Shown in pieces: positions 1 through 64,000 of a stretch of DNA of 64,000 bases; the stretch's first letter is position 1, and the number at the start of each line of letters is the position of its first letter. The notes below the pieces were generated by a model. The model saw only the letters and a program-made list of their open reading frames with translations. It did no database searches and had not been told where the DNA came from. Source of the stretch: a bacterium (GTDB lineage Bacteria > Planctomycetota > SZUA-567); NCBI GenBank assembly GCA_003245715.1, contig QKCJ01000006.1, positions 1 to 64,000 on the forward strand. Direction: 5' to 3'. The position numbers were made by a program, and so were the translations under genes.

Positions 1-52
1 GATAAAATTTTTAAGATTTTGATTATAAATAATAAATTAATAAGGAGATTTT

Positions 53-928
53 ATGTTTCAGGGTAGTAATGTCGCGCTGGTTACGCCGTTTACAGAGGAT
101 TGTTCTGCGGTTGATTATGAAGCGCTTGGTGCGTTGATTGAATGGCATATTTCTGCTGGCACTGATGGCATCATGCCTGCTGGCTGCACCGGTGAGGCGG
201 CTACGCTTTCACACGAAGAGCAGAAGGCAATTATCAAGTTCACTGTCGAGAAGGTTGCCGGCAGGGCCAAGGTTATTCCGGGAACCGGCAGTAACAACAC
301 TGCAGAAGCGCTGCTTTTGACCAAGTATGCAAAAGAAGTCGGTGCGGATGGCGCGCTGGTCATCACCCCTTACTACAACAAGCCGACGCCTGAGGGTCAG
401 TTTGAGCATTACCGTATCCTTGCTGAAGAGTCTGGCCTGCCGATTATGATTTATAATGTTCCTGGCCGTACCGGGGTGAAGATTTCAGCCCAGACAATCG
501 GCAAGATGTTTAACGAGATTGAGAATATTGTCTGCATCAAGGAAGCCTGCGGCAGTGTTGACCAGATTTCCGAGATCTTCGAGTACAGCAAGATTGAGGT
601 TCTCTCCGGTGATGACTCGCTGACTGTTCCGATGATGTCGGTTGGTGCGAGCGGTGTAGTTAGTGTTATTGCTAATCTGGTGCCTGAGAAGGTCAAGGCT
701 CTCTGTGACGCTGCGGCTGCGGGTGATTTTGCCAAGGCGCGAGAACTGCATTACGATCTTCTGCCGCTTTGCCGTGCGATGTTTATCGAGACTAATCCGA
801 TTTGTGTGAAAGAGGCGATGATTGAGATGGGTAAGGTTAAGCCGGCTATCCGTATGCCGCTGACGAGGATGTCTGCGGGTGCCAAGCAGAAGCTTCTTCC
901 GGTTCTGAAGAGTTCAGGGCTTATCTAG
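53..928 (+). CDS. dapA: 4-hydroxy-tetrahydrodipicolinate synthase
   Basis: A 291-residue, full-length class I aldolase-fold enzyme that condenses pyruvate with aspartate semialdehyde, the first committed step of the lysine and meso-diaminopimelate pathway. The Schiff-base lysine lies in the CIKEAC motif (about residue 165), the conserved tyrosine/arginine segment is YNVPGRTG, and YYNKPTPEG and SGDDSLTVP are typical of the family. The usual GTTGE loop reads GCTGEA (residues 44-49), so the first threonine of the E. coli proton-relay triad is a cysteine here. An AAGGAG site at 42-47 fixes the ATG. It heads a plus-strand run ending at a terminator near 6515; dapF is elsewhere in the window. DapA-family aldolases such as N-acetylneuraminate lyase are less likely given the motifs. 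Confidence 0.95.
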   Translation: MFQGSNVALVTPFTEDCSAVDYEALGALIEWHISAGTDGIMPAGCTGEAATLSHEEQKAIIKFTVEKVAGRAKVIPGTGSNNTAEALLLTKYAKEVGADGALVITPYYNKPTPEGQFEHYRILAEESGLPIMIYNVPGRTGVKISAQTIGKMFNEIENIVCIKEACGSVDQISEIFEYSKIEVLSGDDSLTVPMMSVGASGVVSVIANLVPEKVKALCDAAAAGDFAKARELHYDLLPLCRAMFIETNPICVKEAMIEMGKVKPAIRMPLTRMSAGAKQKLLPVLKSSGLI

Positions 929-985
929 TAACCCTTCAGTTTTAATGGTCTGTACTAATTACCGCGAATCCAAGGATATTGTTTT

Positions 986-1738
986 ATGAAGTGCGCACTC
1001 ATCTCCGACATACATGCAAATCTGGCCGCGCTTGAGGCGGTTCTTGCTGATATTGAGAGCATCGGTGATGTTGAGGAAATATGGTGTCTGGGTGATATAA
1101 TCGGTTACGGGCCGCAGCCGGTGGAGTGTTACCGTCTGGCGATGGCTAAATGCTCGATTGTGATTAAAGGCAATCACGAAAAAGCGCTTGAGCCAAGTGG
1201 TGCCGACCGTTTCAATGAGCGTGCAAAAAAAGCAATTGCCTGGACCAAGCAACGGATTGAGGCCGAGCCTGATGGCGCGCAGATACTGACTGATATCTGC
1301 AATCTGCCGACAAATTTTACGCGCGAGGATATGTTGTTTGTGCATGGTTCTCCGTGTGATCCGACCAATGAGTATCTGATGCCGCGCGATTCTCTGAAGA
1401 AAGATAAAATGCGCAGGCAGTTTTCCCTCTTTGATACCTATTGTTTTGTCGGGCATACGCACTTTCCCGGCGTGATTGAAGAGGGGGAGGTGTTCGTCAA
1501 GCCTGAAGAGATGATGATGGGGATTTACATCCTTGATAATGCCTGCAAGGCTATTATTAATGTCGGTTCGGTAGGCCAGCCGCGTGACCATAACGCGGAT
1601 TCCTGCTACGTCATCTTTAATGGCGATTCGATCAAGTACCGCCGGGTGAAGTATGACATTATGAAGACCCGTAAATTGATTTACAAGATTGATGGGATTG
1701 ATAATATTCTTGGTGACAGATTGGTGGCCGGAAGATGA
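986..1738 (+). CDS. calcineurin-like metallophosphoesterase, copy 1
   Basis: A 250-residue cytosolic phosphoesterase with every metal-site motif of the calcineurin superfamily in order: D8-x-H10 (SDIHANL), LGDIIGYGP, GNHE, VHGSP and GHTH, then NVGSVGQPRD. The short single-domain layout matches the YfcE/MJ0936-like phosphodiesterase group; the substrate cannot be read from sequence. Its stop overlaps the start of a paralogue (ATGA), so the two are translationally coupled and probably arose by tandem duplication. The dapA stop is 57 bases upstream, suggesting cotranscription. A diadenosine-tetraphosphatase-like or cyclic-nucleotide activity is possible but unproven. Confidence 0.88.
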   Translation: MKCALISDIHANLAALEAVLADIESIGDVEEIWCLGDIIGYGPQPVECYRLAMAKCSIVIKGNHEKALEPSGADRFNERAKKAIAWTKQRIEAEPDGAQILTDICNLPTNFTREDMLFVHGSPCDPTNEYLMPRDSLKKDKMRRQFSLFDTYCFVGHTHFPGVIEEGEVFVKPEEMMMGIYILDNACKAIINVGSVGQPRDHNADSCYVIFNGDSIKYRRVKYDIMKTRKLIYKIDGIDNILGDRLVAGR

Positions 1739-2505
1739 GCGAATTTGCTGTTATCAGCGATATTCATGCCAACCTTGCGGCGCTCGTTGCTGTGCTGGCT
1801 GATATACGGCGCAATAAAATCAAGCGGATAATCTGCCTTGGTGATATTGTTGGTTACGGCCCTGACCCGCGGGAATGTCTGACGCTGGTAAGGCGAAATT
1901 GCGATGTGGTTCTGAAGGGTAATCACGATTTGGCCGTGTTGCTTGAGCCGCTGGGTTTTAATCCGCGGGCGCATGAGGCGGTTCTCTGGACGCGCCGACG
2001 CATCCGGGCCCGCTGGTTTTCTTCAGTTGAGGTGCGTAAAAACTGGAGCATGATTAAAAAGGCTTATGAGCGCTATGAAGAAGACGATATGCTCTTTGTA
2101 CATGGTTCGCCGCGTGACCCGATTAATGAGTATGTTGATGACTATGATATTCACGATTCGGGTTTTGGTCCCGGCAATAAGATTGTTGAGATCATGAATT
2201 CGTTTAAGCATTTGTGTTTTGCCGGGCATACTCATCAGCCGGCGGTGATAACTGAGGATTATAAATATTTTCAGCCGGAAGATTTTGGTTTTGAATGGAA
2301 GATTGGCGAGCAGAAGTTGTTTGTAAACTGCGGTTCAGTCGGCCAGCCAAGAGACGAGGACCCGCGCGCAAAATATCTGATTTACAGAGATGATACTTTG
2401 ATATTCAGGCGTGTGGATTATGATATTGATGAGACGGCGCAGAAGATTTTTGAGATTCCTGAATTGCATGACAGTTTGGCAATCAGGTTGCATGAGGGCA
2501 TATGA
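1735..2505 (+). CDS. calcineurin-like metallophosphoesterase, copy 2
   Basis: A 256-residue paralogue of the preceding gene with the same ordered motifs: D9-x-H11 (SDIHANL), LGDIVGYGPDP, GNHD, VHGSP, GHTH and NCGSVGQPRD. The middle (about residues 95-165) is longer and more basic than in copy 1 (KNWSMIKKAYERYEEDD), so substrate specificity may differ. Its ATG overlaps the copy-1 stop by four bases, which implies coupled translation and perhaps a heteromer. All metal ligands are retained in both copies, so neither is an obvious pseudoenzyme. Substrate unknown. Confidence 0.87.
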   Translation: MSEFAVISDIHANLAALVAVLADIRRNKIKRIICLGDIVGYGPDPRECLTLVRRNCDVVLKGNHDLAVLLEPLGFNPRAHEAVLWTRRRIRARWFSSVEVRKNWSMIKKAYERYEEDDMLFVHGSPRDPINEYVDDYDIHDSGFGPGNKIVEIMNSFKHLCFAGHTHQPAVITEDYKYFQPEDFGFEWKIGEQKLFVNCGSVGQPRDEDPRAKYLIYRDDTLIFRRVDYDIDETAQKIFEIPELHDSLAIRLHEGI

Positions 2506-2561
2506 CGTTAATGCTTTAAGCTTGGCTATAAGTGATGGCGTATTGATTTCAGGATAAGATA

Positions 2562-3656
2562 ATGACACAGGTCTTTACTGGTACAGGAAGGCATTTTCAG
2601 GAGTTGCAGGCGGTTTCGCTTGAGGAGGATAATCTTGATGAGATTGTCCAGAGGGTGAAATTGCAGCCGCAGTTTCTCGGTGAGCCGCTGGTTATAATTG
2701 CGGACAGCAAGAGTTTTTCCACGCCGGATATTGCGGGGGCAAAGGAGCTTCTGGCTCTTGACGTTCTGGGGCGGTGCGTGGCGATTTCTCTGGTCATCGG
2801 CCAGGTCAGGTCGCAGGACAGTTATGACCACCGGGTTCTGGGGCTGGCGGCGCAGGCTGCGGCTTATACGCCTGATGAGCTTGGCCGGATCTCCCGCGAG
2901 TTTCTGGCTACTCCGGAAAATGATGTCCTGCGCAGAGCCTGGGATGATGCCGGGGTTGAGATTAACGATGAAGCGGTGGAGCTTGCCAGTCTTCTTGCCG
3001 TTACCTTCAAGCGTGATGCGGGCGACTATAGTGAATTGATTAATAAAGACCAGCGGGTGATAATAGCCGCTGAAGGTTTTGACCGTAAAACCATAAACAG
3101 TATCAACTGGCTGAGTAATTCCGGGGTTAATGTCAAAGGTCTGAAGTACCAGAAATATCTGGTCGGCGGACAGGAAGTGTTTTTTGCCGAGCAGTGTGTG
3201 CCGCTTGCCAGTGCTGCGCGAGATTCGCGCGAGAGTATGGCTCTGCCGCAGGAATCAATCGAGCCATGGAAGGCCAAGGGTTTGTCGTATTACATGGATT
3301 TGCTCACTCCGGCGGTAGGTTCATTACTGGAGCGGATTGTCTCAGAGACTGAGAAAGTTGTTTTTTCAACCAACTGGGCGAATAAATATTATTTCTGGTT
3401 GCGCGGGATCAGGCGTACTTTCCGGGTGCGCGTTTATAACCGAGACCGGCTGGAACTGGGTTTTTATAACACCTCGCCTGAGCTGGTTGAGGAGTTTCTA
3501 TCTTCATTCCGTCTGCCTGGGGTGGAGATCTATACGGTCGGCGGATATTCGGAATCTCCGTTCATTTCAATGTCAAGTGGTATGGATTATGATACTGAAT
3601 GGATGCGGATGATTAAAAGCTGGCTGGCCGGTGAGGTGATTCACCGTCAGGATTAG
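2562..3656 (+). CDS. PD-(D/E)XK nuclease-like protein with lost catalytic residues
   Basis: A 364-residue protein of unknown function. Residues about 25-110 and 155-210 follow the layout I know from DUF91/NucS-like restriction-fold proteins: a helix ending QPQFLGEPLVII, a core strand KELLALDVLG, and a later RVIIAAEGFD module. The positions where nuclease relatives carry Asp and Glu-x-Lys read E62 and S76-L77-V78, so the metal-dependent cleavage site appears destroyed. The C-terminal 140 residues (WLRGIRRTFRVRVYNRD) are not recognised. There is no signal peptide or membrane segment. It sits 56 bases after the phosphoesterase pair and 36 bases before the DJ-1 gene. A DNA-binding or scaffolding role is inference; the family link is from memory of motifs and moderately secure. 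Confidence 0.5.
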   Translation: MTQVFTGTGRHFQELQAVSLEEDNLDEIVQRVKLQPQFLGEPLVIIADSKSFSTPDIAGAKELLALDVLGRCVAISLVIGQVRSQDSYDHRVLGLAAQAAAYTPDELGRISREFLATPENDVLRRAWDDAGVEINDEAVELASLLAVTFKRDAGDYSELINKDQRVIIAAEGFDRKTINSINWLSNSGVNVKGLKYQKYLVGGQEVFFAEQCVPLASAARDSRESMALPQESIEPWKAKGLSYYMDLLTPAVGSLLERIVSETEKVVFSTNWANKYYFWLRGIRRTFRVRVYNRDRLELGFYNTSPELVEEFLSSFRLPGVEIYTVGGYSESPFISMSSGMDYDTEWMRMIKSWLAGEVIHRQD

Positions 3657-3692
3657 CTGGTCGCTGGGTGATGTTGCAGAGAGGGTTATGGG

Positions 3693-4247
3693 ATGTCCAA
3701 AAAAGTTGTGGTTGTTCTTGCGGAAGGTTTTGAGACTATCGAAGCTCTGGCTCCGATTGATATACTGCGTCGTGCCAATCTTGATGTCTGCGTCGCCGGA
3801 CTGAGTGGTAAGACGGTTGTCTCTGCGCATAAGGTTTCGGTTAATGTCGACTGCCTGCTTTCTGATGTTGATTACATCCCTGACGCGCTTGTTTTACCGG
3901 GCGGGATGCCGGGATCGGTTAATCTTGGAGCATCTGCGGCGCTTGAAGCGTTGACCTGCAAAACTTTTTCTGCCGGTAAGATTGTTGCGGCTATCTGCGC
4001 TGCTCCTGCTGAAGCGCTGGCGAAATTCGGCTTGCTCTCCGGGCGCATGGCGACGTGTTATCCCGGCTTTGAGGATAAGTTTCCTGCGGATGCGGAGCAT
4101 GTCGATGAGGATGTCTGTATTGATGGTAATCTTATTACCGGCCGCGGCGCGGGTGTGGCTCTTGAGTTTGGTTACGCGCTGGTGAGTGAAATTATTGACG
4201 CGCAGCTGGCGCAGAAGCTTTCGTCTGCAATGCTGCATAGCGTATAA
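3693..4247 (+). CDS. DJ-1/PfpI family protein
   Basis: A 184-residue class I glutamine amidotransferase-like protein of the DJ-1/YajL/ThiJ group. The nucleophile-elbow cysteine is C102 in AAICAAPAEAL, matching the AAICAGP motif of DJ-1. The partner glutamate is E14 in AEGFETIEAL, and LVLPGGMPG is the usual oxyanion segment. Length is normal for a single domain. Members act as glyoxalase III/deglycase-like or redox chaperone proteins; which applies here cannot be told. It starts 36 bases after the nuclease-like gene and is followed 11 bases later by the dehydratase-like gene. Confidence 0.9.
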   Translation: MSKKVVVVLAEGFETIEALAPIDILRRANLDVCVAGLSGKTVVSAHKVSVNVDCLLSDVDYIPDALVLPGGMPGSVNLGASAALEALTCKTFSAGKIVAAICAAPAEALAKFGLLSGRMATCYPGFEDKFPADAEHVDEDVCIDGNLITGRGAGVALEFGYALVSEIIDAQLAQKLSSAMLHSV

Positions 4248-4258
4248 TAAGGTAGTTT

Positions 4259-5254
4259 ATGGCAACGCGCAGAATTGGTCTGACGACAACCATCCCTGTT
4301 GAGATTATTTTTGCTGCCGGGGCGGTTGCGGTAGATTTGAATAATCTTTTTGTGGCTTCTGAGCTTAGCCGTGAAATGGTGGCAAGGGCTGAACGTGAGG
4401 GCTTTTCCCAGAACACCTGCGCTTGGGTCAAGGGTTTGTATGCTGCGGCAAAAGAATTCGGTATCCATGAAATTGTCGGTGTTGTGGAGGGTGATTGCTC
4501 GCAGAATGCGGCGCTACTTGATATATGGAAGTCGGAAGGGTTTAAGATTTACCATTTTTCCTTTCCGGCCAGTGGTGACAAGGACTGGCATCGGAAGTTT
4601 TCTTCAGAGGTCAGTAATCTTTGCAAGTTGCTTGGTGCTGATCCTGTGGATGTTTTGGCGTACAAGAAGAAGCTTGATGTTATCCGGGCTAAAGTTGCCC
4701 TGATTGACAGGCAGGCTGTCAGTGATGGCAATATCAGCAGTGCGGAATTATTTGAGGCACAACTGGCAATGACTGATTTTGACGGTGACATTGAGGCATG
4801 TAGTAAGAAAATAAGTAAGCTTGAGGAGCAGTACTCAAAACGCCCGGAACAGGAATTGATGTTGCGCCTTGGGGTTGTTGGGGTGCCGACGATTCTCTCT
4901 GATTTGTGGGATGTTATTGACGGGGCGGGTGCGCGGGTGGTTTACCATGAAGTTCCGCATCAGTTCTCTCTGGCGCAGGGGATCGGCTGCTCTCTTGAGG
5001 ATGCTTTTGCGGGTTATACCTATACAGCCGGGGCATCTGTCCGGGTTGCGGAGATTAACCGGCAGGCGAAGACGCGAAAACTTGACGGGCTTATTCATTA
5101 TACCCAGAGCTTCTGCCATCGCCAGTTACATGATATCATTTTGCGGCGCGAAGCAGATATCCCTGTTTTAACCATAGAGGCTGACCGTCCCGGAGCTGTG
5201 GATGGTCGGACCAGAACGAGAATAGAGGCCTTCCTTGAACAACTCAGCTGTTAA
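4259..5254 (+). CDS. 2-hydroxyacyl-CoA dehydratase D-component-like protein
   Basis: A 331-residue protein resembling one subunit of the 2-hydroxyglutaryl-CoA dehydratase/benzoyl-CoA reductase family (HgdB/BcrC fold). Cysteines suited to bind a [4Fe-4S] cluster are C54 (NTCAWVKG), C80 (GDCSQNAAL) and C286 (TQSFCHRQ), and the C-terminal RTRTRIEAFLEQL segment is typical. True dehydratases need two such subunits plus an ATP-dependent activator; neither a partner nor an activator is visible nearby, so this is probably one of the stand-alone homologues of unknown role. AAGG at 4250-4253 serves the ATG. The next gene starts inside its last 20 bases. Confidence 0.8.
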   Translation: MATRRIGLTTTIPVEIIFAAGAVAVDLNNLFVASELSREMVARAEREGFSQNTCAWVKGLYAAAKEFGIHEIVGVVEGDCSQNAALLDIWKSEGFKIYHFSFPASGDKDWHRKFSSEVSNLCKLLGADPVDVLAYKKKLDVIRAKVALIDRQAVSDGNISSAELFEAQLAMTDFDGDIEACSKKISKLEEQYSKRPEQELMLRLGVVGVPTILSDLWDVIDGAGARVVYHEVPHQFSLAQGIGCSLEDAFAGYTYTAGASVRVAEINRQAKTRKLDGLIHYTQSFCHRQLHDIILRREADIPVLTIEADRPGAVDGRTRTRIEAFLEQLSC

Positions 5255-6452
5255 TGAAAAGTCAATCCCTTCACGTTTTGAGATTGTTCTTGCGGTGCTG
5301 GAACTGGTGCTGCTGTTGATGCTCGCCGTTCGATTGATAATGCCTGATTTTCTTGCCGGGCAGTTACTGCCCTGCATGGCTGCCGGTCTCTTTCCGGGAA
5401 CGGTGTTTACCTTATGCAGGAAGTCGTCTTTTTCTGTTCACCGGGTAGGCTTTGCCGTGGGGCTTATCGCTTTTCTCTTTTTCAACGGCACGCTCGATAT
5501 TGAGAACATCAAAGACGCTTTTTTAAACTGGCAATTGGTTGTTCCGGGAATTCTGATAATATCCTCGCAGCTTTTTCTTGATGCGCTACGCTGGCAGTTA
5601 TTGCTGCGCGGACAGGATATTCATATCCATTACCGGACTTTGCTGCGCCTGCTTTATATCAGTTATTTCTTTAACACATTTATCCCCGGTGCGACGGGCG
5701 GGGATTTGTACCGTATTTACAGGGTCTCAAAAGAGGGCGGGGTATCAACTGCCGCGGTGACGACTTCGGTCGTACTCAGCCGTTTTCTTGGCTTGCCGAC
5801 TCTGGTTATTCTGATTCTGCTTGGGGTTGTGCTTAATCTTGATTTTGTTTCAGCCAACCCCGAGTTCATGCACCTTGTTAAAATTTACTGTGCAATTGCC
5901 GGCGCCTGCGCTCTTTTCATGGGTAGTGTTTTTTTTGGTTCGCTCTTTCTTAATAACAAACTTAAGAAAATTGAGCATCGCCTTCCTGGCGGTAAATTGC
6001 TCTTAAAGCTGACAAATTCGATTGCCGTCTACCGGGGGCAGCCAGGGACCATTATTCTTGTGGTTCTGGTCTCACTGGCGGCGCACCTGTGTACGCTTAT
6101 CTCGTTTGTGTTTTTTGCCAATGCTGTAGGCATCGAGGGGATTGAGGTTACGCAGTATATGTTTCTGGTTTACGCCGGTCTGACAATCAACTATCTGCCT
6201 CTTGCGCCGGGTGGTGCCGGCCAGGGTGAAGCGGCGTTTTCGACATTTTTCAGTATGGCCACCCCCGGACTTGATAACGGTCCCAAGGCTGCGACGATGA
6301 TGCTTTGTTTCAGAGTCGGGATGATTTTTTACGGGTTGATAGGCGGCGCGCTCTATGCTCTTGGCAAGCACCATATTGATTTTAAAAATAAACCTGAGGT
6401 GTCGGTTGCTGAAACCGACACTGTCAAGATCAGCATTGAGCAGGATGGCTGA
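5235..6452 (+). CDS. flippase-like (UPF0104/LPG-synthase TM) membrane protein
   Basis: A 405-residue polytopic inner-membrane protein with about eight hydrophobic segments, of the lysylphosphatidylglycerol-synthase TM/UPF0104 flippase-like family. Characteristic signatures are LDALRWQLLLRG, ISYFFNTFIPGATGGDLYR and YLPLAPGGAGQGEAAF. The cytosolic aminoacyl-transfer domain of MprF is absent, so lipid aminoacylation is not expected; the family is usually tied to lipid-linked precursor handling. The start is a TTG overlapping the previous stop by 20 bases with GAGG upstream; no in-frame ATG precedes the first membrane helix. It is the last gene before a strong terminator. Confidence 0.83.
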   Translation: MNNSAVNEKSIPSRFEIVLAVLELVLLLMLAVRLIMPDFLAGQLLPCMAAGLFPGTVFTLCRKSSFSVHRVGFAVGLIAFLFFNGTLDIENIKDAFLNWQLVVPGILIISSQLFLDALRWQLLLRGQDIHIHYRTLLRLLYISYFFNTFIPGATGGDLYRIYRVSKEGGVSTAAVTTSVVLSRFLGLPTLVILILLGVVLNLDFVSANPEFMHLVKIYCAIAGACALFMGSVFFGSLFLNNKLKKIEHRLPGGKLLLKLTNSIAVYRGQPGTIILVVLVSLAAHLCTLISFVFFANAVGIEGIEVTQYMFLVYAGLTINYLPLAPGGAGQGEAAFSTFFSMATPGLDNGPKAATMMLCFRVGMIFYGLIGGALYALGKHHIDFKNKPEVSVAETDTVKISIEQDG

Positions 6453-6486
6453 TCTTTAGGGCTTGAATTTTGTGCAGAATAAAAAA

Positions 6487-6515
6487 CGCCGGACATTACT
6501 GTTCCGGCGCTTTTT
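6487..6515 (+). terminator. intrinsic terminator, possibly bidirectional
   Basis: A 7-bp GC-rich stem (6487-6493 with 6503-6509), a nine-base loop and a T-run at 6511-6515. Six As precede the stem, so it could also end the converging minus-strand gene that stops at 6561. Confidence 0.85.
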
Positions 6516-6560
6516 ATATGCTCAATATGATAAAGCAGCTTGTGCCAGAAAGACATGAAG

Positions 6561-6809
6561 TCACTGGTTGCCTAGAATATTTCTCAGGCACTCGGCAATC
6601 GCATATTCGCGGCTGTCGGAGACTTTGCGGATTTTACGGCCACTGGAACCGTATGCCGAGACATGGAAATTATTTTCCTTGTCACAGCGTTCGAAAAAAA
6701 GCCAGCCGGGAAATAAGGGGAATTCACCCATGCACTTGAGTTCACGACTTATTTGGGAAGCCTTTTTTTCCTCATTTGAGTTGTTTGATTTGTTTGACAT
6801 CTTGACCAC
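6561..6809 (-). CDS. small hypothetical protein
   Basis: An 82-residue protein with a GTG start, AGGA five bases upstream and an alternative in-frame ATG nine bases inside. A polar, lysine/asparagine-rich N-terminus (about 25 residues) leads into a compact segment FPLFPGWLFFERCDKENNF followed by SREYAIAECLRNIL. There is no signal peptide. It lies downstream of the McsA-like gene in the same direction, ends at the shared terminator, and its composition looks protein-like, unlike the similar-sized reading frame on the opposite strand. Not recognised as any family. Confidence 0.5.
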   Translation of the reverse strand: MVKMSNKSNNSNEEKKASQISRELKCMGEFPLFPGWLFFERCDKENNFHVSAYGSSGRKIRKVSDSREYAIAECLRNILGNQ

Positions 6810-6831
6810 CCATTCCTAAATAAATTAACTT

Positions 6832-6848
6832 CGATAATAATATTATCG
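6832..6848. repeat. short inverted repeat CGATAAT/ATTATCG
   Basis: A perfect 7-bp inverted repeat with a three-base spacer between the McsA-like gene and the small hypothetical gene. It has no T-run. It could be an operator or an mRNA hairpin; no function can be assigned. Confidence 0.35.
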
Positions 6849-6883
6849 GAAGTAGTCTGGTGTTGTTTAGGAAATATTTTAAA

Positions 6884-7387
6884 TCAATTATCCTCTTCCT
6901 CAGACGATTGGGGCATTGAGGAAAGTTGGTCTCTCAATTCAGCCGCAACCTCATAATCTTCGCGTGCAACCGCTTCTCGCAGTTTGCGTTTAATTTCCTG
7001 GATTTCCTTTAATATGCGGTTTTCTGGCGTATTTTCCGGTGATTTACCTGTGTGTTGTCCGCGAGAGGCATGGACTTCATTGAGCAGCGGTTCAAGCCCT
7101 TTACGGAAAACCCGGTAATCGTGCGCGCAACCAAGGCGGCCATTTTCGCGGAATTCACTCCAGCTCATGCCACAATGTTCGCAAATAATTTTTGCGTGTT
7201 TCTCATTGGCTTTTTTCTTTTTTGTATCGGCAAAAAGGCTCTCAAGCGGGATAGACTTATTGATGCTGATCCCCTTTTCCGTCGCACACTCCTCGCACAT
7301 ATGCAACTCTTTGGTTACATTGTTCTTGATGTCGGTAAGGTGGACCGTTGCCGCGGCTTTCTTGCATATTTCACAGATCTTTTGCAT
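6884..7387 (-). CDS. McsA-like zinc protein with UvrB/UvrC motif
   Basis: A 167-residue protein with two Cys-pair zinc modules in the first 85 residues (CEICKK and MCEECA; ICEHCG and a later Cys in RLGCAHDYR) and a C-terminal UVR motif (LREAVAREDYEVAAELRDQL, about 135-160). This is the architecture of McsA, the activator of the protein-arginine kinase McsB that tags proteins for ClpCP in Gram-positives. No mcsB, clpC or ctsR is adjacent, so the partner is unknown and the gene symbol is withheld. GGAGAG sits just before the ATG, and a sigma-70-like promoter lies at 7418-7446. Confidence 0.85.
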   Translation of the reverse strand: MQKICEICKKAAATVHLTDIKNNVTKELHMCEECATEKGISINKSIPLESLFADTKKKKANEKHAKIICEHCGMSWSEFRENGRLGCAHDYRVFRKGLEPLLNEVHASRGQHTGKSPENTPENRILKEIQEIKRKLREAVAREDYEVAAELRDQLSSMPQSSEEEDN

Positions 7388-7417
7388 GGTTCTCTCCTTT
7401 GGCGTCAGTATTGGTAC

Positions 7418-7446
7418 AGAATATCTGGTTTGGCCAAAAGTGTAAA
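7418..7446 (-). promoter_or_regulatory. putative sigma-70 promoter for the McsA-like gene
   Basis: On the minus strand TTTACA (7441-7446) is followed after 17 bases by TATTCT (7418-7423), about 30 bases upstream of the start codon. Matches to consensus are 5/6 and 4/6. Confidence 0.5.
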
Positions 7447-7576
7447 ATTTAATAAACAGCGGATATTGTTATCTGCATATCCCTAATTATATCCTCAAAG
7501 AGGAGTTTTTTGCAATAGTCAAGTAGCATGAAGTTAAATAATCCTGCATTGACGGAAAAGGTGGCAAGACCCGTGG

Positions 7577-8023
7577 TTAAATTCCAAGGCCGAAGTTTTT
7601 CAGCTTTGTGCAGATATCAGCTACAGGAGTAGACTTTTCCAGTACCGCCAGCGCCCCCGCTTCCTCTGAGTGCTGAATTATTGCCGGGTCATTATTGTTG
7701 ACAAGTATAAAGACAATCGCTTCAGGGAATTTGCTGATGAACGATTTTGTCGCGGTCGCGCCGTCAGACTTTGGCAGGTCATAGGAGATAAGCAGAGCAA
7801 TCTTGCCCTCTGCTGTTTTGGCAATATTCTCGGCATCAAGGGCTTTCGCTGAGTCATAAACGCAGTCATAGCCGAATTTCTTCAGTTCGTTGCAGAGCGT
7901 TTTGCGTTTGGCAGTTGAACCTTCCACGACAATCAGGCTTACCCCTTGGCCGTAGATCATGTAATTGAACTCTTTGTCAAGTTCATTAAGAGTATCTAGG
8001 GTGTAGATGTTTGGAAGATCCAT
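7577..8023 (-). CDS. atypical receiver-like protein lacking the canonical phospho-acceptor
   Basis: A 148-residue protein: a short N-terminal extension (1-26), then a receiver-like fold with SLIVVEGS as strand 1, LLISYDLPKSDG as strand 3, and VLEKST carrying the switch lysine (K130). Aligning the conserved proline-Asp-Gly places a serine (S80) where the phospho-accepting Asp should be, with D82 displaced by two, and only one acid (E34) in the Mg pocket. It is therefore probably a pseudo-receiver that signals without phosphorylation or by a shifted site. The ATG comes one base after the FapA stop with GGAG upstream, so the two are translationally coupled. Confidence 0.7.
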   Translation of the reverse strand: MDLPNIYTLDTLNELDKEFNYMIYGQGVSLIVVEGSTAKRKTLCNELKKFGYDCVYDSAKALDAENIAKTAEGKIALLISYDLPKSDGATATKSFISKFPEAIVFILVNNNDPAIIQHSEEAGALAVLEKSTPVADICTKLKNFGLGI

Positions 8024-8024
8024 A

Positions 8025-9449
8025 TCACTCCTGCTCCTCTTTTTCCTTGACTATAACCTCATCTTTGGACGGGTTGTAGCCAGCTACTGTTATGGTGCCG
8101 TGGCTGATATCCTCAACGAGCGCTGCCGGGCCGTTGACCTCTGTGCGGAAGTGTTTCACACAGGAAGAGGTTTTGATTGTGACATCGGTGTACATATGTT
8201 TTAAAACAATTGCCTGTTTTACCGGCGGGCTGTTATCCTTTGAAATAATTTTATGTCTGGCGGTGTGCAGCTTGATGAACGCGTCCTTGATCTTCTTGAA
8301 GAAAGTGTAATTTTTTATTATTTCTTCCTGCTTGTCTTGGGGTAGGCTGAGGAATTTTTTGTGGTTGCCAAGAAATGCGGAAATAGGCCTGGTTATTTTA
8401 TGTATCTGCTCGGTAAGGACTTCTATCGCGTTATCAATACGGCGGATCTCATAATTTGTGCCTGGTTCGATTAATGTCGGGATGCCAAGTTCAGAGCCGA
8501 AGGTCTTTGCGTATATCCCCTGAAGCGCGATCACTTCACCACCGATTATCTTGCCGGCGTTGACCTTGCCCGCGCACCAGACTCTGGCATTGACAATTTC
8601 ACGCCCAACGTTAAGGTCGCCTTTGACCTCGACATTGGCCGCGTTTATGTACTTCACATCAGCAGAACCATGGCAGATAACTTCAGCTTTGGAGTGTCCG
8701 TTGATGCCGCCGTGTACAATCAGGTTGTTTTTGCAGCGGATAGTCGCTGCCCCGACTGCGCCGTTAATCTCAATATTTTTGGCTTCAATTATAAAATCAT
8801 CCTGGACATTGCCGTTGATATGGACATAACCGTCAAATTTTATGTTCCCCGTTTCATAGCAGACATCACCGTGGATCTCGTAAGCGGGGTTTACTGAAAT
8901 ACGTTTGTGGGCATAGACCGGGCGACCTTCCTGAATGGCACGGATTGTTGCGCCATCGGGGTCTACCTCGACACCTTCGCCAAAACCGATAACTGCCGGT
9001 TTGCCGTTTCTTGCCGGAAGTTCTTTGCCGGCAAGGCTGTAACCGCTCTCGCCTTTGGTTGGGGGGATGATTTTTGCAAGAATCTGACCGGGTTTGACCG
9101 ACTCAATCTTGACCGCATTCTTAAAGTCAATCTTGTCATCTTCGTTTTCGGCAACAGAGCCGTCATAAATAGCCTTGCCGCTTATATTAACCAGAAAATC
9201 AACCGAGCCGTTCTGGCCGTGGATTGGTAGTTTACCCTCAGCTATGATAAATTCGTCGCCTTCTTCAAGATCCTCCATGCCTTCGAAGGCAAGCTCGATC
9301 TGTTTGGGCTTGATCCCCTGAAAGATGTTATTTTCCTTGAGGGCATCACGAACCATATCCGGATCACGAAAAGTGTCCGGCAAGGGAGGAGAGGCAATCA
9401 GCTTTACAACCATTTCCTCAAGGTCTATATCAAGTTTAAACGCGTCCAT
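8025..9449 (-). CDS. fapA: FapA/DUF342 family protein
   Basis: A 474-residue DUF342 protein. The N-terminal region (about 1-90) is helical. It leads to the family block GQILAKIIPPTKGESGYSLAGK (about 135-165), a long right-handed beta-helix-like stretch (about 190-330; repeated strands such as IEINGAVGAATIRCKNNL), and a helical segment (about 340-420). In Vibrio vulnificus FapA links PTS glucose signalling to polar flagellation; elsewhere members are called flagellar assembly protein A or polymerase-associated proteins. The function here is inferred only from the family and the flagellated context. It is the first gene of a two-gene unit with the pseudo-receiver. The ATG at 9449 is the best start. 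Confidence 0.85.
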   Translation of the reverse strand: MDAFKLDIDLEEMVVKLIASPPLPDTFRDPDMVRDALKENNIFQGIKPKQIELAFEGMEDLEEGDEFIIAEGKLPIHGQNGSVDFLVNISGKAIYDGSVAENEDDKIDFKNAVKIESVKPGQILAKIIPPTKGESGYSLAGKELPARNGKPAVIGFGEGVEVDPDGATIRAIQEGRPVYAHKRISVNPAYEIHGDVCYETGNIKFDGYVHINGNVQDDFIIEAKNIEINGAVGAATIRCKNNLIVHGGINGHSKAEVICHGSADVKYINAANVEVKGDLNVGREIVNARVWCAGKVNAGKIIGGEVIALQGIYAKTFGSELGIPTLIEPGTNYEIRRIDNAIEVLTEQIHKITRPISAFLGNHKKFLSLPQDKQEEIIKNYTFFKKIKDAFIKLHTARHKIISKDNSPPVKQAIVLKHMYTDVTIKTSSCVKHFRTEVNGPAALVEDISHGTITVAGYNPSKDEVIVKEKEEQE

Positions 9450-9809
9450 ATCTGCCCTTGTAACTTACTTTATAAGGTCACGTAATATATATTTCTATTT
9501 TTAGTATACATTTTTCACAAGCTAAAACAATCCAAAATATTTCAGTTCTTACCGTAAAGTATTTTGCGTAAATGTTTGATATTAAATGATTAATGCCTGT
9601 TTTCTGGCGTATTTTCGTTGGTTGGTAACGTTTTATGTATAATTGTAGCGTGGACAAACAGGAAAAACAGGTCTATAAAAATGTTCGGGTCGCCCTGGGG
9701 GAGGCGACCCGACTCGGGAGGGAACGTTAGGGAGCTGGGGACTCCCTTTCGAACGTAATATGTTTTTTGTTCAATTAATCTCATAACCCCAGAGTAATTT
9801 ATTCTGTCT
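9450..9809. other. intergenic region between DUF5610-like gene and fapA
   Basis: This 360-base stretch has an AT-rich half (9470-9660) that should hold the fapA promoter on the minus strand, though I see no convincing -35/-10 pair. It also holds two hairpins: the terminator at 9677-9711 and a second inverted repeat at 9724-9756 (ACGTT/AACGT outside AGGGAG/CTCCCT). A reading frame crossing the region has no support as a gene. Confidence 0.6.
9677..9711 (-). terminator. intrinsic terminator after the DUF5610-like gene
   Basis: A 9-bp perfect GC-rich stem (9686-9694 with 9703-9711), an eight-base loop and, on the minus strand, an ATTTTTA run (9677-9681), about 100 bases beyond the stop codon. 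Confidence 0.82.
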
Positions 9810-10961
9810 TCAGGAGGCTGCGCTTGTCTCTGACACATCTTCGGCCTGCTCATCGGCAGCGCTTTGCGAGGTTTCATTATCAGCATTTACCTGCGTAGCG
9901 GCGACTTCTTCAGCCGGTTCATCCTCGTATGAAGAGCTATTTCCGAGGGCATTGGCATTGTGGTTGCCGAAGATGCTGTCGACTTCATCTGCGCTGTAAT
10001 AAATGGCTGTTGATGAATAGCTCATTTCAAAGGTGCTGCTGTAAGCCTGGATTGAACCGTAATTGCTGTTGGCCCAGTCGTAACCATTCTGGACAAAATC
10101 ATCAAAACCGTCAAAGACGCGGCTATGAGTTTCGTCAATCTCTTTTTCTGTTTCTTCCGGCACTTTGCCGAGGATGCCCATTGCCTGATCGAATCCTTTC
10201 TGGACTGCGGCTGACATAATATCGGCAAAGCTCTGGCGTGAATCCTGAGTATCGCCGCCTTCTGTGTACTGCTTGCTGTTGGGGAAGAAACTCAGGGCAA
10301 AGTCAAGAATGCGCTGTGCTGTCTTTTCAGGTGAGAACATGTCCTTGAGTTTGGACATCATGTCAGTTGGTTGACCCTCTTCTGTATCATCTGTGGCAAA
10401 CGGGTTGAAATCGCTGCCGTAGCCGCTGCTCATGCCGATAAATTCAAATGAGGCGCTCAGGCTGAAGCTGGTGGACTGCATTGTCATGCCATTTTCACCG
10501 GCAACGGCCATTACTGACTGGTAGTTGATTTCAAATTGTGCGGAGAAGCTCATTGCGCTGAAGCTGTTGCCGTTTAGGGCTGAGCCGAATAATTCATTCA
10601 GCCCGCCAAGGCCGCTTAGTCCCTGCAGGCTTTCAGGATCGTTTAGTCCCATGCTCTGCATGAGAACGTCATTGACCTGTTTTTTAAACTCATCAAGCAT
10701 GCTCATGGCATAGCCGCTGGAGTCATCAGAGTTGTCGTCTGAATATGAGGTGCTGTTTTGAGAGCCGGTTGCCGCTTCTGTGGCATCGGTTGTCTCTTCT
10801 GTGCTGTCTGTTGAATTCTTAGATTCGTCAGTCTCTTCTGTATCGCTCTTTTCGGCGTTTTTATACAGGCCGTATTTGTTGCCAAGCCCCCTGAAAGTAG
10901 GGTTATTCAAGCCTGTGTTACCGAAGCGATTAAAGATACCATTACCGATTTGACCTAACAT
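9810..10961 (-). CDS. Ser/Asp/Glu-rich protein with DUF5610-like domain
   Basis: A 383-residue acidic protein with no signal peptide or membrane helix. A low-complexity D/E/S/T linker spans about residues 37-85. Three strand-like segments share a Ser-Phe-Glu pattern (SFSAQFEINYQS, FSLSASFEFIG, YSSTFEMSYSS). The region FSPEKTAQRILDFALSFF to IDETHSRVFDGFDDF (about 205-290) resembles DUF5610 proteins of Vibrio and Shewanella, by memory only. The tail is Ala/Glu/Asp-rich. Length and composition would suit an exported structural or flagellum-associated protein, but this is inference. GGGAGG precedes the ATG. The leader carries an RNA-like structure and terminator at 11014-11131. Confidence 0.7.
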   Translation of the reverse strand: MLGQIGNGIFNRFGNTGLNNPTFRGLGNKYGLYKNAEKSDTEETDESKNSTDSTEETTDATEAATGSQNSTSYSDDNSDDSSGYAMSMLDEFKKQVNDVLMQSMGLNDPESLQGLSGLGGLNELFGSALNGNSFSAMSFSAQFEINYQSVMAVAGENGMTMQSTSFSLSASFEFIGMSSGYGSDFNPFATDDTEEGQPTDMMSKLKDMFSPEKTAQRILDFALSFFPNSKQYTEGGDTQDSRQSFADIMSAAVQKGFDQAMGILGKVPEETEKEIDETHSRVFDGFDDFVQNGYDWANSNYGSIQAYSSTFEMSYSSTAIYYSADEVDSIFGNHNANALGNSSSYEDEPAEEVAATQVNADNETSQSAADEQAEDVSETSAAS

Positions 10962-11013
10962 TTTTCTTCCTCCCGAAAAAAAATTACTGCAAGTTTACCG
11001 TTCCTGCGGTGCG

Positions 11014-11131
11014 AAAAAGACAGTTATTCCCATAATAACTGTTCCCCAGTACCTAGATTATTTCCACGCAGCCTCACTCCCCAGTGAGAGGGTTATAAAA
11101 CCCCATACGGCTGCCTGAATGAGCAATCAGG
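11014..11131 (-). promoter_or_regulatory. candidate structured leader RNA with terminator (riboswitch-like)
   Basis: Read on the minus strand, a 6-bp helix GCAGCC/GGCTGC (11109-11114 with 11068-11073) encloses two 5-bp hairpins (11099-11103 with 11090-11094; 11083-11087 with 11074-11078), a three-way junction. A further 5-bp hairpin (11127-11131 with 11114-11118) abuts it and shares one base with the junction helix. Some 27 bases downstream an 8-bp perfect stem (11034-11041 with 11021-11028, five-base loop) is followed by TCTTTTT (11014-11020), a terminator-like signal about 50 bases before the DUF5610-like start codon. The order aptamer-like fold, terminator, gene is that of a riboswitch or attenuator. 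It matches no class I know, including c-di-GMP types. Confidence 0.45.
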
Positions 11132-11342
11132 TAAGTTTATTAGCGGACAATCACGGCAAAGCTTCAGCAGAAAATCAAGAAAATGGAGTATTTTTCCGGT
11201 TTCTGCCTTAAAAAGTCCGTAAATAAAGGTTAAGTCATACCTTAGATCGGTAATAACTCATTTAAAAAACAGAAAAAAATGACAGAATCCTGTAATTTTG
11301 CTGACGAAATCATATAATAAGCCGTAGTAATAAGGAGTTAGA

Positions 11343-12377
11343 TTGAAAAATACTGCTTTTACAGGGGAAAATATGCCTAATTGTGCTGAGCTTGTACCTT
11401 ATATTGATAAATTGTCCGGTGTGACGGCGCTGGTGGTCGGTGACGCCATGCTTGACCACTACGTTATTGGAACGGTTGACCGGGTTTCGCCTGAGGCGCC
11501 GGTGCCGATTCTGCGGGTTACTGATGAGTTCAACCGTGTTGGCGGGGCGGCTAACGTCGCGGCCAATATCACCTCCCTGAAGGGCAGGGCCAATCTGCTG
11601 GCGCTGGCGGGGCGGGGCGGCAAGCTTGATAATGACGGTCAGATCCTGGCGCAGAAGTGTGCTGACCGTGATATTAATGTCGAATTGATTGCTGATCTTC
11701 CCTGCACTGTCCGCAAGGCGAGAATGGTCGCAGACCGCCAGCAGATGCTCCGGGTTGACTGGGAGTATCCTTATTCTTCGCGGGATAACCATGGCAAGTT
11801 TGAATTGTCGGAACGGGCCATTGAAATCCGGGGAAAGGTACTTGCCGATCTCCTTGATGACTGTGATGTGATACTGGTCAGTGATTACGCCAAGGGTATG
11901 GTTGACGCGAATCTTATGAATCTGCTGCGCGAGAGCGGCAAGCCGGTGATTGTAGACCCCCGTCCGCAGCATAAAGAGATTTATCGTGGGGTGAGCCTGA
12001 TTACGCCAAACCGCAAGGAAGCGACAGAGATGCTGGGGGCGCATGGTTATCTGCCTGGTTGTGAGCTTGGTCACAAGCTTGCAGAAATGCTTGAGTGTGA
12101 TGTGCTGGTAACTCTGGGTGAGGAGGGAATGTGTCTCTGTTGCCGCGGCGCAGAACCGGTAAGTATTGCAACACGCGCGCGTGAGGTTTTTGATGTTACT
12201 GGTGCAGGTGATACAGTAGCGGCTACTTTCGCGCTGGCGGTTGGTGCAGGTTGCACGATGGCAGAGGCGGCACATATTGCCAATGCAGCGGCAGGTGTGG
12301 TTGTTGGTCATGTCGGCTGCGTCTCGGTTGATCCTGAAAGCCTCAAGGAAGCACTGCTCAGCAAGCCTGAGAAATAA
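11343..12377 (+). CDS. hldA: D-glycero-beta-D-manno-heptose-7-phosphate kinase-like PfkB kinase
   Basis: A 344-residue ribokinase/PfkB-family kinase closely matching domain I of HldE (RfaE1), which phosphorylates heptose 7-phosphate for ADP-heptose and LPS core synthesis. Signatures are VVGDAMLDHYVIGTVDRVS, GGAANVAAN, ITPNRKEA and the catalytic DVTGAGDTVAATF with its Asp base. The adenylyltransferase domain II is absent, so a separate HldC would be needed. Two starts are possible: TTG at 11343 with AAGGAG five bases before it, or ATG at 11373 with AGGGGA. It is monocistronic between a divergent gene and a strong terminator. Confidence 0.88.
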   Translation: MKNTAFTGENMPNCAELVPYIDKLSGVTALVVGDAMLDHYVIGTVDRVSPEAPVPILRVTDEFNRVGGAANVAANITSLKGRANLLALAGRGGKLDNDGQILAQKCADRDINVELIADLPCTVRKARMVADRQQMLRVDWEYPYSSRDNHGKFELSERAIEIRGKVLADLLDDCDVILVSDYAKGMVDANLMNLLRESGKPVIVDPRPQHKEIYRGVSLITPNRKEATEMLGAHGYLPGCELGHKLAEMLECDVLVTLGEEGMCLCCRGAEPVSIATRAREVFDVTGAGDTVAATFALAVGAGCTMAEAAHIANAAAGVVVGHVGCVSVDPESLKEALLSKPEK

Positions 12378-12411
12378 CTTTTTTCACCCGGTCTTGATTA
12401 GATTCTATATG

Positions 12412-12443
12412 GTTGCCTGCAGAATTTGCAGGCAACTTTTTTT
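12412..12443 (+). terminator. intrinsic terminator after the heptose kinase
   Basis: A 9-bp perfect stem GTTGCCTGC/GCAGGCAAC (12412-12420 with 12428-12436), a seven-base loop and a seven-T run (12437-12443). Confidence 0.92.
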
Positions 12444-12479
12444 ATGCTTGTTGGGTGGCAAATTATAATAAGAAAAGCG

Positions 12480-13307
12480 TTACCGGTTTTTCCAGTATGA
12501 TTTGCGCAGGCGGTCGATAAGCGGGAGGATGATTTTGTCCGGCAAGATTAGCCAGCCCAGATAAAAGGCGGCGGCTTTTGTGATGCGCAGGAATTTGAAG
12601 CGCAGGGGTACGGGTAATTTGTGGGCGCGGATAATCTTAAGTGTTTCCTGCCAGCTTTTAAGGGCGGTCTTCGGGTGAACACTGACACCGCGAAGCAGAT
12701 GCACGGTAATGAAAATATCGGCAAACTCGGCCTGATGTTCGAGAAGTTCGCGGCACATGAAATCAAAGTCAGCCGAGATACGATAACCTTCATCAAAACC
12801 GCCAAGTTCTTTAAAGACCTCACGCCGCTGCAGCATCGAAGGGTGCGGGAGGGGTTTGGCGAAATTGATAAAATCAGCGTGGTCAATATCCCTGCCCCGG
12901 CCGGCAATGGCAATGACATTTCCTTCCTCATCAACTGATTCAAGTTTTCCATAAACGGTGCGGAGATCTTTTGGCTGCTGCGCAAGGATAGGCGCAATCT
13001 CGCTGAGCGTGTCGGGTGAGTACAGCGTATCATCAGCGCCGAGAAAAAGAACCCATTCACCCTTGATGTGGGCGAGTGCTTTGTTCCAGGCGTTGTAGAT
13101 TCCTCTGTCTGGTTCTGAGATCCACCAGCCAAGTGAGGTCTGATTTTTTTCAATCACCTCAAGTGTGCCGTCAGTCGAGCCGCCGTCGACAATAATATGC
13201 TCAAAACCGCGATAGCTTTGCGCGGCTAAAGACTGTAGGCATTTCTCAAGATCTTCCCGGCAATTATAAGTCGCGGTGATAATGCTGATGAGTGGGTGTT
13301 CAGGCAT
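12480..13307 (-). CDS. family 2 glycosyltransferase
   Basis: A 275-residue GT-A-fold transferase. Start MPEHPLISIITATYN at 13307 is chosen because it sits at the family N-terminus, has GGAG upstream and overlaps the preceding gene by eight bases; a longer reading would run 27 residues into that gene. Motifs: TATYN, IVDGGSTDGT, the metal-binding region ADDTL after WVLFLGADD, and PHPSMLQRREVF. It uses a nucleotide sugar to extend a surface glycan; donor and acceptor are unknown. The C-terminus has hydrophobic segments (KAAAFYLGWLILP). It is the last gene of the long minus-strand polysaccharide run. Confidence 0.9.
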   Translation of the reverse strand: MPEHPLISIITATYNCREDLEKCLQSLAAQSYRGFEHIIVDGGSTDGTLEVIEKNQTSLGWWISEPDRGIYNAWNKALAHIKGEWVLFLGADDTLYSPDTLSEIAPILAQQPKDLRTVYGKLESVDEEGNVIAIAGRGRDIDHADFINFAKPLPHPSMLQRREVFKELGGFDEGYRISADFDFMCRELLEHQAEFADIFITVHLLRGVSVHPKTALKSWQETLKIIRAHKLPVPLRFKFLRITKAAAFYLGWLILPDKIILPLIDRLRKSYWKNR

Positions 13308-14547
13308 TACGATCTCCGTAATTGTTGAGTATACTATTATAAAGATCGTGATATTTTCCGGCGATGACATCGGGCGAGAAGAGATCAATTACCCTTTGCC
13401 GCCCGCCTTTGCCAAGTTGATTATTGTGGTTGTTCGCGCAGCACCAGCGGATTCCTTCAGCCATGCTTTCAGCGCTGAAGGGTTCTGCCAGCCAGCCTGT
13501 TGACTGGTGGCTGACAATATCCGCCGGCCCAGTTGCGTTAAACGCCACTACCGGCGCTTCACATGACATCGCCTCAATCAGTGTTTTGCCGAAGGCTTCC
13601 TGATGCGACGGTGCGATAAAAAGATCAGCTGCCGAGTAGGCGGTGCTTAATTCCTGCGCGGAGTACAATCGTCCCAGATCATAATTAAGCAATTCCTTCC
13701 ATTCAGCGCAGAGGTCGTCAGTGTCGCCGAATAACGCAAGTTTGTAATCGCCGCCCAAAAGTCTGACCGCATTAATCAGGCTGGCAAAGCCTTTCCATGG
13801 TGAACTAAGGCCAAGCGCGCCGCCTAAGATAATTTTCTCATTATTATTCCAGCCGAGTTTACTGCGGGCAGTGTCACGATTAACCGGTGTGAAAAGCGCA
13901 GGGTCAACACAGTTATGGATTACCTGAGTGTTTTTTCCTGAAAGAATGGGGCTGCTCTCTGCGCAGTCTCTGACCCATTTGCTGATTGCCACCGGTTGCA
14001 GGTTTTCAGGTAATGATTTGATTTTTCGTTTAAAATTCCATGAAGAAAGATCACGCTCAGACTTGCTGCCAAGAAGTGGACAAAAGCCGCAGCCTGTTTT
14101 GTATTTCTCACAATCAAGCGCATAATGGCAGCCGCCGGTGAAAGGCCACATATCGCGGACAGTCCAGACTACAGGCTTGTCGATTTTATGGATCTCTGAT
14201 AGGGACAGCATGCCTGCGTTGATCCAGTGCAGGTGTATCAGGTCGGCGTCCTTATATGCTGGATGACTTGTAAGGTTGATACCGCCAAGAGCGCTGCTGA
14301 ACAATCTGCGTTTGCGTTGCCGGTAAAAATATGCAGGCAGTATATCGACTGCAAGGCGTAACTTGCGCAGCAGGCCGTCAGTGAAACTGTTATTGTAAAC
14401 GGAAAGTATTTCCGGTTCAGAGACGTCATTGTGTGTTGAGAGAATCCGGCTCTGAACGCTTTTTTTCAGAAGTCCGTGATGCAGCCAGAGTGCGCCGCGG
14501 GCAGCCCCGGCCTGTAGCGAGCCTGAGATTACATGCAGTACCTTCAT
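13300..14547 (-). CDS. family 4 glycosyltransferase
   Basis: A 415-residue GT-B retaining transferase starting MKVLHVISGSLQAGAARGA. The ATG overlaps the asparagine synthase stop (ATGA), which decides against a longer start. The N-terminal acceptor domain contains DLIHLHWINAG and WTVRDMWPFTGGCHY. The C-terminal donor domain has the E-x7-E signature region EAFGKTLIEAMSCEAPVVAF and the donor-loop segment GPADIVSHQSTGW. The cysteine cluster CEKYKTGCGFCPLL (about 125-140) occurs in some GT4 enzymes of this type. Likely builds an exopolysaccharide or O-chain repeat unit with its neighbours. Confidence 0.9.
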   Translation of the reverse strand: MKVLHVISGSLQAGAARGALWLHHGLLKKSVQSRILSTHNDVSEPEILSVYNNSFTDGLLRKLRLAVDILPAYFYRQRKRRLFSSALGGINLTSHPAYKDADLIHLHWINAGMLSLSEIHKIDKPVVWTVRDMWPFTGGCHYALDCEKYKTGCGFCPLLGSKSERDLSSWNFKRKIKSLPENLQPVAISKWVRDCAESSPILSGKNTQVIHNCVDPALFTPVNRDTARSKLGWNNNEKIILGGALGLSSPWKGFASLINAVRLLGGDYKLALFGDTDDLCAEWKELLNYDLGRLYSAQELSTAYSAADLFIAPSHQEAFGKTLIEAMSCEAPVVAFNATGPADIVSHQSTGWLAEPFSAESMAEGIRWCCANNHNNQLGKGGRQRVIDLFSPDVIAGKYHDLYNSILNNYGDRNA

Positions 14548-16385
14548 AGCGTGGATTTCGTCCTGTAAAACCATGACAAGAGAACAAGTTCCCGCCAGTG
14601 TCTGCGTGCTTTTATTGGCGTAGATATCGCGGCGCGGATATTATTTATGTGTTTGGCTGTGAACAGATCCTTGGCTGTCTGTTGCGAGAGCAGATCGTTG
14701 AAGCGTTCATTAAGGACGCCGCTGAGCCAGCGGCCGAAGGGCAGTTCAAAACCGCTCTTCCTGCGCTTTGCGATACTCTGCGAGATTAGGTCAGACATCG
14801 CGTCACTCAGTATCGCCTTTTGCCTGCCAGCCTTGATCTTCGCAGAATCAGGCAAGGCAAATGCAAATTCCGCTACTTTATGGTCAAGCAGGAGTGGACG
14901 GACTTCCAGTGAGTGCGCCATGCTGCAGACATCGCAGTCTCGCAAAAGTGTTGAGAGCAGGTAGCCATTCAGTTCGCTGTAGGAAATCTCGGCGAGCGGA
15001 CTGAGGTGGTTGAGTAAAAACGGTTGCCCGTTGTCGTGCGGCTTTGAAATTTGCGGCTTTAGTATTTTGGCCGCCAAAGCTCTTGGCGTATATTCTCTGA
15101 AAAAGATGTCTGCGGCAAATGGAGTCAGCCCGCGGTAGAGGGCCTGCCGGGTTTTATTGTTTGGTTTATGGTTGTGTACGATTGCCAGCAGTGAGCTTAA
15201 AGGGTAGCGCATTTTGGGCGATTGCCTCTGGATGTCGGCAAAATGCGGATACCCGGCAAAGAGTTCGTCCCCGCCAAGGCCGGAGATTGCGACCTTAATT
15301 GACTGCGCGGTATGCTTGCTGACGATAAAAGTGTTAAAGCCATCCATGCTTGGCTGGTCGAGTTTATTGGCAAAGCAGGAGTAGAGTTCAAGGATTTCCT
15401 TGTCTGTGACTACTACCGGGTGATGCTCTGATTCAAGGAACATTGCACTGTCGCGCGCCCCGGCAAGCTCGTCGGTTACTTCGTCCTGCTGCTCAAAGCC
15501 GATGGAAAAAGTCTTAAGTCTGCCTCTGATGTGTTTTGACAATAATGCGCTGACCGCCGCTGAATCTACCCCGCCGCTGAGAAATGCCCCAACCGGCACA
15601 TCGGAAACAGCATGGTAGGCTGCGGCCGTGTCAAGTTCCTGTTTTAATCTTTCAGTAAGATCGGTATAGGTGAGACCCGATATTTCACGATGCAGATCAT
15701 AGGTCGCATTTATGATGTCGTACCAATTCTTTTTTGTATATGTTCCGTCAGACTTGACCAGCATTGACGATCCCGGCTCAAGCTGATAAACATCTTTATA
15801 GATTGTTTCCGGTTGTAATACAGAGCCTGTAGAGATGTAGTCATGCAGGGCGTTGATATTGATTTTCTGTTCAACCAGTCCCGCTTTTATCAGTGGCGCA
15901 AGTTCTGAACTGAAAACAAACTGATCCTTGGTTTTCGACCAGATCAGCGGCTTGATGCCAAAACGGTCACGCGCCAGAAACAGGTTCTTGCGCAGTTTGT
16001 CATAAATTGCAAAGGCAAACATTCCGCGGAATTTATGCAGGCACTCATCCCCCCAGTGGCGGTAAGCATTGAGGACGACCTCGGTGTCGGTGTGTGATTT
16101 GAATACAGCCCCCAGATCGGTCAGCTCATTTTTGATCTCGGCAAAGTTGTAGATTTCGCCATTATAGACAATTACAAATTCATGGTTGCGGTCCTGCATC
16201 GGCTGATGGCCGGCCGCGGAAAGATCCAGAATTGACAATCGCCGGTGTACAAGTAATGTCGTGTGGTCGATAAAGGTACCCGTGTCATCAGGCCCGCGCG
16301 TGAAGAGCGCCGATGAGAGAACCGCCGATACTTCTTCGGGATTTATCTCGGAGTTGTAGTTGAAGATTCCGGCGATTCCACACAC
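14544..16385 (-). CDS. asnB: glutamine-hydrolysing asparagine synthase
   Basis: A 613-residue AsnB-family enzyme beginning at a GTG, so that Cys2 becomes the N-terminal nucleophile (MCGIAGIFNY). The glutaminase domain spans about 1-200 (RRLSILDL, YNGEIYNF) and the synthetase domain about 230-610 with the PPi-loop SGGVDS at 270-275. In polysaccharide clusters such enzymes often amidate a uronic acid or peptide-linked sugar rather than aspartate, so surface-glycan amidation is a reasonable alternative. Two bases separate it from the upstream epimerase stop, and its own stop overlaps the GT4 start. Confidence 0.88.
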   Translation of the reverse strand: MCGIAGIFNYNSEINPEEVSAVLSSALFTRGPDDTGTFIDHTTLLVHRRLSILDLSAAGHQPMQDRNHEFVIVYNGEIYNFAEIKNELTDLGAVFKSHTDTEVVLNAYRHWGDECLHKFRGMFAFAIYDKLRKNLFLARDRFGIKPLIWSKTKDQFVFSSELAPLIKAGLVEQKININALHDYISTGSVLQPETIYKDVYQLEPGSSMLVKSDGTYTKKNWYDIINATYDLHREISGLTYTDLTERLKQELDTAAAYHAVSDVPVGAFLSGGVDSAAVSALLSKHIRGRLKTFSIGFEQQDEVTDELAGARDSAMFLESEHHPVVVTDKEILELYSCFANKLDQPSMDGFNTFIVSKHTAQSIKVAISGLGGDELFAGYPHFADIQRQSPKMRYPLSSLLAIVHNHKPNNKTRQALYRGLTPFAADIFFREYTPRALAAKILKPQISKPHDNGQPFLLNHLSPLAEISYSELNGYLLSTLLRDCDVCSMAHSLEVRPLLLDHKVAEFAFALPDSAKIKAGRQKAILSDAMSDLISQSIAKRRKSGFELPFGRWLSGVLNERFNDLLSQQTAKDLFTAKHINNIRAAISTPIKARRHWRELVLLSWFYRTKSTL

Positions 16386-16387
16386 AG

Positions 16388-17359
16388 TCAGTCTCCGCCA
16401 AGTTCGCTGATAATCATTTTAAGTACATCATCAAGCGCTGTCTGCGGGGTAAAGCCGATAACGCTCTTCAGCTTGGAGGTGTCGGGCTTGCGCCGCTTCA
16501 TGTCGACAAAGCCTTCGCCGTAAATTTCTTCATAGCTGCGGAAAATTATCTCAGAGCTTGAGCCGGATAACTCTTTGATTTTGTTGGCCAGCTCAAGAAT
16601 TGAAATCTCCGAGCTGCTTCCGATATTAAATGTTTCGCCGTAGGCCTGGGGTGAGCCGGCTAGGGCATCAAGACAAGTTACCACGTCCCCGACATAACTG
16701 AAGCATCTGCTCTGGCTGCCGTCACCGTGAATTATGATCGGCTCGTTTTTCAGGGCGGCTTTGATGAAGTTGGGTACCACCATTCCGTAATGTCCGACCT
16801 GTCTTGGGCCGATAGTGTTAAAGAGTCTGACGATTGTTACCGGCAGTCCTGAGGAATGAAAGCACGCATAGCCCAGAAACTCGTCAAGCAGTTTGCACGC
16901 AGCATAACACCAGCGGCGGTGCTTGCTGCTGCCGATTATCGAGTTGTCCTCTTCGCTGAAACTTTCATTGTTGTTTGAACCATACACCTCACTGGTCGAG
17001 GTTATGATTACGCGCTTGTGGTAACGTGTGCAGCTTTCAAGCACGGCTTCAGTCGTATGCAGGTTTTTGTTGATTGTCTCGATGGTGTTTTCCATCACCT
17101 TGCGCACCCCGACAACGGCGGCAAGATGAAAGATAATGTCAGATGTGGCGACTTGGCTTTCTATGAATTTGTTGTCAGCGGCTGAACCAACCAGCAGATT
17201 GAAGTTCGGATTCTGTTTGGCTTTTTCAAGATTGCGGATACTGCCTGTTGACATATCATCAATGACTGTGACGCCATGGCCCTGCAGAAGCATCAGGTCC
17301 GTAAGGTGGCTGCCAATAAACCCGGCTCCTCCGGTGATTAGGATATTTTTCTTGTCCAC
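16388..17359 (-). CDS. NAD-dependent nucleotide-sugar epimerase/dehydratase
   Basis: A 323-residue extended short-chain dehydrogenase: Rossmann motif GGAGFIGSH (residues 10-18), catalytic Ser/Thr region STSEVYGS, and YxxxK as Y152-AAC-K156, then RLFNTIGPRQVGHYGMVVP. The GPRQ/MVVPNFI segment resembles UDP-glucuronate decarboxylase and UDP-glucose 4-epimerase relatives; the exact product cannot be settled. It presumably supplies a sugar donor to the two glycosyltransferases downstream. It starts 27 bases after the trkA stop. Confidence 0.88.
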   Translation of the reverse strand: MDKKNILITGGAGFIGSHLTDLMLLQGHGVTVIDDMSTGSIRNLEKAKQNPNFNLLVGSAADNKFIESQVATSDIIFHLAAVVGVRKVMENTIETINKNLHTTEAVLESCTRYHKRVIITSTSEVYGSNNNESFSEEDNSIIGSSKHRRWCYAACKLLDEFLGYACFHSSGLPVTIVRLFNTIGPRQVGHYGMVVPNFIKAALKNEPIIIHGDGSQSRCFSYVGDVVTCLDALAGSPQAYGETFNIGSSSEISILELANKIKELSGSSSEIIFRSYEEIYGEGFVDMKRRKPDTSKLKSVIGFTPQTALDDVLKMIISELGGD

Positions 17360-17386
17360 TTCATTCTCCGTAAAAAACCGACATTG

Positions 17387-18733
17387 TTATTTTGAGCCAA
17401 TCATGGAAATTGCGCTGCTGATAATCTCGCGTTTGCCGACGATGATTACGCGGTCTCCCGGCTGGATTACTGTCGCGCCGGAAGCTATGTGAAAACCGCT
17501 GCTGTTGATGGTCGCCGCGATCATGATGCCGGCGGGGAACTTTATTTCCTTTAGCGGAGTGCCAACGGCCTGAGCTTTTTTGTGGGCAACAATCTCAAGC
17601 GCTTCACCGCGTCCTCCGGCGATATTAAACATTGAAAGCACCGAGCCCGCTCTTGCTGCTTTGAGGATCGCGCCGACAGAAATGATAACCGGACTAAGCA
17701 CTGCGTCAAGCGGTAATGTGTCAAACAGTTCCACATGCGAGGGGTGGTCGGTAAGCATGACGGCATTTTTAACCCCGAGACGCTTAGCAATAAGCGCGCT
17801 TGAGAAATTCGCTTCCTCGCTCTCGCTTGCCCCGATGAAATAATCACTGGTGTTGATCTTCAAATCCTGCATCAGAATATTATCGCGCGGCGAACCGTCG
17901 ATAATGCTGGTTTTTTTGAGGAAGGCGCTGGCTTTTTTGCGCTGGTCCCAGTCCTCGTCAATCAGGACAATATCCTGCAGGTCATCTTCAAGCTCCCGGC
18001 ACAGATCAAGGCCAATGCCTTTAGCGCCGTAAACAAAGATCTTGCGTGCGCGCTGCTTTTCAAAATCAAATAGTTCAAGGAATTGCCTGAAAATTGATTT
18101 GTGCAGAACAACGTGAATGATGTCGCCGACCTGAATCTGAAAATCACCTTTGGGGATAATCAGTTCCTGCTCGCGCTGCACTGCTGATACCAGAAAATGT
18201 TCGACAAAGAGTGCCTGTAATGCCATGAGCGGTAATTGCGTGAGCTGGCTTTCATGCTCCACGCGCAGACCTCTAAGCTCGACGTCGCCACCGGCAAATT
18301 CCGCGCTCATGGTTGTGCCGGGGGTGCGGATAATCTGGCAGAGGCGTTTGACGGTTTCTTCCCTTGGGTTGACAAACTCGTCAATGCCAAGCGATGAGAG
18401 CGGCATCTCGCGGAGGTTCTCAACAAGGTCGCGGCTCTCGAGGCGTGAGATACTGCGCTTGACTCCGATCTCTCTTGCCACCAGACAGGAGACTATGTTC
18501 ACCTCGTCGGAGCCGCTGGCTGCAATAATCAGGTCCGCATTCTGCGCGCCCAGTTCCTGCAGGACCTTGATGCTGCAGCCGGAGCCGCAGGCAACCATAA
18601 TGTCAAGTCGCGCCCTAGCTCGTTCGACGGCGTCATTGCGGTGATCGACTGCATATACAGCATGTCCCTCCCTGTCAAGCTGTTCAGCCAGGGAGTAGCC
18701 CATTCGTCCTAATCCGACAATAAGTATTTTCAA
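17387..18733 (-). CDS. trkA: Trk potassium uptake regulator TrkA
   Basis: A 448-residue peripheral membrane protein with two tandem RCK modules. Each has a nucleotide-binding Rossmann fold (IVGLGRMGYSLA at the N-terminus and VYGAKGIGLDLC near residue 235) followed by a TrkA-C domain (about 140-225 and 365-448). It gates the TrkH/TrkG K+ channel in response to NAD(H) and ATP. Full length for the two-repeat form; no trkH is visible in the window. Its placement inside a glycan-gene run, 26 bases from the deacetylase, is unusual. Confidence 0.92.
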   Translation of the reverse strand: MKILIVGLGRMGYSLAEQLDREGHAVYAVDHRNDAVERARARLDIMVACGSGCSIKVLQELGAQNADLIIAASGSDEVNIVSCLVAREIGVKRSISRLESRDLVENLREMPLSSLGIDEFVNPREETVKRLCQIIRTPGTTMSAEFAGGDVELRGLRVEHESQLTQLPLMALQALFVEHFLVSAVQREQELIIPKGDFQIQVGDIIHVVLHKSIFRQFLELFDFEKQRARKIFVYGAKGIGLDLCRELEDDLQDIVLIDEDWDQRKKASAFLKKTSIIDGSPRDNILMQDLKINTSDYFIGASESEEANFSSALIAKRLGVKNAVMLTDHPSHVELFDTLPLDAVLSPVIISVGAILKAARAGSVLSMFNIAGGRGEALEIVAHKKAQAVGTPLKEIKFPAGIMIAATINSSGFHIASGATVIQPGDRVIIVGKREIISSAISMIGSK

Positions 18734-18759
18734 ACTAACCCACCTGCTTTCAGAATTAC

Positions 18760-20010
18760 TTACTCTTTATCCGGGCTGTAGCCTGGGAACATGACAAATC
18801 TGGTCTTGCGTTCAAGCAGGTTTTTCACCTGCTCTGCGTTTCTGGCAAAGACAATTCTTTCGTGTCCGTCAGCTTTGGCGCCGCCAAAATCAATCCTTGC
18901 AAATTCGGTGTAAATCTTCGCGAGGATCTGCGGCAGTCGTTTGGCTGTATAGGAATTTGAATCATGCATTGAGAGAACGAGGTCACTCTCGCCTGAAGTG
19001 AAAGCGAGCCTGAGGTTCTTTTCAAACTTACTCATCTCCCAGGGGCAGACAAACGAAATAATGCCGTAGCCGCCATCGGGGTAGCGGCCGTCGCTTAAGA
19101 TCATCTTCAGGCCGAGGTTCTTATAGCTTTGCAGTACAAGCCCTTTTACGCTCGGGTCTTTTTTGCTGCTGTACTTCCAGAGGGGAGGACGGACGTATTC
19201 CGGTATGGTTTGAGTGCATTCCCGGATGCGGTTGATACATTCAAGGAGGTCACTCTCAAGTGCGTTGTTGCCGATATTTTCTGCCGACTCGCTCCACTTG
19301 TAGGGTGGAAGATGGACGCGACTGGTGTGGAGTTTGAGCTGTGAGTAGTAATTACCGCCCCAGTGCACACCGATAACATGACCGTATTTTTTGATCTCTT
19401 GCAGAATAAGGCAGCCGTCTCTGGTTTCGGCTTTGTTATAGTCGAATTTAAGGAATTTATCTGGCTGTGAGAGTATGAAAAATATCGCACATACCCCCTG
19501 ATACCGGTTTTCGGGGCCGTGGCGGAACTTCGCAAGGTTCTCCAGTGTGAGCATGGTTGAGCTGTCATTGATGCAGCCGTCTTCCGGTAACTTGTCAACA
19601 GCCGGCCCGTCATCAAAACTCAGCACGATATTGAATTTGTCAATCACCCGGACAACTCTTTTGGCTATCAACTGTTGCACTCCCGCACACTCTGCAACAA
19701 GGTCATAATATCCGGCCTCTGAAGGCGCGCGTGCGAGTGAGACTTCTTTTTCGGTGCAGTTGTCCGTAGCGTTTATTTCTACAGGATAGTTACTGAGTCC
19801 ATTACTCAGAAAGTAGGCTGCTCCTGCTTGCGCCAGGCAATGTCTGGTCTTGAAATGTAAGTCTGAGGTGTTACTCAGAAGCACAACCGGAGCAGTAACT
19901 GTTGAGTTATCAATGCACCGGTACGTTTTCAGGTTGTCACTGCAGCCGCAGAGAGTTGCTGAGATGGCAGTTGCAATTAAAACCAGAATGATTTTACTGG
20001 CTGAATTCAC
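18760..20010 (-). CDS. lipoprotein polysaccharide deacetylase (NodB-like)
   Basis: A 416-residue exported protein. A signal peptide ends in a lipobox (LCGC, lipidated C23). An N-terminal domain of about 100 residues is unrecognised. The NodB domain follows with SFDDGP (131-136), the RPP motif YVRPPLWKY (about 272-280) and LSMHDSN. The second metal-site motif, normally H-x3-H, reads H216-x3-N220, so one zinc ligand is changed unless another residue substitutes. It would de-N-acetylate a surface or cell-wall polysaccharide. GTG start with GGGGAAC upstream, overlapping the efflux-adaptor stop by 17 bases. Confidence 0.85.
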   Translation of the reverse strand: MNSASKIILVLIATAISATLCGCSDNLKTYRCIDNSTVTAPVVLLSNTSDLHFKTRHCLAQAGAAYFLSNGLSNYPVEINATDNCTEKEVSLARAPSEAGYYDLVAECAGVQQLIAKRVVRVIDKFNIVLSFDDGPAVDKLPEDGCINDSSTMLTLENLAKFRHGPENRYQGVCAIFFILSQPDKFLKFDYNKAETRDGCLILQEIKKYGHVIGVHWGGNYYSQLKLHTSRVHLPPYKWSESAENIGNNALESDLLECINRIRECTQTIPEYVRPPLWKYSSKKDPSVKGLVLQSYKNLGLKMILSDGRYPDGGYGIISFVCPWEMSKFEKNLRLAFTSGESDLVLSMHDSNSYTAKRLPQILAKIYTEFARIDFGGAKADGHERIVFARNAEQVKNLLERKTRFVMFPGYSPDKE

Positions 20011-21184
20011 TTAGTTCCCCAAATTTTTTGACTATACTCATTATCGTTCCGTCATCAAGATTACGTTGCCCGACAACAACGATCTGATCCCCTTCCTTAA
20101 GACCTGAGAGGATTTCAACATTGGTACCCTGTATAACCCCAAGTTTGACCAGCCTTTTTCTGGCGGTCATAAGATTTCTCTGGTCGTTTTTTATTTTCTT
20201 TTCAGCTTTGTAATTATCTGAGACAAAGACATAATGCTGGTCGTCCTTGGCCATTACCGAGTAGATCGGCACAAGGAAGTTAGTTCTGATCTCCCGGATC
20301 ACCTTGACATCGCTGAACATCCCGGGGCGCATCTTTTCTTCTTTATTGGGGATCTTCAGCCTGAGGGTATAGACCTGTGATGTTTCTGAAGGCAGGTAGC
20401 TCAGGTAAGTGCGCTCGCCGGTTGTCTTGGATTTTGCCGCTTCCACATTAACCGCACACTCTTTTACTGAGCGCACCATGTCGATATCTTTCTCGGGAAT
20501 TCCGACCTCGACCTTAAGCTCGCCGAGTTGCGCTACAGTCGCCACATCCTGCCCGATACTTACCAGTTCGCCAATTTCCGGCGGTACAGTGTCCACCACC
20601 CCGTCAAATGGAGCATGGATTATACATCTTTCAAGGGAGAGCTTTGCCGCTTCGTATTCGCTTTTAGCCTTATTGTAGGTGGCTGTCGCCTGTTCCAGTT
20701 CACTGAGGGCGTTGATACGGCTGCTGCGGAGTTTTTGCTTGCGCTCGTAATTCTGTTTGGCTTCAAGATATGTCGATTCGGCTTCGGTAAGTTTGATCTG
20801 GTAATCGCTCTGGTCAAGGTAGGCAATCGGATCGCCCTCTTTTACTTTTGTGCCCTCGGGAACCTTTTTAATCAGTTTGCCTGATACTTGCGCCGAGAGT
20901 TGCGCCTTGTCCCAGGCCTGAAGGAAGCCCGGCAAAGTTATTGAGTCGACAACCTTGGTCTTTTTCAGATCAAGCAGTGAAACGTTAACCGCGTCAACCG
21001 GGCGGTTGGCGGCGGCAATTTCCTGCGCTTTTTTTATCGACTCGGATTTGTAGCTGTTATAGATACTGAACGCTGCGACAATTATTGCCAGTGCAAGCAC
21101 GACAATAGCTGCCCCGAGTATCTTCCAGAGGGTAAAGCGGGTATTGTCATCTTGAGTGCTACTGTTGTTTCTGGATTCAGTCAT
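19994..21184 (-). CDS. RND-type periplasmic adaptor (HlyD/AcrA family)
   Basis: A 396-residue membrane fusion protein: cytosolic N-terminus, one membrane helix (about 21-43, WKILGAAIVVLALAIIVAAF), split lipoyl domain (SAQVSGKLIKKVPEGTKVKEGD and APFDGVVDTVPPEIGELV), an alpha-hairpin coiled coil (about 125-180) and beta-barrel/membrane-proximal domains. Such proteins bridge an RND or ABC pump to an outer-membrane channel. No pump or channel gene is adjacent, so it may serve polysaccharide export or a pump elsewhere. It lies 38 bases after the diguanylate cyclase. Confidence 0.9.
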   Translation of the reverse strand: MTESRNNSSTQDDNTRFTLWKILGAAIVVLALAIIVAAFSIYNSYKSESIKKAQEIAAANRPVDAVNVSLLDLKKTKVVDSITLPGFLQAWDKAQLSAQVSGKLIKKVPEGTKVKEGDPIAYLDQSDYQIKLTEAESTYLEAKQNYERKQKLRSSRINALSELEQATATYNKAKSEYEAAKLSLERCIIHAPFDGVVDTVPPEIGELVSIGQDVATVAQLGELKVEVGIPEKDIDMVRSVKECAVNVEAAKSKTTGERTYLSYLPSETSQVYTLRLKIPNKEEKMRPGMFSDVKVIREIRTNFLVPIYSVMAKDDQHYVFVSDNYKAEKKIKNDQRNLMTARKRLVKLGVIQGTNVEILSGLKEGDQIVVVGQRNLDDGTIMSIVKKFGELSEFSQ

Positions 21185-21222
21185 TTTAAACTTCCTGGCG
21201 TTGCCTAGGTAAAAAAAATCTG

Positions 21223-22191
21223 TCAGTTGGTCGCCTGTGGTTTTTGCAGATTAATTTTAGGGTATATGGTGTTTCTGCCATTGTTTTTGGCATTGTATAG
21301 TTGTTCGTCGGAGTGTTTTATCAGATCCTTGATCTGGTCTCCTTCCTGAACCTGTGCGCATCCGGCGGATATTGTCAGTTTAATGCTGTGGTTGTCAAGT
21401 TCAAATTCCTCTGAGCCGACAGACTTGCGCAGATGCTCGGCGATTATGCAAGCCTGTGCCAGATTGGTCTGTTCAAGAACAATGACAAATTCTTCGCCGC
21501 CGTAACGGGCAAAGAAATCTGATGAGCGCAGGCAGGTGCGCAGCTTTCCTGCCATTTCTTCAAGAACCCGGTCACCGATCACGTGTCCGTAAGTATCATT
21601 GATTTTCTTGAAATGGTCGATATCAATTATTATTATCGAGAACGGTACGTTGCTGCTGCGGAAGCGCTCAAACGCCCCGATTATATAGTCATCAAACGAA
21701 GCCCGGTTATCGATATGTGTAAGCTTGTCAATTGTGGCGGCAACCTGCAGTGACTCAATTACCTTGCGCTGCTTTATCATCTCAACGCGGGCCTTTTCCA
21801 GTTCCGAGCGCAGGCCGTTGTTGCTGCGCATAACCTTGTCAACTTCAGCAATAATCAGCTCCTGACAGCGAGCAATGTCTTGCGGTAGTGACATTTCATC
21901 AAGCTTGTTGCGCACTGTAGTCAGGGTGTTGGTTGAATTGCTGGCTGCCCCGTCAAGGTTCTTGACGGCGAAGGCAAGCCCGACCAGGATCTCTTTTATT
22001 GAGCGGGTGGATTTTTCCAGCTTCTTTCTCGCTATCTCGTCAGCATCAGTATTGTTCTCTACAACAGCATCATCTGTTCTGCTGGCAGGGGGCGTAGGTT
22101 TTTTTCTGCCGGATATAATGGCTATCGCCATGCCTCCACCCAGAAAAAATGCTCCGATACTGATAAGAAAAAGAAGAAAGAGTGAGGGCAT
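21223..22191 (-). CDS. membrane-anchored diguanylate cyclase
   Basis: A 322-residue protein with one N-terminal membrane helix (about 3-28), a helical linker likely coiled (50-150) and a C-terminal GGDEF domain. The active-site loop is GGEEF (231-235), a permitted catalytic variant, and the inhibitory I-site RxxD is present at 222-225 (RSSD), so both synthesis and product inhibition by c-di-GMP are expected. The substrate-binding segment IDIDHFKKINDTYGH is intact. It starts one base from the HPS-RraA stop. The location links c-di-GMP to the downstream surface-polysaccharide genes. Confidence 0.93.
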   Translation of the reverse strand: MPSLFLLFLISIGAFFLGGGMAIAIISGRKKPTPPASRTDDAVVENNTDADEIARKKLEKSTRSIKEILVGLAFAVKNLDGAASNSTNTLTTVRNKLDEMSLPQDIARCQELIIAEVDKVMRSNNGLRSELEKARVEMIKQRKVIESLQVAATIDKLTHIDNRASFDDYIIGAFERFRSSNVPFSIIIIDIDHFKKINDTYGHVIGDRVLEEMAGKLRTCLRSSDFFARYGGEEFVIVLEQTNLAQACIIAEHLRKSVGSEEFELDNHSIKLTISAGCAQVQEGDQIKDLIKHSDEQLYNAKNNGRNTIYPKINLQKPQATN

Positions 22192-22192
22192 A

Positions 22193-23515
22193 TTATTTTT
22201 TCTCCCATTTTGAGAGGTCTACAACCGCGGATAATGTGCTGCCGGCTTCTATTTCGCTGCGTAACCTGTTTTCCGCTTCCAGAACATCAAGGGCCCGGTT
22301 GGCATACTCAAGAGCCTTGCCTTTAGGCAGAACCATAATCCCGTCATCATCACCGACAATCCAGTCTCCAGGATGAATGGTTTGTCCACCGATAGTTATG
22401 TCGCAGTTGATCTCTCCATGGCCTTTGGGGTCACCAGCATCAGGGCTTACGCAGGCAGAAAAGAGTGGCATTCCAAGTTCCAGCGCCACATCAGTATCAC
22501 GGATCGCGCCGTTAATCACCGCCCCGGCAAGCCCCACCTTCTTGGCTGAGAGCGTCGCCAGTTCTCCCCAGACCGCCGGAGGTGTACCGCCGCAGTCAGC
22601 AACCACAACCCCGTTTTTACCGGCGATGTCAATTGCCTGCACGACCTTGTTCCAGTCACCGGCGACTGTTTTTACCGTTGTCGCCTGACCGACCATGCGA
22701 AGATGTCTGCCTTTGAGCCTGAACTCAATACCGCGGATTCCCGGCTGATGGTTGAGCGCATCAGACAGATTTGAGGCTGATACTTTGAGCAAAGTGTCGC
22801 GGATACTCTCTTCACTGGCGCGGTGGCCGATATTTGAGGATATCGCCTCGCCGCTTTGCACCGCATTATTAAGATCCTGCGCCGCTTTAACAGCGTCCGG
22901 CGCTTTATGCAGCGCGCCGCCGACAATGATAATACTGCCGCCAATTTTGGCAATCTCACCGGCGGTCTCACTGTTGATCCCGCCAGCCACGCCAACCGGC
23001 ACACTTACCGCCGCGACAACTTTTCTGAGCTTGTCTAGCGGGTTCTTGCCCTGCATCTGTTCGTCAATCGGGCAATGCACACCGATAAAATCAACGCCGA
23101 GTTTTTCTATTTCAGTCGCCCGGATTTCGGGATTCTCAAGGCCAATTGTGTCACAGTAAATCTTTACGCCGTAATTCTTGCCGGCTTCCACACACTGGGA
23201 AATAGTCGCGTCACTGGCGGCCGCCAGACAGACCACCACACTTGCCCCGGCCTTGGCTGCCGATTCAACCTCAGCCCGGCCCGCGTCCATCGTTTTCATG
23301 TCCGCAATAATGACCGCATCAGGAAATTCCGCCCTGAGCGCCCGGATTGAATTTAGCCCCTCGCTCTTAATCAGCGGAGTCCCGGCTTCCAGCCAGTTGA
23401 TCCCGCCCTCGCGAGCCTGACGGGCAACGCCAAGCGCACGCTTGGTATCAAGAAAGTCCAGAGCCGCCTGAACAACAGGGAACGGCCCGTTTACGGTAGG
23501 TAGGTTGCGCTGCAT
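22193..23515 (-). CDS. 3-hexulose-6-phosphate synthase / RraA-like fusion
   Basis: A 440-residue two-domain protein. Residues about 1-215 form a hexulose-6-phosphate synthase-like TIM barrel (AGTPLIKSEG, ADMKTMDAG, GVAGGINSETAG) that condenses formaldehyde with ribulose 5-phosphate or runs in reverse. Residues about 225-440 are an RraA/demethylmenaquinone-methyltransferase-like domain (NGAIRDTD, GDWIVGDDDGIMVLP), whose fold also includes aldolases. The fusion is known in archaea and some bacteria and may be a single aldolase unit rather than an RNase E regulator. No phosphohexuloisomerase gene is visible. The start overlaps the queD end by 25 bases. Confidence 0.87.
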   Translation of the reverse strand: MQRNLPTVNGPFPVVQAALDFLDTKRALGVARQAREGGINWLEAGTPLIKSEGLNSIRALRAEFPDAVIIADMKTMDAGRAEVESAAKAGASVVVCLAAASDATISQCVEAGKNYGVKIYCDTIGLENPEIRATEIEKLGVDFIGVHCPIDEQMQGKNPLDKLRKVVAAVSVPVGVAGGINSETAGEIAKIGGSIIIVGGALHKAPDAVKAAQDLNNAVQSGEAISSNIGHRASEESIRDTLLKVSASNLSDALNHQPGIRGIEFRLKGRHLRMVGQATTVKTVAGDWNKVVQAIDIAGKNGVVVADCGGTPPAVWGELATLSAKKVGLAGAVINGAIRDTDVALELGMPLFSACVSPDAGDPKGHGEINCDITIGGQTIHPGDWIVGDDDGIMVLPKGKALEYANRALDVLEAENRLRSEIEAGSTLSAVVDLSKWEKK

Positions 23516-23856
23516 TTCTCAGACTCCCAGATTGTTACTGCTGATACTCGGGCATTTTCCGGTAATTCCTTGCCTGCCTCATCAGCGATAAATTTGGCAA
23601 TTAACTCAGAGGTCGGATTGATTTTGTCAAAAGGCTCGATTTCATTCAGAAATTTATGATCCAGCCTGTCCATCAGTCCCGACAGTATCCGCTTGGCATC
23701 GGTAAAGTCCACAAGCATGCCAAGACTGTTAAGCTCTTCACCCTCAAGCTGGAGTTTTACCTTCCAGTTGTGGCCGTGCAGATTCTCACACTTGCCCTTG
23801 TATTCCCGCAACTGGTGCGCGGAGGAAAACCAGCTTTCTACTTCAAGTTTATACAT
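23491..23856 (-). CDS. queD: 6-carboxy-5,6,7,8-tetrahydropterin synthase
   Basis: A 121-residue QueD/PTPS-family enzyme of queuosine (7-deazaguanine) synthesis. Zinc ligands lie in FSSAHQLR and the CENLHGHNW motif, which also carries the catalytic cysteine; the DRLDHKFLNE histidine and the late TIWESEK glutamate are typical. The ATG at 23856 is chosen over a TTG three codons earlier because AGAGGA sits nine bases before it. No other que genes are adjacent. It is the first gene of the long minus-strand run and overlaps the next by 25 bases. Confidence 0.93.
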   Translation of the reverse strand: MYKLEVESWFSSAHQLREYKGKCENLHGHNWKVKLQLEGEELNSLGMLVDFTDAKRILSGLMDRLDHKFLNEIEPFDKINPTSELIAKFIADEAGKELPENARVSAVTIWESEKCSATYLP

Positions 23857-24138
23857 ATGATGCAATTCCTCTATATTTCTTTGAATTATCAGAATACCCC
23901 GCTTTTATTTAATTAAAAATTCAAAATTCTGCCGCGGGAGTAATGCTTTGTCCTGACTGTTTTGGAGCTGTCAGGCGACTATTTTTCAAAACCTGATTAT
24001 ACTATATATAAGGTTATGGATTTCTCGCTGATTGTAAATGTAAATTTTAAACATTTGGCAGAAATGCAGGGTGTTTTTTCATATTTTCAACTTTAATCGA
24101 AGAGTTTGTAAATGCGGGATAAAAATATGTATTAGTGC

Positions 24139-24166
24139 TTGACAATAAGTGGTTTGGCGTTAAACT
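24139..24166 (+). promoter_or_regulatory. putative sigma-70 promoter for the response regulator
   Basis: TTGACA (24139-24144), a 16-base spacer and TAAACT (24161-24166), about 55 bases before the ATG at 24222. A second TTGACA lies at 24175-24180 without a clear -10. The rest of the 365-base gap from 23857 is AT-rich and otherwise featureless. Confidence 0.5.
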
Positions 24167-24221
24167 TACAGCGATTGACAATTAACAGTCATGGTGCCTT
24201 TTAAAGGGCACGGAAAGACCA

Positions 24222-25058
24222 ATGGATCTGGGAAAAATTACTGCTACGCTCGTAAATACTGCAATTGATATTTATTTGCAGTTGGCATACGGCGACGCGG
24301 AGACCAGAGAACAGCATTCCCTGTATTTTCAGGAGGATACTCCTCTTGAGCAGGTGCTCACTTCTTTTGTTTCCGAAGACACATCGCTTAAGGCCTGGTC
24401 ACTGCGTCTTGGTTCGCAGGACTATCCGCATATGAAAATTATGCTTAGAGAAGCATATTTGCCGGGTCAGTTTGCCTTTTCGGTTGACCGTCACGACTGC
24501 TTTGATTTTTCTGATAATTCTGTTGGTTGTGAAGAGTGGCGTGAGTTACAGCTGCATAATTATCAGCTCAAGAAGAGTATCGAGGATGCCTGGTATGAGG
24601 CCAAGGTCCCGACAATGCGCAACCTGCGTGAGAAGTGTCTGAGCAGTTCTGATGTTTTCAGGGTTATGTCAGGCAAGAAGGTTCTGCTGGTTGACAATGA
24701 TTCGGATGCGGTTGCGATTGTTGATATGATCCTGACTCATGGCGGATATGAATGTGTTTCGGCTGAGAGTCTGGCTGAGAGCAAAGAGGTGATTGCTGCT
24801 GAGGGTAAAGAGTTGATTGCGGTTCTGGTTGATCTGCTTCTGCCTGATGGCATGGGGTACGACCTTATCAGTGCGATGCGTGGTAACTCCGCAACCCAGA
24901 ATACGCCGGTAATTATTATCAGCGGAATGTCTGAGGGGGATGTTGATACTGCGGCGGCGGACGCTTTTTTGCGTAAGCCCTTCTCCGCGGAGGACATACT
25001 CAGTACCATCGGTAATGTCGTCAAGAAGTATTATGAAGCGGATGGCGAATTTATCTGA
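24222..25058 (+). CDS. response regulator with unknown N-terminal domain
   Basis: A 278-residue protein whose C-terminal 125 residues form a complete receiver domain: acidic pocket LLVDNDS (156-162), phospho-acceptor D204 (VLVDLLLPDG) and switch K252 (LRKPFS). The N-terminal 145 residues, largely helical (IDIYLQLAYGDAETREQ, WYEAKVPTMRNLREKC), match nothing I recognise. Having the receiver at the C-terminus without a DNA-binding domain suggests protein-protein output. No kinase is adjacent. It is monocistronic with its own promoter at 24139. Confidence 0.85.
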   Translation: MDLGKITATLVNTAIDIYLQLAYGDAETREQHSLYFQEDTPLEQVLTSFVSEDTSLKAWSLRLGSQDYPHMKIMLREAYLPGQFAFSVDRHDCFDFSDNSVGCEEWRELQLHNYQLKKSIEDAWYEAKVPTMRNLREKCLSSSDVFRVMSGKKVLLVDNDSDAVAIVDMILTHGGYECVSAESLAESKEVIAAEGKELIAVLVDLLLPDGMGYDLISAMRGNSATQNTPVIIISGMSEGDVDTAAADAFLRKPFSAEDILSTIGNVVKKYYEADGEFI

Positions 25059-25220
25059 TCTGCTGTCTTTCGCGGCACGTTTCAGTGTTTTGATTTTTTA
25101 AAGTATGTTTTGTTTTTTTTTAAATAAATATGGTTTTGCCGGGGTTCTTCCTGCAGCAAATTACTTTGTGGGTTTTTGCTGTTTATTCGGAAAAAGGTCC
25201 TCTGCATAGCCGACGTTACA

Positions 25221-25233
25221 GCGGCCAGGCCGC
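25221..25233 (+). promoter_or_regulatory. GC hairpin abutting the rpsO ribosome-binding site
   Basis: GCGGC/GCCGC with a three-base loop lies six bases before the AGGAG of rpsO. Ribosomal protein S15 represses its own mRNA through leader structures in several bacteria, so this may be part of such an element; that is inference. Confidence 0.35.
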
Positions 25234-25248
25234 AAACAGGAGAAAAAA

Positions 25249-25527
25249 ATGGTAATGACAGCCGATCGTAAAGGCGAGATCATCAAGAGCTTTGCCAAGG
25301 GTGAAAAAGACACAGGCAGCCCGGAAGTACAAATTGCTATTCTGACCGAGCGTATCACAAGCCTTACAGATCATCTGCGCACTCACAAGAAGGACAACCA
25401 CTCACGCCGTGGTCTTATCAGCATGGTTAACCGTCGTAACAAGCTTCTGAAGTATCTGCGCAACAAGAGCCACGAACGCTATTCAGAAGTTGTTCAGACG
25501 CTCAACCTCCGTGCAAAGCTTGACTAG
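25249..25527 (+). CDS. rpsO: 30S ribosomal protein S15
   Basis: A 92-residue protein with the whole S15 signature: GDTGSPEVQ-like stretch ([17 protein letters not shown]), [18 protein letters not shown] and the C-terminal [16 protein letters not shown]. It binds 16S rRNA at helices 20-22 early in 30S assembly. GGAG seven bases upstream supports the first ATG; a second ATG is two codons on. The usual rpsO-pnp pairing is kept, but a terminator separates the two here. Confidence 0.97.
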
Positions 25528-25540
25528 TATAGACTTTATG

Positions 25541-25576
25541 AAACGGGGTCGGATTACGGCCCCGTTTCAGTTTTTT
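25541..25576 (+). terminator. intrinsic terminator between rpsO and pnp
   Basis: Stem AAACGGGG/CCCCGTTT (25541-25548 with 25560-25567), an 11-base loop and a six-T run at 25571-25576. Confidence 0.9.
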
Positions 25577-25674
25577 ATGCGGCAAATTATGCCTAAATAC
25601 TAATTAATCCTGTTTCGGGCATAATCGGTAATTGCAGTTTGTGCTTATAAGTGTAAGATATGTAGTTTGAATGG

Positions 25675-25759
25675 CAGACATTCGGGCAGTTCAGTTTTCA
25701 GCCGGTTTTCCTGTGGTGGTGTTGCAGGGCAGTCGTCTGAACACTGAAAACCCCGTCTG
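25675..25759 (+). promoter_or_regulatory. long imperfect hairpin in the pnp leader
   Basis: CAGAC (25675-25679) pairs with GTCTG (25755-25759), GGG (25684-25686) with CCC (25752-25754), and CAGTTCAG (25688-25695) with CTGA-AC-ACTG (25737-25746), giving an interrupted stem of about 16 bp. An alternative pairing of GTTTTCAG with CTGAAAAC competes with it. In E. coli the pnp leader stem is cut by RNase III and mediates PNPase autoregulation; the equivalent role here is inferred by position. Confidence 0.4.
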
Positions 25760-25798
25760 TACTGTTTTGTTTGTTTGGTTACAGAATTTGGAGAAAAA

Positions 25799-28012
25799 AT
25801 GGAAGATATTCAATTCAAAGAGTTTTCAGTAGAGAGAGAGATTGCAGGGCGTATCCTCAAGATCAGTACCGGTCTGGTTGCCAAGCAGGCTGCCGGTTCA
25901 TGTCTGGTTCAGTACGGTGATACGGTCGTCCTTTCAGCGGTGGCTGTCGGTGATCCACGCGATGATGGTGACTTTTTCCCGTTGATGGTTGATTACCGCG
26001 AAAAGACATATGCTGCCGGCAAGTTCCCGGGTGGCTTCTTCAAGCGTGAGAAAGCTCCGTCAACCCACGAGACACTAACCATGCGTCTGACTGACCGTCC
26101 GATCCGCCCGCTTTTCCCGAAGGGCTATACTAATGACGTTATTATCCAGTCAATGGTTCTTTCAAGTGATATGGAGAATCCTGGTGATATCCTGAGCATG
26201 ATCGGTTCTGCCTGTTCATGCAGCCTTTCAGAGGTTCCTTTTGCCGGTCCGGTTGGTGCCTGCCGTATTGGCATGAAGGATGGCGAGTTCATCGTCAACC
26301 CGACTGAGAGCCAGCTCAAGGATACCGAACTTAACCTGACCATCGCCGGTACAGCCGATTCAATCACCATGGTTGAGGCTGGTGCCAATAACATCTCAGA
26401 AGACAAGATGCTTGAAGCGCTGTATCTTGGCCATGCGACAATCAAGGTTATCTGTGAGATGGTTGCCGAGTTGACCGCCAAGGCCGGTAAGCCGAAGGTT
26501 GACTTCACTCCGCCGGAAAAGCCACGCTGCATTGATGCAGTCCGTGAAGCTGGTTATGACAAGATCACCAACGCCATGAAGACTTCATACAAGAAGGCCC
26601 GTGCCGCTGCTTATTCAGAAGTCAAGGCCGCTCTTATTGAGCAGTTTGTTGATGAAGAGTCTGAAGATGGCTACAGCAGTGCCGAGGTCAAGGAAGCTAT
26701 CGACGAAGTCCGCACAGAAGTTGTCCGTACACTGATCCGCAATAATGACCGAATTGACGGCCGTGACCTCTTCACCGTCCGTCCGATCGACTGCCGCATC
26801 GGTGTCCTTCCCCGTACCCATGGATCATCACTCTTTACCCGTGGTGAGACTCAGGCGCTTATTACAATTACTCTTGGTTCAATCCTCGACGCTCAGAAGG
26901 TTGACGGCCTGCACGAAGCTTACGACGAGCAGTGGTATGTTCATTACCAGGCTCCTGGCTTCTCAGTTGGTGAAGCCCGTGCTCCGCGTGGTCCTGGCCG
27001 TCGTGACATCGGTCACGGTATGCTTGCCCAGCGTGCGCTTCAGGCTGTTATGCCGCACGATGAAGGTTTTGCCTATACCGTACGTGCGGTTAGTGAAGTT
27101 CTCGAGATGAACGGTTCATCATCAATGGCAACTGTCTGCGGCAGCACCCTTGCGCTGATGGATGCCGGTGTGCCGATCAAGAAGCCGGTTGCCGGTATTG
27201 CCATGGGTCTGATTCAGGACGAGGGCCACGAGCCGGTTATCATCACAGACATCCTTGGTGATGAAGACCACTACGGCGATATGGACTTCAAGGTTTGCGG
27301 TACCGAAGACGGTATCACAGCTCTGCAGATGGATATCAAGATTACCGGTATCTCACCTGAGACCATGCGTAAGGCTCTGTCACAGGCTCGTGATGGCCTG
27401 AACCATATTCTTGGCAAGATTACCGGCTGTATTGCAACACCGCGTGCAGAGATTAATGAACGCGCACCACGTCTTGAAATGATTACCGTTGCTTCAGAAT
27501 TCCTCGGCAAGATCATCGGCAAGGGTGGCGAGACAATCCGCGCCCTGCAGGAAGAGACCAAGTGTGAGATCAACATCGAAGAGGTTGATAACAAGGGTGA
27601 GGTCACTATCTGCGCTCCTGATGGTGAAATGCTCAAGCTTGCGGTTGCCAAGATCAAGGCTCTCTGCGAAGTCGCGGAAGTTGGCAAGTACTACGAAGGT
27701 CCGGTTACCGGCGTTCGTGAGTTTGGCTGCTTTGTTGAGATTCTTCCGGGAACGGAAGGCATGTGTCACGTTTCCGAGCTTTCAGATGAGTTTATCAAGG
27801 ATGTTGATGAAGCTGTCAAGGAAGGCGATACACTCAAGGTCAAGGTCATTGAAATTGACCCGGCCGGTAAGGTTCGCCTTAGCCGCAAGGCTGTGATTCT
27901 TGAAGAGCGCGGCGAGACTTATGATGCTCCTGCTCCTCGTCCGGCCCGTCCTCCGCGTAGCGGTGGCAGCCGTGGCGGTAACGGTGGTGGTGGCCGTGGC
28001 GGCCGTCGTTAA
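25799..28012 (+). CDS. pnp: polyribonucleotide nucleotidyltransferase (PNPase)
   Basis: A 737-residue 3'-to-5' phosphorolytic exoribonuclease. Order: RNase PH-like domain 1, all-helical linker, RNase PH-like domain 2 (TRGETQALITITLGS), KH domain (EFLGKIIGKGGETIRALQ, about 560-610) and S1 domain (YYEGPVTGVREFGCFVEIL, about 625-695). The tail is Arg/Gly-rich (GGSRGGNGGGGRGGRR), an extra RNA-binding tail found in some phyla. The ATG at 25799 with GGAG six bases upstream is preferred to the GTG 24 bases earlier. It is transcribed alone between two terminators. Confidence 0.97.
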   Translation: MEDIQFKEFSVEREIAGRILKISTGLVAKQAAGSCLVQYGDTVVLSAVAVGDPRDDGDFFPLMVDYREKTYAAGKFPGGFFKREKAPSTHETLTMRLTDRPIRPLFPKGYTNDVIIQSMVLSSDMENPGDILSMIGSACSCSLSEVPFAGPVGACRIGMKDGEFIVNPTESQLKDTELNLTIAGTADSITMVEAGANNISEDKMLEALYLGHATIKVICEMVAELTAKAGKPKVDFTPPEKPRCIDAVREAGYDKITNAMKTSYKKARAAAYSEVKAALIEQFVDEESEDGYSSAEVKEAIDEVRTEVVRTLIRNNDRIDGRDLFTVRPIDCRIGVLPRTHGSSLFTRGETQALITITLGSILDAQKVDGLHEAYDEQWYVHYQAPGFSVGEARAPRGPGRRDIGHGMLAQRALQAVMPHDEGFAYTVRAVSEVLEMNGSSSMATVCGSTLALMDAGVPIKKPVAGIAMGLIQDEGHEPVIITDILGDEDHYGDMDFKVCGTEDGITALQMDIKITGISPETMRKALSQARDGLNHILGKITGCIATPRAEINERAPRLEMITVASEFLGKIIGKGGETIRALQEETKCEINIEEVDNKGEVTICAPDGEMLKLAVAKIKALCEVAEVGKYYEGPVTGVREFGCFVEILPGTEGMCHVSELSDEFIKDVDEAVKEGDTLKVKVIEIDPAGKVRLSRKAVILEERGETYDAPAPRPARPPRSGGSRGGNGGGGRGGRR

Positions 28013-28042
28013 TCAGTAAATTAACGCTTACGCTATAATTTA

Positions 28043-28075
28043 AGAGCGTCCGGTTTAAGCCGGGCGCTCTTTTTT
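28043..28075 (+). terminator. intrinsic terminator after pnp
   Basis: An 11-bp stem with one G-U pair (28043-28053 with 28060-28070), a six-base loop and a six-T run. It faces the converging ispF gene. Confidence 0.92.
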
Positions 28076-28137
28076 AAATAACTGAAAAAAAAGAATCAGA
28101 TCAGAAGGTTTCTTCGGTTGTCAGAAATGCGCAAAAA

Positions 28138-28659
28138 TCAGGTGATTATGTCATTACTCTCGGTTGCGGCAAAGTTCTGGCGGCTCATCAGTACTACAGC
28201 CTCGGCACTGATTGCCAGTCCTTCGCCGATTGGGCCGACCTTTTCGCCGGTCTTGGCTTTGACATTTACCGCGGTTGTCGGCAGGCGCATGATATGGGCA
28301 AGGCTGTTGACAATATCGGGGATATGTGCTGCGAGTTTGGGTTGTTGCAGGTGGATAGTGGTGTCGATATTTAGCGGGGAATAACCCTTGCTGGTTGCGA
28401 TAATCAGCGCTTCCGTGAGAAAATCTGATGACTTTCTGTTGCGGTTTTCCTCGGCAGTATCAGGAAATAGCCTGCCGATATCGCCAGCCGCAACCGAGCC
28501 GAGGATTGCATCAGTGCAGGCGTGCAGAAGAACATCTCCATCGGAATGTGCCTCGGCACGCAGGTTGCAGGCAATAAGCGTACCGCCCAGCCACAAGCCA
28601 GAGCCCTCGCCATAAACTTCCTCAAGAAGATGCAGATCACTTCCCTGACCAATACGCAT
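28138..28659 (-). CDS. ispF: 2-C-methyl-D-erythritol 2,4-cyclodiphosphate synthase
   Basis: A 173-residue enzyme of the MEP isoprenoid pathway, slightly longer than the usual 160. Zinc ligands lie in GSDLHLL (D8, H10) and HSDGDVLLHACTDA. The LGSVAAGDIGRLFPDT, QQPKLAAHIPDI and AKTGEKVGPIGEG blocks are all present. There is no fused IspD domain. It lies 97 bases downstream of dapF in the same direction with a 12-bp inverted repeat between them. Confidence 0.95.
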   Translation of the reverse strand: MRIGQGSDLHLLEEVYGEGSGLWLGGTLIACNLRAEAHSDGDVLLHACTDAILGSVAAGDIGRLFPDTAEENRNRKSSDFLTEALIIATSKGYSPLNIDTTIHLQQPKLAAHIPDIVNSLAHIMRLPTTAVNVKAKTGEKVGPIGEGLAISAEAVVLMSRQNFAATESNDIIT

Positions 28660-28686
28660 AGATTTCCCCTATCTGAATTTTGCCCG

Positions 28687-28723
28687 TAGAGCGTGTCGTC
28701 AAAAGATTATGCGACACGCTCTA
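28687..28723. repeat. 12-bp perfect inverted repeat between dapF and ispF
   Basis: TAGAGCGTGTCG (28687-28698) and its exact complement (28712-28723) flank a 13-base spacer. Neither side has a T-run, so it is not a clear terminator. It may be an mRNA processing or stability hairpin, an operator or a REP-like element; no second copy is seen in the window. Confidence 0.7.
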
Positions 28724-28756
28724 AACTATGCTTGCAAGATCAATTTGTCTGAGCGG

Positions 28757-29566
28757 TTAAAATTCAAGAGTTCCCTGATAAGCCACAACTGCCGGTCCTT
28801 CAAGCCTGACGTTTTTAATGCCATTGTCGGTTTTCTCAAAGTTGATGTTAAGAATGTCGCCGCTTCGGGTAATTACGGTTACCGGAGCGCTCAGGCAGTA
28901 CTTGTCACTGCCGACGATGGCAGCGGCAACAGAACCGGTTCCGCAGGCCAGTGTTTCGTCTTCAACGCCGCGTTCATAAGTGCGGATAATAACCTTGCCG
29001 TCCTTCTCGCAGATGAAGTTGGCGTTGGTTCCGGCGGGGGCGAAGTGCTGGTGGTAGCGGATGGCGGCGCCGGTCTTTTTAAGCTCGATCGCTTCAATGT
29101 CATCAACCGGCATTATCGCGTGCGGCACGCCGGTATTGATGAAATATAATTCGCTGTCAGTTCCATTGATGTCGATTGACTGGATATGCTCTGGTAGCGG
29201 CGCGTCAGTTAGAGTCACCTCCGCCCGGCCTTCTGCACTCTTGCTGCCGCCGATGGGGCCGGCAATGGTACGGAAAGTCAGCGTGTCGGTGCAGACTCCT
29301 TTGGCTATAGCGTAAAGGGTGAAGCAGCGCGCGCCATTGCCGCACATTTCGGCAGAGGAACCGTCGGCGTTATAAAAATCCCATTTGGCGTCCAGCTCAT
29401 TGTCGTTTTCCAGAAATACCACACCGTCAGCGCCAACGGCAACCGCGCGCGGACAGAAACGGGTGACAAATTCCTTTTTGCGGCTATCTTCAATAATGCC
29501 ATTGCGGTTGTCAACCATGATAAAATCATTGCCCGCGCCCTGCATTTTTGTGAACTCAATCTTCAT
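28757..29566 (-). CDS. dapF: diaminopimelate epimerase
   Basis: A 269-residue PLP-independent epimerase converting LL- to meso-diaminopimelate for lysine and peptidoglycan. The two-base catalytic cysteines sit in AEMCGNGARC and ETLACGTGSVAAA, and the N-terminus (FTKMQGAGNDF) is canonical. Length is normal. It probably shares a transcript with ispF. Its own leader lies between 29567 and the terminator at 29624-29655. Confidence 0.96.
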   Translation of the reverse strand: MKIEFTKMQGAGNDFIMVDNRNGIIEDSRKKEFVTRFCPRAVAVGADGVVFLENDNELDAKWDFYNADGSSAEMCGNGARCFTLYAIAKGVCTDTLTFRTIAGPIGGSKSAEGRAEVTLTDAPLPEHIQSIDINGTDSELYFINTGVPHAIMPVDDIEAIELKKTGAAIRYHQHFAPAGTNANFICEKDGKVIIRTYERGVEDETLACGTGSVAAAIVGSDKYCLSAPVTVITRSGDILNINFEKTDNGIKNVRLEGPAVVAYQGTLEF

Positions 29567-29623
29567 TGTGATCCTTTCGGTTTAGCATGAAAATACTTTT
29601 CGGTAATTAATTGCGAGTATATA

Positions 29624-29655
29624 TAAAAATGGTCATCTTGCAAGAAGATGACCAT
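29624..29655 (-). terminator. intrinsic terminator after the lipoprotein gene
   Basis: An 11-bp perfect stem (29629-29639 with 29645-29655), a five-base loop and, on the minus strand, a five-T run (29624-29628 plus stem end). Confidence 0.9.
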
Positions 29656-29684
29656 CTTAAAGGTTAAGTTCCGGATGCCGGTAT

Positions 29685-30242
29685 TTACTTGCTGCTGGCC
29701 GGTTCGATAATGTAGCCTTCACGGAGGACAGCTGTTGAGCTAGAGCTTTCTGATGCCGAAGAAATGCCCAGGAGCTTTTCCTTGTTTGATTCAGGCATCT
29801 TTTCCGGTACGTAGCTCAGAGTGCGCATGAGAATCTTGTGGAATTCAACCGCCATGTCGTTCTTGCCGAAGTCGCCAATGCCAATGCGGATCTTGCACCA
29901 GTCGGCATGACCCGGAACGCGGTCAATATCAACAACAAAGTGACGGTTCATTTCGTCATTTTGCGGGCAGAGGCCGTTGATGGTCATTGAGCCTGCCTGT
30001 GAGAAGTAGCTGCCATTGCTTTCAAGTGGTGCGCGGGTGACATAACGGATACTGCAGCCCATTTCGGCAATTGCGTTTGTTACCGCAGCTTCAGCCTGTG
30101 AAGGTGTAGTGTAGTAGACAACACCAACGTCATTCCAGCGGCGCAGTACGATAGATGGAATGGCCATTGTGCTGCAGGCAGAGAAAACCAGTGAAAAACA
30201 GATCAGTCCAAGAACGACAACGGTTTTTTTAGTGAAGTTCAT
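29685..30242 (-). CDS. hypothetical lipoprotein
   Basis: A 185-residue exported protein with a basic N-terminus, a hydrophobic core and a lipobox (VFSAC, lipidated Cys about residue 23). The mature part has an alpha/beta look with VGVVYYTTPSQAEAAVTNAI and a conserved-looking WCKIRIGIGDFG strand. The C-terminus has a Ser-rich patch (SSASESSSS). It resembles the short DUF3568-type lipoproteins by layout, but I am not sure. It probably resides on the periplasmic face of a membrane. Monocistronic. Confidence 0.65.
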   Translation of the reverse strand: MNFTKKTVVVLGLICFSLVFSACSTMAIPSIVLRRWNDVGVVYYTTPSQAEAAVTNAIAEMGCSIRYVTRAPLESNGSYFSQAGSMTINGLCPQNDEMNRHFVVDIDRVPGHADWCKIRIGIGDFGKNDMAVEFHKILMRTLSYVPEKMPESNKEKLLGISSASESSSSTAVLREGYIIEPASSK

Positions 30243-30724
30243 TTTTTTTTCCTAAAAGCTATATTAATTAATTTAATTTGGATATTATCCCCGAAAACAG
30301 GTTCATAGGATACGGTCAAATTTAAAAAAATACAACAAAAAAATAATATTATCGGTCTATTTTTCCCGATTTTGGTGATTTTTTGTGGAAATTTTACGTT
30401 TTCCCCCGAATATTAGCGGAATTATATAAAAAAGTGGATTTTTTGTGGATTTTAATGGCAAAAAAACTATTGGCGAGATTTTTTATAATATTTTTCATAT
30501 AAAGTAAACACAGGCAGAAAATTGTGTTTTATCTGAGTTGTAAAAAAAAAGAATCGGGGTAAAATTAATTAGGGTAAATTTGATGGTTGGTGAAGATTTT
30601 TATGGTTTTGCGCTATTACGGGTATGTTTGTGCTGATTGGATAAATTCGGAAATGGCGCAAGGGGCATAAAGGCATGATATTTACTGGCGGGCAGGTTGT
30701 ATTTTTTTTCGGGCGGGCAATAAA
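30243..30724. other. AT-rich intergenic region with a 13-bp direct repeat
   Basis: A 480-base, strongly AT-rich gap. GATTTTTTGTGGA occurs at 30377-30389 and again at 30437-30449, exactly 60 bases apart, with a related AGTGGATTT between them. It should contain the promoters of the divergent lipoprotein and dehydrogenase genes; no convincing sigma-70 pair was found. AT content and TGTGGA motifs recall DnaA-box regions, but nothing else supports an origin. Confidence 0.5.
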
Positions 30725-31891
30725 ATGGCTGATAAAACGAAAAGGGAGCTGCGTAAATTTCTGGCTCCGGAATTTGTCTTTGGTGAAGGGGCAAGGTTTC
30801 AGATAGGCAATTATGCCGCAAATCTTGGTGCGACCAGAGTCCTTCTGGTTACAGACCCCGGTATTGTTGAGGCGGGCTGGGTTGATGATGTTACGCTGTC
30901 TTTGTCAGAGCGGGGAATTGAGAGTGTGATTTTCTCGGCTGTGACCCCTAACCCCAAGGATCATGAGGTTATGGAAGGCCTGTTACTGTACAATCAGAAT
31001 TATTGCGATTCCGTTGTTGCTATCGGGGGTGGCAGCCCGATTGATTGCGCCAAGGGGATTGCAATACTGGCCAATAACAGTGGTGAGATAAAGGATTATT
31101 ATGGCGTGGATACCATCTCTGAGCCGTGTCCGCCCATGATATGTGTCCCCACCACCTCCGGTTCGTCGGCAGATGTTTCGCAGTTTGCCATTATTAATGA
31201 TACAAAAGAGAGGGTTAAAAAGGCGATTATCAGTAAGGCTATTGTTCCGGACATATCGTTGATTGACCCTGAAGTCGCTACTAGCATGCCCCATTACCTG
31301 ACGGCCTGTACAGGTATTGATGCTTTGACCCATGCAATTGAGGCTTATGTTTCAAACGGCAGCAGTCCTATTACCGATGGTTATGCCCTTTCTGCGATGT
31401 CGCGCATTTCAAAAAACATACTGCTTGCCATCGGCAAACCTCTTGATATAGGTTTCAGGGAAGAGATGTCGCTGGCTTGTCTTGAGGCGGGGTTGGCTTT
31501 TTCCAATGCCAGTCTGGGGGCGGTACATGCGATGGCTCATAGTCTGGGCGGTTATCTTGATCTGCCGCATGGCGAGTGTAATGCGTTACTCCTTGAACAT
31601 GTGGTTAATTATAACTTTATGGCTGAGCCTGAGCGTTACAGGAAGGTTGCGGAGGCTTTGGGGTGCGGTTTGGAGAACGGAGAAATTGGCGCTGTGCAGA
31701 ATGAGCTTTTTGCCAAAATCAGTGAACTTCGACAATCTGCAGGTATCGAGGGCGCGCTTGCTGTGCGCGGGGTCGGTTTGAATGATCTTGGCAGGTTGGC
31801 GCAGAGTGCGGAGCTTGACCCGTGCCTTCTGACCAATCCCCGTCCTGCAAAGGCGTCAGATCTGCGGCGGATTTTAGAGCAGGCAATGTAA
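30725..31891 (+). CDS. ercA: iron-containing alcohol dehydrogenase, ErcA-like
   Basis: A 388-residue class III (Fe-dependent) alcohol dehydrogenase. The NAD-binding GGGSPIDCAKG and the metal ligands in DALTHAIEAY and GAVHAMAHSLGGYLDLPHG are intact. The N-terminal LRKFLAPEFVFGEGAR matches my memory of ErcA, an alcohol-dehydrogenase-like protein encoded beside PAS sensor kinases in Pseudomonas and linked there to regulation of ethanol oxidation. Here too the next gene, ten bases away, is a PAS hybrid kinase. A plain butanol/propanediol-type dehydrogenase is the alternative. Confidence 0.82.
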   Translation: MADKTKRELRKFLAPEFVFGEGARFQIGNYAANLGATRVLLVTDPGIVEAGWVDDVTLSLSERGIESVIFSAVTPNPKDHEVMEGLLLYNQNYCDSVVAIGGGSPIDCAKGIAILANNSGEIKDYYGVDTISEPCPPMICVPTTSGSSADVSQFAIINDTKERVKKAIISKAIVPDISLIDPEVATSMPHYLTACTGIDALTHAIEAYVSNGSSPITDGYALSAMSRISKNILLAIGKPLDIGFREEMSLACLEAGLAFSNASLGAVHAMAHSLGGYLDLPHGECNALLLEHVVNYNFMAEPERYRKVAEALGCGLENGEIGAVQNELFAKISELRQSAGIEGALAVRGVGLNDLGRLAQSAELDPCLLTNPRPAKASDLRRILEQAM

Positions 31892-31900
31892 GGTAATTGG

Positions 31901-33937
31901 ATGGCGGACCCAGATATACCTCAAGATAATGATAACCCCGGGCGCATTCCCCATAGCGAAGGGATGTTGCGCGAGAATATTATCGGCATGGGAAAATTTT
32001 CCATGCGGAAAAACTATTATCCTGCATTCAAGCGAAGGCTGGATGAGTTGGAGCGGTACAAATCCCTTATGGATAAAGCCCATGACGGTATTTTTATCGT
32101 TGAGCTTGGGAATCTGCATTTTATTGAGGCTAACTCTGCGACCTGTGCGTATCTGGGGCATCATAAAACAGAGTTGCTGGATATGAAGCTTGATGAGGTG
32201 CTGGCTGGGGCATGGGGCAGTGAGCTTGATGAGTGGATAAAGCATGAAGATTCCACATCGCAATATTTTACCTTTACCCTGAATCACATTCTTCCGGATT
32301 CTACCAGCCGTTATCTGGAGATAAGTCTCTCATTCATTGACGGCAAGCAGGATTCCTGCGTTTTTGGTCTGGTCAGGGATATATCGGAGTTGGTGCGGAT
32401 CAATAATGAACTTAAGGAAGCGCATCATATTCAGACGGCAATTTTTGATAATAGCTTTCAGTTTATGGGCCTGCTTGATACTCTGGGGCGTCTGATAGTT
32501 GTCAATATGACGGCACTGGATGCGGCTGGTTGTAAGGAAGCAGAGGTGCTTAATAAGTACTTTTGGGATACACCGTGGTTTGACGGTTTGCCTGATGAGC
32601 AGAAGAGACTCAGGGAATCGTTTGATCGTTGTCTTGCGGGCGGGTTGGCGCGTTATGAGATGCCTAATATTGTAGACGGCGGGCAGAGGGTGGATGTTGA
32701 TTTCTCAATGAAGCCGGTTTTTGACGAAGGTGGGCGGGTTATCTATCTGATTGTCGAGGGTCGGGACATAACTGAATTGAAGAAAATGGAGAATCAGCTG
32801 ATTCATTCGCAGAAGGTGGATTCTCTGGGCCGTCTGGCTGGCGGGGTTGCGCATGATTTCAAGAACCTGCTTGGCAGTATTGTCGGCGCGGTTGATCTGC
32901 TTTTGCTGGATAAATCATTGAATCCAGAGCAGGTTGAACTGCTTGGAATTATTCAGGGTGCATCTACAAGTGCTTCGGAATTGACCAGTAAGTTGCTCGG
33001 TTTTGCCCGCAAGGAAAAGGTCATGAGTTCACCGATAGACCTCCACGCGGTTATTGAGGATGCGGTGCTGCTGCTTTCAAGAAGTATTGATAAGCTCTAT
33101 TCTCTGAAAATGAATTTGGCTTCAACCCGCAGTACAATTATCGGTGATCCGACCCAGCTTGAGAATGCGATTATCAACCTTGGTCTCAACGCCAGAGATT
33201 CAATGCCGAGTGGCGGGGAAATTCTGATTTCGACAAGTGAATGTCATTTTGATAGCGTCTTCTGCCATCAGAGTGAGTTTTCGCTTAGTCCTGGTGATTA
33301 TATTGAACTTTGTTTCCGGGATTCGGGCGTTGGTATGCCGTCAGATATACTCCAGAATATTTTTGAGCCATTTTTTACAACCAAGGCCAATGGTAAGGGG
33401 ACAGGTCTTGGACTGGCAACCGTATACAGCACGGTGGTTTCACATAAGGGCGCGGTTGAGGTTCATTCTGAAATTGATAAGGGAACGTGCTTCTATCTGT
33501 ATTTTCCGCTTGAGGAAGATTATGGCAGCATAAGTATTGATTTTCAGAGCAGCAGTCATAATGCGACTGTTGCGGGAGGTCTGGTCTTGCTTGTGGATGA
33601 TGAGCCGTTGATGCGTTCCACTTCGGCGATGATGCTTGAAAGTATGGGGTATAGTGTGGTCTGTGCGGAAAACGGGGCAGAGGCTATTGAAGTGTATAAT
33701 CAGGGGCAGGATACAATTGATGCTGTTATTCTGGATATGATAATGCCAAAGCTCAGTGGTGAAGATACCATGAAAGAAATTCTACGCATCAATCCGGCGG
33801 CCAAAATAATAATCTCTTCCGGTTTTGATGAAAATGCGGATCAGAGAACTGAAACATTATCAAAAGCAGTGGGCTTTCTCCATAAGCCCTACGGGATGCA
33901 TGAACTAAGGCTGGCGGTTGAAAAAGCCATTTGCTAG
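31901..33937 (+). CDS. PAS-domain hybrid sensor histidine kinase
   Basis: A 678-residue soluble kinase with no membrane helix. Order: PAS 1 (about 50-165), PAS 2 (about 175-300), HisKA with phospho-accepting H318 ([11 protein letters not shown]), HATPase_c (about 420-545; N-box [13 protein letters not shown]2 [11 protein letters not shown]) and a C-terminal receiver (about 565-675) with D612 and LHKPYG. The FKNLL variant of FNNLL is minor. It shares a transcript with the ErcA-like dehydrogenase, which may feed it a metabolic signal. No separate response regulator follows. Confidence 0.93.
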
Positions 33938-33989
33938 TAACCGTTTTTTTACTTCGATTTTTATTTAAATCTGGAATAGAGTAGTTATC

Positions 33990-34019
33990 CTAAAAGCCCT
34001 GCAGGAATCCTGCAGGGCT
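33990..34019 (-). terminator. intrinsic terminator after the flagellin gene
   Basis: An 11-bp perfect stem AGCCCTGCAGG/CCTGCAGGGCT (33995-34005 with 34009-34019), a three-base loop and TTTTA on the minus strand. It also separates the converging kinase gene. Confidence 0.88.
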
Positions 34020-34062
34020 GGTGTTTATGGAACAGATCGTGTGTGTGTTGCTTCTTTTAGTG

Positions 34063-36486
34063 CTAACCCAGAAGCGAGAGCGCCTGTTGAGGCAGTGAGT
34101 TGGCCTGTGCAAGCATTGAGGTTGCAGCCTGAACAAGAATCTGGTTTTTGGTGTACTCGGTTGATTCTGTAGCCATGTCTGTATCACGGATTGCAGACTC
34201 GGTTGCAGTGATGTTTTCAACAGCAACATTCAGTGAGTTGATATTTGTCTGCAGCAGGTTAGACTGGACAGCGCCAAGACGGGCACGGGCCATCGCAACA
34301 TCGTTAACAGCCTGGTCGATGATTGTCATGGCTTTTTCCGGGTCAACAGCGAGTGATGCATAACCGCTGCTTTGCAGGTCAGTTAGAGAAAGTGTCTTCT
34401 CTTCGTAGATGCCGTCACCATCAAAGTCGTCATAGAAAGATGTTGAACCAAGATCGTCAGCCGCCATTGAGCTGATACCGAGGACTGTGCTTTCGTATGA
34501 GTTTGTGCCTTCGCCAACCTGAAGATTCATGCCGCCGCTGAGGTCGGTGAGTGTTTCTGAAGTGGTGCTGATACACTGCGTTGCGTGGTTGTCTTCGTCG
34601 GTTGTTGCGCCGGCCTTTGAAGAAAGTGCGCCCTGGTCATAACCTTGAACTGCAACTGTGGTCATGCCAAGTTCACCTTCATCAAAAACAAATGTTGCGT
34701 TAAGGTCGGTTGTTGCAACAATAGCGGTCATTCCATCAAGCTCAACCTTAGATCCATTGATGTTAACGGTGGCATCCTGTCCATAATCAGTTATGCTGTC
34801 ATCAACAACATTTCCGTCAGCATCGCTGAATAGCGCACCCTGTTCCATCTCTACAGTTACTTCAGCATCATCACCATAGTCAGTTGAGTAGAGGCGGATA
34901 CCGAGGTCACTGGCAGACATTGTTGCAGTGTAGGTTCCTTCGGCTGAGGCATCAATACCGGTAGCTGAGTCGAAGTCAATATTGATTGTTCCGTAGAGGC
35001 CGGTTGATGAATTTCCGCCATTTGATGTTTCAGCATAGACCTCAATACCTGATAAGGCTGTAAGAGAAGAAGCGTCAATTGCTCCTGAAGTTGCCATTAG
35101 GCTGTTATCTGACATTGTGCTGTCATTGTAGAGATTGACAGTTACTGTGCCGTCAGTGGTGTTGACATCAACCTTGGTATAGATGTTACCGTTAATGTCT
35201 GTGTTTTCACCAAGGCGGACACCTGTAAGAACAGTCGCTTCAAGACCGATGTCATCTGAATTGGTTGTGAAACCGGCGGTTGTGCCTGCGGTGCTTACTT
35301 CTGTTGCTGCTCCAATCTGGAGGACTGCGATGTCGCCAGCTTCCGGGTCTGCTGCTGCAGTTGCATCAATTGAGAAGGTAAGTCCTGAATCATTAAGCTC
35401 GATACTTGAACCGGTGCCGAGGGTTCCGCTTGAAACAGCCATAGTCATGTCTGCATCCTTGTAGACTGTATAGCTGTCATTGTCGCCGAACTTTACGTAC
35501 ACGCAACCATCACCGTCAGTGTTGGCGCCGATTTCAATTGTGCCGGTTACAGATGCGCTGCCGATAGTGTAGTCAGTATCCTGCTTGAAATCCTTGTCAA
35601 GTTCATAGGCGGTGATTACTCCGCTTGTGTGGGCTGTGGATGCGGCTGCAGTGTATGCAGTACTCTGGTCAACACCAGTTACATCATTGTCAAAGATGAG
35701 CTGTGCGCCTACGCCGGTGTCATCTGCATCAGCGTTGATGGTGTCGGCAACGGTACCGATGTAGTCGCCTTCACCAAAGCTGTAGGTTTGTGTGCCGTTG
35801 CTGCCGGTTATGCTCATGACTACATCCGCAGTGATTGTCGTATCGTCCATGTCTACGCCACTGCCGCTTACTGCTTCGATACAAGCCTTTTCTGCGTAAT
35901 TTTCGGTCATTGCATCGCCGTTTGAATCTTCACCGGTGAAGAGGATGTGGATGTCGTCTTCAAGTGAGGTTATCTGGTCAATACGGGTTGCGTTTGTATC
36001 AAGAAGTGCGTTGTCTTCGGTTGAGTCGACATCGGTAACGGTGTCATAACTGATTGACTGTGTGCCGTTAAGTAGATATGTATCGCTGTATTTGGTGGTC
36101 TTGGCGATTCGGTCGATAGTCTGAACTGCCGAGTCCATTTCCGCCTGGTCAGCGATGATCTGGTCTGAACTGGTAATGCCACTGTTGGCAGCGTGAAGAG
36201 CCAGCTCGGTCATTGTGTTGAGAATTTCGTTAACTTCGTTGAGTGCGCCTTCTGCAATACCGACAACGTTTGAAGCTTCTTCGGTATTACGGATAGAACG
36301 GTTGAGACCTGAAAGCTGAGCGCGCAGCTGTTCAGAGATAACCAGGTCAGCCGGGCCGTCTGCTGCAGTATTAATGCGGTAGCCACTTGAAAGCTTGGCG
36401 AGGCTGCTTTCCATTCCTGCCTGATTGGTGTTTAACCAGCGTGATGTATTCATCGCGCTAACATTGGTTGTTACGGTCATTGCCAT
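34063..36486 (-). CDS. fliC: flagellin with greatly expanded variable region
   Basis: An 807-residue filament subunit, well above the common 280-550. The conserved D0/D1 N-terminus (about 1-150: NTSRWLNTNQAGMESSLAKLSSGYRINTAAD region, RNTEEASNVVGIAEGAL) and C-terminus (about 710-807: ARARLGAVQ, ITATESAIRDTDMA, LVQAATSMLAQAN) are intact. Some 560 acidic, Ser/Thr/Asp-rich residues lie between and should form the exposed filament surface. Two stretches of that region (35310-35550 and 34970-35245) look like the beta module repeated in FlgL. GGAGG nine bases upstream supports the first ATG. A single flagellin gene is seen, transcribed divergently from the sigma factor. Confidence 0.95.
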   Translation of the reverse strand: MAMTVTTNVSAMNTSRWLNTNQAGMESSLAKLSSGYRINTAADGPADLVISEQLRAQLSGLNRSIRNTEEASNVVGIAEGALNEVNEILNTMTELALHAANSGITSSDQIIADQAEMDSAVQTIDRIAKTTKYSDTYLLNGTQSISYDTVTDVDSTEDNALLDTNATRIDQITSLEDDIHILFTGEDSNGDAMTENYAEKACIEAVSGSGVDMDDTTITADVVMSITGSNGTQTYSFGEGDYIGTVADTINADADDTGVGAQLIFDNDVTGVDQSTAYTAAASTAHTSGVITAYELDKDFKQDTDYTIGSASVTGTIEIGANTDGDGCVYVKFGDNDSYTVYKDADMTMAVSSGTLGTGSSIELNDSGLTFSIDATAAADPEAGDIAVLQIGAATEVSTAGTTAGFTTNSDDIGLEATVLTGVRLGENTDINGNIYTKVDVNTTDGTVTVNLYNDSTMSDNSLMATSGAIDASSLTALSGIEVYAETSNGGNSSTGLYGTINIDFDSATGIDASAEGTYTATMSASDLGIRLYSTDYGDDAEVTVEMEQGALFSDADGNVVDDSITDYGQDATVNINGSKVELDGMTAIVATTDLNATFVFDEGELGMTTVAVQGYDQGALSSKAGATTDEDNHATQCISTTSETLTDLSGGMNLQVGEGTNSYESTVLGISSMAADDLGSTSFYDDFDGDGIYEEKTLSLTDLQSSGYASLAVDPEKAMTIIDQAVNDVAMARARLGAVQSNLLQTNINSLNVAVENITATESAIRDTDMATESTEYTKNQILVQAATSMLAQANSLPQQALSLLG

Positions 36487-36976
36487 GGTATATTTCCTCC
36501 GTGAAATATTTGGTTGTTATTGGCATCCTAGCCAAAAAAAATAATTCTTTAAAAAAAAATAACCTCCTTTCCCTTTTGCCTATAACCCTGAAAAAACAAT
36601 GCTTTAGGTAAAAAGCCAACGCTTCAAATCTGCAGTACCAGCCCATTAAACGGTTTTTACAGGTTATTTTGCGTTACCTAGTCTAAAGCAGTATCACTAG
36701 AGCTTGTGTGAGAAGAAAATTAGCTCCAACCTGTTAGTGCGTGATTTCAGGATTGCGGAAACCAAGTTGTTTGAAAAAAAATTATTTTTTTAATCTGCTT
36801 AAAAATAAGTACTTATCTGCAATCATGGAGTGGTTGGTAAAATAAATTAATAAACTAAGGCACTCTTACGTACGATAATTTTTATGAGAAGAAAAAATCC
36901 AGCCCATAATTTTAATATCCCGAACACTTACTTATTGCTGGTTAACGGCATTAAGAACTTGACTGAAGGTGTAGAT
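36487..36976. other. divergent flagellin / sigma-factor regulatory region
   Basis: About 490 AT-rich bases. On the minus strand a GTAAAAA...TTTTTAC inverted repeat (about 36609-36660) and an AAAGGAGG tract at 36562-36569 precede the flagellin. I could not place a sigma-28 (TAAA-N15-GCCGATAA) or sigma-54 promoter. The first possible sigma-factor ATG (36884) lacks a ribosome-binding site. Confidence 0.45.
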
Positions 36977-37567
36977 ATGTCTGATGATCATATCTCGGAG
37001 GATCTTGAAATTATTCAGGATTGTCTGAAAGAAGAAAATATTGAAAGTTATGGCAGACTGGTCAAAAAGTATCAGTCAGATATTGCCAGGCAGGTGCGCT
37101 GGTATGCCAAAAATAATCCGGGCGTAGTAGAAGAGCTTACGCATGAAGTTTTTGTTCAGGCCTATTTCAGCCTGGGCAGTTTTAGCGGAAAGTCTTCTCT
37201 TTTATACTGGCTGAAAAAAATAGCACGGCGGGTGTGTTATTCGCATCTGCGGGAAGTGTATAAGCAGAAGAAACACACTTCCATTGATAACTGGGATATC
37301 CCGGTTACTGATACTGAGTACTTATCAACTCAGGAGGCGGCGGAACTCTTGTATGGTTTGCTTGATAATCTTCCTCCTGAGGACAGCACGGTTCTCATTT
37401 CTCTTTATATTGACGAGTTGAGTGTTAAAGAGATTGCAGATCAGATGGACTGGAATATCGGTATGGTCAAGATGCGCGTGTTCCGTGCCAAGAAAAAAGT
37501 CCGCAAAATGACAACCAATTTATACGGTCCTGAAAAGGCGGCTGAGCTGCTTGCCTGTTTCTGCTGA
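36977..37567 (+). CDS. ECF-like sigma-70 family factor
   Basis: A 196-residue two-domain sigma factor. Region 2 (about 30-95) contains RQVRWYAKNNPGVVEELTHEVFVQA and the DNA-melting/-10 stretch SSLLYWLKKIARR; region 4 (about 135-190) contains LPPEDSTVLISLYIDELSVKEIADQ with a helix-turn-helix and RVFRAKKKVRK. Region 3 and region 1 are missing, as in ECF factors and unlike flagellar FliA. The ATG at 36977 has AAGG eight bases upstream; a longer start at 36884 has none. No anti-sigma gene is adjacent. Its place between flagellin and fliD suggests control of late flagellar genes, an inference. Confidence 0.82.
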   Translation: MSDDHISEDLEIIQDCLKEENIESYGRLVKKYQSDIARQVRWYAKNNPGVVEELTHEVFVQAYFSLGSFSGKSSLLYWLKKIARRVCYSHLREVYKQKKHTSIDNWDIPVTDTEYLSTQEAAELLYGLLDNLPPEDSTVLISLYIDELSVKEIADQMDWNIGMVKMRVFRAKKKVRKMTTNLYGPEKAAELLACFC

Positions 37568-37853
37568 AAATTCAGAGGGCGTTGACAGTTAATCAGATGC
37601 TCTTTGAGAGTGTGCAGTATTCATGCAGGATATCGCGGCAGACCTAAGCGCAGTGGCTGGTGCAAATTGGTAATCGCGGTAATGCAGTAATATGGTGATG
37701 TCAATAAACGCATTTGAAAATTGGAAATTAATTTTTATGAGTGTGAGTGGAAGAGCAGCTTTATCTGGTCAGCTGTAAGCACCCTCTGAGAATTAAAAGT
37801 CAAGTAACACAATTTCAGCAAAACAATCTGATCGTACATAAATTCCCTCTCCT

Positions 37854-37896
37854 TGGCGGAGCTGCATGAAAGATATGCGGCTTCGCCATTTTTTTT
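37854..37896 (+). terminator. strong intrinsic terminator in the sigma-fliD gap
   Basis: A 14-bp stem with two G-U pairs (37854-37867 with 37875-37888), a seven-base loop and an eight-T run. It lies 290 bases after the sigma-factor stop, so it ends either a long 3' UTR or a small RNA encoded in 37568-37853; no promoter for the latter is certain. Confidence 0.88.
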
Positions 37897-37914
37897 GCCT
37901 TTTTGGGGCTTGAG

Positions 37915-37940
37915 CCGGCAGATAATTCCGGCAGATATTT
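37915..37940. repeat. tandem 13-mer upstream of fliD
   Basis: CCGGCAGATAATT (37915-37927) is followed directly by CCGGCAGATATTT (37928-37940), 12 of 13 identical. Helical-turn spacing near 13 bases and position upstream of fliD would suit a regulator site; unproven. Confidence 0.5.
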
Positions 37941-38042
37941 CCAGAGGCGGAAAAAATGTTAGTTATTGTCGTTAAATAATTTATAAGAAAAAAATTAATA
38001 TTTTTTTGTGTCTAGTTGGTTTCCGCGAGGAGTGAATTTGCT

Positions 38043-38093
38043 ACTAACACTTTGGAGGGGGAAATAGTCTCCAGAATAAGAATGGGTGTTAGT
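38043..38093 (+). promoter_or_regulatory. nested hairpin ending at the fliD start codon
   Basis: ACTAACAC (38043-38050) pairs perfectly with GTGTTAGT (38086-38093), one base before the ATG at 38095. Inside, TGGAG (38053-38057) pairs with CTCCA (38069-38073). The only strong purine tract, GGAGGGGG (38054-38061), is part of the inner stem, so folding would hide the ribosome-binding site or bring it next to the ATG. Confidence 0.5.
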
Positions 38094-38094
38094 C

Positions 38095-41000
38095 ATGAGT
38101 TCAACACAAGCAATCGGCGGAATCATTTCAGGTTACGATACGCAAAGTATTATCGACGCCACGCTGTCGGTGTACTCTACTTCTATTGACAACCTTGAGG
38201 TTGACATTCAGGAGCTTGAGCTTCGGGATGATGCCATTTATGCGGTAAACAATCTTCTGCTTGCCTTCAGTGATTCGGTTGATGCGCTTGCGAGTGATGA
38301 GTTGTGGTCTAGCTCAACAGTAACCAGCAGTAATGAATCGGCATTGAGCGCGACAGTTGATGAGGATGTCAAGGAAGGCAGCTACACTTTTGAAGTCATG
38401 CAGCTTGCACAGGCCGCGCAGTATACCTCAAGCGGAGTTTCGGATAAAGACGCAACGGTTAGCCCTTCAGAGGAAGGCACGATAACAATCGAGTCATCTG
38501 ATGCCTGTCTCAATAACAGCACAAAACTTTCAGTGCTTAACGGTGGGGAAGGTATCAGCCATGGTATAATAAGAATTACTGACAGTGAAGGTAATTCGGC
38601 CGAGATAGATTTGCGCGGCGCTCTTACGATGGATGATATTCTTGATGCCATCAATAATCAGAGTGATGCAAATGTTACCGCTTCCATTAATGACGATGGT
38701 AACGGCCTTGTCATAACAGATAATGCCGGCGGTACAAAGTCAATGAAGATTACCGACTATCAGGGCAACGCTGCTGAAGATCTTGGCATAAATGGCGTGT
38801 TTTCTGCCGGGGTTGCAAATGGAGACGCTGTTTATAGCCTGAGTTCAGCCACACCGCTGACTCTTCTTAATGACGGTCAGGGCATAAATGACGGCACTCC
38901 CGGCGAGATAACCATAACCGATTCCGCAACAGGTGATGAGTGGGTTATTGATTTATCAGACTGCACAACAATTGGTCACATCGCAGAAAAAATAAATTCA
39001 GAGACTGGCGGCGCTGTTGAGGTCGGTTTTTCTGATGATGGGCGTTCACTTGTTGTTACCGGCACAGGTTCGTCAAACCTGACTATCGAAAGCTCGGGCG
39101 GAATTTATGATACAACCGCAGAAGACCTTGGTATTGCAGTAACTGATGGTGGAGATGAAATAACCGGCGGGAAAATTCTTTCAACTCTTGATTCAGTCAA
39201 TATTTCATCACTCTCAGGGGTAAACGGAACGGGTCTTAATAATTCAAAAGGCGAGCATGGTGTTGCGCTAGGTTCATTTGCCGCAACATTCGGCGATGGT
39301 AGCACAATTACTTTTGATTTTGACGCCGCCGGAATTACCAGTGATTCAAGTGTGGATGAAATGCTTGATTATCTTAATTCTCAGGGCGGGGGTGATCTGG
39401 TCTTCAGTCTTAACAGCTCTGCTAACGGTATTGTTGTCGAGAATGCCAGCGGCGAAGCAGTGGTAATAACCGACAGCACAGGTACAACAGCTGCTGATCT
39501 TGGCGTTGCCGATGCTGAAATTGCTTCTGATGATACACTCGATGGTGGCGACCTCGACCGTAATTACATCAGCCGCGCAACAAGCCTTGAAGACCTCAAT
39601 GGTGGTGCAGGTGTTGATGGTGATGTTTTTATTATCACTGATGCCGGCGGTTTCAGCGCTGAAATTGATATTTCGGATTGTGAGACCCTTGGTGATGTTA
39701 TCAGGGAAATAAACGCCAGCGGTCTGGATCTTGATGCAAGCATAAACGATACCGGTGATGGAATTGTTCTGGTTTCTACTCTCGATACCGGCGGAACTAT
39801 CTCCGTTGAAGAGACTGATGGCGGCTCTGTGGCTGAGGACCTTGGTCTGGTCAGCGGAAGCAGCTACGTCAACGCTGACGGTTATGCCGTACTTGATGGC
39901 AGTTATGAAATTAATATCAAAGTGACAACCGGTGAGAGTCTGACTGATATCATGGACAAGATCACCAATAACTCATCGCTTGATGCTTACATTATTGATG
40001 ACGGTAGTGAGTACTCTCCATATCGTCTGGTTATTAACAGTGAGACAACCGGTGAGGCCAGTAATTTTATTATCAGCTCAAATATTTCTGCCCTTGGCTT
40101 TGACCAGACTGCCATCGCCCAGGACTCTGTTCTCCTTTATGGCAGCCAGAGCAATACTTCTGAGCCGATACTCCTGCGCAGTGATGATAATACAAATTCA
40201 ACTGCAGTTATCGGGATGACTCTTGAGCTTGGTGAAGTGTCTGATGGTAAGGTTACAATAACGGTAAACAAGGATCTGGATGCAATTGTCGAGGCTGCTC
40301 AGGCACTGGTTGATTCCTACAATGAGCTTTATCAGACAACTCAGGATATGTTGCAGTATGTTGGGGAAGATGATGAAGATAGTGAGGAGAGTTCAATTAC
40401 CGGTTTGCTGTATGGTGATTCGGCAACGCGCCTGATGCTTCAGAATATCACAAATATGTTTATGGCTGTTGACACAAACAATAATGTTATCTCGACCTTT
40501 TATGATCTTGGTTTTGATTTCAGTCTGGAAGAGACTGAGGATGATGAGGGTAATACCCATTATTACAGTTATCTGAACTTTGATGAAGATGATTTCAGGG
40601 AATTGCTTGAAGAAAGTTTTGAGGATGTCCGTGATTTCTTTTATGAAGAAGGTGACGCGGCTTTAAGCAGCAAGGGTGCGACCGTATCAGTCAGTGGCAG
40701 TTCAGACGGTGTGACATCAGCCTCAAACCTGATTAACGGTCAGACGAGTTCAGAAGATTTCGGAGTTGAGAATGGTTATCAGGCCGGCGGTACAATCGCA
40801 AATGGCGATAATGTCATAACGCTTAACTTAGATGCAAGTACACTTATGGATTATCTGGTTATATATCATATCGACAGTGATGACATGCCGGCTGAAGATT
40901 ATGCGTTGCGTGATTTTACCGTTGAGTATCTTGACAGTGCTACCGGCAAGTGGAAAGAGTTGCGTGAGGTTGTGGATAATGCCAGCAGCTATACGGTTGT

Positions 41001-41361
41001 TGCGTTTGAGACACCCCAGTATGTTGATGCAATCCGCATTACGGCAAGTGAGACAAACGCAGAAGATGATATCATGCGCTTGGTTGAACTGAAGGTGCAG
41101 TCACAGTCAGGAACGGCCAACTCAATGTCAGAACTGCTTAATTCATACCTTGATTCTAGTGACGGTTATTATGCTGCAGCCTCTGATTCCATTGAGAGCC
41201 AGATTGATGACATCGAAGAGACTATCGAGAAAAAAACAGAGATACTTGAGCAGAAAGAGGCGCAACTGTGGTCATCCTATTCGGCGATGGAGGCAACTCT
41301 GGCAGCGCTTGAATCACAAAGCTCATCCTTATCAGCAGCCCTCGGCGAATCAGACGATTAA
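38095..41361 (+). CDS. fliD: flagellar hook-associated protein 2 (filament cap), giant form with discoidin-like domain
   Basis: A 1088-residue cap protein, more than twice the usual 450-650. The N-terminus (GIISGYDTQSIIDATLSVY) and C-terminal coiled coil (IESQIDDIEETIEKKTEIL) are typical FliD. Residues about 139-585 hold four tandem copies of a roughly 95-residue flagellin-hook-IN-type repeat, each with an LNGG/INDG opening and an AEDLG-like end. Residues about 860-1003 look like an F5/8-type C (discoidin-like, galactose-binding) domain: ATVSVSGSSDGVTSASNLING at its front, DYLVIYHID, YLDSATGKWKELREV and VDAIRITASE. Such a domain at the filament tip suggests glycan adhesion. ATG 38095 is preferred to GTG 38086. 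Confidence 0.93.
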   Translation: MSSTQAIGGIISGYDTQSIIDATLSVYSTSIDNLEVDIQELELRDDAIYAVNNLLLAFSDSVDALASDELWSSSTVTSSNESALSATVDEDVKEGSYTFEVMQLAQAAQYTSSGVSDKDATVSPSEEGTITIESSDACLNNSTKLSVLNGGEGISHGIIRITDSEGNSAEIDLRGALTMDDILDAINNQSDANVTASINDDGNGLVITDNAGGTKSMKITDYQGNAAEDLGINGVFSAGVANGDAVYSLSSATPLTLLNDGQGINDGTPGEITITDSATGDEWVIDLSDCTTIGHIAEKINSETGGAVEVGFSDDGRSLVVTGTGSSNLTIESSGGIYDTTAEDLGIAVTDGGDEITGGKILSTLDSVNISSLSGVNGTGLNNSKGEHGVALGSFAATFGDGSTITFDFDAAGITSDSSVDEMLDYLNSQGGGDLVFSLNSSANGIVVENASGEAVVITDSTGTTAADLGVADAEIASDDTLDGGDLDRNYISRATSLEDLNGGAGVDGDVFIITDAGGFSAEIDISDCETLGDVIREINASGLDLDASINDTGDGIVLVSTLDTGGTISVEETDGGSVAEDLGLVSGSSYVNADGYAVLDGSYEINIKVTTGESLTDIMDKITNNSSLDAYIIDDGSEYSPYRLVINSETTGEASNFIISSNISALGFDQTAIAQDSVLLYGSQSNTSEPILLRSDDNTNSTAVIGMTLELGEVSDGKVTITVNKDLDAIVEAAQALVDSYNELYQTTQDMLQYVGEDDEDSEESSITGLLYGDSATRLMLQNITNMFMAVDTNNNVISTFYDLGFDFSLEETEDDEGNTHYYSYLNFDEDDFRELLEESFEDVRDFFYEEGDAALSSKGATVSVSGSSDGVTSASNLINGQTSSEDFGVENGYQAGGTIANGDNVITLNLDASTLMDYLVIYHIDSDDMPAEDYALRDFTVEYLDSATGKWKELREVVDNASSYTVVAFETPQYVDAIRITASETNAEDDIMRLVELKVQSQSGTANSMSELLNSYLDSSDGYYAAASDSIESQIDDIEETIEKKTEILEQKEAQLWSSYSAMEATLAALESQSSSLSAALGESDD

Positions 41362-41380
41362 TAAACAACAGGAGGATATC

Positions 41381-41839
41381 ATGACACCAGAAAGATGCGC
41401 TGAAATATTAAAAAAGAAGGTCACCGTTCAAAGTTATTTCTTTAAGGACCTGTGCCGTATATCACGGTTTCAGAAAGAATTGCTGCTGGCTGGTGAGTAC
41501 GAAAAGCTTACGGCGCAGGTTCAGAAACGTGATGCGATTCTCCGTCGCCTTGATATTCTGCAGAATGTAATCACCTGCTATATTAATTATTGGAATCAGA
41601 CCAATCATGAAGTTTCGCCGAAAGCTTATCGCGGCGTTGAGAGGGCGTTTGAATCTCTGAAGGGTGCGGTGAGTGATCTTGATGAAGCTGATCGGGATCT
41701 GAAGAGTTCTTTACGTGAAGAAATGAAGGAAATGAAATTAGAGATTTTAAAAACAAAGAAGGGGGTCTTTTTGACTTCTTCCTACTCTGCGCCAAAGTTC
41801 CAGCCTAAACCCAGGTTTGTCAGCAAGATTGTCGGTTAA
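41381..41839 (+). CDS. FlgN-like flagellar export chaperone
   Basis: A 152-residue, mostly helical protein. The ATG at 41381 has AGGAGG seven bases upstream, which rules out a longer reading into fliD. The coiled segment KLTAQVQKRDAILRRLDILQ and the alternating hydrophobic helices fit FlgN, the cytosolic chaperone of FlgK and FlgL; its place right before flgK supports this. FliS, the other small chaperone found after fliD, has different motifs. The basic tail (FQPKPRFVSKIVG) is unassigned. Homology is weak, so the call rests largely on context. Confidence 0.65.
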   Translation: MTPERCAEILKKKVTVQSYFFKDLCRISRFQKELLLAGEYEKLTAQVQKRDAILRRLDILQNVITCYINYWNQTNHEVSPKAYRGVERAFESLKGAVSDLDEADRDLKSSLREEMKEMKLEILKTKKGVFLTSSYSAPKFQPKPRFVSKIVG

Positions 41840-41926
41840 GCGATAGCTTTTGGGCAATTTGATTGCGATGAAAACAGAATGTCAATTCTGTCCGGGGGTG
41901 TTGTGTAAATTTTTCGAGGATAAATC

Positions 41927-43687
41927 ATGTCTTTTGAATCTCTGCAGATAGGTGCCAGTGCATTAACGGCTGCAAGTACTTCAATGCTTGTTTCCGGCCA
42001 TAATGTGTCCAATGCCTCAACAGAAGGCTATTCGCGCCAGATTGCCAGTGCTAGTGCGGGTACGGCAGTGGAGAACAATAATAACCTTGTTGGTAATGGT
42101 GTCAGTATAAGCTCAATCTCGCGGGTTGTTGATGAGTATTATCTGAAGACTTTGCGTGAGGCAAATAATAACAGTGGTTACTCGTCTTATATGGAGCAGG
42201 GATATTCTTCAATTGAAACTTTTCTGGGTGGTGTTTCTACAAACGATCTTACAACCGCAATGGACAGTTTCTGGGCTGCACTTAATGATCTCTCGACAGA
42301 CAGCACAGATACATCACTGCGTCAGCAGGTCGTAACGCAGGCTTCAGACCTTTGTGAGACAATCAATGCAATCTCGGAAAACCTGACAAGCCTGCAACAG
42401 GAAATTAATACAGATGTTGTGCAGACTGTTGACGACCTCAATGAGATAACAGCCCGTATTGCCGAGCTTAATGTTGAAATCCTTAAAGATGAAGCAGGAG
42501 GCTCAAGCAATTGTGAGGCTAATGATTTGCGGGATGAGCGCGAGTCGCTGATGAATGAACTGAGTTACATGATTGATATTAATGTCGTTGTTGATTCTGA
42601 TGGCAGTTACAACATTTACAACAATAATTTTGCTCTTGTTTATCGCGACCAGAGTTATGAGGTGGGACTTGAGAAAACCATTGTTGATGAGAATGTTTTT
42701 TACACGCCTGTTCTTGCTGATGGGAAAAAAGAGCTTGACCTTAACGGAGGAAAGCTTGGCGCACAGCTTGAGCTGCGCGATGAAACAATTGTCTCCTACT
42801 CGCAGGAGCTTGATGAACTGGCTTCTTCACTGATCTGGGAGATTAACCGTCAGTACAGTCAGGGAACCGGCCTTGAGGGGTATGCTGAAATAACCAGTGA
42901 TATTGAGGTTGTCAATCCGTCTGCGACTCTTGACGAATTGAATTACGGCTTTACTCCGGTTGAAGGTACATACGAAATTGAAGACGGATCGTTTGAGTTG
43001 ATTGTCTACGATACAGAAACCGGAGAAGAGAAGGCGTTGACTATTGATGTCACCCTCACTGGCAGCGCTGATGATACAATCCTGTATGACTCGGCTAATC
43101 CGACTGCAGATAACTCACTGGTTAATATGATGCAGGACAAGCTTGACAGTTATGCAAGCGGAGCGTTTTCGGTTTCTTTGAATGAAAACAACCAGTTGGA
43201 GATCACTTCTAATACCGAAATGTATCAGCTTGGTTTTGGTGAGGATACTACTGGCGTGGTTGCAGCGCTTGGTCTTAACACAATGTTCAGTGGTCATGAT
43301 GCTTCTGATATCAGTGTAAGTGATGCACTTGAGGGTAATACGGCGTTACTGGCAACCAGTAAGAGTATTGATGATGTTACAACTAATAACCTTACTGAAA
43401 TTATCGCGCTGGCTGACGAGCCGGTCATGTCAAATGGCAGTGAAACTTTCGCTTCGTTTTTTCTCAATACTGTTGTGCGAGTCGGTAATGAATCAGCGCT
43501 CGCGCAGAGTGACAGTGAGTATCAGTCTGACATCCTTGCAATGGTTGAGAATGAGTGCGAGAGTGTTTCCGGTGTCAGTATCGACGAAGAGATGACAAAT
43601 CTGATCGCTTGTCAGACAGCATATAACGCGGCATCAAAATTTATTTCAACCATCAATGAGTGCTACGAACGCTTGATTGATATGTAA
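41927..43687 (+). CDS. flgK: flagellar hook-associated protein 1
   Basis: A 586-residue hook-filament junction protein. The N-terminal rod/hook signature (LQIGASALTAASTSMLVSGHNVSNASTEGYSRQ) and C-terminal SIDEEMTNLIACQTAYNAASKFIS match FlgK; LRDERESLMNEL and DLNGGKLGAQLELRD are typical of the D1/D2 part. Length is normal, in contrast to its giant neighbours. GAGGA eight bases upstream serves the ATG. It is followed by flgL after 31 bases. Secreted through the flagellar type III system with the aid of FlgN. Confidence 0.95.
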   Translation: MSFESLQIGASALTAASTSMLVSGHNVSNASTEGYSRQIASASAGTAVENNNNLVGNGVSISSISRVVDEYYLKTLREANNNSGYSSYMEQGYSSIETFLGGVSTNDLTTAMDSFWAALNDLSTDSTDTSLRQQVVTQASDLCETINAISENLTSLQQEINTDVVQTVDDLNEITARIAELNVEILKDEAGGSSNCEANDLRDERESLMNELSYMIDINVVVDSDGSYNIYNNNFALVYRDQSYEVGLEKTIVDENVFYTPVLADGKKELDLNGGKLGAQLELRDETIVSYSQELDELASSLIWEINRQYSQGTGLEGYAEITSDIEVVNPSATLDELNYGFTPVEGTYEIEDGSFELIVYDTETGEEKALTIDVTLTGSADDTILYDSANPTADNSLVNMMQDKLDSYASGAFSVSLNENNQLEITSNTEMYQLGFGEDTTGVVAALGLNTMFSGHDASDISVSDALEGNTALLATSKSIDDVTTNNLTEIIALADEPVMSNGSETFASFFLNTVVRVGNESALAQSDSEYQSDILAMVENECESVSGVSIDEEMTNLIACQTAYNAASKFISTINECYERLIDM

Positions 43688-43721
43688 TTCTGTTTTCGGG
43701 ATTGGCTTACAGGAGAATATG

Positions 43722-46619
43722 ATGAGAGTAACTCTGCAAATGTCCTGCAACTCATCAATCTATAATATCAGTAACACCGCAAGCGAGTTGTATTCTTTGC
43801 AGAATCAGCTTGCCAGCGGCTACAGTGTTGAAAAAGCCAGCGATAATCCTTCTGCTGCTCTGACTGCTTTGCAGTGTGAGAGTCTGATTAACAAGGCCGA
43901 AATATATGAATCGAATATTACAAGGGCGGATCTCTTTCTTGGTCTGTCTGATACGGCTCTTGCCAGCGTTAATAGCGTACTGACGGATACCAAGAGCATT
44001 GCTTCGGCGGCGGCTAATGGTACTTACACTGAGGATATGATTGACGGTTATATTTCTGAAGCGATCTCAAATCTGACAAGCCTGGTTAATGCTGCAAACA
44101 GTACTAGTTCTGGTCAGTATCTTTTCGCCGGTTCAAACAGCAATGAAGAGCCATTCACGATTGTCAATGACAAGTTTGTCTGTTACAACGGTAACCTTGA
44201 AGAAATAAAAGCCATGGTCGACACGCAGTATTCAGCGGCGATCAATATAACGCCTGATGTGGCGTTTGGCAATCTGCTGACAACCATAGCGTCTGATAGC
44301 TTGAGCAGGGTTCTTAATATTTCCGAGTCAAATTCGACTTCTCTAGAGGATCTTAATGGCGGCACGGGCGTAAATGGAACGACACTTAATATCAAGTATT
44401 CGAGCGCTTATGAGACAGGTCTTAATATTGATATCAGCGAAGCGGAGAATCTGGCGGATGTGGCGCGGATTATTGAAGACGCCAGTGTTTCGCGTGCTGA
44501 CAGTTTCGAGACTACCGATGATGAGTACAACTACGTTCTTCAGGTAAGTCTTAATGATGAAAAAGACGGTCTAGTTATAACCCAGTACAATCGTACCGCC
44601 GGCGTAGTGGTTGATCTTGATACAGACACTTTTGCGACAACTATTACAGTTGATGATACTGTTGCTGCGGTTGATCTTGGCATTGAAGGCACTGGCACAA
44701 CAACAGGAAGCAGCGTTCTTGCCGGAACAGATCTTAATCCTGCCATTTCAGAGCAGACACTTCTTTCTGATATCTCAAACTGGGACGGAAATTCCTTTGT
44801 TATCTACAACGGTGATGAGACCGACGGCAATGTTATCAGTGATGTGACTGGAGACCCGAACTATACCAGTAGCTGGAATCTGACTGGTCTTAGTGAGAAT
44901 GTCAATGTTGATGAAGACGGTGATGTTTATTATTCGCTGACCGATCTTGGCAGCGGCGAGTGGCGGGTTGATATTTACAACGATCCGGACATGACCGAGA
45001 ACAGTCGCATTGCTACAGGTGCTACCGATGGCAGCAAGGTTGTTCTTGAATCTGTTAATAACTCAGGCGTACAGGGAAGCGTTCTTATTTCTCCGCCGAG
45101 CAGTTCTGCAGTGCCCCTTACCGGTGAGTTGTCAATAACTTTTGATTCGACATTTTCTGCCGGTATTGACGTGACCGCCTTTAATGAGAGTGACGGCTCT
45201 CTTGTGGGAACAAGCGGAACCTACTCGACAGGAATGACTGGTAACTGGTCTATTCAGGGGCTGGAGGACGGAGTAAGCACAGACGTGGATGGCAACCTGT
45301 ATGTTGAAATTGTGAAAAATAGCGTGACAGATTATGACGTTCTTCTTTATAGTGACGCAGCCCATACTGACTTGGTGGCAAGTGGTGATCTGCTTGACGC
45401 GGCGCAAGGAACGGTCGTTCTTTCCGGAAGCGCAAATTATCCTGATGTCAGCGGTATGGTAGATTTGTCAATTCCTTCAGATGCTGCAGTCGGCACACAC
45501 ACTCTTACCCTTAACGCATCATTTAGTACTGTCGAAGATTATCTGAATGCGATTAACTATTCAAGCACCTATACCACCGCCGCGATTTCAGATGATGGGA
45601 TGTCGCTTGAGATTTCAAGCCAGCTCAGCGGTGCATACTTGAGTGTTGGTCAGAACTATGAGATGGCTTATCTTGAGGGTGATAATAATTCGCAGCTTTC
45701 ACAGATGAGCCTGCTTGGGGTGGTTGCTGGTTATAACGCAGATGATGCCGGCGGGTTGTATACCTCGGTCTTTATTAATGATGACGGATTGTATCAGGTC
45801 AATGTCTACAGTGATGATGAACATGAGAATCTCGTTGCCAGCGGGACAAGTGATACTGCATACGGGGTGATCCTGTTGAGTGAGGAGAATAACTCAAACC
45901 TGTCTGGCTCGGTATATCTTGAGTACTCTGCTGATGATTATGATATTGAGGTTTCAGCCAAGGGCCGCTCTACTTCAAATGACAGCGCAAACCAGATTTC
46001 AAATATCAACCTGACCGGTCTTGAGAATGGCATAACTTCAGACTTCACCGGCAAAAATTATATTGAGGTTGTCGAGACTACTCCGGGAACATACGCCGTC
46101 AGTCTTTACAGCGATGAGAAACATACCAGCCTCGTTGCCAGTGGAACAATAACCGGTAACGGCACTGTCACCATGAATGAAGCGAATAACTCCGGCGTCA
46201 GTGGCTCGCTCTATCTCAACTACACCGAAGATGACAGTGACATTGTCGTCAATCAGAATGTGTCAGGGCTTTCGGGCAGCAAGCGCGAAGAGAATACTTT
46301 TTCAGCCTACACCGACCTTATTAACGCACTGAATACCATGGATGAGGAGGGAATCGGGGACATGGTTGAGGTCTTTGCTGATGAGATCGACCGCGTGGTT
46401 AATGCCCGCGCCATCATCGGCTCAAGGCAGGATCTTTTTGAGACCATTAATGAACAGCATGAGACCGACATTCTCAATTACACCAATATGCGCTCTGAGG
46501 CAATCGAGGTTGATTACACAACTGCAACCGTCGAGTACACAGCAAAACAGGTTACCTACGAAGCTGCTCTCTCGACGACGGCTCAGGTGATGTCAGTAAG
46601 TATTTTAAATTATCTTTAA
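43722..46619 (+). CDS. flgL: flagellar hook-associated protein 3, giant form with repeats
   Basis: A 965-residue protein, about three times the usual 300-420. D0/D1 ends are clear: SSIYNISNTASELYSLQNQLASG, KASDNPSAA at the front, and ARAIIGSRQDLFETINEQ with a coiled tail at the end. One flagellin-hook-IN-type unit lies at about 44335-44690. Four copies of a roughly 80-residue beta-rich module follow (44876-45095, 45244-45480, 45705-45954, 46006-46250), with the pattern NG-x-xY...Y-x-V-x-LYSD..H-x-x-LVASG and NNSG-x-SGS-x-YL. AGGAG at 43711 gives best spacing to the second of two adjacent ATGs. Confidence 0.93.
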   Translation: MRVTLQMSCNSSIYNISNTASELYSLQNQLASGYSVEKASDNPSAALTALQCESLINKAEIYESNITRADLFLGLSDTALASVNSVLTDTKSIASAAANGTYTEDMIDGYISEAISNLTSLVNAANSTSSGQYLFAGSNSNEEPFTIVNDKFVCYNGNLEEIKAMVDTQYSAAINITPDVAFGNLLTTIASDSLSRVLNISESNSTSLEDLNGGTGVNGTTLNIKYSSAYETGLNIDISEAENLADVARIIEDASVSRADSFETTDDEYNYVLQVSLNDEKDGLVITQYNRTAGVVVDLDTDTFATTITVDDTVAAVDLGIEGTGTTTGSSVLAGTDLNPAISEQTLLSDISNWDGNSFVIYNGDETDGNVISDVTGDPNYTSSWNLTGLSENVNVDEDGDVYYSLTDLGSGEWRVDIYNDPDMTENSRIATGATDGSKVVLESVNNSGVQGSVLISPPSSSAVPLTGELSITFDSTFSAGIDVTAFNESDGSLVGTSGTYSTGMTGNWSIQGLEDGVSTDVDGNLYVEIVKNSVTDYDVLLYSDAAHTDLVASGDLLDAAQGTVVLSGSANYPDVSGMVDLSIPSDAAVGTHTLTLNASFSTVEDYLNAINYSSTYTTAAISDDGMSLEISSQLSGAYLSVGQNYEMAYLEGDNNSQLSQMSLLGVVAGYNADDAGGLYTSVFINDDGLYQVNVYSDDEHENLVASGTSDTAYGVILLSEENNSNLSGSVYLEYSADDYDIEVSAKGRSTSNDSANQISNINLTGLENGITSDFTGKNYIEVVETTPGTYAVSLYSDEKHTSLVASGTITGNGTVTMNEANNSGVSGSLYLNYTEDDSDIVVNQNVSGLSGSKREENTFSAYTDLINALNTMDEEGIGDMVEVFADEIDRVVNARAIIGSRQDLFETINEQHETDILNYTNMRSEAIEVDYTTATVEYTAKQVTYEAALSTTAQVMSVSILNYL

Positions 46620-46699
46620 TGTTATGGATTCGCACGGCTGCGGATTTTCTTTTTCGATGGATCGATTACGTGAATGGCTAAATTTTTCAGGAGAAGGAT

Positions 46700-48805
46700 A
46701 TGGCACTTAGTCAGGCTATGAGTACAGCTGTCACGGGATTGCTTTCCCATCAGACAGCCATGGATACACTTGGTAATAACTTGGCAAATATCAACACAAC
46801 CGCTTACAAGGGGTATGACTACGACTTTTCAACGCTTTTTTCACAGACGATAAGTGGCGGTATTGCCAGCGATAGCGAAACAGGGCGCGGCTCAATCAAC
46901 CCGGTTCAGATCGGTCTTGGTACACAGACCGGTTCAATCTCGCAGAATTTTGACCAAGGTGGTTTTGAGACAACAGACAATGACCTTGACTTTGCCCTTG
47001 AAGGTAATGGCTGGTTTGTTCTGCGTGACGGTAACAGTTATGTCTATACCCGTGACGGTAGTTTTTATCTGGGGGATGAAAGCGAATTGCTTGCTGCTGA
47101 CGGTCTGCAGGTTCAGGGGGTTATGGCTGATGATAACGGTAATATCAACGACACCGGCATTATCGAAGACATTTTTATTCCTCTTGGTGAGGTCAGCTCT
47201 GGGCATGAGACTTCTGAAGTGTCATTCACTGGAAATCTTGATGCGCGCAGTGATGTTGCTACAGGTACAATGCTGATTAGTGCCGCGGTTGCGGATGCTG
47301 ACGCAAGTGAATGGATCGGTGACGATGCGACAGTAAATGGTACCGCCGGAAGCTGGACAGTTCTTAATCAGGCTGCGACCTCAGGCTCAACCGCTGTTTC
47401 CATGATTAACGGCGGTTCTGTACAGACCTCCTCGGCGTATGCGGTTTATGATGCGACAGCCGGAACATATTCAGCAGCCAGCCTCAATACCGACCTCGCA
47501 AATTTATACTATCTTTCAGGCGATACCTGGGTCAAGGCTTTTGATGGCATCACCGACGGCGAAACAATTACCACCACCTTTGATAAGGGGGGTATTGAGT
47601 ACGAAGCCGACTTTACTTATGACATTACAGAAAATTCATACACCCTTGAGGATTTTATGGAGTTTTTGTGTGGCGACGTTGACAGGACTTCTGATGTTAC
47701 TGATGTCGGCGAGATTGAGGCATCGGATAATACCGACCTTGACGGCGGTATCATGGGGACGGTTGCAATCGCCGGGCATGTGAGCGCTGCTGATGGCGGA
47801 GTTTCTGGATATGATGTTCCGGCTGAAACAGGCGGCGCTTATACCCGTACCGGTTACACCTCTGTTGATTACGGAACAGGTATTGACGAAAATTCATTTA
47901 ATGTTTCAATCGTCTCAAACCTCGGTTCTGACAATGCAATCAGTAATATTTCAATCAGCTATAATAATGTGACGCACGAGGATATGTTCTCGGCAGACAG
48001 TGAGTATGGCTATGTCGAGGAAGATACCGGAACAACAACAACCCTGACTGTTTACGACTCTCTCGGTAATCCGGTTAATCTTGAAGTTACCCTTACCCTC
48101 GTTGAACAGGACACTAACTTCAGCACTTACCGCTGGGAGGCGACCTCAACCAGTGATACCGACGCAACCTGGAGCATTGATGAAAATACCGGTGAGATTG
48201 CAACCAACTGTTTTGTCGGTACAGGTACAATCCGTTTCGACGCCAATGGTAACTATGTTGATTATGCCGAGTATTCAGAGAGCGAAGGTATTTCAATTAC
48301 CCTCAACGATCAGGGTGTCAATTCACCTCTGACAATTGATGTCAATAATGCCCTTACCTCGGGAACCCAGGATCTCGATTTCAGTTCAATGACATTTGTT
48401 TCACTTGATGATGTTCTTACCCTCAAGGACCAGAACGGATTTGCCCCGGGAACACTTGAGAGCTTCCAGGTTACAACCGACGGTGTTATTCAGGGGGTCT
48501 ACAGTAACGGTGTGGTCGAAGACATCGCGCGGATGGTTGTGGCGATCATCCCCAATGAGAACGGTCTGGTCTCTGCTGGGGATAACCTCTATTACACCAG
48601 TCCGAGTTCAGGTGATGCGCAGATTGAGTTTGCCAATGTCGGCGGACGCGCGACAGTTCTTAACGGCCAGCTTGAAATGTCAAACGTTGATATGTCTGAA
48701 GAATTTACTGAACTTATTTCTATTCAGCGCGGTTATGAGGCGAATACAAAAATCATCACTGCTTCTGATGAAATGTTGCAGGAGTTGTTGAGAATGAAGG
48801 CGTAG
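46700..48805 (+). CDS. flgE: flagellar hook protein
   Basis: A 701-residue hook subunit, long for FlgE (about 400-450 in E. coli). Canonical N-terminus (ALSQAMSTAVTGLLSHQTAMDTLGNNLANINTTAYKG region), the FALEGNGWFVLRDG block near residue 95, VYDSLGNPVNLEVTLT, and the C-terminal MSEEFTELISIQRGYEANTKIIT are all present. The enlarged middle (about 180-430) is Asp/Thr/Gly-rich and should form outer hook domains. Strong GGAG precedes the ATG. It lies 80 bases after flgL. Confidence 0.95.
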   Translation: MALSQAMSTAVTGLLSHQTAMDTLGNNLANINTTAYKGYDYDFSTLFSQTISGGIASDSETGRGSINPVQIGLGTQTGSISQNFDQGGFETTDNDLDFALEGNGWFVLRDGNSYVYTRDGSFYLGDESELLAADGLQVQGVMADDNGNINDTGIIEDIFIPLGEVSSGHETSEVSFTGNLDARSDVATGTMLISAAVADADASEWIGDDATVNGTAGSWTVLNQAATSGSTAVSMINGGSVQTSSAYAVYDATAGTYSAASLNTDLANLYYLSGDTWVKAFDGITDGETITTTFDKGGIEYEADFTYDITENSYTLEDFMEFLCGDVDRTSDVTDVGEIEASDNTDLDGGIMGTVAIAGHVSAADGGVSGYDVPAETGGAYTRTGYTSVDYGTGIDENSFNVSIVSNLGSDNAISNISISYNNVTHEDMFSADSEYGYVEEDTGTTTTLTVYDSLGNPVNLEVTLTLVEQDTNFSTYRWEATSTSDTDATWSIDENTGEIATNCFVGTGTIRFDANGNYVDYAEYSESEGISITLNDQGVNSPLTIDVNNALTSGTQDLDFSSMTFVSLDDVLTLKDQNGFAPGTLESFQVTTDGVIQGVYSNGVVEDIARMVVAIIPNENGLVSAGDNLYYTSPSSGDAQIEFANVGGRATVLNGQLEMSNVDMSEEFTELISIQRGYEANTKIITASDEMLQELLRMKA

Positions 48806-48856
48806 AAGCGCTAAACGGCAAGTGGTAAATTGAAAAGGCTGGCAGGCAAGGGTGTA

Positions 48857-49033
48857 TTATTTTTCTGATTTTTTGTCCTGTTGTTCATCCTGTTTGTCAG
48901 CTTTTTCTTTTTCCGCCTTCAAACGTTTTTTGATTGTGTCAAGGACGCTCTGTGAAACATCAAAGTCATCATCGACCGGAAGTTCCTTGGCCTTATTGAT
49001 GAATTGTGGAATTGAGTTGTCTTTCTTTGACAT
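48857..49033 (-). CDS. small charged hypothetical protein in the flagellar cluster
   Basis: A 58-residue, very hydrophilic protein (MSKKDNSIPQFINKAKELP start, then VSQSVLDTIKKRLKAEKEK and a K/D/E/Q tail). A TTG start ten codons earlier (49063) is possible; the ATG has AGGA twelve bases before it. It is encoded against the flagellar genes between flgE and flgD. Size and charge recall small regulators or chaperones such as FlgM, but no FlgM motif is seen. Existence is moderately supported by its composition. Confidence 0.45.
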   Translation of the reverse strand: MSKKDNSIPQFINKAKELPVDDDFDVSQSVLDTIKKRLKAEKEKADKQDEQQDKKSEK

Positions 49034-49210
49034 ACTGTCGGGCTTTCCTGAATTAATGACCAATCAACACCTGTATTCTATCAATTGAAACGAAAATAAC
49101 AAATTTTTATTGTCATATTTTTTATTTTATTATCGGCGTGACAGTTTTTTTATGTAACAGCTTTTAAAAAAACTGTTTTCCGGGGGATGGCCCGGTGAAT
49201 CGGAGATATC

Positions 49211-49672
49211 ATGAGCGAAGTGGCCGCAACCAGTACAACTACTGCAACAACAACAAGTTCCAGCACAACAACCACCGCAAGTAACAGTGATTTCACCCAG
49301 GAAGATTTTATCACACTTCTCGTTGAAGAATTGACAAATCAGGATCCGACTGAGCCATATGACACTTCCGAGATTGTTGACCAACTTTACACCTATCAGA
49401 GTATGGCCGCCATTGAGGAGCAGACAGCCGCCATGACTTCAGTAAGCGAACAGATGACTGAAATGTACTCACTGCTCAATGATATGACTTTAGGTAATGA
49501 GTTCCAGAGCGCCAGTGGTCTTATAAGTTCTTATGTTGGCGGAACTAACAGTGACGGTGAGGATGTTACCGGTACCGTCTCAAGTGTAAGCCTGGAGGAT
49601 GGAGTGGTCAACCTGAAGCTTTCAAATGGTGAAGTAATTTCTTACTCTGATCTTACTGAAATTTATTCATAG
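49211..49672 (+). CDS. flgD: short FlgD-type hook scaffolding protein
   Basis: A 153-residue protein whose segment FTQEDFITLLVEELTNQDPTEPYDTSEIVDQLYTYQSMAAIEEQ is the conserved N-terminal FlgD motif (about 27-75); FlgD caps the growing hook. The Thr/Ser-rich first 25 residues are a likely export signal. The usual C-terminal Ig-like/tudor domains (to about 220-240 residues) are missing apart from a short SH3-like stretch (TGTVSSVSLEDGVVNLKLSNG). It is separated from flgE by a minus-strand small gene, and an 11-bp AT-rich inverted repeat lies at 49141-49176 in its leader. Confidence 0.85.
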   Translation: MSEVAATSTTTATTTSSSTTTTASNSDFTQEDFITLLVEELTNQDPTEPYDTSEIVDQLYTYQSMAAIEEQTAAMTSVSEQMTEMYSLLNDMTLGNEFQSASGLISSYVGGTNSDGEDVTGTVSSVSLEDGVVNLKLSNGEVISYSDLTEIYS

Positions 49673-49800
49673 GAAATTAGCTGTAACATCTTTTATTTTA
49701 GTTGGTTATATCGTCAGTGTCGGCATTGTCCGGTGCTGCGTTGCCGTTGTTTACGCATATTTTTAAAATGCTTCCCTAAGAATAATATGTCAATGATTGT

Positions 49801-49828
49801 TTGACTAAGCCAGAAATGGCTGTACAAT
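49801..49828 (+). promoter_or_regulatory. sigma-70 promoter for the SGNH esterase
   Basis: TTGACT (49801-49806), a 16-base spacer and TACAAT (49823-49828), 55 bases before the ATG. One of the best matches to consensus in the window. Confidence 0.65.
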
Positions 49829-49882
49829 TAACATAATGTTTTTTGAAAGGTCTGATAATTGGTTTTGTTTGGCGGGAGAGAG

Positions 49883-51055
49883 ATGATGCGTAGTAAATTA
49901 ATAATGACAATGTTGCTGTTTTGTGCTGTATTTTCGACAGAGGTATTTGCGGATAATCTGCTGAAAAACAGTGAATTCACGTTTGCTGAAGGCAAGCCCA
50001 ACCCGAATAATTGGGGCGGTACAAAGGAAGAAGCAACCTATAAGCAGATTACAACAGATCTGCCTGAGGGGGTAAAGTCCGGCCTTGAGGCTACAGTTAC
50101 CAAGACTGGTAAGTATATGGGATTTATTCTTCAGAATGTTGCTCTTAAATCAGGCAAGCCTGTAAATATGGTCTTTTCTGCCTATATAAAATCTGACATA
50201 AATCGTGATGCTTATATTCAGGTCAAGCTTTATAAGGACAAAAAACAGATTAGTCAGTTCAACAGTCCGGTAAGCTTTGATAAGTGGCGTTATGTTCAGG
50301 TTCCGTTCAATACCGGTGACGCGGACAGATTGGCGGTACTTCTGCGCTGGAATCATGGCAAAGAGGAAAATGTCGGCAAGAAAACATATATTGCCGATCC
50401 CAAACTTACCGCCCCGGTTAAAACTGTGGCACTTGCCGGCGACTCTATTGTTGCTGATTATATTACCCAGGATGTGCAGCGCGGCTGGGGACAGATGCTG
50501 CCGAAGTACCTCAAGGATAGCATTATGGTATATAACATGGCTATCTGCGGCCGCAGCACCAAGACCTTCATCAATAAAGGTAACTGGGAAAAGCTGCTGG
50601 CGATAAAGCCGGATTTTGTAATGATTCAGTTTGGTCATAACGACAGCCACGGCGCGGAAAAACCGGAGTCTACAAAAGCCGACGGCGAGTACCGTGACAA
50701 CCTCCTGCGCATGATTAAGGATGTCAAGGGTATTGGTGCAACGCCAATTCTCGTCAGCCCTCCGCACCGAAGGGTTTTCAGTAAGGACGGTAAGCTCAGC
50801 GAATCTCTCAAGCCGTACCGCGACCAGATGAAAAAGGTTGCTGAGGAGACCCAGACAACCTTCATTGACCTTTATGATCTGAGCGAGAAGAAACTTATGC
50901 CTCTTGGCGAGAATGGTTCAAAGCCTCTTTACTGCAGTCTCAAGGACCGCACCCACTTCTCAATTGAAGGCGCAAGTATGATTGCAGAGATGATCGTGCA
51001 GGAGCTGGGCAAGACTGATTCACCAATAAAAGAATATATTCTGGAAATCAAGTAA
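49883..51055 (+). CDS. secreted SGNH esterase with N-terminal carbohydrate-binding-like domain
   Basis: A 390-residue exported enzyme: signal peptide (MRSKLIMTMLLFCAVFSTEVFA), a beta-sandwich resembling carbohydrate-binding modules (about 25-175, NLLKNSEFTF to KTYIADPKL), then an SGNH hydrolase. Blocks: GDSIVADY (Ser), GRSTKTF (Gly), FGHND (Asn) and DRTHFS (Asp/His). The set best fits rhamnogalacturonan acetylesterase-like proteins, which remove acetyl groups from pectin-type glycans. GGGAG before a pair of ATGs fixes the start and excludes a longer reading. It has its own promoter and precedes a sugar-sensing regulator. Confidence 0.87.
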   Translation: MMRSKLIMTMLLFCAVFSTEVFADNLLKNSEFTFAEGKPNPNNWGGTKEEATYKQITTDLPEGVKSGLEATVTKTGKYMGFILQNVALKSGKPVNMVFSAYIKSDINRDAYIQVKLYKDKKQISQFNSPVSFDKWRYVQVPFNTGDADRLAVLLRWNHGKEENVGKKTYIADPKLTAPVKTVALAGDSIVADYITQDVQRGWGQMLPKYLKDSIMVYNMAICGRSTKTFINKGNWEKLLAIKPDFVMIQFGHNDSHGAEKPESTKADGEYRDNLLRMIKDVKGIGATPILVSPPHRRVFSKDGKLSESLKPYRDQMKKVAEETQTTFIDLYDLSEKKLMPLGENGSKPLYCSLKDRTHFSIEGASMIAEMIVQELGKTDSPIKEYILEIK

Positions 51056-51120
51056 GCGTTTGGGTAAATCAGCACTGATATTGAAAATACTGCAGTAATT
51101 TCTATAATAGGTTATAGCAT

Positions 51121-51155
51121 CGGCCCTGACTTGACATTGTGGTGAGTCGGGGCCG
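51121..51155 (+). terminator. putative terminator hairpin after the esterase gene
   Basis: A 10-bp GC-rich stem with one G-U pair (51121-51130 with 51146-51155) and a 15-base loop, followed by only a weak T-rich stretch. It could instead be a regulatory hairpin in the leader of the next gene. Confidence 0.5.
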
Positions 51156-51216
51156 TTGATTAAATTGTTGGCTGAGCAGATTCGGTTTTTATGGATTATT
51201 ATCCGGAAATAATTTT

Positions 51217-52542
51217 ATGGCGAGAACTAAGGGTGACGTTGTCAGGGCTTATCTTCTTGATGCTCTTGAAGGGGGAGTATTCAGGGAGGGGGATAAGATT
51301 CCTGGCGCCAGAGATATAGCCAAAGAGCTTGGCGTCTCGTTTCTCAAGGTCCAGCAGGCGCTTGAAGTTTTGTGCAGTGACGGCATTCTGCATACGGTCG
51401 GGCGCAAGGGGACTTATGTGCAGAAAAACTGGCGGCAGCGTATCCTGCCGGAAAACATTACCCTGTTCAATCCGCACGCGAGCTTTTTATGGCTTGATGG
51501 TTTTATGAAAATCATGCATGAGGAATTTCCCGAAGCAAGGTTCACCAGTCATTTTGCCGGCGGTTCAGTTGAGATGAAAACGACGCTTCATGTGCAGCTT
51601 AACTGGAAAGATTATATTGATCTGTCAGACCTGCTTGATGAGTGCTGCCCTGACCGTGATGAATTTTTTACTGAGGTTATTGACGGCTTTCGCATCAATG
51701 ACAGGCTTGTCGGTATCCCATTCTGCTTCTCGCCGCGCGTTGTGTTTTATAACCCCGAAGTTTTCAGGGAATGCGGCTGTCCTCTGCCGTCTGAAGGTTG
51801 GCATTTTTCGGATTTACTTGAAATTGCCGGCAGGCTCAAGAAGGTGCTTTCGCCGGAGAATATTATCAACTGGGGTGATGCGCCGTTTTTATGGATGACT
51901 TATGTCGCGAGGGCCGGGGGCAGGGTGATGGATGACAGCCTTGCCGACCCTGTACTGATAGACTCCCCCGAGACACAGCTTGGTCTGCGCTGTTGCCAGC
52001 AACTGGGGGATATTGTCGGCCCGGTTGACCATATCCCGGTAAAAGACAATTTCGCGGCTGGTAAGGCGGCGATGTATGTCGGTGAGCGCCAGTCGGTGAA
52101 CTTTTTTATCGGTAAGGGGTTTGATTCCTGGGAGACGATAAAGCTGCCGGTTATAAATGAAAACTGCGAGAATAATCTTCAGGGAACGGACCTTTTGTGC
52201 ATTCATAAATCATGTTGCCGTCCGGATGTGGCGCGCGAATACATAAAATTCATGCTGTCGGCGAAAGCCCAGGACTATATTGCTGCGGCAAAATATGGCA
52301 TCCCCTTGCGTAAAAGTTCGGCCTTCAAGAGTCTGGACCTGACCCAGCCGCGTGACTCGCTCTTTGCCGTTGAGATACCGAATATGGTAGTTAATTATAA
52401 TGTCCGCTCGCCGGGACTGGCTGACATCATCTTTGCCGGGGTAAGCCGGATACTTGCGGAAAACCTGCCGATTGAAAAATCAACCAGAGCGCTTGCGGAA
52501 TTTGTCCGGCAATATCTGGATATGAAAAAGTATTCCGTGTAA
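51217..52542 (+). CDS. GntR-type regulator fused to an extracellular solute-binding-protein-like sensor
   Basis: A 441-residue cytosolic protein. Residues about 1-72 are a GntR winged helix (DKIPGARDIAKELGVSFLKVQQALEVL...GRKGTYV). The remainder (about 80-441) resembles an ABC-transporter sugar-binding protein of family 1 (IPFCFSPRVVFYNPEVF, FAAGKAAMYVGERQS, CCRPDVAREYIKFMLSAKAQDYI) but has no signal peptide, so it likely binds an intracellular sugar to control DNA binding. This architecture is, to my knowledge, common in Lentisphaerota-like genomes. It probably regulates the esterase upstream or a distant glycan-use locus. The start has only weak GGAA upstream. Confidence 0.87.
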   Translation: MARTKGDVVRAYLLDALEGGVFREGDKIPGARDIAKELGVSFLKVQQALEVLCSDGILHTVGRKGTYVQKNWRQRILPENITLFNPHASFLWLDGFMKIMHEEFPEARFTSHFAGGSVEMKTTLHVQLNWKDYIDLSDLLDECCPDRDEFFTEVIDGFRINDRLVGIPFCFSPRVVFYNPEVFRECGCPLPSEGWHFSDLLEIAGRLKKVLSPENIINWGDAPFLWMTYVARAGGRVMDDSLADPVLIDSPETQLGLRCCQQLGDIVGPVDHIPVKDNFAAGKAAMYVGERQSVNFFIGKGFDSWETIKLPVINENCENNLQGTDLLCIHKSCCRPDVAREYIKFMLSAKAQDYIAAAKYGIPLRKSSAFKSLDLTQPRDSLFAVEIPNMVVNYNVRSPGLADIIFAGVSRILAENLPIEKSTRALAEFVRQYLDMKKYSV

Positions 52543-52568
52543 GGGCTCACGCCTTCGTCGCGGTGTTG

Positions 52569-52910
52569 TCAGGCTTTTTTCACAAACTCGGATTTGAGCA
52601 TCATCGCCCCGATGCCGTCAATCTTGCAGCTGATGTCATGGTTACCCTCGACAAGTCGGATATTCTTGACCTTTGTCCCCGCTTTAATCTTTGAGGCGCT
52701 GCCCTTGACCTTGAGGTCTTTAATCAGTGTCACTGAATCACCATCACTCAGCGGCGTTCCGTTTGCGTCTTTAAAGGTACTTCCGGAATCAGTATCTGCG
52801 CCATCACCTTCAATCGCCCACTCATGTGAGCACTCAGGGCAAACATACATGCTCTGGTCTTCGTAGGTATACTGGCCGGTACATTTTGGACATTCAGGTA
52901 AATTACTCAC
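52569..52910 (-). CDS. phnA: PhnA/YjdM zinc-ribbon protein
   Basis: A 113-residue small protein with an N-terminal zinc ribbon (CPKC near residue 8 and CPEC near residue 28) and the C-terminal PhnA SH3-like domain ([22 protein letters not shown], about 55-113). The family was named from the E. coli phosphonate region but is not needed for phosphonate use; its role is unknown. It lies 72 bases downstream of aroA on the same strand. Confidence 0.93.
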
Positions 52911-52982
52911 TGCTAACTCCTAACGTTGTTTTCTTGCAGACAGGTGCTTTTATGGACACCTCTGGAAATTATATAAACAGCT

Positions 52983-54248
52983 TCAGCCCAGAAGCTTTTT
53001 CAGGTCTTCATGGAAGGCCGGATATGAAACGGCTACGCATTCTTCCTCTTCGATCTCACACTCAGCCCCCGCGATCAGCAACGCAAGACGCAGGGTCATC
53101 GCCATGCGGTGGTCGCCGTATGAGTCAAGCTCCTCAGGTGCGCAAAGCTCCTCGACATCACTGATAACCAGTTTGCAGTCATCATCATGGTCGTCAATAT
53201 AAATGCAGGCACCCATCTTGCCCAGTTCGTTGCGCACCGCCACCAGACGGTCTGTTTCCTTGATGCGCAGCTCGCCGACATTATGGAAGACACTCTCTCC
53301 CTCAGCCAGCGCCGCAACCAGTGTCAGGATAGGAATCTCATCAACCAGTGAAGGAACTTCTTCGGCTGTGATTGTGCAGGCCTTGAGCCTGCCATTATAA
53401 CGGACAGTGATATCCCCCCACGGCTCAGGCACGTCGCCGCGTTTGTTGATGGTCACATCGGCGCCCATACGTTTTAGCACATCAATAAACAATGCACGTG
53501 TCGGGTTGAGAAGAATTCCCCGTGCGGTTACTTCGCTGTCCTTAATCATAGTCGCCGCGCAGAGAAAGAACGCCGCCGATGACGGGTCGCCGGGAACGTA
53601 GAAATCCTTTGGCAGGGATAATGCTGAGGGTTCAACCGTAATGCGGCCGGGTTCGCTTTTTATTGCCGCGCCGAAAGACTTAAGCATCAGTTCCGTGTGG
53701 TCGCGGCTCTTCACCGGTTCGATTACCGTTGTCGGTGATGAGGCGTTAAGTCCGGCCAGAAGTACCGCGCTTTTAAGCTGCGCGCTGGCAACGGGCAGTT
53801 CGTATTCCGTGCCGCTAAGTTTGCCGCCGGTGATTTTGATTGGTGCATTGCCGTCGGTGGTTGTAATCTGCGCGCCCATTTTTTCAAGCGGTGTGGCGAT
53901 ACGCTGCATCGGGCGCTTTCTGAGATACTTGTCACCGTCGAGGGTAAAGCTGCCCTCAAGTGAACTTAAGATCCCCATCAGCAGACGGATGGTTGTTCCG
54001 GAATTGCCGCAGTCGATTTCGGCCTGTTTGGTGACTATGCCGCCGGCGCCGGTAATGCTGATAGTGCCGTCGGGGTTTTTGCTGACCGCGCAGCCTAAGC
54101 GCTCAACAGCTTTCAGGCTTGAGTGGCAATCCTCGCCTGGGGAGTAATTGGTTACAACTGTGCTGCCCTGAGCCAGTAGTGAGAACAATGCAATCCTGTG
54201 GCTGACTGATTTGTCGCCGGCCGGGGTGAAACAACCTTTTAATGACAT
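52983..54248 (-). CDS. aroA: 3-phosphoshikimate 1-carboxyvinyltransferase (EPSP synthase)
   Basis: A 421-residue shikimate-pathway enzyme joining phosphoenolpyruvate to shikimate 3-phosphate. Two inside-out alpha/beta domains carry GDKSVSHR (residues 12-19), GNSGTTIRLLMGIL (about 82-95), the late LRIKETDRL and GDHRMAM motifs. Length is typical. The GNSGTTIRLL form is that of Bacillus-type enzymes rather than the E. coli GNAGTAMRPL. It lies 50 bases after pfkA with no terminator, so they are probably cotranscribed. Confidence 0.96.
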   Translation of the reverse strand: MSLKGCFTPAGDKSVSHRIALFSLLAQGSTVVTNYSPGEDCHSSLKAVERLGCAVSKNPDGTISITGAGGIVTKQAEIDCGNSGTTIRLLMGILSSLEGSFTLDGDKYLRKRPMQRIATPLEKMGAQITTTDGNAPIKITGGKLSGTEYELPVASAQLKSAVLLAGLNASSPTTVIEPVKSRDHTELMLKSFGAAIKSEPGRITVEPSALSLPKDFYVPGDPSSAAFFLCAATMIKDSEVTARGILLNPTRALFIDVLKRMGADVTINKRGDVPEPWGDITVRYNGRLKACTITAEEVPSLVDEIPILTLVAALAEGESVFHNVGELRIKETDRLVAVRNELGKMGACIYIDDHDDDCKLVISDVEELCAPEELDSYGDHRMAMTLRLALLIAGAECEIEEEECVAVSYPAFHEDLKKLLG

Positions 54249-54298
54249 TTATACTAACCTTGAACTGTTTATAGAAATCTTAAATTTAAAGCTACTTA

Positions 54299-55483
54299 CT
54301 AGAATTTGGCCCCCAGACAGGTTTCAACCATTCGTGCCGAGTCAAGCCATGGGTGGTCAAGCGGAACCAGTTTGCTCTTGCCGGCAACCTCTTCAAGAGC
54401 AATCGCCTCACAACCATCGCCGCGGATAGCGACCATCTTGTTATATTCGCCGGCAGCCAGCAGTTCAGCCGCCTTTGTTCCGAGGATCGTACAGAGCAAA
54501 CGGTCACGCGGTGAAGGTGAGCCGCCGCGTTGGACGTGGCCGAGGCTGGTGACGCGTGCCTCAAAGCCGGTGATCTTCTGGATGTTTCTGGCGACACGGC
54601 TGGCAATTGGTTCCTGCACAATACAATAGTCATCCTTGCGGATCTCATCAAGGATTTTCTTATTGCTTTTTTCCTTATTCTGTTTCTTGCTACCTTTTTC
54701 TGATTTGGCAGCTTTCTTCTCCTGTTTTTTAAGTTTCTCAATGGTCGTTGCTTCATTGGCGGAGTGCGCTCCTTCAGCAACGGCGATAATTGAAAAACGC
54801 TTGCCACCGCGGCGGCGGTCACGCAGATGCTCGGTTACGACTTCAAGGTCGTAAGGTATCTCCGGGATCAGAATTACATCCGCTCCGCCGGCGATACCTG
54901 CCCCAAGCGGCAACCAGCCGGCATTATGCCCCATAATCTCACAGACAATCAGTCGGTGGTGGCTTGTGGCTGTGGTGTGGAGGCGGTCGATCGCTTCGGT
55001 TGCGATATTGAGCGCAGTATCAAAGCCGAAGGTTTCATCAGTGCCGTAAACATCGTTGTCAATTGTTTTGGGCAGGGTCAGGACATTTAGTCCGTTCTGC
55101 ATCAGGTGCAGGGCATTTTTCTGGGTTCCGCCACCGCCCAGACAGACCAGACAGTCAATGCCCATCTTTTTGGCGTTTTCAATAGCCACTTCAGTCATGT
55201 CAACCTTGCGGCCACCCATGGGCATCTTGTGCGGTTTATCGCGGCTGGTGCCGAGGATGGTTCCGCCAAGGGTTAGGATGCCGCTGACTGAGCGGTTGTC
55301 AAGCTTGAAGAAACGGTTTTCAACCAGTCCGCGAAAGCCGTCATATACGCCGATGACATCCATGCCGTAAATTGTCATTGCCGCCTTGGCGACACTGCGG
55401 ATAGCTGCGTTAAGGCCGGGGCAGTCCCCGCCGGAGGTCAGCAGGCCGATGCACTTTGTTTTGGATTTTTTGTATGGAGCCAT
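54299..55483 (-). CDS. pfkA: 6-phosphofructokinase family protein with altered nucleotide loop
   Basis: A 394-residue PfkA-family kinase. Catalytic KTIDND (about 139-144) and fructose-6-phosphate sites MGHNAGW, EIPYD and HVQRGG are intact; the N-terminus has [13 protein letters not shown]. The phosphoryl-donor loop, GGDGS in E. coli, is GGGGT (116-120): the Mg-binding Asp is replaced by Gly. The next position is Gly, as in ATP-type rather than PPi-type enzymes (Asp). A Lys/Glu-rich insertion (about 249-277) interrupts the chain after [10 protein letters not shown]. It controls glycolytic flux; donor specificity should be treated as open. Confidence 0.9.
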
Positions 55484-55683
55484 TTTGGGTACTCCTCCAT
55501 GGTTTATGTCATTGAAATTAAATAGTAAACGACTGCAGCAGCAAATAAACTGAGTAGCACATATTACAGGATATCATTGTAACGTCTTGGCGCTTTTTCG
55601 TAAATACTCTTTTTGTAATAAATATGGTAAATGCCCGACTTGGTGGAATAGATAATATACAGATAATGAGTATAATTAACCTG

Positions 55684-55712
55684 TTGACACGCATGTGCTG
55701 TTTTTGTATCCT
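55684..55712 (+). promoter_or_regulatory. sigma-70 promoter for efp
   Basis: TTGACA (55684-55689), a 17-base spacer and TATCCT (55707-55712), about 65 bases before the ATG. The rest of the 294-base gap from 55484 is AT-rich and shows no other clear signal. Confidence 0.65.
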
Positions 55713-55777
55713 ATCTCACTGAATTATAATGGTTTGCGGTATTTTTTTGTTTATTTCAGGATTTTCGGAGTTTTTTA

Positions 55778-56350
55778 ATGGCAAGTATTCCAATCAACCA
55801 GGTCAGCAGGGGCAGGGCAATTCTCTTCAACGATGAGATTTATATTATTATTTCAATGGATCACGTTAAGCCTGGTAAGGGACCTGCCTACCAGCAGACA
55901 AAGATGCGCAATCTTGAAAGCGGCAAGATTATCGAAAACCGCTTCCGTTCAGAAGACAAGGTTGAGGTGATTGATGTTGACCGTCAGGGCTGCACCTTCT
56001 CATATCGCTCAGGCGACAACTTTATCTTCATGAATGACAAGACCTATGAAGAAATCGAAGTTCACGAGACAATTCTTGGCGATAACAGCCTGTATCTTCT
56101 TGAAGGTAACGCTTCAACCGTTATGGTTGCCAGTGGCCGTGTTCTCGGGGTTGAACTTCCTCCGGCAGTTGAACTTACAGTTACCGAGTGTGATCCGGGT
56201 GTAAAGAACGCAACGGCAACTAACGTCTTCAAGAATGGTGTGGTTGAGACTGGTCTTAATGTCCAGATTCCTCCCTTCATCAACGTTGGCGATACTGTCA
56301 AGATCAGCACAGAAGACGGCAAGTACCTCGAACGTACTTCAATTGCCTAA
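55778..56350 (+). CDS. efp: translation elongation factor P
   Basis: A 190-residue three-domain EF-P that relieves ribosome stalling at polyproline. The KOW-like N-domain carries the loop KPGKGPA, whose lysine is the position modified in E. coli (K34); domains II and III (VELPPAVELTVTECDPGVK; GLNVQIPPFINVGDTVKIST) are complete. No epmA or epmB modification genes are in the window. Monocistronic with its own promoter at 55684 and a hairpin after the stop. Confidence 0.96.
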   Translation: MASIPINQVSRGRAILFNDEIYIIISMDHVKPGKGPAYQQTKMRNLESGKIIENRFRSEDKVEVIDVDRQGCTFSYRSGDNFIFMNDKTYEEIEVHETILGDNSLYLLEGNASTVMVASGRVLGVELPPAVELTVTECDPGVKNATATNVFKNGVVETGLNVQIPPFINVGDTVKISTEDGKYLERTSIA

Positions 56351-56390
56351 GCCAGATCTGCTGTAACTCTGAGGTGAGCAATTAATTAAT

Positions 56391-56419
56391 AAAGCAACCG
56401 GTTTTACGCCGGTTGCTTT
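56391..56419. terminator. bidirectional terminator hairpin between efp and the LysM gene
   Basis: An 11-bp perfect stem AAAGCAACCGG/CCGGTTGCTTT (56391-56401 with 56409-56419) with a seven-base loop. A/T-rich on both sides rather than a clean T-run; it lies between convergent genes. Confidence 0.78.
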
Positions 56420-56455
56420 ATTGTGTAAAAGCTTATGAATACAGGTTTTTCTCAG

Positions 56456-57169
56456 CTAGTTTGTATTTGGCTCGCAGGTGGGATTTAGTGCGGCCCAGCG
56501 GCGGAAGCTGGCATTGGGCGAATCGGGAGCCGGGATAACCAGTTTCATTCCGGGACGGAGATTCCCCGGATCAGTCAGTTGCGGGTTGGCGCTGAGGATA
56601 TTGCGCCACAAATTGCCATTGCCATAAATTTTAGCTGAAATGCGATAGAGTGTCTCGTCCTTACGCACGCGGTAATAATGATTTTTAGGAACGGATTCGG
56701 TGCTTCTCTGCTCATCTGCAGGGTTGTGAAGAATTCCGCGCGGAAGTTCAGAAACTACCGCGGATCTGCGGTTTTCTGGTGTATAATTAATATTGTCAGG
56801 GCAGTTCTGGCCGCTGGTTATTCTGGCGACTTCGGAGTTGTTATTCTGCTGACCCTGCCGGGTAGTAGTGTCGTTGATTTTTACCCCGTTGTATTGATAG
56901 GCGGTGTTTTCGTTTAGCCCGTTATAAAGTGCGACCCGCTGCTGTTCTTCAGTTCCCTGGGTGAGTTCGGTGTCAGTTGCACCGATTTTAAGCAAAGCTT
57001 TTTTGCGTTCCTGCTGCAGAGCCACCCGCTCCTTGGCTTTTTCGACAATAAAACCGGATTCATGGTATTTACCGGCCTGACTGACCAGCAAAAACATAAG
57101 CAGCAAGCCAATTATCATGGTTACATAAGTTCCGAGCTGAGGTTGTTTGTCCTGTTGGTTGTTCGACAT
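56456..57169 (-). CDS. membrane-anchored LysM protein
   Basis: A 237-residue protein: short cytosolic N-terminus, one membrane helix (about 15-33, YVTMIIGLLLMFLLVSQAG), a charged helix (41-65), a Gln/Asn-rich linker and a C-terminal LysM domain (YYRVRKDETLYRISAKIYGNGNLWRNIL region to MKLVIP, about 165-215) that should bind peptidoglycan. The periplasmic side presumably carries the LysM. It may tether a complex to the cell wall. Divergent from the acidic tail-anchored protein 261 bases away. Confidence 0.88.
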   Translation of the reverse strand: MSNNQQDKQPQLGTYVTMIIGLLLMFLLVSQAGKYHESGFIVEKAKERVALQQERKKALLKIGATDTELTQGTEEQQRVALYNGLNENTAYQYNGVKINDTTTRQGQQNNNSEVARITSGQNCPDNINYTPENRRSAVVSELPRGILHNPADEQRSTESVPKNHYYRVRKDETLYRISAKIYGNGNLWRNILSANPQLTDPGNLRPGMKLVIPAPDSPNASFRRWAALNPTCEPNTN

Positions 57170-57430
57170 GCGCTTTCCCTGTTTTAATATGATTTACAAT
57201 AAACTTTTATTGGTTTTTATCGTCTGTAGCAGGCTGAAATCTTTAACTTGCCTTTAAATCTCCGGTAAAAGTGGATTTTTACTGCTGAAAGCTCCGGATT
57301 GTGCCGATAAAAATAGCGACATATATATGTATAGAAGCAAAATAGTGTTTTTCTATCCGGTTAAAGTTGGTTGTTGTGCCGGTCTTTACTGCTATTAATT
57401 ATTGATGGATAAGGAGTTATCTATAGCCTG

Positions 57431-59950
57431 ATGTCTGCGCAGCGTGATGGTTTGAATTTCAGCGAGCTTGATCTTGCTTCTGGCGATCTCCAGAAGGAGG
57501 CTGCTGCATCACCGGTTGGGCGGAAGGTTGTGGAGTATAAGCCGGTTTCGACGATTGCCCGACTTGATTCATTTGAGATTGATTTTGAGCCTGATGAAGA
57601 GGGCGGTGATTTCTTTTTCGCTGATGATGATGACGAGGGGGATACTGACGAGCAAGATTTGGCGCAGGAGGTTGCTGAGTCTGAGGAAGATGGTCAGGAG
57701 CCGGCGGAGGTGGAGGCTCAGTTAGTAGCAGAAGATACTCTGGCCGGAGAGGAGGGGCTGTCTGTTTCTGGCGGGGTTGGGGAAGATGCGGATAATGTTG
57801 ATGATATCGGCCGCGCTTCTTTTGCTGACGAGCAAGTGTCGCATGATGGTTTGAGTGAGAATGAAACTCCCGTTTCCGGCTTTGGATTCAGGGATGATGA
57901 GGATCTGGCTGATACTGAACTGATCTCGCCTGAGGATATCGACGACCTTGATTTCAGCAATCCTGTGAATGTCGCTGATATTTCTGATGAGGCTGATTAT
58001 GAATTTGCCGGTATGGATTTTGCCGGTGCGGGGGCGGATGATTTGCCGCCGGATGTTTCCTCTGGCGAGAGTGATGATGATTTTGCGATTGGTGCGGGTG
58101 GAGATTTCGGCGGTCTGCTTGATGATTTAACCAAAGGTTCTGGCGAGCAGAAGCGCGGCGGAGAGTTTGCCGGCATAGAGGATGATGATACTGGCAGTGA
58201 GGCGGTTGATAGTGATGATGAGGATCAGGAAGATATCCTTGCCGAGATCAGACCTGACTGGGATAAATTCAGGGATGAGATAAATATAGATTTGCCCGGG
58301 ATTTCGTTGTCCCGCGATGGTGATTTGCTTGAAGGGGTTGGCGCGGATGGTTCTGTTGCGGGGGCTTCGGATGAAATTCCTGAATATCTGGCCGCCCGGC
58401 AGAAAGTCGGAGCCGGTTCTGCAGCTGCCGGTGCGAAGTCCGGATCTAAGCTTAAAGCTGAATCTGAAACAGGTGGTGAGGATGAGTTTGAAGAATTTTC
58501 CGACTTCGCTGATAGTCTCGACGAGTCTGATAATGAGGACGATTTTGGCGACTTTGGCGGTTCGGACATGGCGGATGAGCTTGATGATAATGCCCCGGAC
58601 ATGTCGGACATGTTCGCTGATACGGGTATTGATTCTGCAGGAGATCTTGGTGATTTATTTGATTCAGCTGAGGACATGGGTGGTAGTCTTGATGCGGATC
58701 TTGCGGGTTTTTCCGGCTCTGCTGAAGAGGATGATGATGATTCTGGCAGCCTGAATGATGAGCTTATGTCTGATCTGGGCATTTCCCTTGAAGATGATGA
58801 GGGTGAGGATGACTCCGGTTTTTCTGCCGATGATTTTGCCGGAGACCTTGATGACGGCACCGGGGAAGCGGATGACTGGATGCAGAGTGGCGCTCAGGGT
58901 GCGGGGGATACTTCCTGGCTTGATGCGGATGATATGTCTGAAGAGGACATGGGCAATGAATTCTCCGGAATGCTCTCAAACACCGGCTTTAACTTTGAGG
59001 AAGAAAGTCAGGGCGCGCTTGAGGGTTTTGCTGATAGTGGGGAGTATGTAGATAATAAGTCTGAATTGCCGCCCGAGGGAGAGGCGTTTGTCCGCGGTGT
59101 CAAAGCGGTTACTGAGTTCTTCCCGCCGGTTAGTGACCTTACTGATGCGACCAGACAATGGCTGGCTCTTCTGCGTGCAATGCCTGGAAGGATAAAGCAG
59201 CAGGGGCTTACCCGCTCTACAAAAGATTTTCTTGATCGTGTCCATTCGATGATGGGTCTGCAGCATCCGCTCTTTAATTTCATGGCCCGCAAAAAGATTG
59301 ACCGGCAGGTGCAGTCTGAGGAAGGTGGTGAGTCAACAGGAGGGTTTGATTCCGATGATAGCTGGGGTTTGCCTGCTGGTGATTTACCGATGCCTGAAAA
59401 GAATAATTCTTCTGGCGGTGACGTTGAGGATGACGGCTGGGGGTTGGGGCCGATCACCAAGGAGAAGGATGACAATTTCGCTGACTGGAACGATAGTACA
59501 ACCAAGCCGGAGAGTGCTGAGTCTGCTGCTGATGAGTCGGATGAAAATTATACAGATGAACTGGATGCTGCCAGTGATGAGCCGCCGGAGGATATGCTGC
59601 CGGATGAGGAATTCAGTTTCTCCACTGCCGATATGCTTATGGATGATGAAGATTTGGGGCTTAATGATCTTGGCTCTGAATTCGGCGCTGAGGCAGGGGA
59701 GTTTGAGGGCGGCCTTGATGGTTCTGGCGCGGGCGCTAAAGATGATGCGGATTACAGCGGTTTTGTCGGGAAGTTGCGCAAGCTCCGTAATATAAGCTAT
59801 AAATGGTGCCGGATGAGCTATAAGCTTGCTGACAAGTATCTGGATTTTGAGAGAAACTGGTGGAAAATGCTGGACTTTATGGCCTTGCTGATCTTCACTT
59901 TTGCCCTTGCCGCTTTTGTTTCATATTTTCTTTGGCACCGTCCTGCCTGA
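57431..59950 (+). CDS. very acidic, tail-anchored protein of unknown function
   Basis: An 839-residue protein dominated by Asp, Glu, Gly and Ser with many short DDxxDFG/DLGDLF-like linear repeats (about 40-545 and 630-780), expected to be disordered. Two segments break the pattern: a compact helical stretch (about 549-625, VRGVKAVTEFFPPVSDLTDATRQWLALLRAMPGRIK region) and a basic C-terminal part (KLRKLRNISYKWCRMSYKLADKYLDFERNWWKML) leading to one membrane helix (about 812-835). The bulk should be cytosolic, anchored by its tail. AAGGAG is 14 bases before the ATG, a long spacing. Not recognised; possibly a scaffold or cation-binding protein. Confidence 0.8.
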   Translation: MSAQRDGLNFSELDLASGDLQKEAAASPVGRKVVEYKPVSTIARLDSFEIDFEPDEEGGDFFFADDDDEGDTDEQDLAQEVAESEEDGQEPAEVEAQLVAEDTLAGEEGLSVSGGVGEDADNVDDIGRASFADEQVSHDGLSENETPVSGFGFRDDEDLADTELISPEDIDDLDFSNPVNVADISDEADYEFAGMDFAGAGADDLPPDVSSGESDDDFAIGAGGDFGGLLDDLTKGSGEQKRGGEFAGIEDDDTGSEAVDSDDEDQEDILAEIRPDWDKFRDEINIDLPGISLSRDGDLLEGVGADGSVAGASDEIPEYLAARQKVGAGSAAAGAKSGSKLKAESETGGEDEFEEFSDFADSLDESDNEDDFGDFGGSDMADELDDNAPDMSDMFADTGIDSAGDLGDLFDSAEDMGGSLDADLAGFSGSAEEDDDDSGSLNDELMSDLGISLEDDEGEDDSGFSADDFAGDLDDGTGEADDWMQSGAQGAGDTSWLDADDMSEEDMGNEFSGMLSNTGFNFEEESQGALEGFADSGEYVDNKSELPPEGEAFVRGVKAVTEFFPPVSDLTDATRQWLALLRAMPGRIKQQGLTRSTKDFLDRVHSMMGLQHPLFNFMARKKIDRQVQSEEGGESTGGFDSDDSWGLPAGDLPMPEKNNSSGGDVEDDGWGLGPITKEKDDNFADWNDSTTKPESAESAADESDENYTDELDAASDEPPEDMLPDEEFSFSTADMLMDDEDLGLNDLGSEFGAEAGEFEGGLDGSGAGAKDDADYSGFVGKLRKLRNISYKWCRMSYKLADKYLDFERNWWKMLDFMALLIFTFALAAFVSYFLWHRPA

Positions 59951-60195
59951 TATCTTTTACTACATAACCGGATCAAACCGTCACCACAAATGCCTTGCCG
60001 TACTTTTCGGGAGGTATTTGTTACAATCTGGAATATACGTCACCTGCCTGCCTACGGTAATGTAGCAAACTCCTGCCTGATTGTGGCCTGCATTTGTTTC
60101 AACTGCATTTTTGTAATAAAAACAGTAAAATATAATTCTTTGTCAGGGAATTATTAAGACGAAATCCTGCCTGATTGATTATTCATATCTGCCTG
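59941..60195. repeat. CTGCCTG repeat array upstream of the ammonium transporter
   Basis: CTGCCTG occurs at 59943, 60044, 60073, 60167 and 60189, and a sixth copy at 61788 in the terminator after the transporter. Three copies share the longer TCCTGCCTGAT (59941-59951, 60071-60081, 60165-60175). The first overlaps the stop codon of the acidic protein gene. The remaining sequence to 60315 is AT-rich. Direct orientation and clustering suggest regulator sites or a degenerate repeat family; not an NtrC-type palindrome. Confidence 0.55.
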
Positions 60196-60315
60196 CTACC
60201 ATAAAAAACGGTTATTTTGCTGGAACGGTAATTGATTAAATGCCCAATCCGTAAAAAGAAGACAACATTATTGTTTAGTTTCAGGGTAAATTCTGTTTAT
60301 TATGAAGGAGAATTT

Positions 60316-61749
60316 GTGAGTACTATTATGCGAAAAACCGGACTTGTTGCCGGTGCGATTTTTGCTTGCGGCGCTGCTTTTGCTGCTGACGCGGCAGCCG
60401 GAAGCGCTACGGCTAGTGGAACTGGGGCAACCGGCGCGGCAACTGCCTACAGCTATTCCGAGATTTTTACTGTTAATAATCTCTGGGTTCTGATTGCAAC
60501 ATTTCTGGTGTTTATGATGCACCTTGGCTTCGCCTCACTTGAGTCCGGCCTTACCAGAGCCAAAAATACCGTTAACATCCTCTTCAAGAATACCGCGATC
60601 GTTGCAATTGGTCTTCTGACCTATGCCTTTATCGGTTATAACCTGATGTATCCGGGGGATAGCTGGAGTGTTGTAAACTGGCTTGGTAATTTTTCTCTTG
60701 GTCTCCATCCCGGGGTTGCCGGACAGGCTGAAGAGGCAGGTAAGAATTTCACCGCTTATACAGACTTTATCTTCCAGGGTATGTTTGCGGCAACTGCGGC
60801 GACTATTGTTTCTGGTGCGGTTGCAGAACGTGTGAAGCTTGGCAGCTTTCTGGTCTTCTCACTTATTTATGTTGCGCTGGTTTACCCGATTGTCGGTTCA
60901 TGGGGTTGGGGCGGCGGCTGGCTCTCAAAGCTTGACGTTCCTTTCCACGATTTCGCCGGTTCTACTTTTGTTCACAGTGTCGGTGGCTGGGCGGCTCTTG
61001 CTGCGATTATCGTTCTTGGTCCGCGTATCGGTAAATACGGCCCTGCAAAGATGGTGCGCGGTATTCCGGGGCACAGCATGCCACTTGCGGCTATCGGTGT
61101 TTTTCTGCTCTGGTTTGGCTGGTACGGCTTTAATGGCGGCTCAGTTCTCTCGGCTGATCCGAATGTGGTTTCACTGGTCTTTGTTACTACCAGTCTTGCT
61201 GCGGCGGCGGGTGTTGCCGGTGCGATGATTCTGAGCTGGATCTGGCAGAAGAAGCCTGACCTGTCGATGGTTCTTAACGGTTCACTTGCGGGTCTTGTTG
61301 CGGTTACTGCCGGCGCTGACTGCATATCACCGATGGAGAGCATTTACATCGGTTTTATCGGCGGCCTGCTGGTTGTGGTGGCGGTTATCTTCATCGATGA
61401 AGTGCTCCGTCTTGATGACCCGGTTGGTGCGACTTCAGTCCACCTTGTAAATGGTGTCTGGGGTACTCTGGCGGTTGGTATCTGGGGTAAGTTCAAGCTT
61501 GATGCAGAGGGTTCGACAATTTGTTATAACAGTGCAGGCGGCGAGATGCATTACTTCAGCTTTATGAGTCAGCTCAAGGGCGTGCTTGCTTCTGGTGTAA
61601 CCTGTTTTATTGCCGCGCTGGTGCTGATGCTGATACTCAAGGCAATCATGGGGCTGCGTGTCTCACAGCATGAAGAAATGCAGGGGCTTGATATCGGTGA
61701 ACACGGTATGGAAGCTTATGCCGGATTCCAGATCTTCAGCAACCAGTGA
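60316..61749 (+). CDS. amt: ammonium transporter (Amt/MEP/Rh family)
   Basis: A 477-residue polytopic inner-membrane channel for NH4+/NH3. A signal peptide (RKTGLVAGAIFACGAAFAADA) and a Gly/Ala/Thr-rich linker precede eleven predicted helices. Family blocks: FASLESGLTRAKNTVNIL, GSWGWGGGWL, the first pore histidine in TFVHSVGGWAAL, GPRIGKYG, WFGWYGFNGGS and the second pore histidine in VHLVNGVWGTLAVG. The GTG at 60316, with AAGGAG five bases upstream, is preferred to an ATG 84 bases earlier that has no site. No glnK regulator gene follows. Confidence 0.95.
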   Translation: MSTIMRKTGLVAGAIFACGAAFAADAAAGSATASGTGATGAATAYSYSEIFTVNNLWVLIATFLVFMMHLGFASLESGLTRAKNTVNILFKNTAIVAIGLLTYAFIGYNLMYPGDSWSVVNWLGNFSLGLHPGVAGQAEEAGKNFTAYTDFIFQGMFAATAATIVSGAVAERVKLGSFLVFSLIYVALVYPIVGSWGWGGGWLSKLDVPFHDFAGSTFVHSVGGWAALAAIIVLGPRIGKYGPAKMVRGIPGHSMPLAAIGVFLLWFGWYGFNGGSVLSADPNVVSLVFVTTSLAAAAGVAGAMILSWIWQKKPDLSMVLNGSLAGLVAVTAGADCISPMESIYIGFIGGLLVVVAVIFIDEVLRLDDPVGATSVHLVNGVWGTLAVGIWGKFKLDAEGSTICYNSAGGEMHYFSFMSQLKGVLASGVTCFIAALVLMLILKAIMGLRVSQHEEMQGLDIGEHGMEAYAGFQIFSNQ

Positions 61750-61780
61750 TTTTGTTATACGCGAAATGTAATTTCTGTTC

Positions 61781-61815
61781 AAAGACACTGCCTGACCGGG
61801 TAGTGTCTTTGTTTT
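61781..61815 (+). terminator. intrinsic terminator after amt
   Basis: A 9-bp perfect stem AAAGACACT/AGTGTCTTT (61781-61789 with 61802-61810) and a T-rich tail (GTTTT). The loop contains a CTGCCTG copy. Confidence 0.8.
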
Positions 61816-61878
61816 GATATCTTTTTACTGTTTTTATGCATTTTATGAGATATTGTGTTTATTGGGTGCTAAAACCAA

Positions 61879-61909
61879 TTGACAGGAAATTGAAAAATGC
61901 TAGTATAAT
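61879..61909 (+). promoter_or_regulatory. consensus sigma-70 promoter with 19-base spacer
   Basis: Perfect TTGACA (61879-61884) and perfect TATAAT (61904-61909) with a long 19-base spacer. It would start transcription near 61916, leaving a leader of about 300 bases before the next gene. Confidence 0.6.
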
Positions 61910-61915
61910 CTGTTA

Positions 61916-62212
61916 TTAAGTTTTCCTAAAAGTGGCATTTTTTTTTACAGTCAATCAACTTGTATTAAAAATACTGCAGGTGAGTAAAAGACTTTTGTTT
62001 TTCTCTGATATTTTTATTGTTTTATTTAACATACAAGTATAGCATTAAAATACTTGTCGCTGACTTGAAGAAGATTTTTAATTCTTTCTGGCTAGGTATT
62101 TGCTCGTTTGCAGCTAGGGGTGGGGTTGCTGGCTGCTTACGTTGGCAGTGCCGGAAAGACAGATCAGGTTTTAGCTGGTTGTTTTATATGACATAGACTT
62201 CGGGGAGTAGCT
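61916..62212 (+). other. long leader of the GspE-N-domain gene
   Basis: About 300 AT-rich bases without a gene. ACAAGTA (62033-62039) and TACTTGT (62051-62057) form a 7-bp hairpin, and a GC-richer stretch lies at 62110-62155. No known riboswitch motif was recognised. Confidence 0.4.
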
Positions 62213-62899
62213 ATGGATGTTGTCAAGGTTATCAGGCAGTCGGGGTTGGTTGATGAGAAAAAGCTTGCACAGGCAGTTGAGTTCCAGAAAGAGACCGGAA
62301 GCCATCTCTTTTATGTTTTGTGCAAGATGCGCTTTATAAATGATACGGAACTTGTATCGGCGCTTTCCAAGAGCTTTGAGTGCGAGTGTGAGAAGCTTGA
62401 TAATTTTGTACCTAAGCCTGAGCTTTTTTCAAAGTTTCCGCGTGAGTTTTTAGAGACGAATCTGGTTGTGCCGCTTTATCAGGAATTGGGAACTCTGTAT
62501 GTCGGGGTGGTTAATCCTGCTGATCTTGACCTGCTTGATGAGGTTCGGCTGATTGCCGGTGAGAAGGTTGAGGCGGTGGTGGTTTCTCCGCTTAAGGCGA
62601 GGGAGACAATTGAGGGCTTTTTTGTGCCGGCGGCCAGCGTTTCGGGGTCTGACAAGCTTAAAAAACCGCAGAAGAGCCATGTCAGTGCGCGTGAGAAGTT
62701 GAATGAACTGGTGCAGGAGCTTGAGGATGAGGCTGCCAATGCGGATACGGCTGAGAGTGTTCCTGCTTCCGGGGGGCATGATGAGTTATATGTTTATGAG
62801 ACCAGAGAGTTGTTGTTTAGCCTGATAAAAGTATTGAACAGAAAAGGGCTTGTTGCTCTTGAGGATATTATCGAAGCTGCCGGCAAGGGCAGGGATTAA
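62213..62899 (+). CDS. stand-alone GspE/MshE N-terminal-domain protein
   Basis: A 228-residue protein. Residues about 1-145 match the N-terminal domain of type II secretion/type IV pilus ATPases (GLVDEKKLAQAVEFQ, FINDTELVSALSKSF, FPREFLETNLVVPLYQE, LYVGVVNPADLDLLDEV), but no ATPase follows. In MshE this domain binds c-di-GMP through an RLG-x-x-L motif; here the front reads VIRQSGLV, so that motif is degraded. The C-terminal part (about 160-228) has an acidic coil and a helical end. GGGGAG precedes the ATG. Followed 98 bases later by the receiver/anti-sigma kinase gene, suggesting a shared signalling role. Confidence 0.75.
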   Translation: MDVVKVIRQSGLVDEKKLAQAVEFQKETGSHLFYVLCKMRFINDTELVSALSKSFECECEKLDNFVPKPELFSKFPREFLETNLVVPLYQELGTLYVGVVNPADLDLLDEVRLIAGEKVEAVVVSPLKARETIEGFFVPAASVSGSDKLKKPQKSHVSAREKLNELVQELEDEAANADTAESVPASGGHDELYVYETRELLFSLIKVLNRKGLVALEDIIEAAGKGRD

Positions 62900-62997
62900 A
62901 CGTATTTAAATGGCACAAGAGGTTTTGTGCCGGGGATTGATTGTATATACAAGCCTTGAGATAAAGGCTGAAAGATACGGTTTCTGGAGGATTTGAT

Positions 62998-64000
62998 TTG
63001 AACAGTCTGGAAATGACAAAACGCATTACAGCCGAACTTGGCGAGCAGACCTCGGTCAAGGAGGTTTTTGCGAAGGCTGCGGCTCTGGTTAAGTCTGAGA
63101 TGCAGGCTGGCAACGCGGTTGATATGTTTGGCCTGGTGCGGATGCAGCTGACGCCGGGGGCATTGAAGGGTGAGGCCAAGGGCAGCAGTGCTATCAGTGC
63201 GTTTCCCATGCCGGGGCTTATTCCAAGTAAAACAACCGCGGAGTCGGATGAGGTCAAGGTTGCGGTTGTTGTCGAATCAATTGATCCGTTCAGTAAGATT
63301 ATCCAGAAAAAACTCGCCTCCGAGAAGCGTGAAGTTGTTCTGGTTGAGGGCGTGCAGGAATTGATGGATGTTGTCAAGAATGATAGCTTTGACGCCATTG
63401 TCATGGACGCGGCCATTGATATGAGCGATGACGTGCGGATGTGGCTGAAAAATGATCCCAAGCGAAGCCTTATTTCTTTGATTGCCCTTTATCAGAGTGA
63501 TGAGGAGCGGACCAAGAACAGGCTTTTGCAGGTCTGTGAGGATGCATGTCTGGTTGAGCCTTATGAAATGCAGACCCTTGGTGAGATGATTGATGTCGAG
63601 ATTAACCGGGTAAAAGCCGAGAAGAAGCATTTCCGCCATATTTTGAGTTTTGATTTCCCGGCTGAAGCGAAGTACCAGCAGCTTTCAGCGGATCTTATTG
63701 AGACGGTTACACGAAAGTCCGGGCTTTCTGAGGAAAGCAGGATGGGGCTGGTTATCGCTTTCCGTGAAGCGGTTGATAATGCAATCCGTCATGGCAGCAA
63801 GGCGAGTAAAGAAGCGAGGGTTGACGTTGCCTACGTTCTGGATCATGAAAAGATTACTGTAACAATTACTGATGAGGGGGCTGGTTTTGACAGCTCGATG
63901 TATTTTGAGAGCAAGGTTTCTTCTGATGCGGCCAGCGCTGCCCGCGCTCGTCACAAAGAGGGACGTCGTGGCGGTCTTGGTATTATGCTGATGCTTAAGA
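62998..64000 (+). CDS. receiver-like / RsbW-type histidine-kinase-fold protein, cut by window end
   Basis: At least 334 residues, open at the right edge. The TTG start follows GGAGG by seven bases; an in-frame ATG is five codons on. Residues about 85-200 resemble a receiver domain with D137 (FDAIVMD) in the acceptor position, but the acidic pocket is reduced to VVVESID and the switch lysine is E187 (CLVEPYE). Residues about 217-334 form an HATPase of the RsbW/SpoIIAB anti-sigma kinase group: N-box EAVDNAIRHG (257-266), DEGAGF (292-297) and GRRGGLGIM (322-330). It likely phosphorylates an anti-anti-sigma factor or binds a sigma factor. Confidence 0.83.
   Translation, partial: MNSLEMTKRITAELGEQTSVKEVFAKAAALVKSEMQAGNAVDMFGLVRMQLTPGALKGEAKGSSAISAFPMPGLIPSKTTAESDEVKVAVVVESIDPFSKIIQKKLASEKREVVLVEGVQELMDVVKNDSFDAIVMDAAIDMSDDVRMWLKNDPKRSLISLIALYQSDEERTKNRLLQVCEDACLVEPYEMQTLGEMIDVEINRVKAEKKHFRHILSFDFPAEAKYQQLSADLIETVTRKSGLSEESRMGLVIAFREAVDNAIRHGSKASKEARVDVAYVLDHEKITVTITDEGAGFDSSMYFESKVSSDAASAARARHKEGRRGGLGIMLMLK

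Follow-up and report, generated by a model that had tools for sequence, protein, structure and literature searches.

The flagellar cap protein FliD encoded in the window (the whole stretch of 64,000 nucleotides that was analysed, part of a 3.7-Mb genome whose named relatives are uncultured Planctomycetota) almost certainly carries a domain of the discoidin, or F5/8 type C, fold, inserted into its D1 helix bundle in the position taken in Campylobacter jejuni FliD by the D4 domain. The closest relatives of the insert in both sequence and structure are CBM32 modules, and we see an even chance that it turns the cap into a multivalent glycan-binding adhesin. That FliD may act as an adhesin is a long-standing idea, with the binding part usually left undefined. 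The candidate binding part described here is compact and separately foldable, with a well-understood lectin-like fold, a defined site and three predicted ligand residues, so that a small recombinant domain would allow a direct test of adhesion through the cap. A search of the literature, with most subscription papers outside its reach, returned no description of a FliD with a discoidin, CBM32 or F5/8 domain.

The open reading frame at 38086-41361 on the plus strand encodes a FliD of 1091 residues, as judged from its Pfam matches to FliD_N, Flagellin_IN and FliD_C, of which FliD_N (70.5 bits, cut-off 24.8) and FliD_C (110 bits, cut-off 25.4) are both far over the curated cut-offs. The start codon is GTG, with an in-frame ATG three codons further in. 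The hook-filament junction genes, flgK and a flgL-like gene, lie directly 3' of it, a location expected of fliD, and flgE- and flgD-type genes are found further along. The features of the region are:

34063..36486, minus strand: flagellin of 807 residues with large outer domains (Flagellin_N 99.2 bits, Flagellin_C 83.2 bits)
38086..41361, plus strand: fliD, flagellar filament cap (HAP2), 5' of flgK and flgL (PF02465 FliD_N, PF07195 FliD_C, PF07196 Flagellin_IN)
38128..38418, plus strand: FliD_N, the N-terminal part of D0/D1, residues 15-111 (Pfam)
40168..40746, plus strand: first part of FliD_C, D1 helices up to the 'VxxhF' helix, residues 695-887 (Pfam positions 11-192)
40645..41109, plus strand: discoidin (F5/8 type C) insert in the D1 bundle, residues ~854-1008 (Pfam PF00754, AlphaFold model m5406dad920fe, Foldseek to CBM32)
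41098..41307, plus strand: second part of FliD_C, C-terminal D1/D0 helices (Pfam positions 164-233)
41927..43687, plus strand: flgK, hook-filament junction (PF22638, 176.9 bits)
43677..46619, plus strand: flgL-like, hook-filament junction, 980 residues (Flagellin_N 49.2 bits; Flagellin_C 22 bits, just under the cut-off of 23)
49859-51055, just 3' of the flagellar genes: GDSL-type esterase, CBM_4_9 domain borderline (Pfam)

Between fliD and flgK, positions 41375-41839 encode a small protein of ~150 residues that has no match in Pfam or NCBIfam and, by its position, is a candidate export chaperone of the FlgN, FliT or FliS type. For an 839-residue protein at 57431-59950 a Pfam search at E 0.01 gave no match.

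The FliD_C match of the window protein is split in two by the insert, and between the halves lies a match to F5_F8_type_C (PF00754; residues 870-1001, window 40693-41088, profile positions 5-126 of 127). The sequence-only reading had placed a discoidin-like domain inside FliD at 40675-41105 (residues 864-1007); these limits agree with those of the predicted beta-sandwich, ~854-1008, and the position of the PF00754 match between the two FliD_C pieces bears out the location inside FliD. Taken alone the window sequence is merely suggestive, since its score of about 21.5-25.7 bits (E 2.7e-4 when the whole protein is searched, 1.4e-5 to 1.6e-5 when the piece is cut out) is under the Pfam gathering score of 28.2, a cut-off which the second FliD of the same genome, on contig C25, passes as a genomic match (31.5 bits) and not inside the whole protein (25.1 bits). 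That the resemblance goes beyond chance is clear from the inserts of 12 related FliDs, which align with one another and of which ten match F5_F8_type_C, with a best E of 4.4e-11, and seven match PF22633, the 'NedA-like, galactose-binding' model. When the inserts were searched one by one against the PDB, no significant match to the fold emerged. Only the profile search succeeded: the best match of the insert profile among the PDB sequences is the CBM32 of S. pneumoniae EndoD (E 1.3e-5), with the His and Asn aligned. With another, unrelated F5/8 protein from this genome as query, only weak chitosanase/CBM32 matches were obtained in the PDB.

The insert is predicted to be an eight-stranded jelly-roll beta-sandwich. 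AlphaFold2, run on the insert alignment without templates, gave a discoidin fold with a mean pLDDT of 83.7 and a pTM of 0.82, most of the beta core being at pLDDT 89-97 (core ~90), and a longer AlphaFold model of the FliD_C region agrees, with a discoidin fold and CBM32 matches first in a Foldseek search of the PDB. The top five Foldseek matches of the insert model in the PDB are all CBM32. The best is the EndoD CBM32 (2xqx, E 1.2e-8), and the NanJ CBM32 with galactose (2v72, E 7.3e-8, TM 0.79) and the GH31 CBM32-2 with GalNAc (4uap, E 1.9e-7) are at the top with it. As SUN, APC10 and IFT25 are likewise found among the matches, the fold alone is no proof of sugar binding. A structure prediction with fold search and a profile comparison with F5_F8_type_C had both been proposed along with the sequence-only reading; the former has now given a jelly-roll, and the latter CBM32 relatives rather than FliD D2/D3. 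The outer domains of FliD are also beta-rich and, with the window sequence by itself under the Pfam cut-off, the segment might be thought an ordinary D2/D3-type domain of superficial resemblance to discoidins. This is scarcely credible, as the Pfam matches of the family, the predicted fold, Foldseek and the search of the PDB by profile all give discoidin or CBM32, and D2/D3 are located elsewhere in the protein. Homology to D2/D3 was rejected on the results of the profile and Foldseek searches, whose listed matches contain no FliD chain.

When a profile of insert-free Planctomycetota FliDs was compared with the PDB, the halves of C. jejuni FliD were matched as chain 108-438 and 579-661. The break in the C. 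jejuni chain, from 438 to 579, falls at the same profile positions, and its D4 therefore fills the same slot as the discoidin, whose insertion point has the 'VxxhF' helix on one side and the C-terminal 'GhAxxh' helix of D1 on the other, as for a Campylobacter-type D4. The C. jejuni D4 is described as inserted into the D1 helix bundle, and a link to heparin binding and adherence has been postulated for it (PMC7316729); it is distant from the cap cavity, between the D3 of the neighbouring subunit and FlgL, and alters the cap angles (PMC12221982). Given this location of D4, the discoidin should also stand outside the cap. The likeness between the two is that of an extra domain of ~140 residues at the same point of the D1 bundle, in the case of C. 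jejuni (6sih, 9gsx) outside the cap cavity and with a suspected role in adherence. The insert profile gave no sequence match to C. jejuni FliD among the PDB sequences, and no Campylobacter FliD chain is among the 50 Foldseek matches listed for the insert model.

Elsewhere in the Planctomycetota the same slot is empty, or holds a Flagellin_IN-like domain, a domain of another kind or a discoidin. In a survey of ~60 FliD loci of other Planctomycetota, picked by score and so not a random sample, 22 have no domain at the slot (gap <40 residues) and the remainder have inserts of ~100-250 residues, with one of ~50. Several of these match or resemble Flagellin_IN and several others, by eye, are of recurrent beta-rich types; they share the slot with the discoidin but are unrelated to it, and lack a discoidin match. 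A single FliD site has, in other words, taken up different, unrelated domains within one phylum. An apparent discoidin match in one genome (G180) was discarded, its insert reading as Flagellin_IN-like and having no Pfam match of its own.

FliD relatives were gathered by searching the GTDB family, order and phylum; a query of the genome contigs with a single whole FliD found nothing, whereas the alignment query was successful. Twelve FliDs with an intact insert come from the family of the window, including the second FliD on contig C25, and the discoidin is present in every complete FliD of the family. In family genomes without a match FliD is cut off by contig ends or was not found. A thirteenth copy (contig C411 of G006, L039) is frame-disrupted, with in-frame stops (TGA, TAG), and is apparently a decaying gene; the same genome also has at least part of another FliD in which the discoidin is intact (C169). 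Discoidin FliDs also occur in G017 and G016, which belong to a second family of the order, and in G321, from a third family of the class, and diverged discoidins are seen in the FliDs of G034, with a Pfam match, and G052, by eye and without a Pfam match. When 392 genomes of the phylum were scanned with the insert profile, FliDs alone were found, with the exception of one protein in G077 that is secreted-enzyme-like and has discoidin domains (E 3.3e-7). A motif scan gave ten confirmed matches, all in MAGs, nine of which are named Planctomycetota or Planctomycetaceae.

The insert is better conserved than the part of the cap that surrounds it, the opposite of what is expected for a decorative outer domain, which argues for a constrained function. 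The 12 family sequences have a mean pairwise identity of 45% in the insert and 40% in the surrounding FliD_C, with the insert the more similar in 45 of 66 pairs when compared with upstream FliD_C and in 59 of 66 when compared with downstream FliD_C, the 66 pairs not being independent. In the ten sequences having all parts, the insert (43%) approaches the axial FliD_N core (46%). The strong correlation between insert and FliD_C distances (Mantel r 0.90, 0 of 20,000 permutations) indicates that the discoidin was inherited with its FliD, not swapped. A recent acquisition was rejected on three grounds. The GC content of the region, 41-46%, is like the 41-49% seen elsewhere in the gene, no repeats flank the insert beyond a 27-nt pair at 78%, and insert and FliD_C have diverged together. 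The residues invariant in all 12 family sequences include N884, G885, N896, G897, H928, Y948, W956, R960 and N965, together with four that form a motif also kept in the more distant FliD discoidins:

41056..41079, plus strand: NAxDxxxR motif before the last strand, its N991, A992, D994 and R998 invariant in 12 of 12

Three of the invariant residues correspond to the polar galactose contacts of CBM32, an equivalence that is based on spacing and on alignment to the CBM32 profile:

40867..40869, plus strand: His928, aligned with the galactose-contact His of CBM32, in 12 of 12 family FliDs (comparison with PMC5291390)
40963..40965, plus strand: Arg960, at His +32 (His +31 for the Arg of CpGH31 CBM32-3), in 12 of 12 family FliDs
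40978..40980, plus strand: Asn965, at Arg +5, the spacing seen in CpGH31 CBM32-3, in 12 of 12 family FliDs

In CpGH31 CBM32-3 it is His1671, Arg1702 and Asn1707 that hydrogen-bond galactose or GalNAc, while Tyr1674 and Tyr1774 stack on the sugar (PMC5291390). The complete His/Arg/Asn set is thus found throughout the family of the window (12/12); EndoD, the best profile match, has a lysine in place of the arginine. An aromatic residue at His+3 is absent from all 12 family sequences, which have Ser, Thr, Ala or Gly there. Binding would still be possible, as some CBM32s take the aromatic from another loop (PMC5291390). Outside the family the set is lost, G017 being without the Arg and G321 without all three, and it is not kept in G034 either, although G321 and G034 retain the discoidin fold. 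This makes a galacto-type pocket plausible in the family of the window, and not across the class. His and Asn are also lost from the frame-disrupted copy on C411.

The insert has the same predicted beta-sandwich as the CBM32s that are its best fold and profile matches (PF00754/PF22633; EndoD 2xqx, NanJ 2v72, CpGH31 CBM32-2/-3), and the family shares their galactose-contact His/Arg/Asn positions. It differs from them in being part of a flagellar cap, where CBM32s sit in secreted glycoside hydrolases, in the lack of a stacking aromatic at His+3 and in the NAxDxxxR motif near its C-terminal end. With the canonical stacking aromatic absent and binding a prediction, we file it as F5/8 type C, CBM32-like, and not as CBM32.

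In the reading that we favour, the discoidin, which lies between two D1 helices in the place of the C. jejuni D4, would be displayed on the exterior of the cap, probably in five copies and leaving flagellin folding undisturbed; both the pentamer and the outward exposure are carried over from the Campylobacter structures. His928, Arg960 and Asn965 would hold a terminal sugar of galacto configuration (galactose, GalNAc or one akin to them) much as in the CBM32 lectins, and the flagellar tip would adhere multivalently to surfaces of polysaccharide or glycoprotein. Glycan binding is predicted here from the CBM32 relatives, the invariant His/Arg/Asn and the unusual conservation. Of the earlier proposal of a discoidin in FliD acting as a glycan-targeted adhesin, the fold and the place inside FliD have stood, and the adhesin is a prediction. 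Its description of a neighbouring gene as pectin-esterase-like did not hold, as Pfam makes it a GDSL-type esterase in which CBM_4_9 is a borderline match, and this gene adds little on the ligand, as proximity proves nothing. More tentatively, the D1-bundle slot may serve FliDs in general as a dock where receptor-binding domains are exchanged, much as at the tips of phage tail fibres; a class-level lineage of Planctomycetota would have fixed a galacto-specific lectin there, making of the flagellar tip a multivalent sugar sensor or anchor.

It is also conceivable, if somewhat unlikely, that the insert is a ligand-free beta-sandwich with a structural or assembly role, which packs on the D3 of a neighbouring FliD, on FlgL or on the large outer domains of the flagellins and tunes cap geometry or flagellin sorting. 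The C. jejuni D4, between the neighbour's D3 and FlgL, does change the cap angles (PMC12221982), and with many large flagellins in the genome (16 Flagellin_N matches) cap and filament could co-adapt. The divergence of the discoidin in step with FliD_C (Mantel r 0.90) would fit such a role, as would the presence of the non-sugar scaffolds SUN, APC10 and IFT25 among the fold matches, the fold also serving protein-protein roles, and the fact that other Planctomycetota have Flagellin_IN-like or other domains, or nothing, in the slot. Packing would not, however, predict that the invariant polar residues match a set of sugar contacts, and FliDs lacking an insert are common (22 of the surveyed loci), so that capping does not depend on the slot.

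A glycan-binding insert might instead recognise the glycans of the bacterium itself, such as glycosylated flagellin, capsule or slime, so that the tip is stabilised or cells are aggregated in place of adhesion to foreign surfaces. Flagellin glycosylation is common in bacteria, and a glycosyltransferase and nucleotide-sugar cluster is present in the window at 12480-17359, on the other strand. The cluster is, however, without any link to flagellin, and we consider self-recognition improbable.

The 16 Flagellin_N matches of the genome (G000) represent about a dozen flagellins, many of them of 800-1300 residues, and FlgL-like proteins. The genome also encodes two FliDs and two FlgKs, possibly for two filament types with different caps. 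The flagellin beside the second FliD (L141:83-3883; contig C25:94782-98582), of 1266 residues, has a matrixin (Peptidase_M10) match that does not reach the cut-off (E 2.3e-4, 21.5 bits, cut-off 24), and its outer region contains HELGHVFGYAH followed by a GLMSY Met-turn, making it a candidate for a metzincin protease built into a flagellin. It recalls flagellinolysin, but the protease type differs. Flagellins with enzyme domains of the flagellinolysin type are like the discoidin FliD in that a filament protein bears a surface-active domain; theirs are enzymes along the filament, in the hypervariable region of flagellin, whereas the FliD insert is lectin-like and at the tip. A related repeat of ~80 residues, of the GVRLGENTDINGNIYTKV...VNLYNDSTMSDNSLMATSG type, is common to the flagellin at 34063-36486 and the flgL-like protein at 43677-46619, and is also nested inside the discoidin of the G017 FliD (L135).
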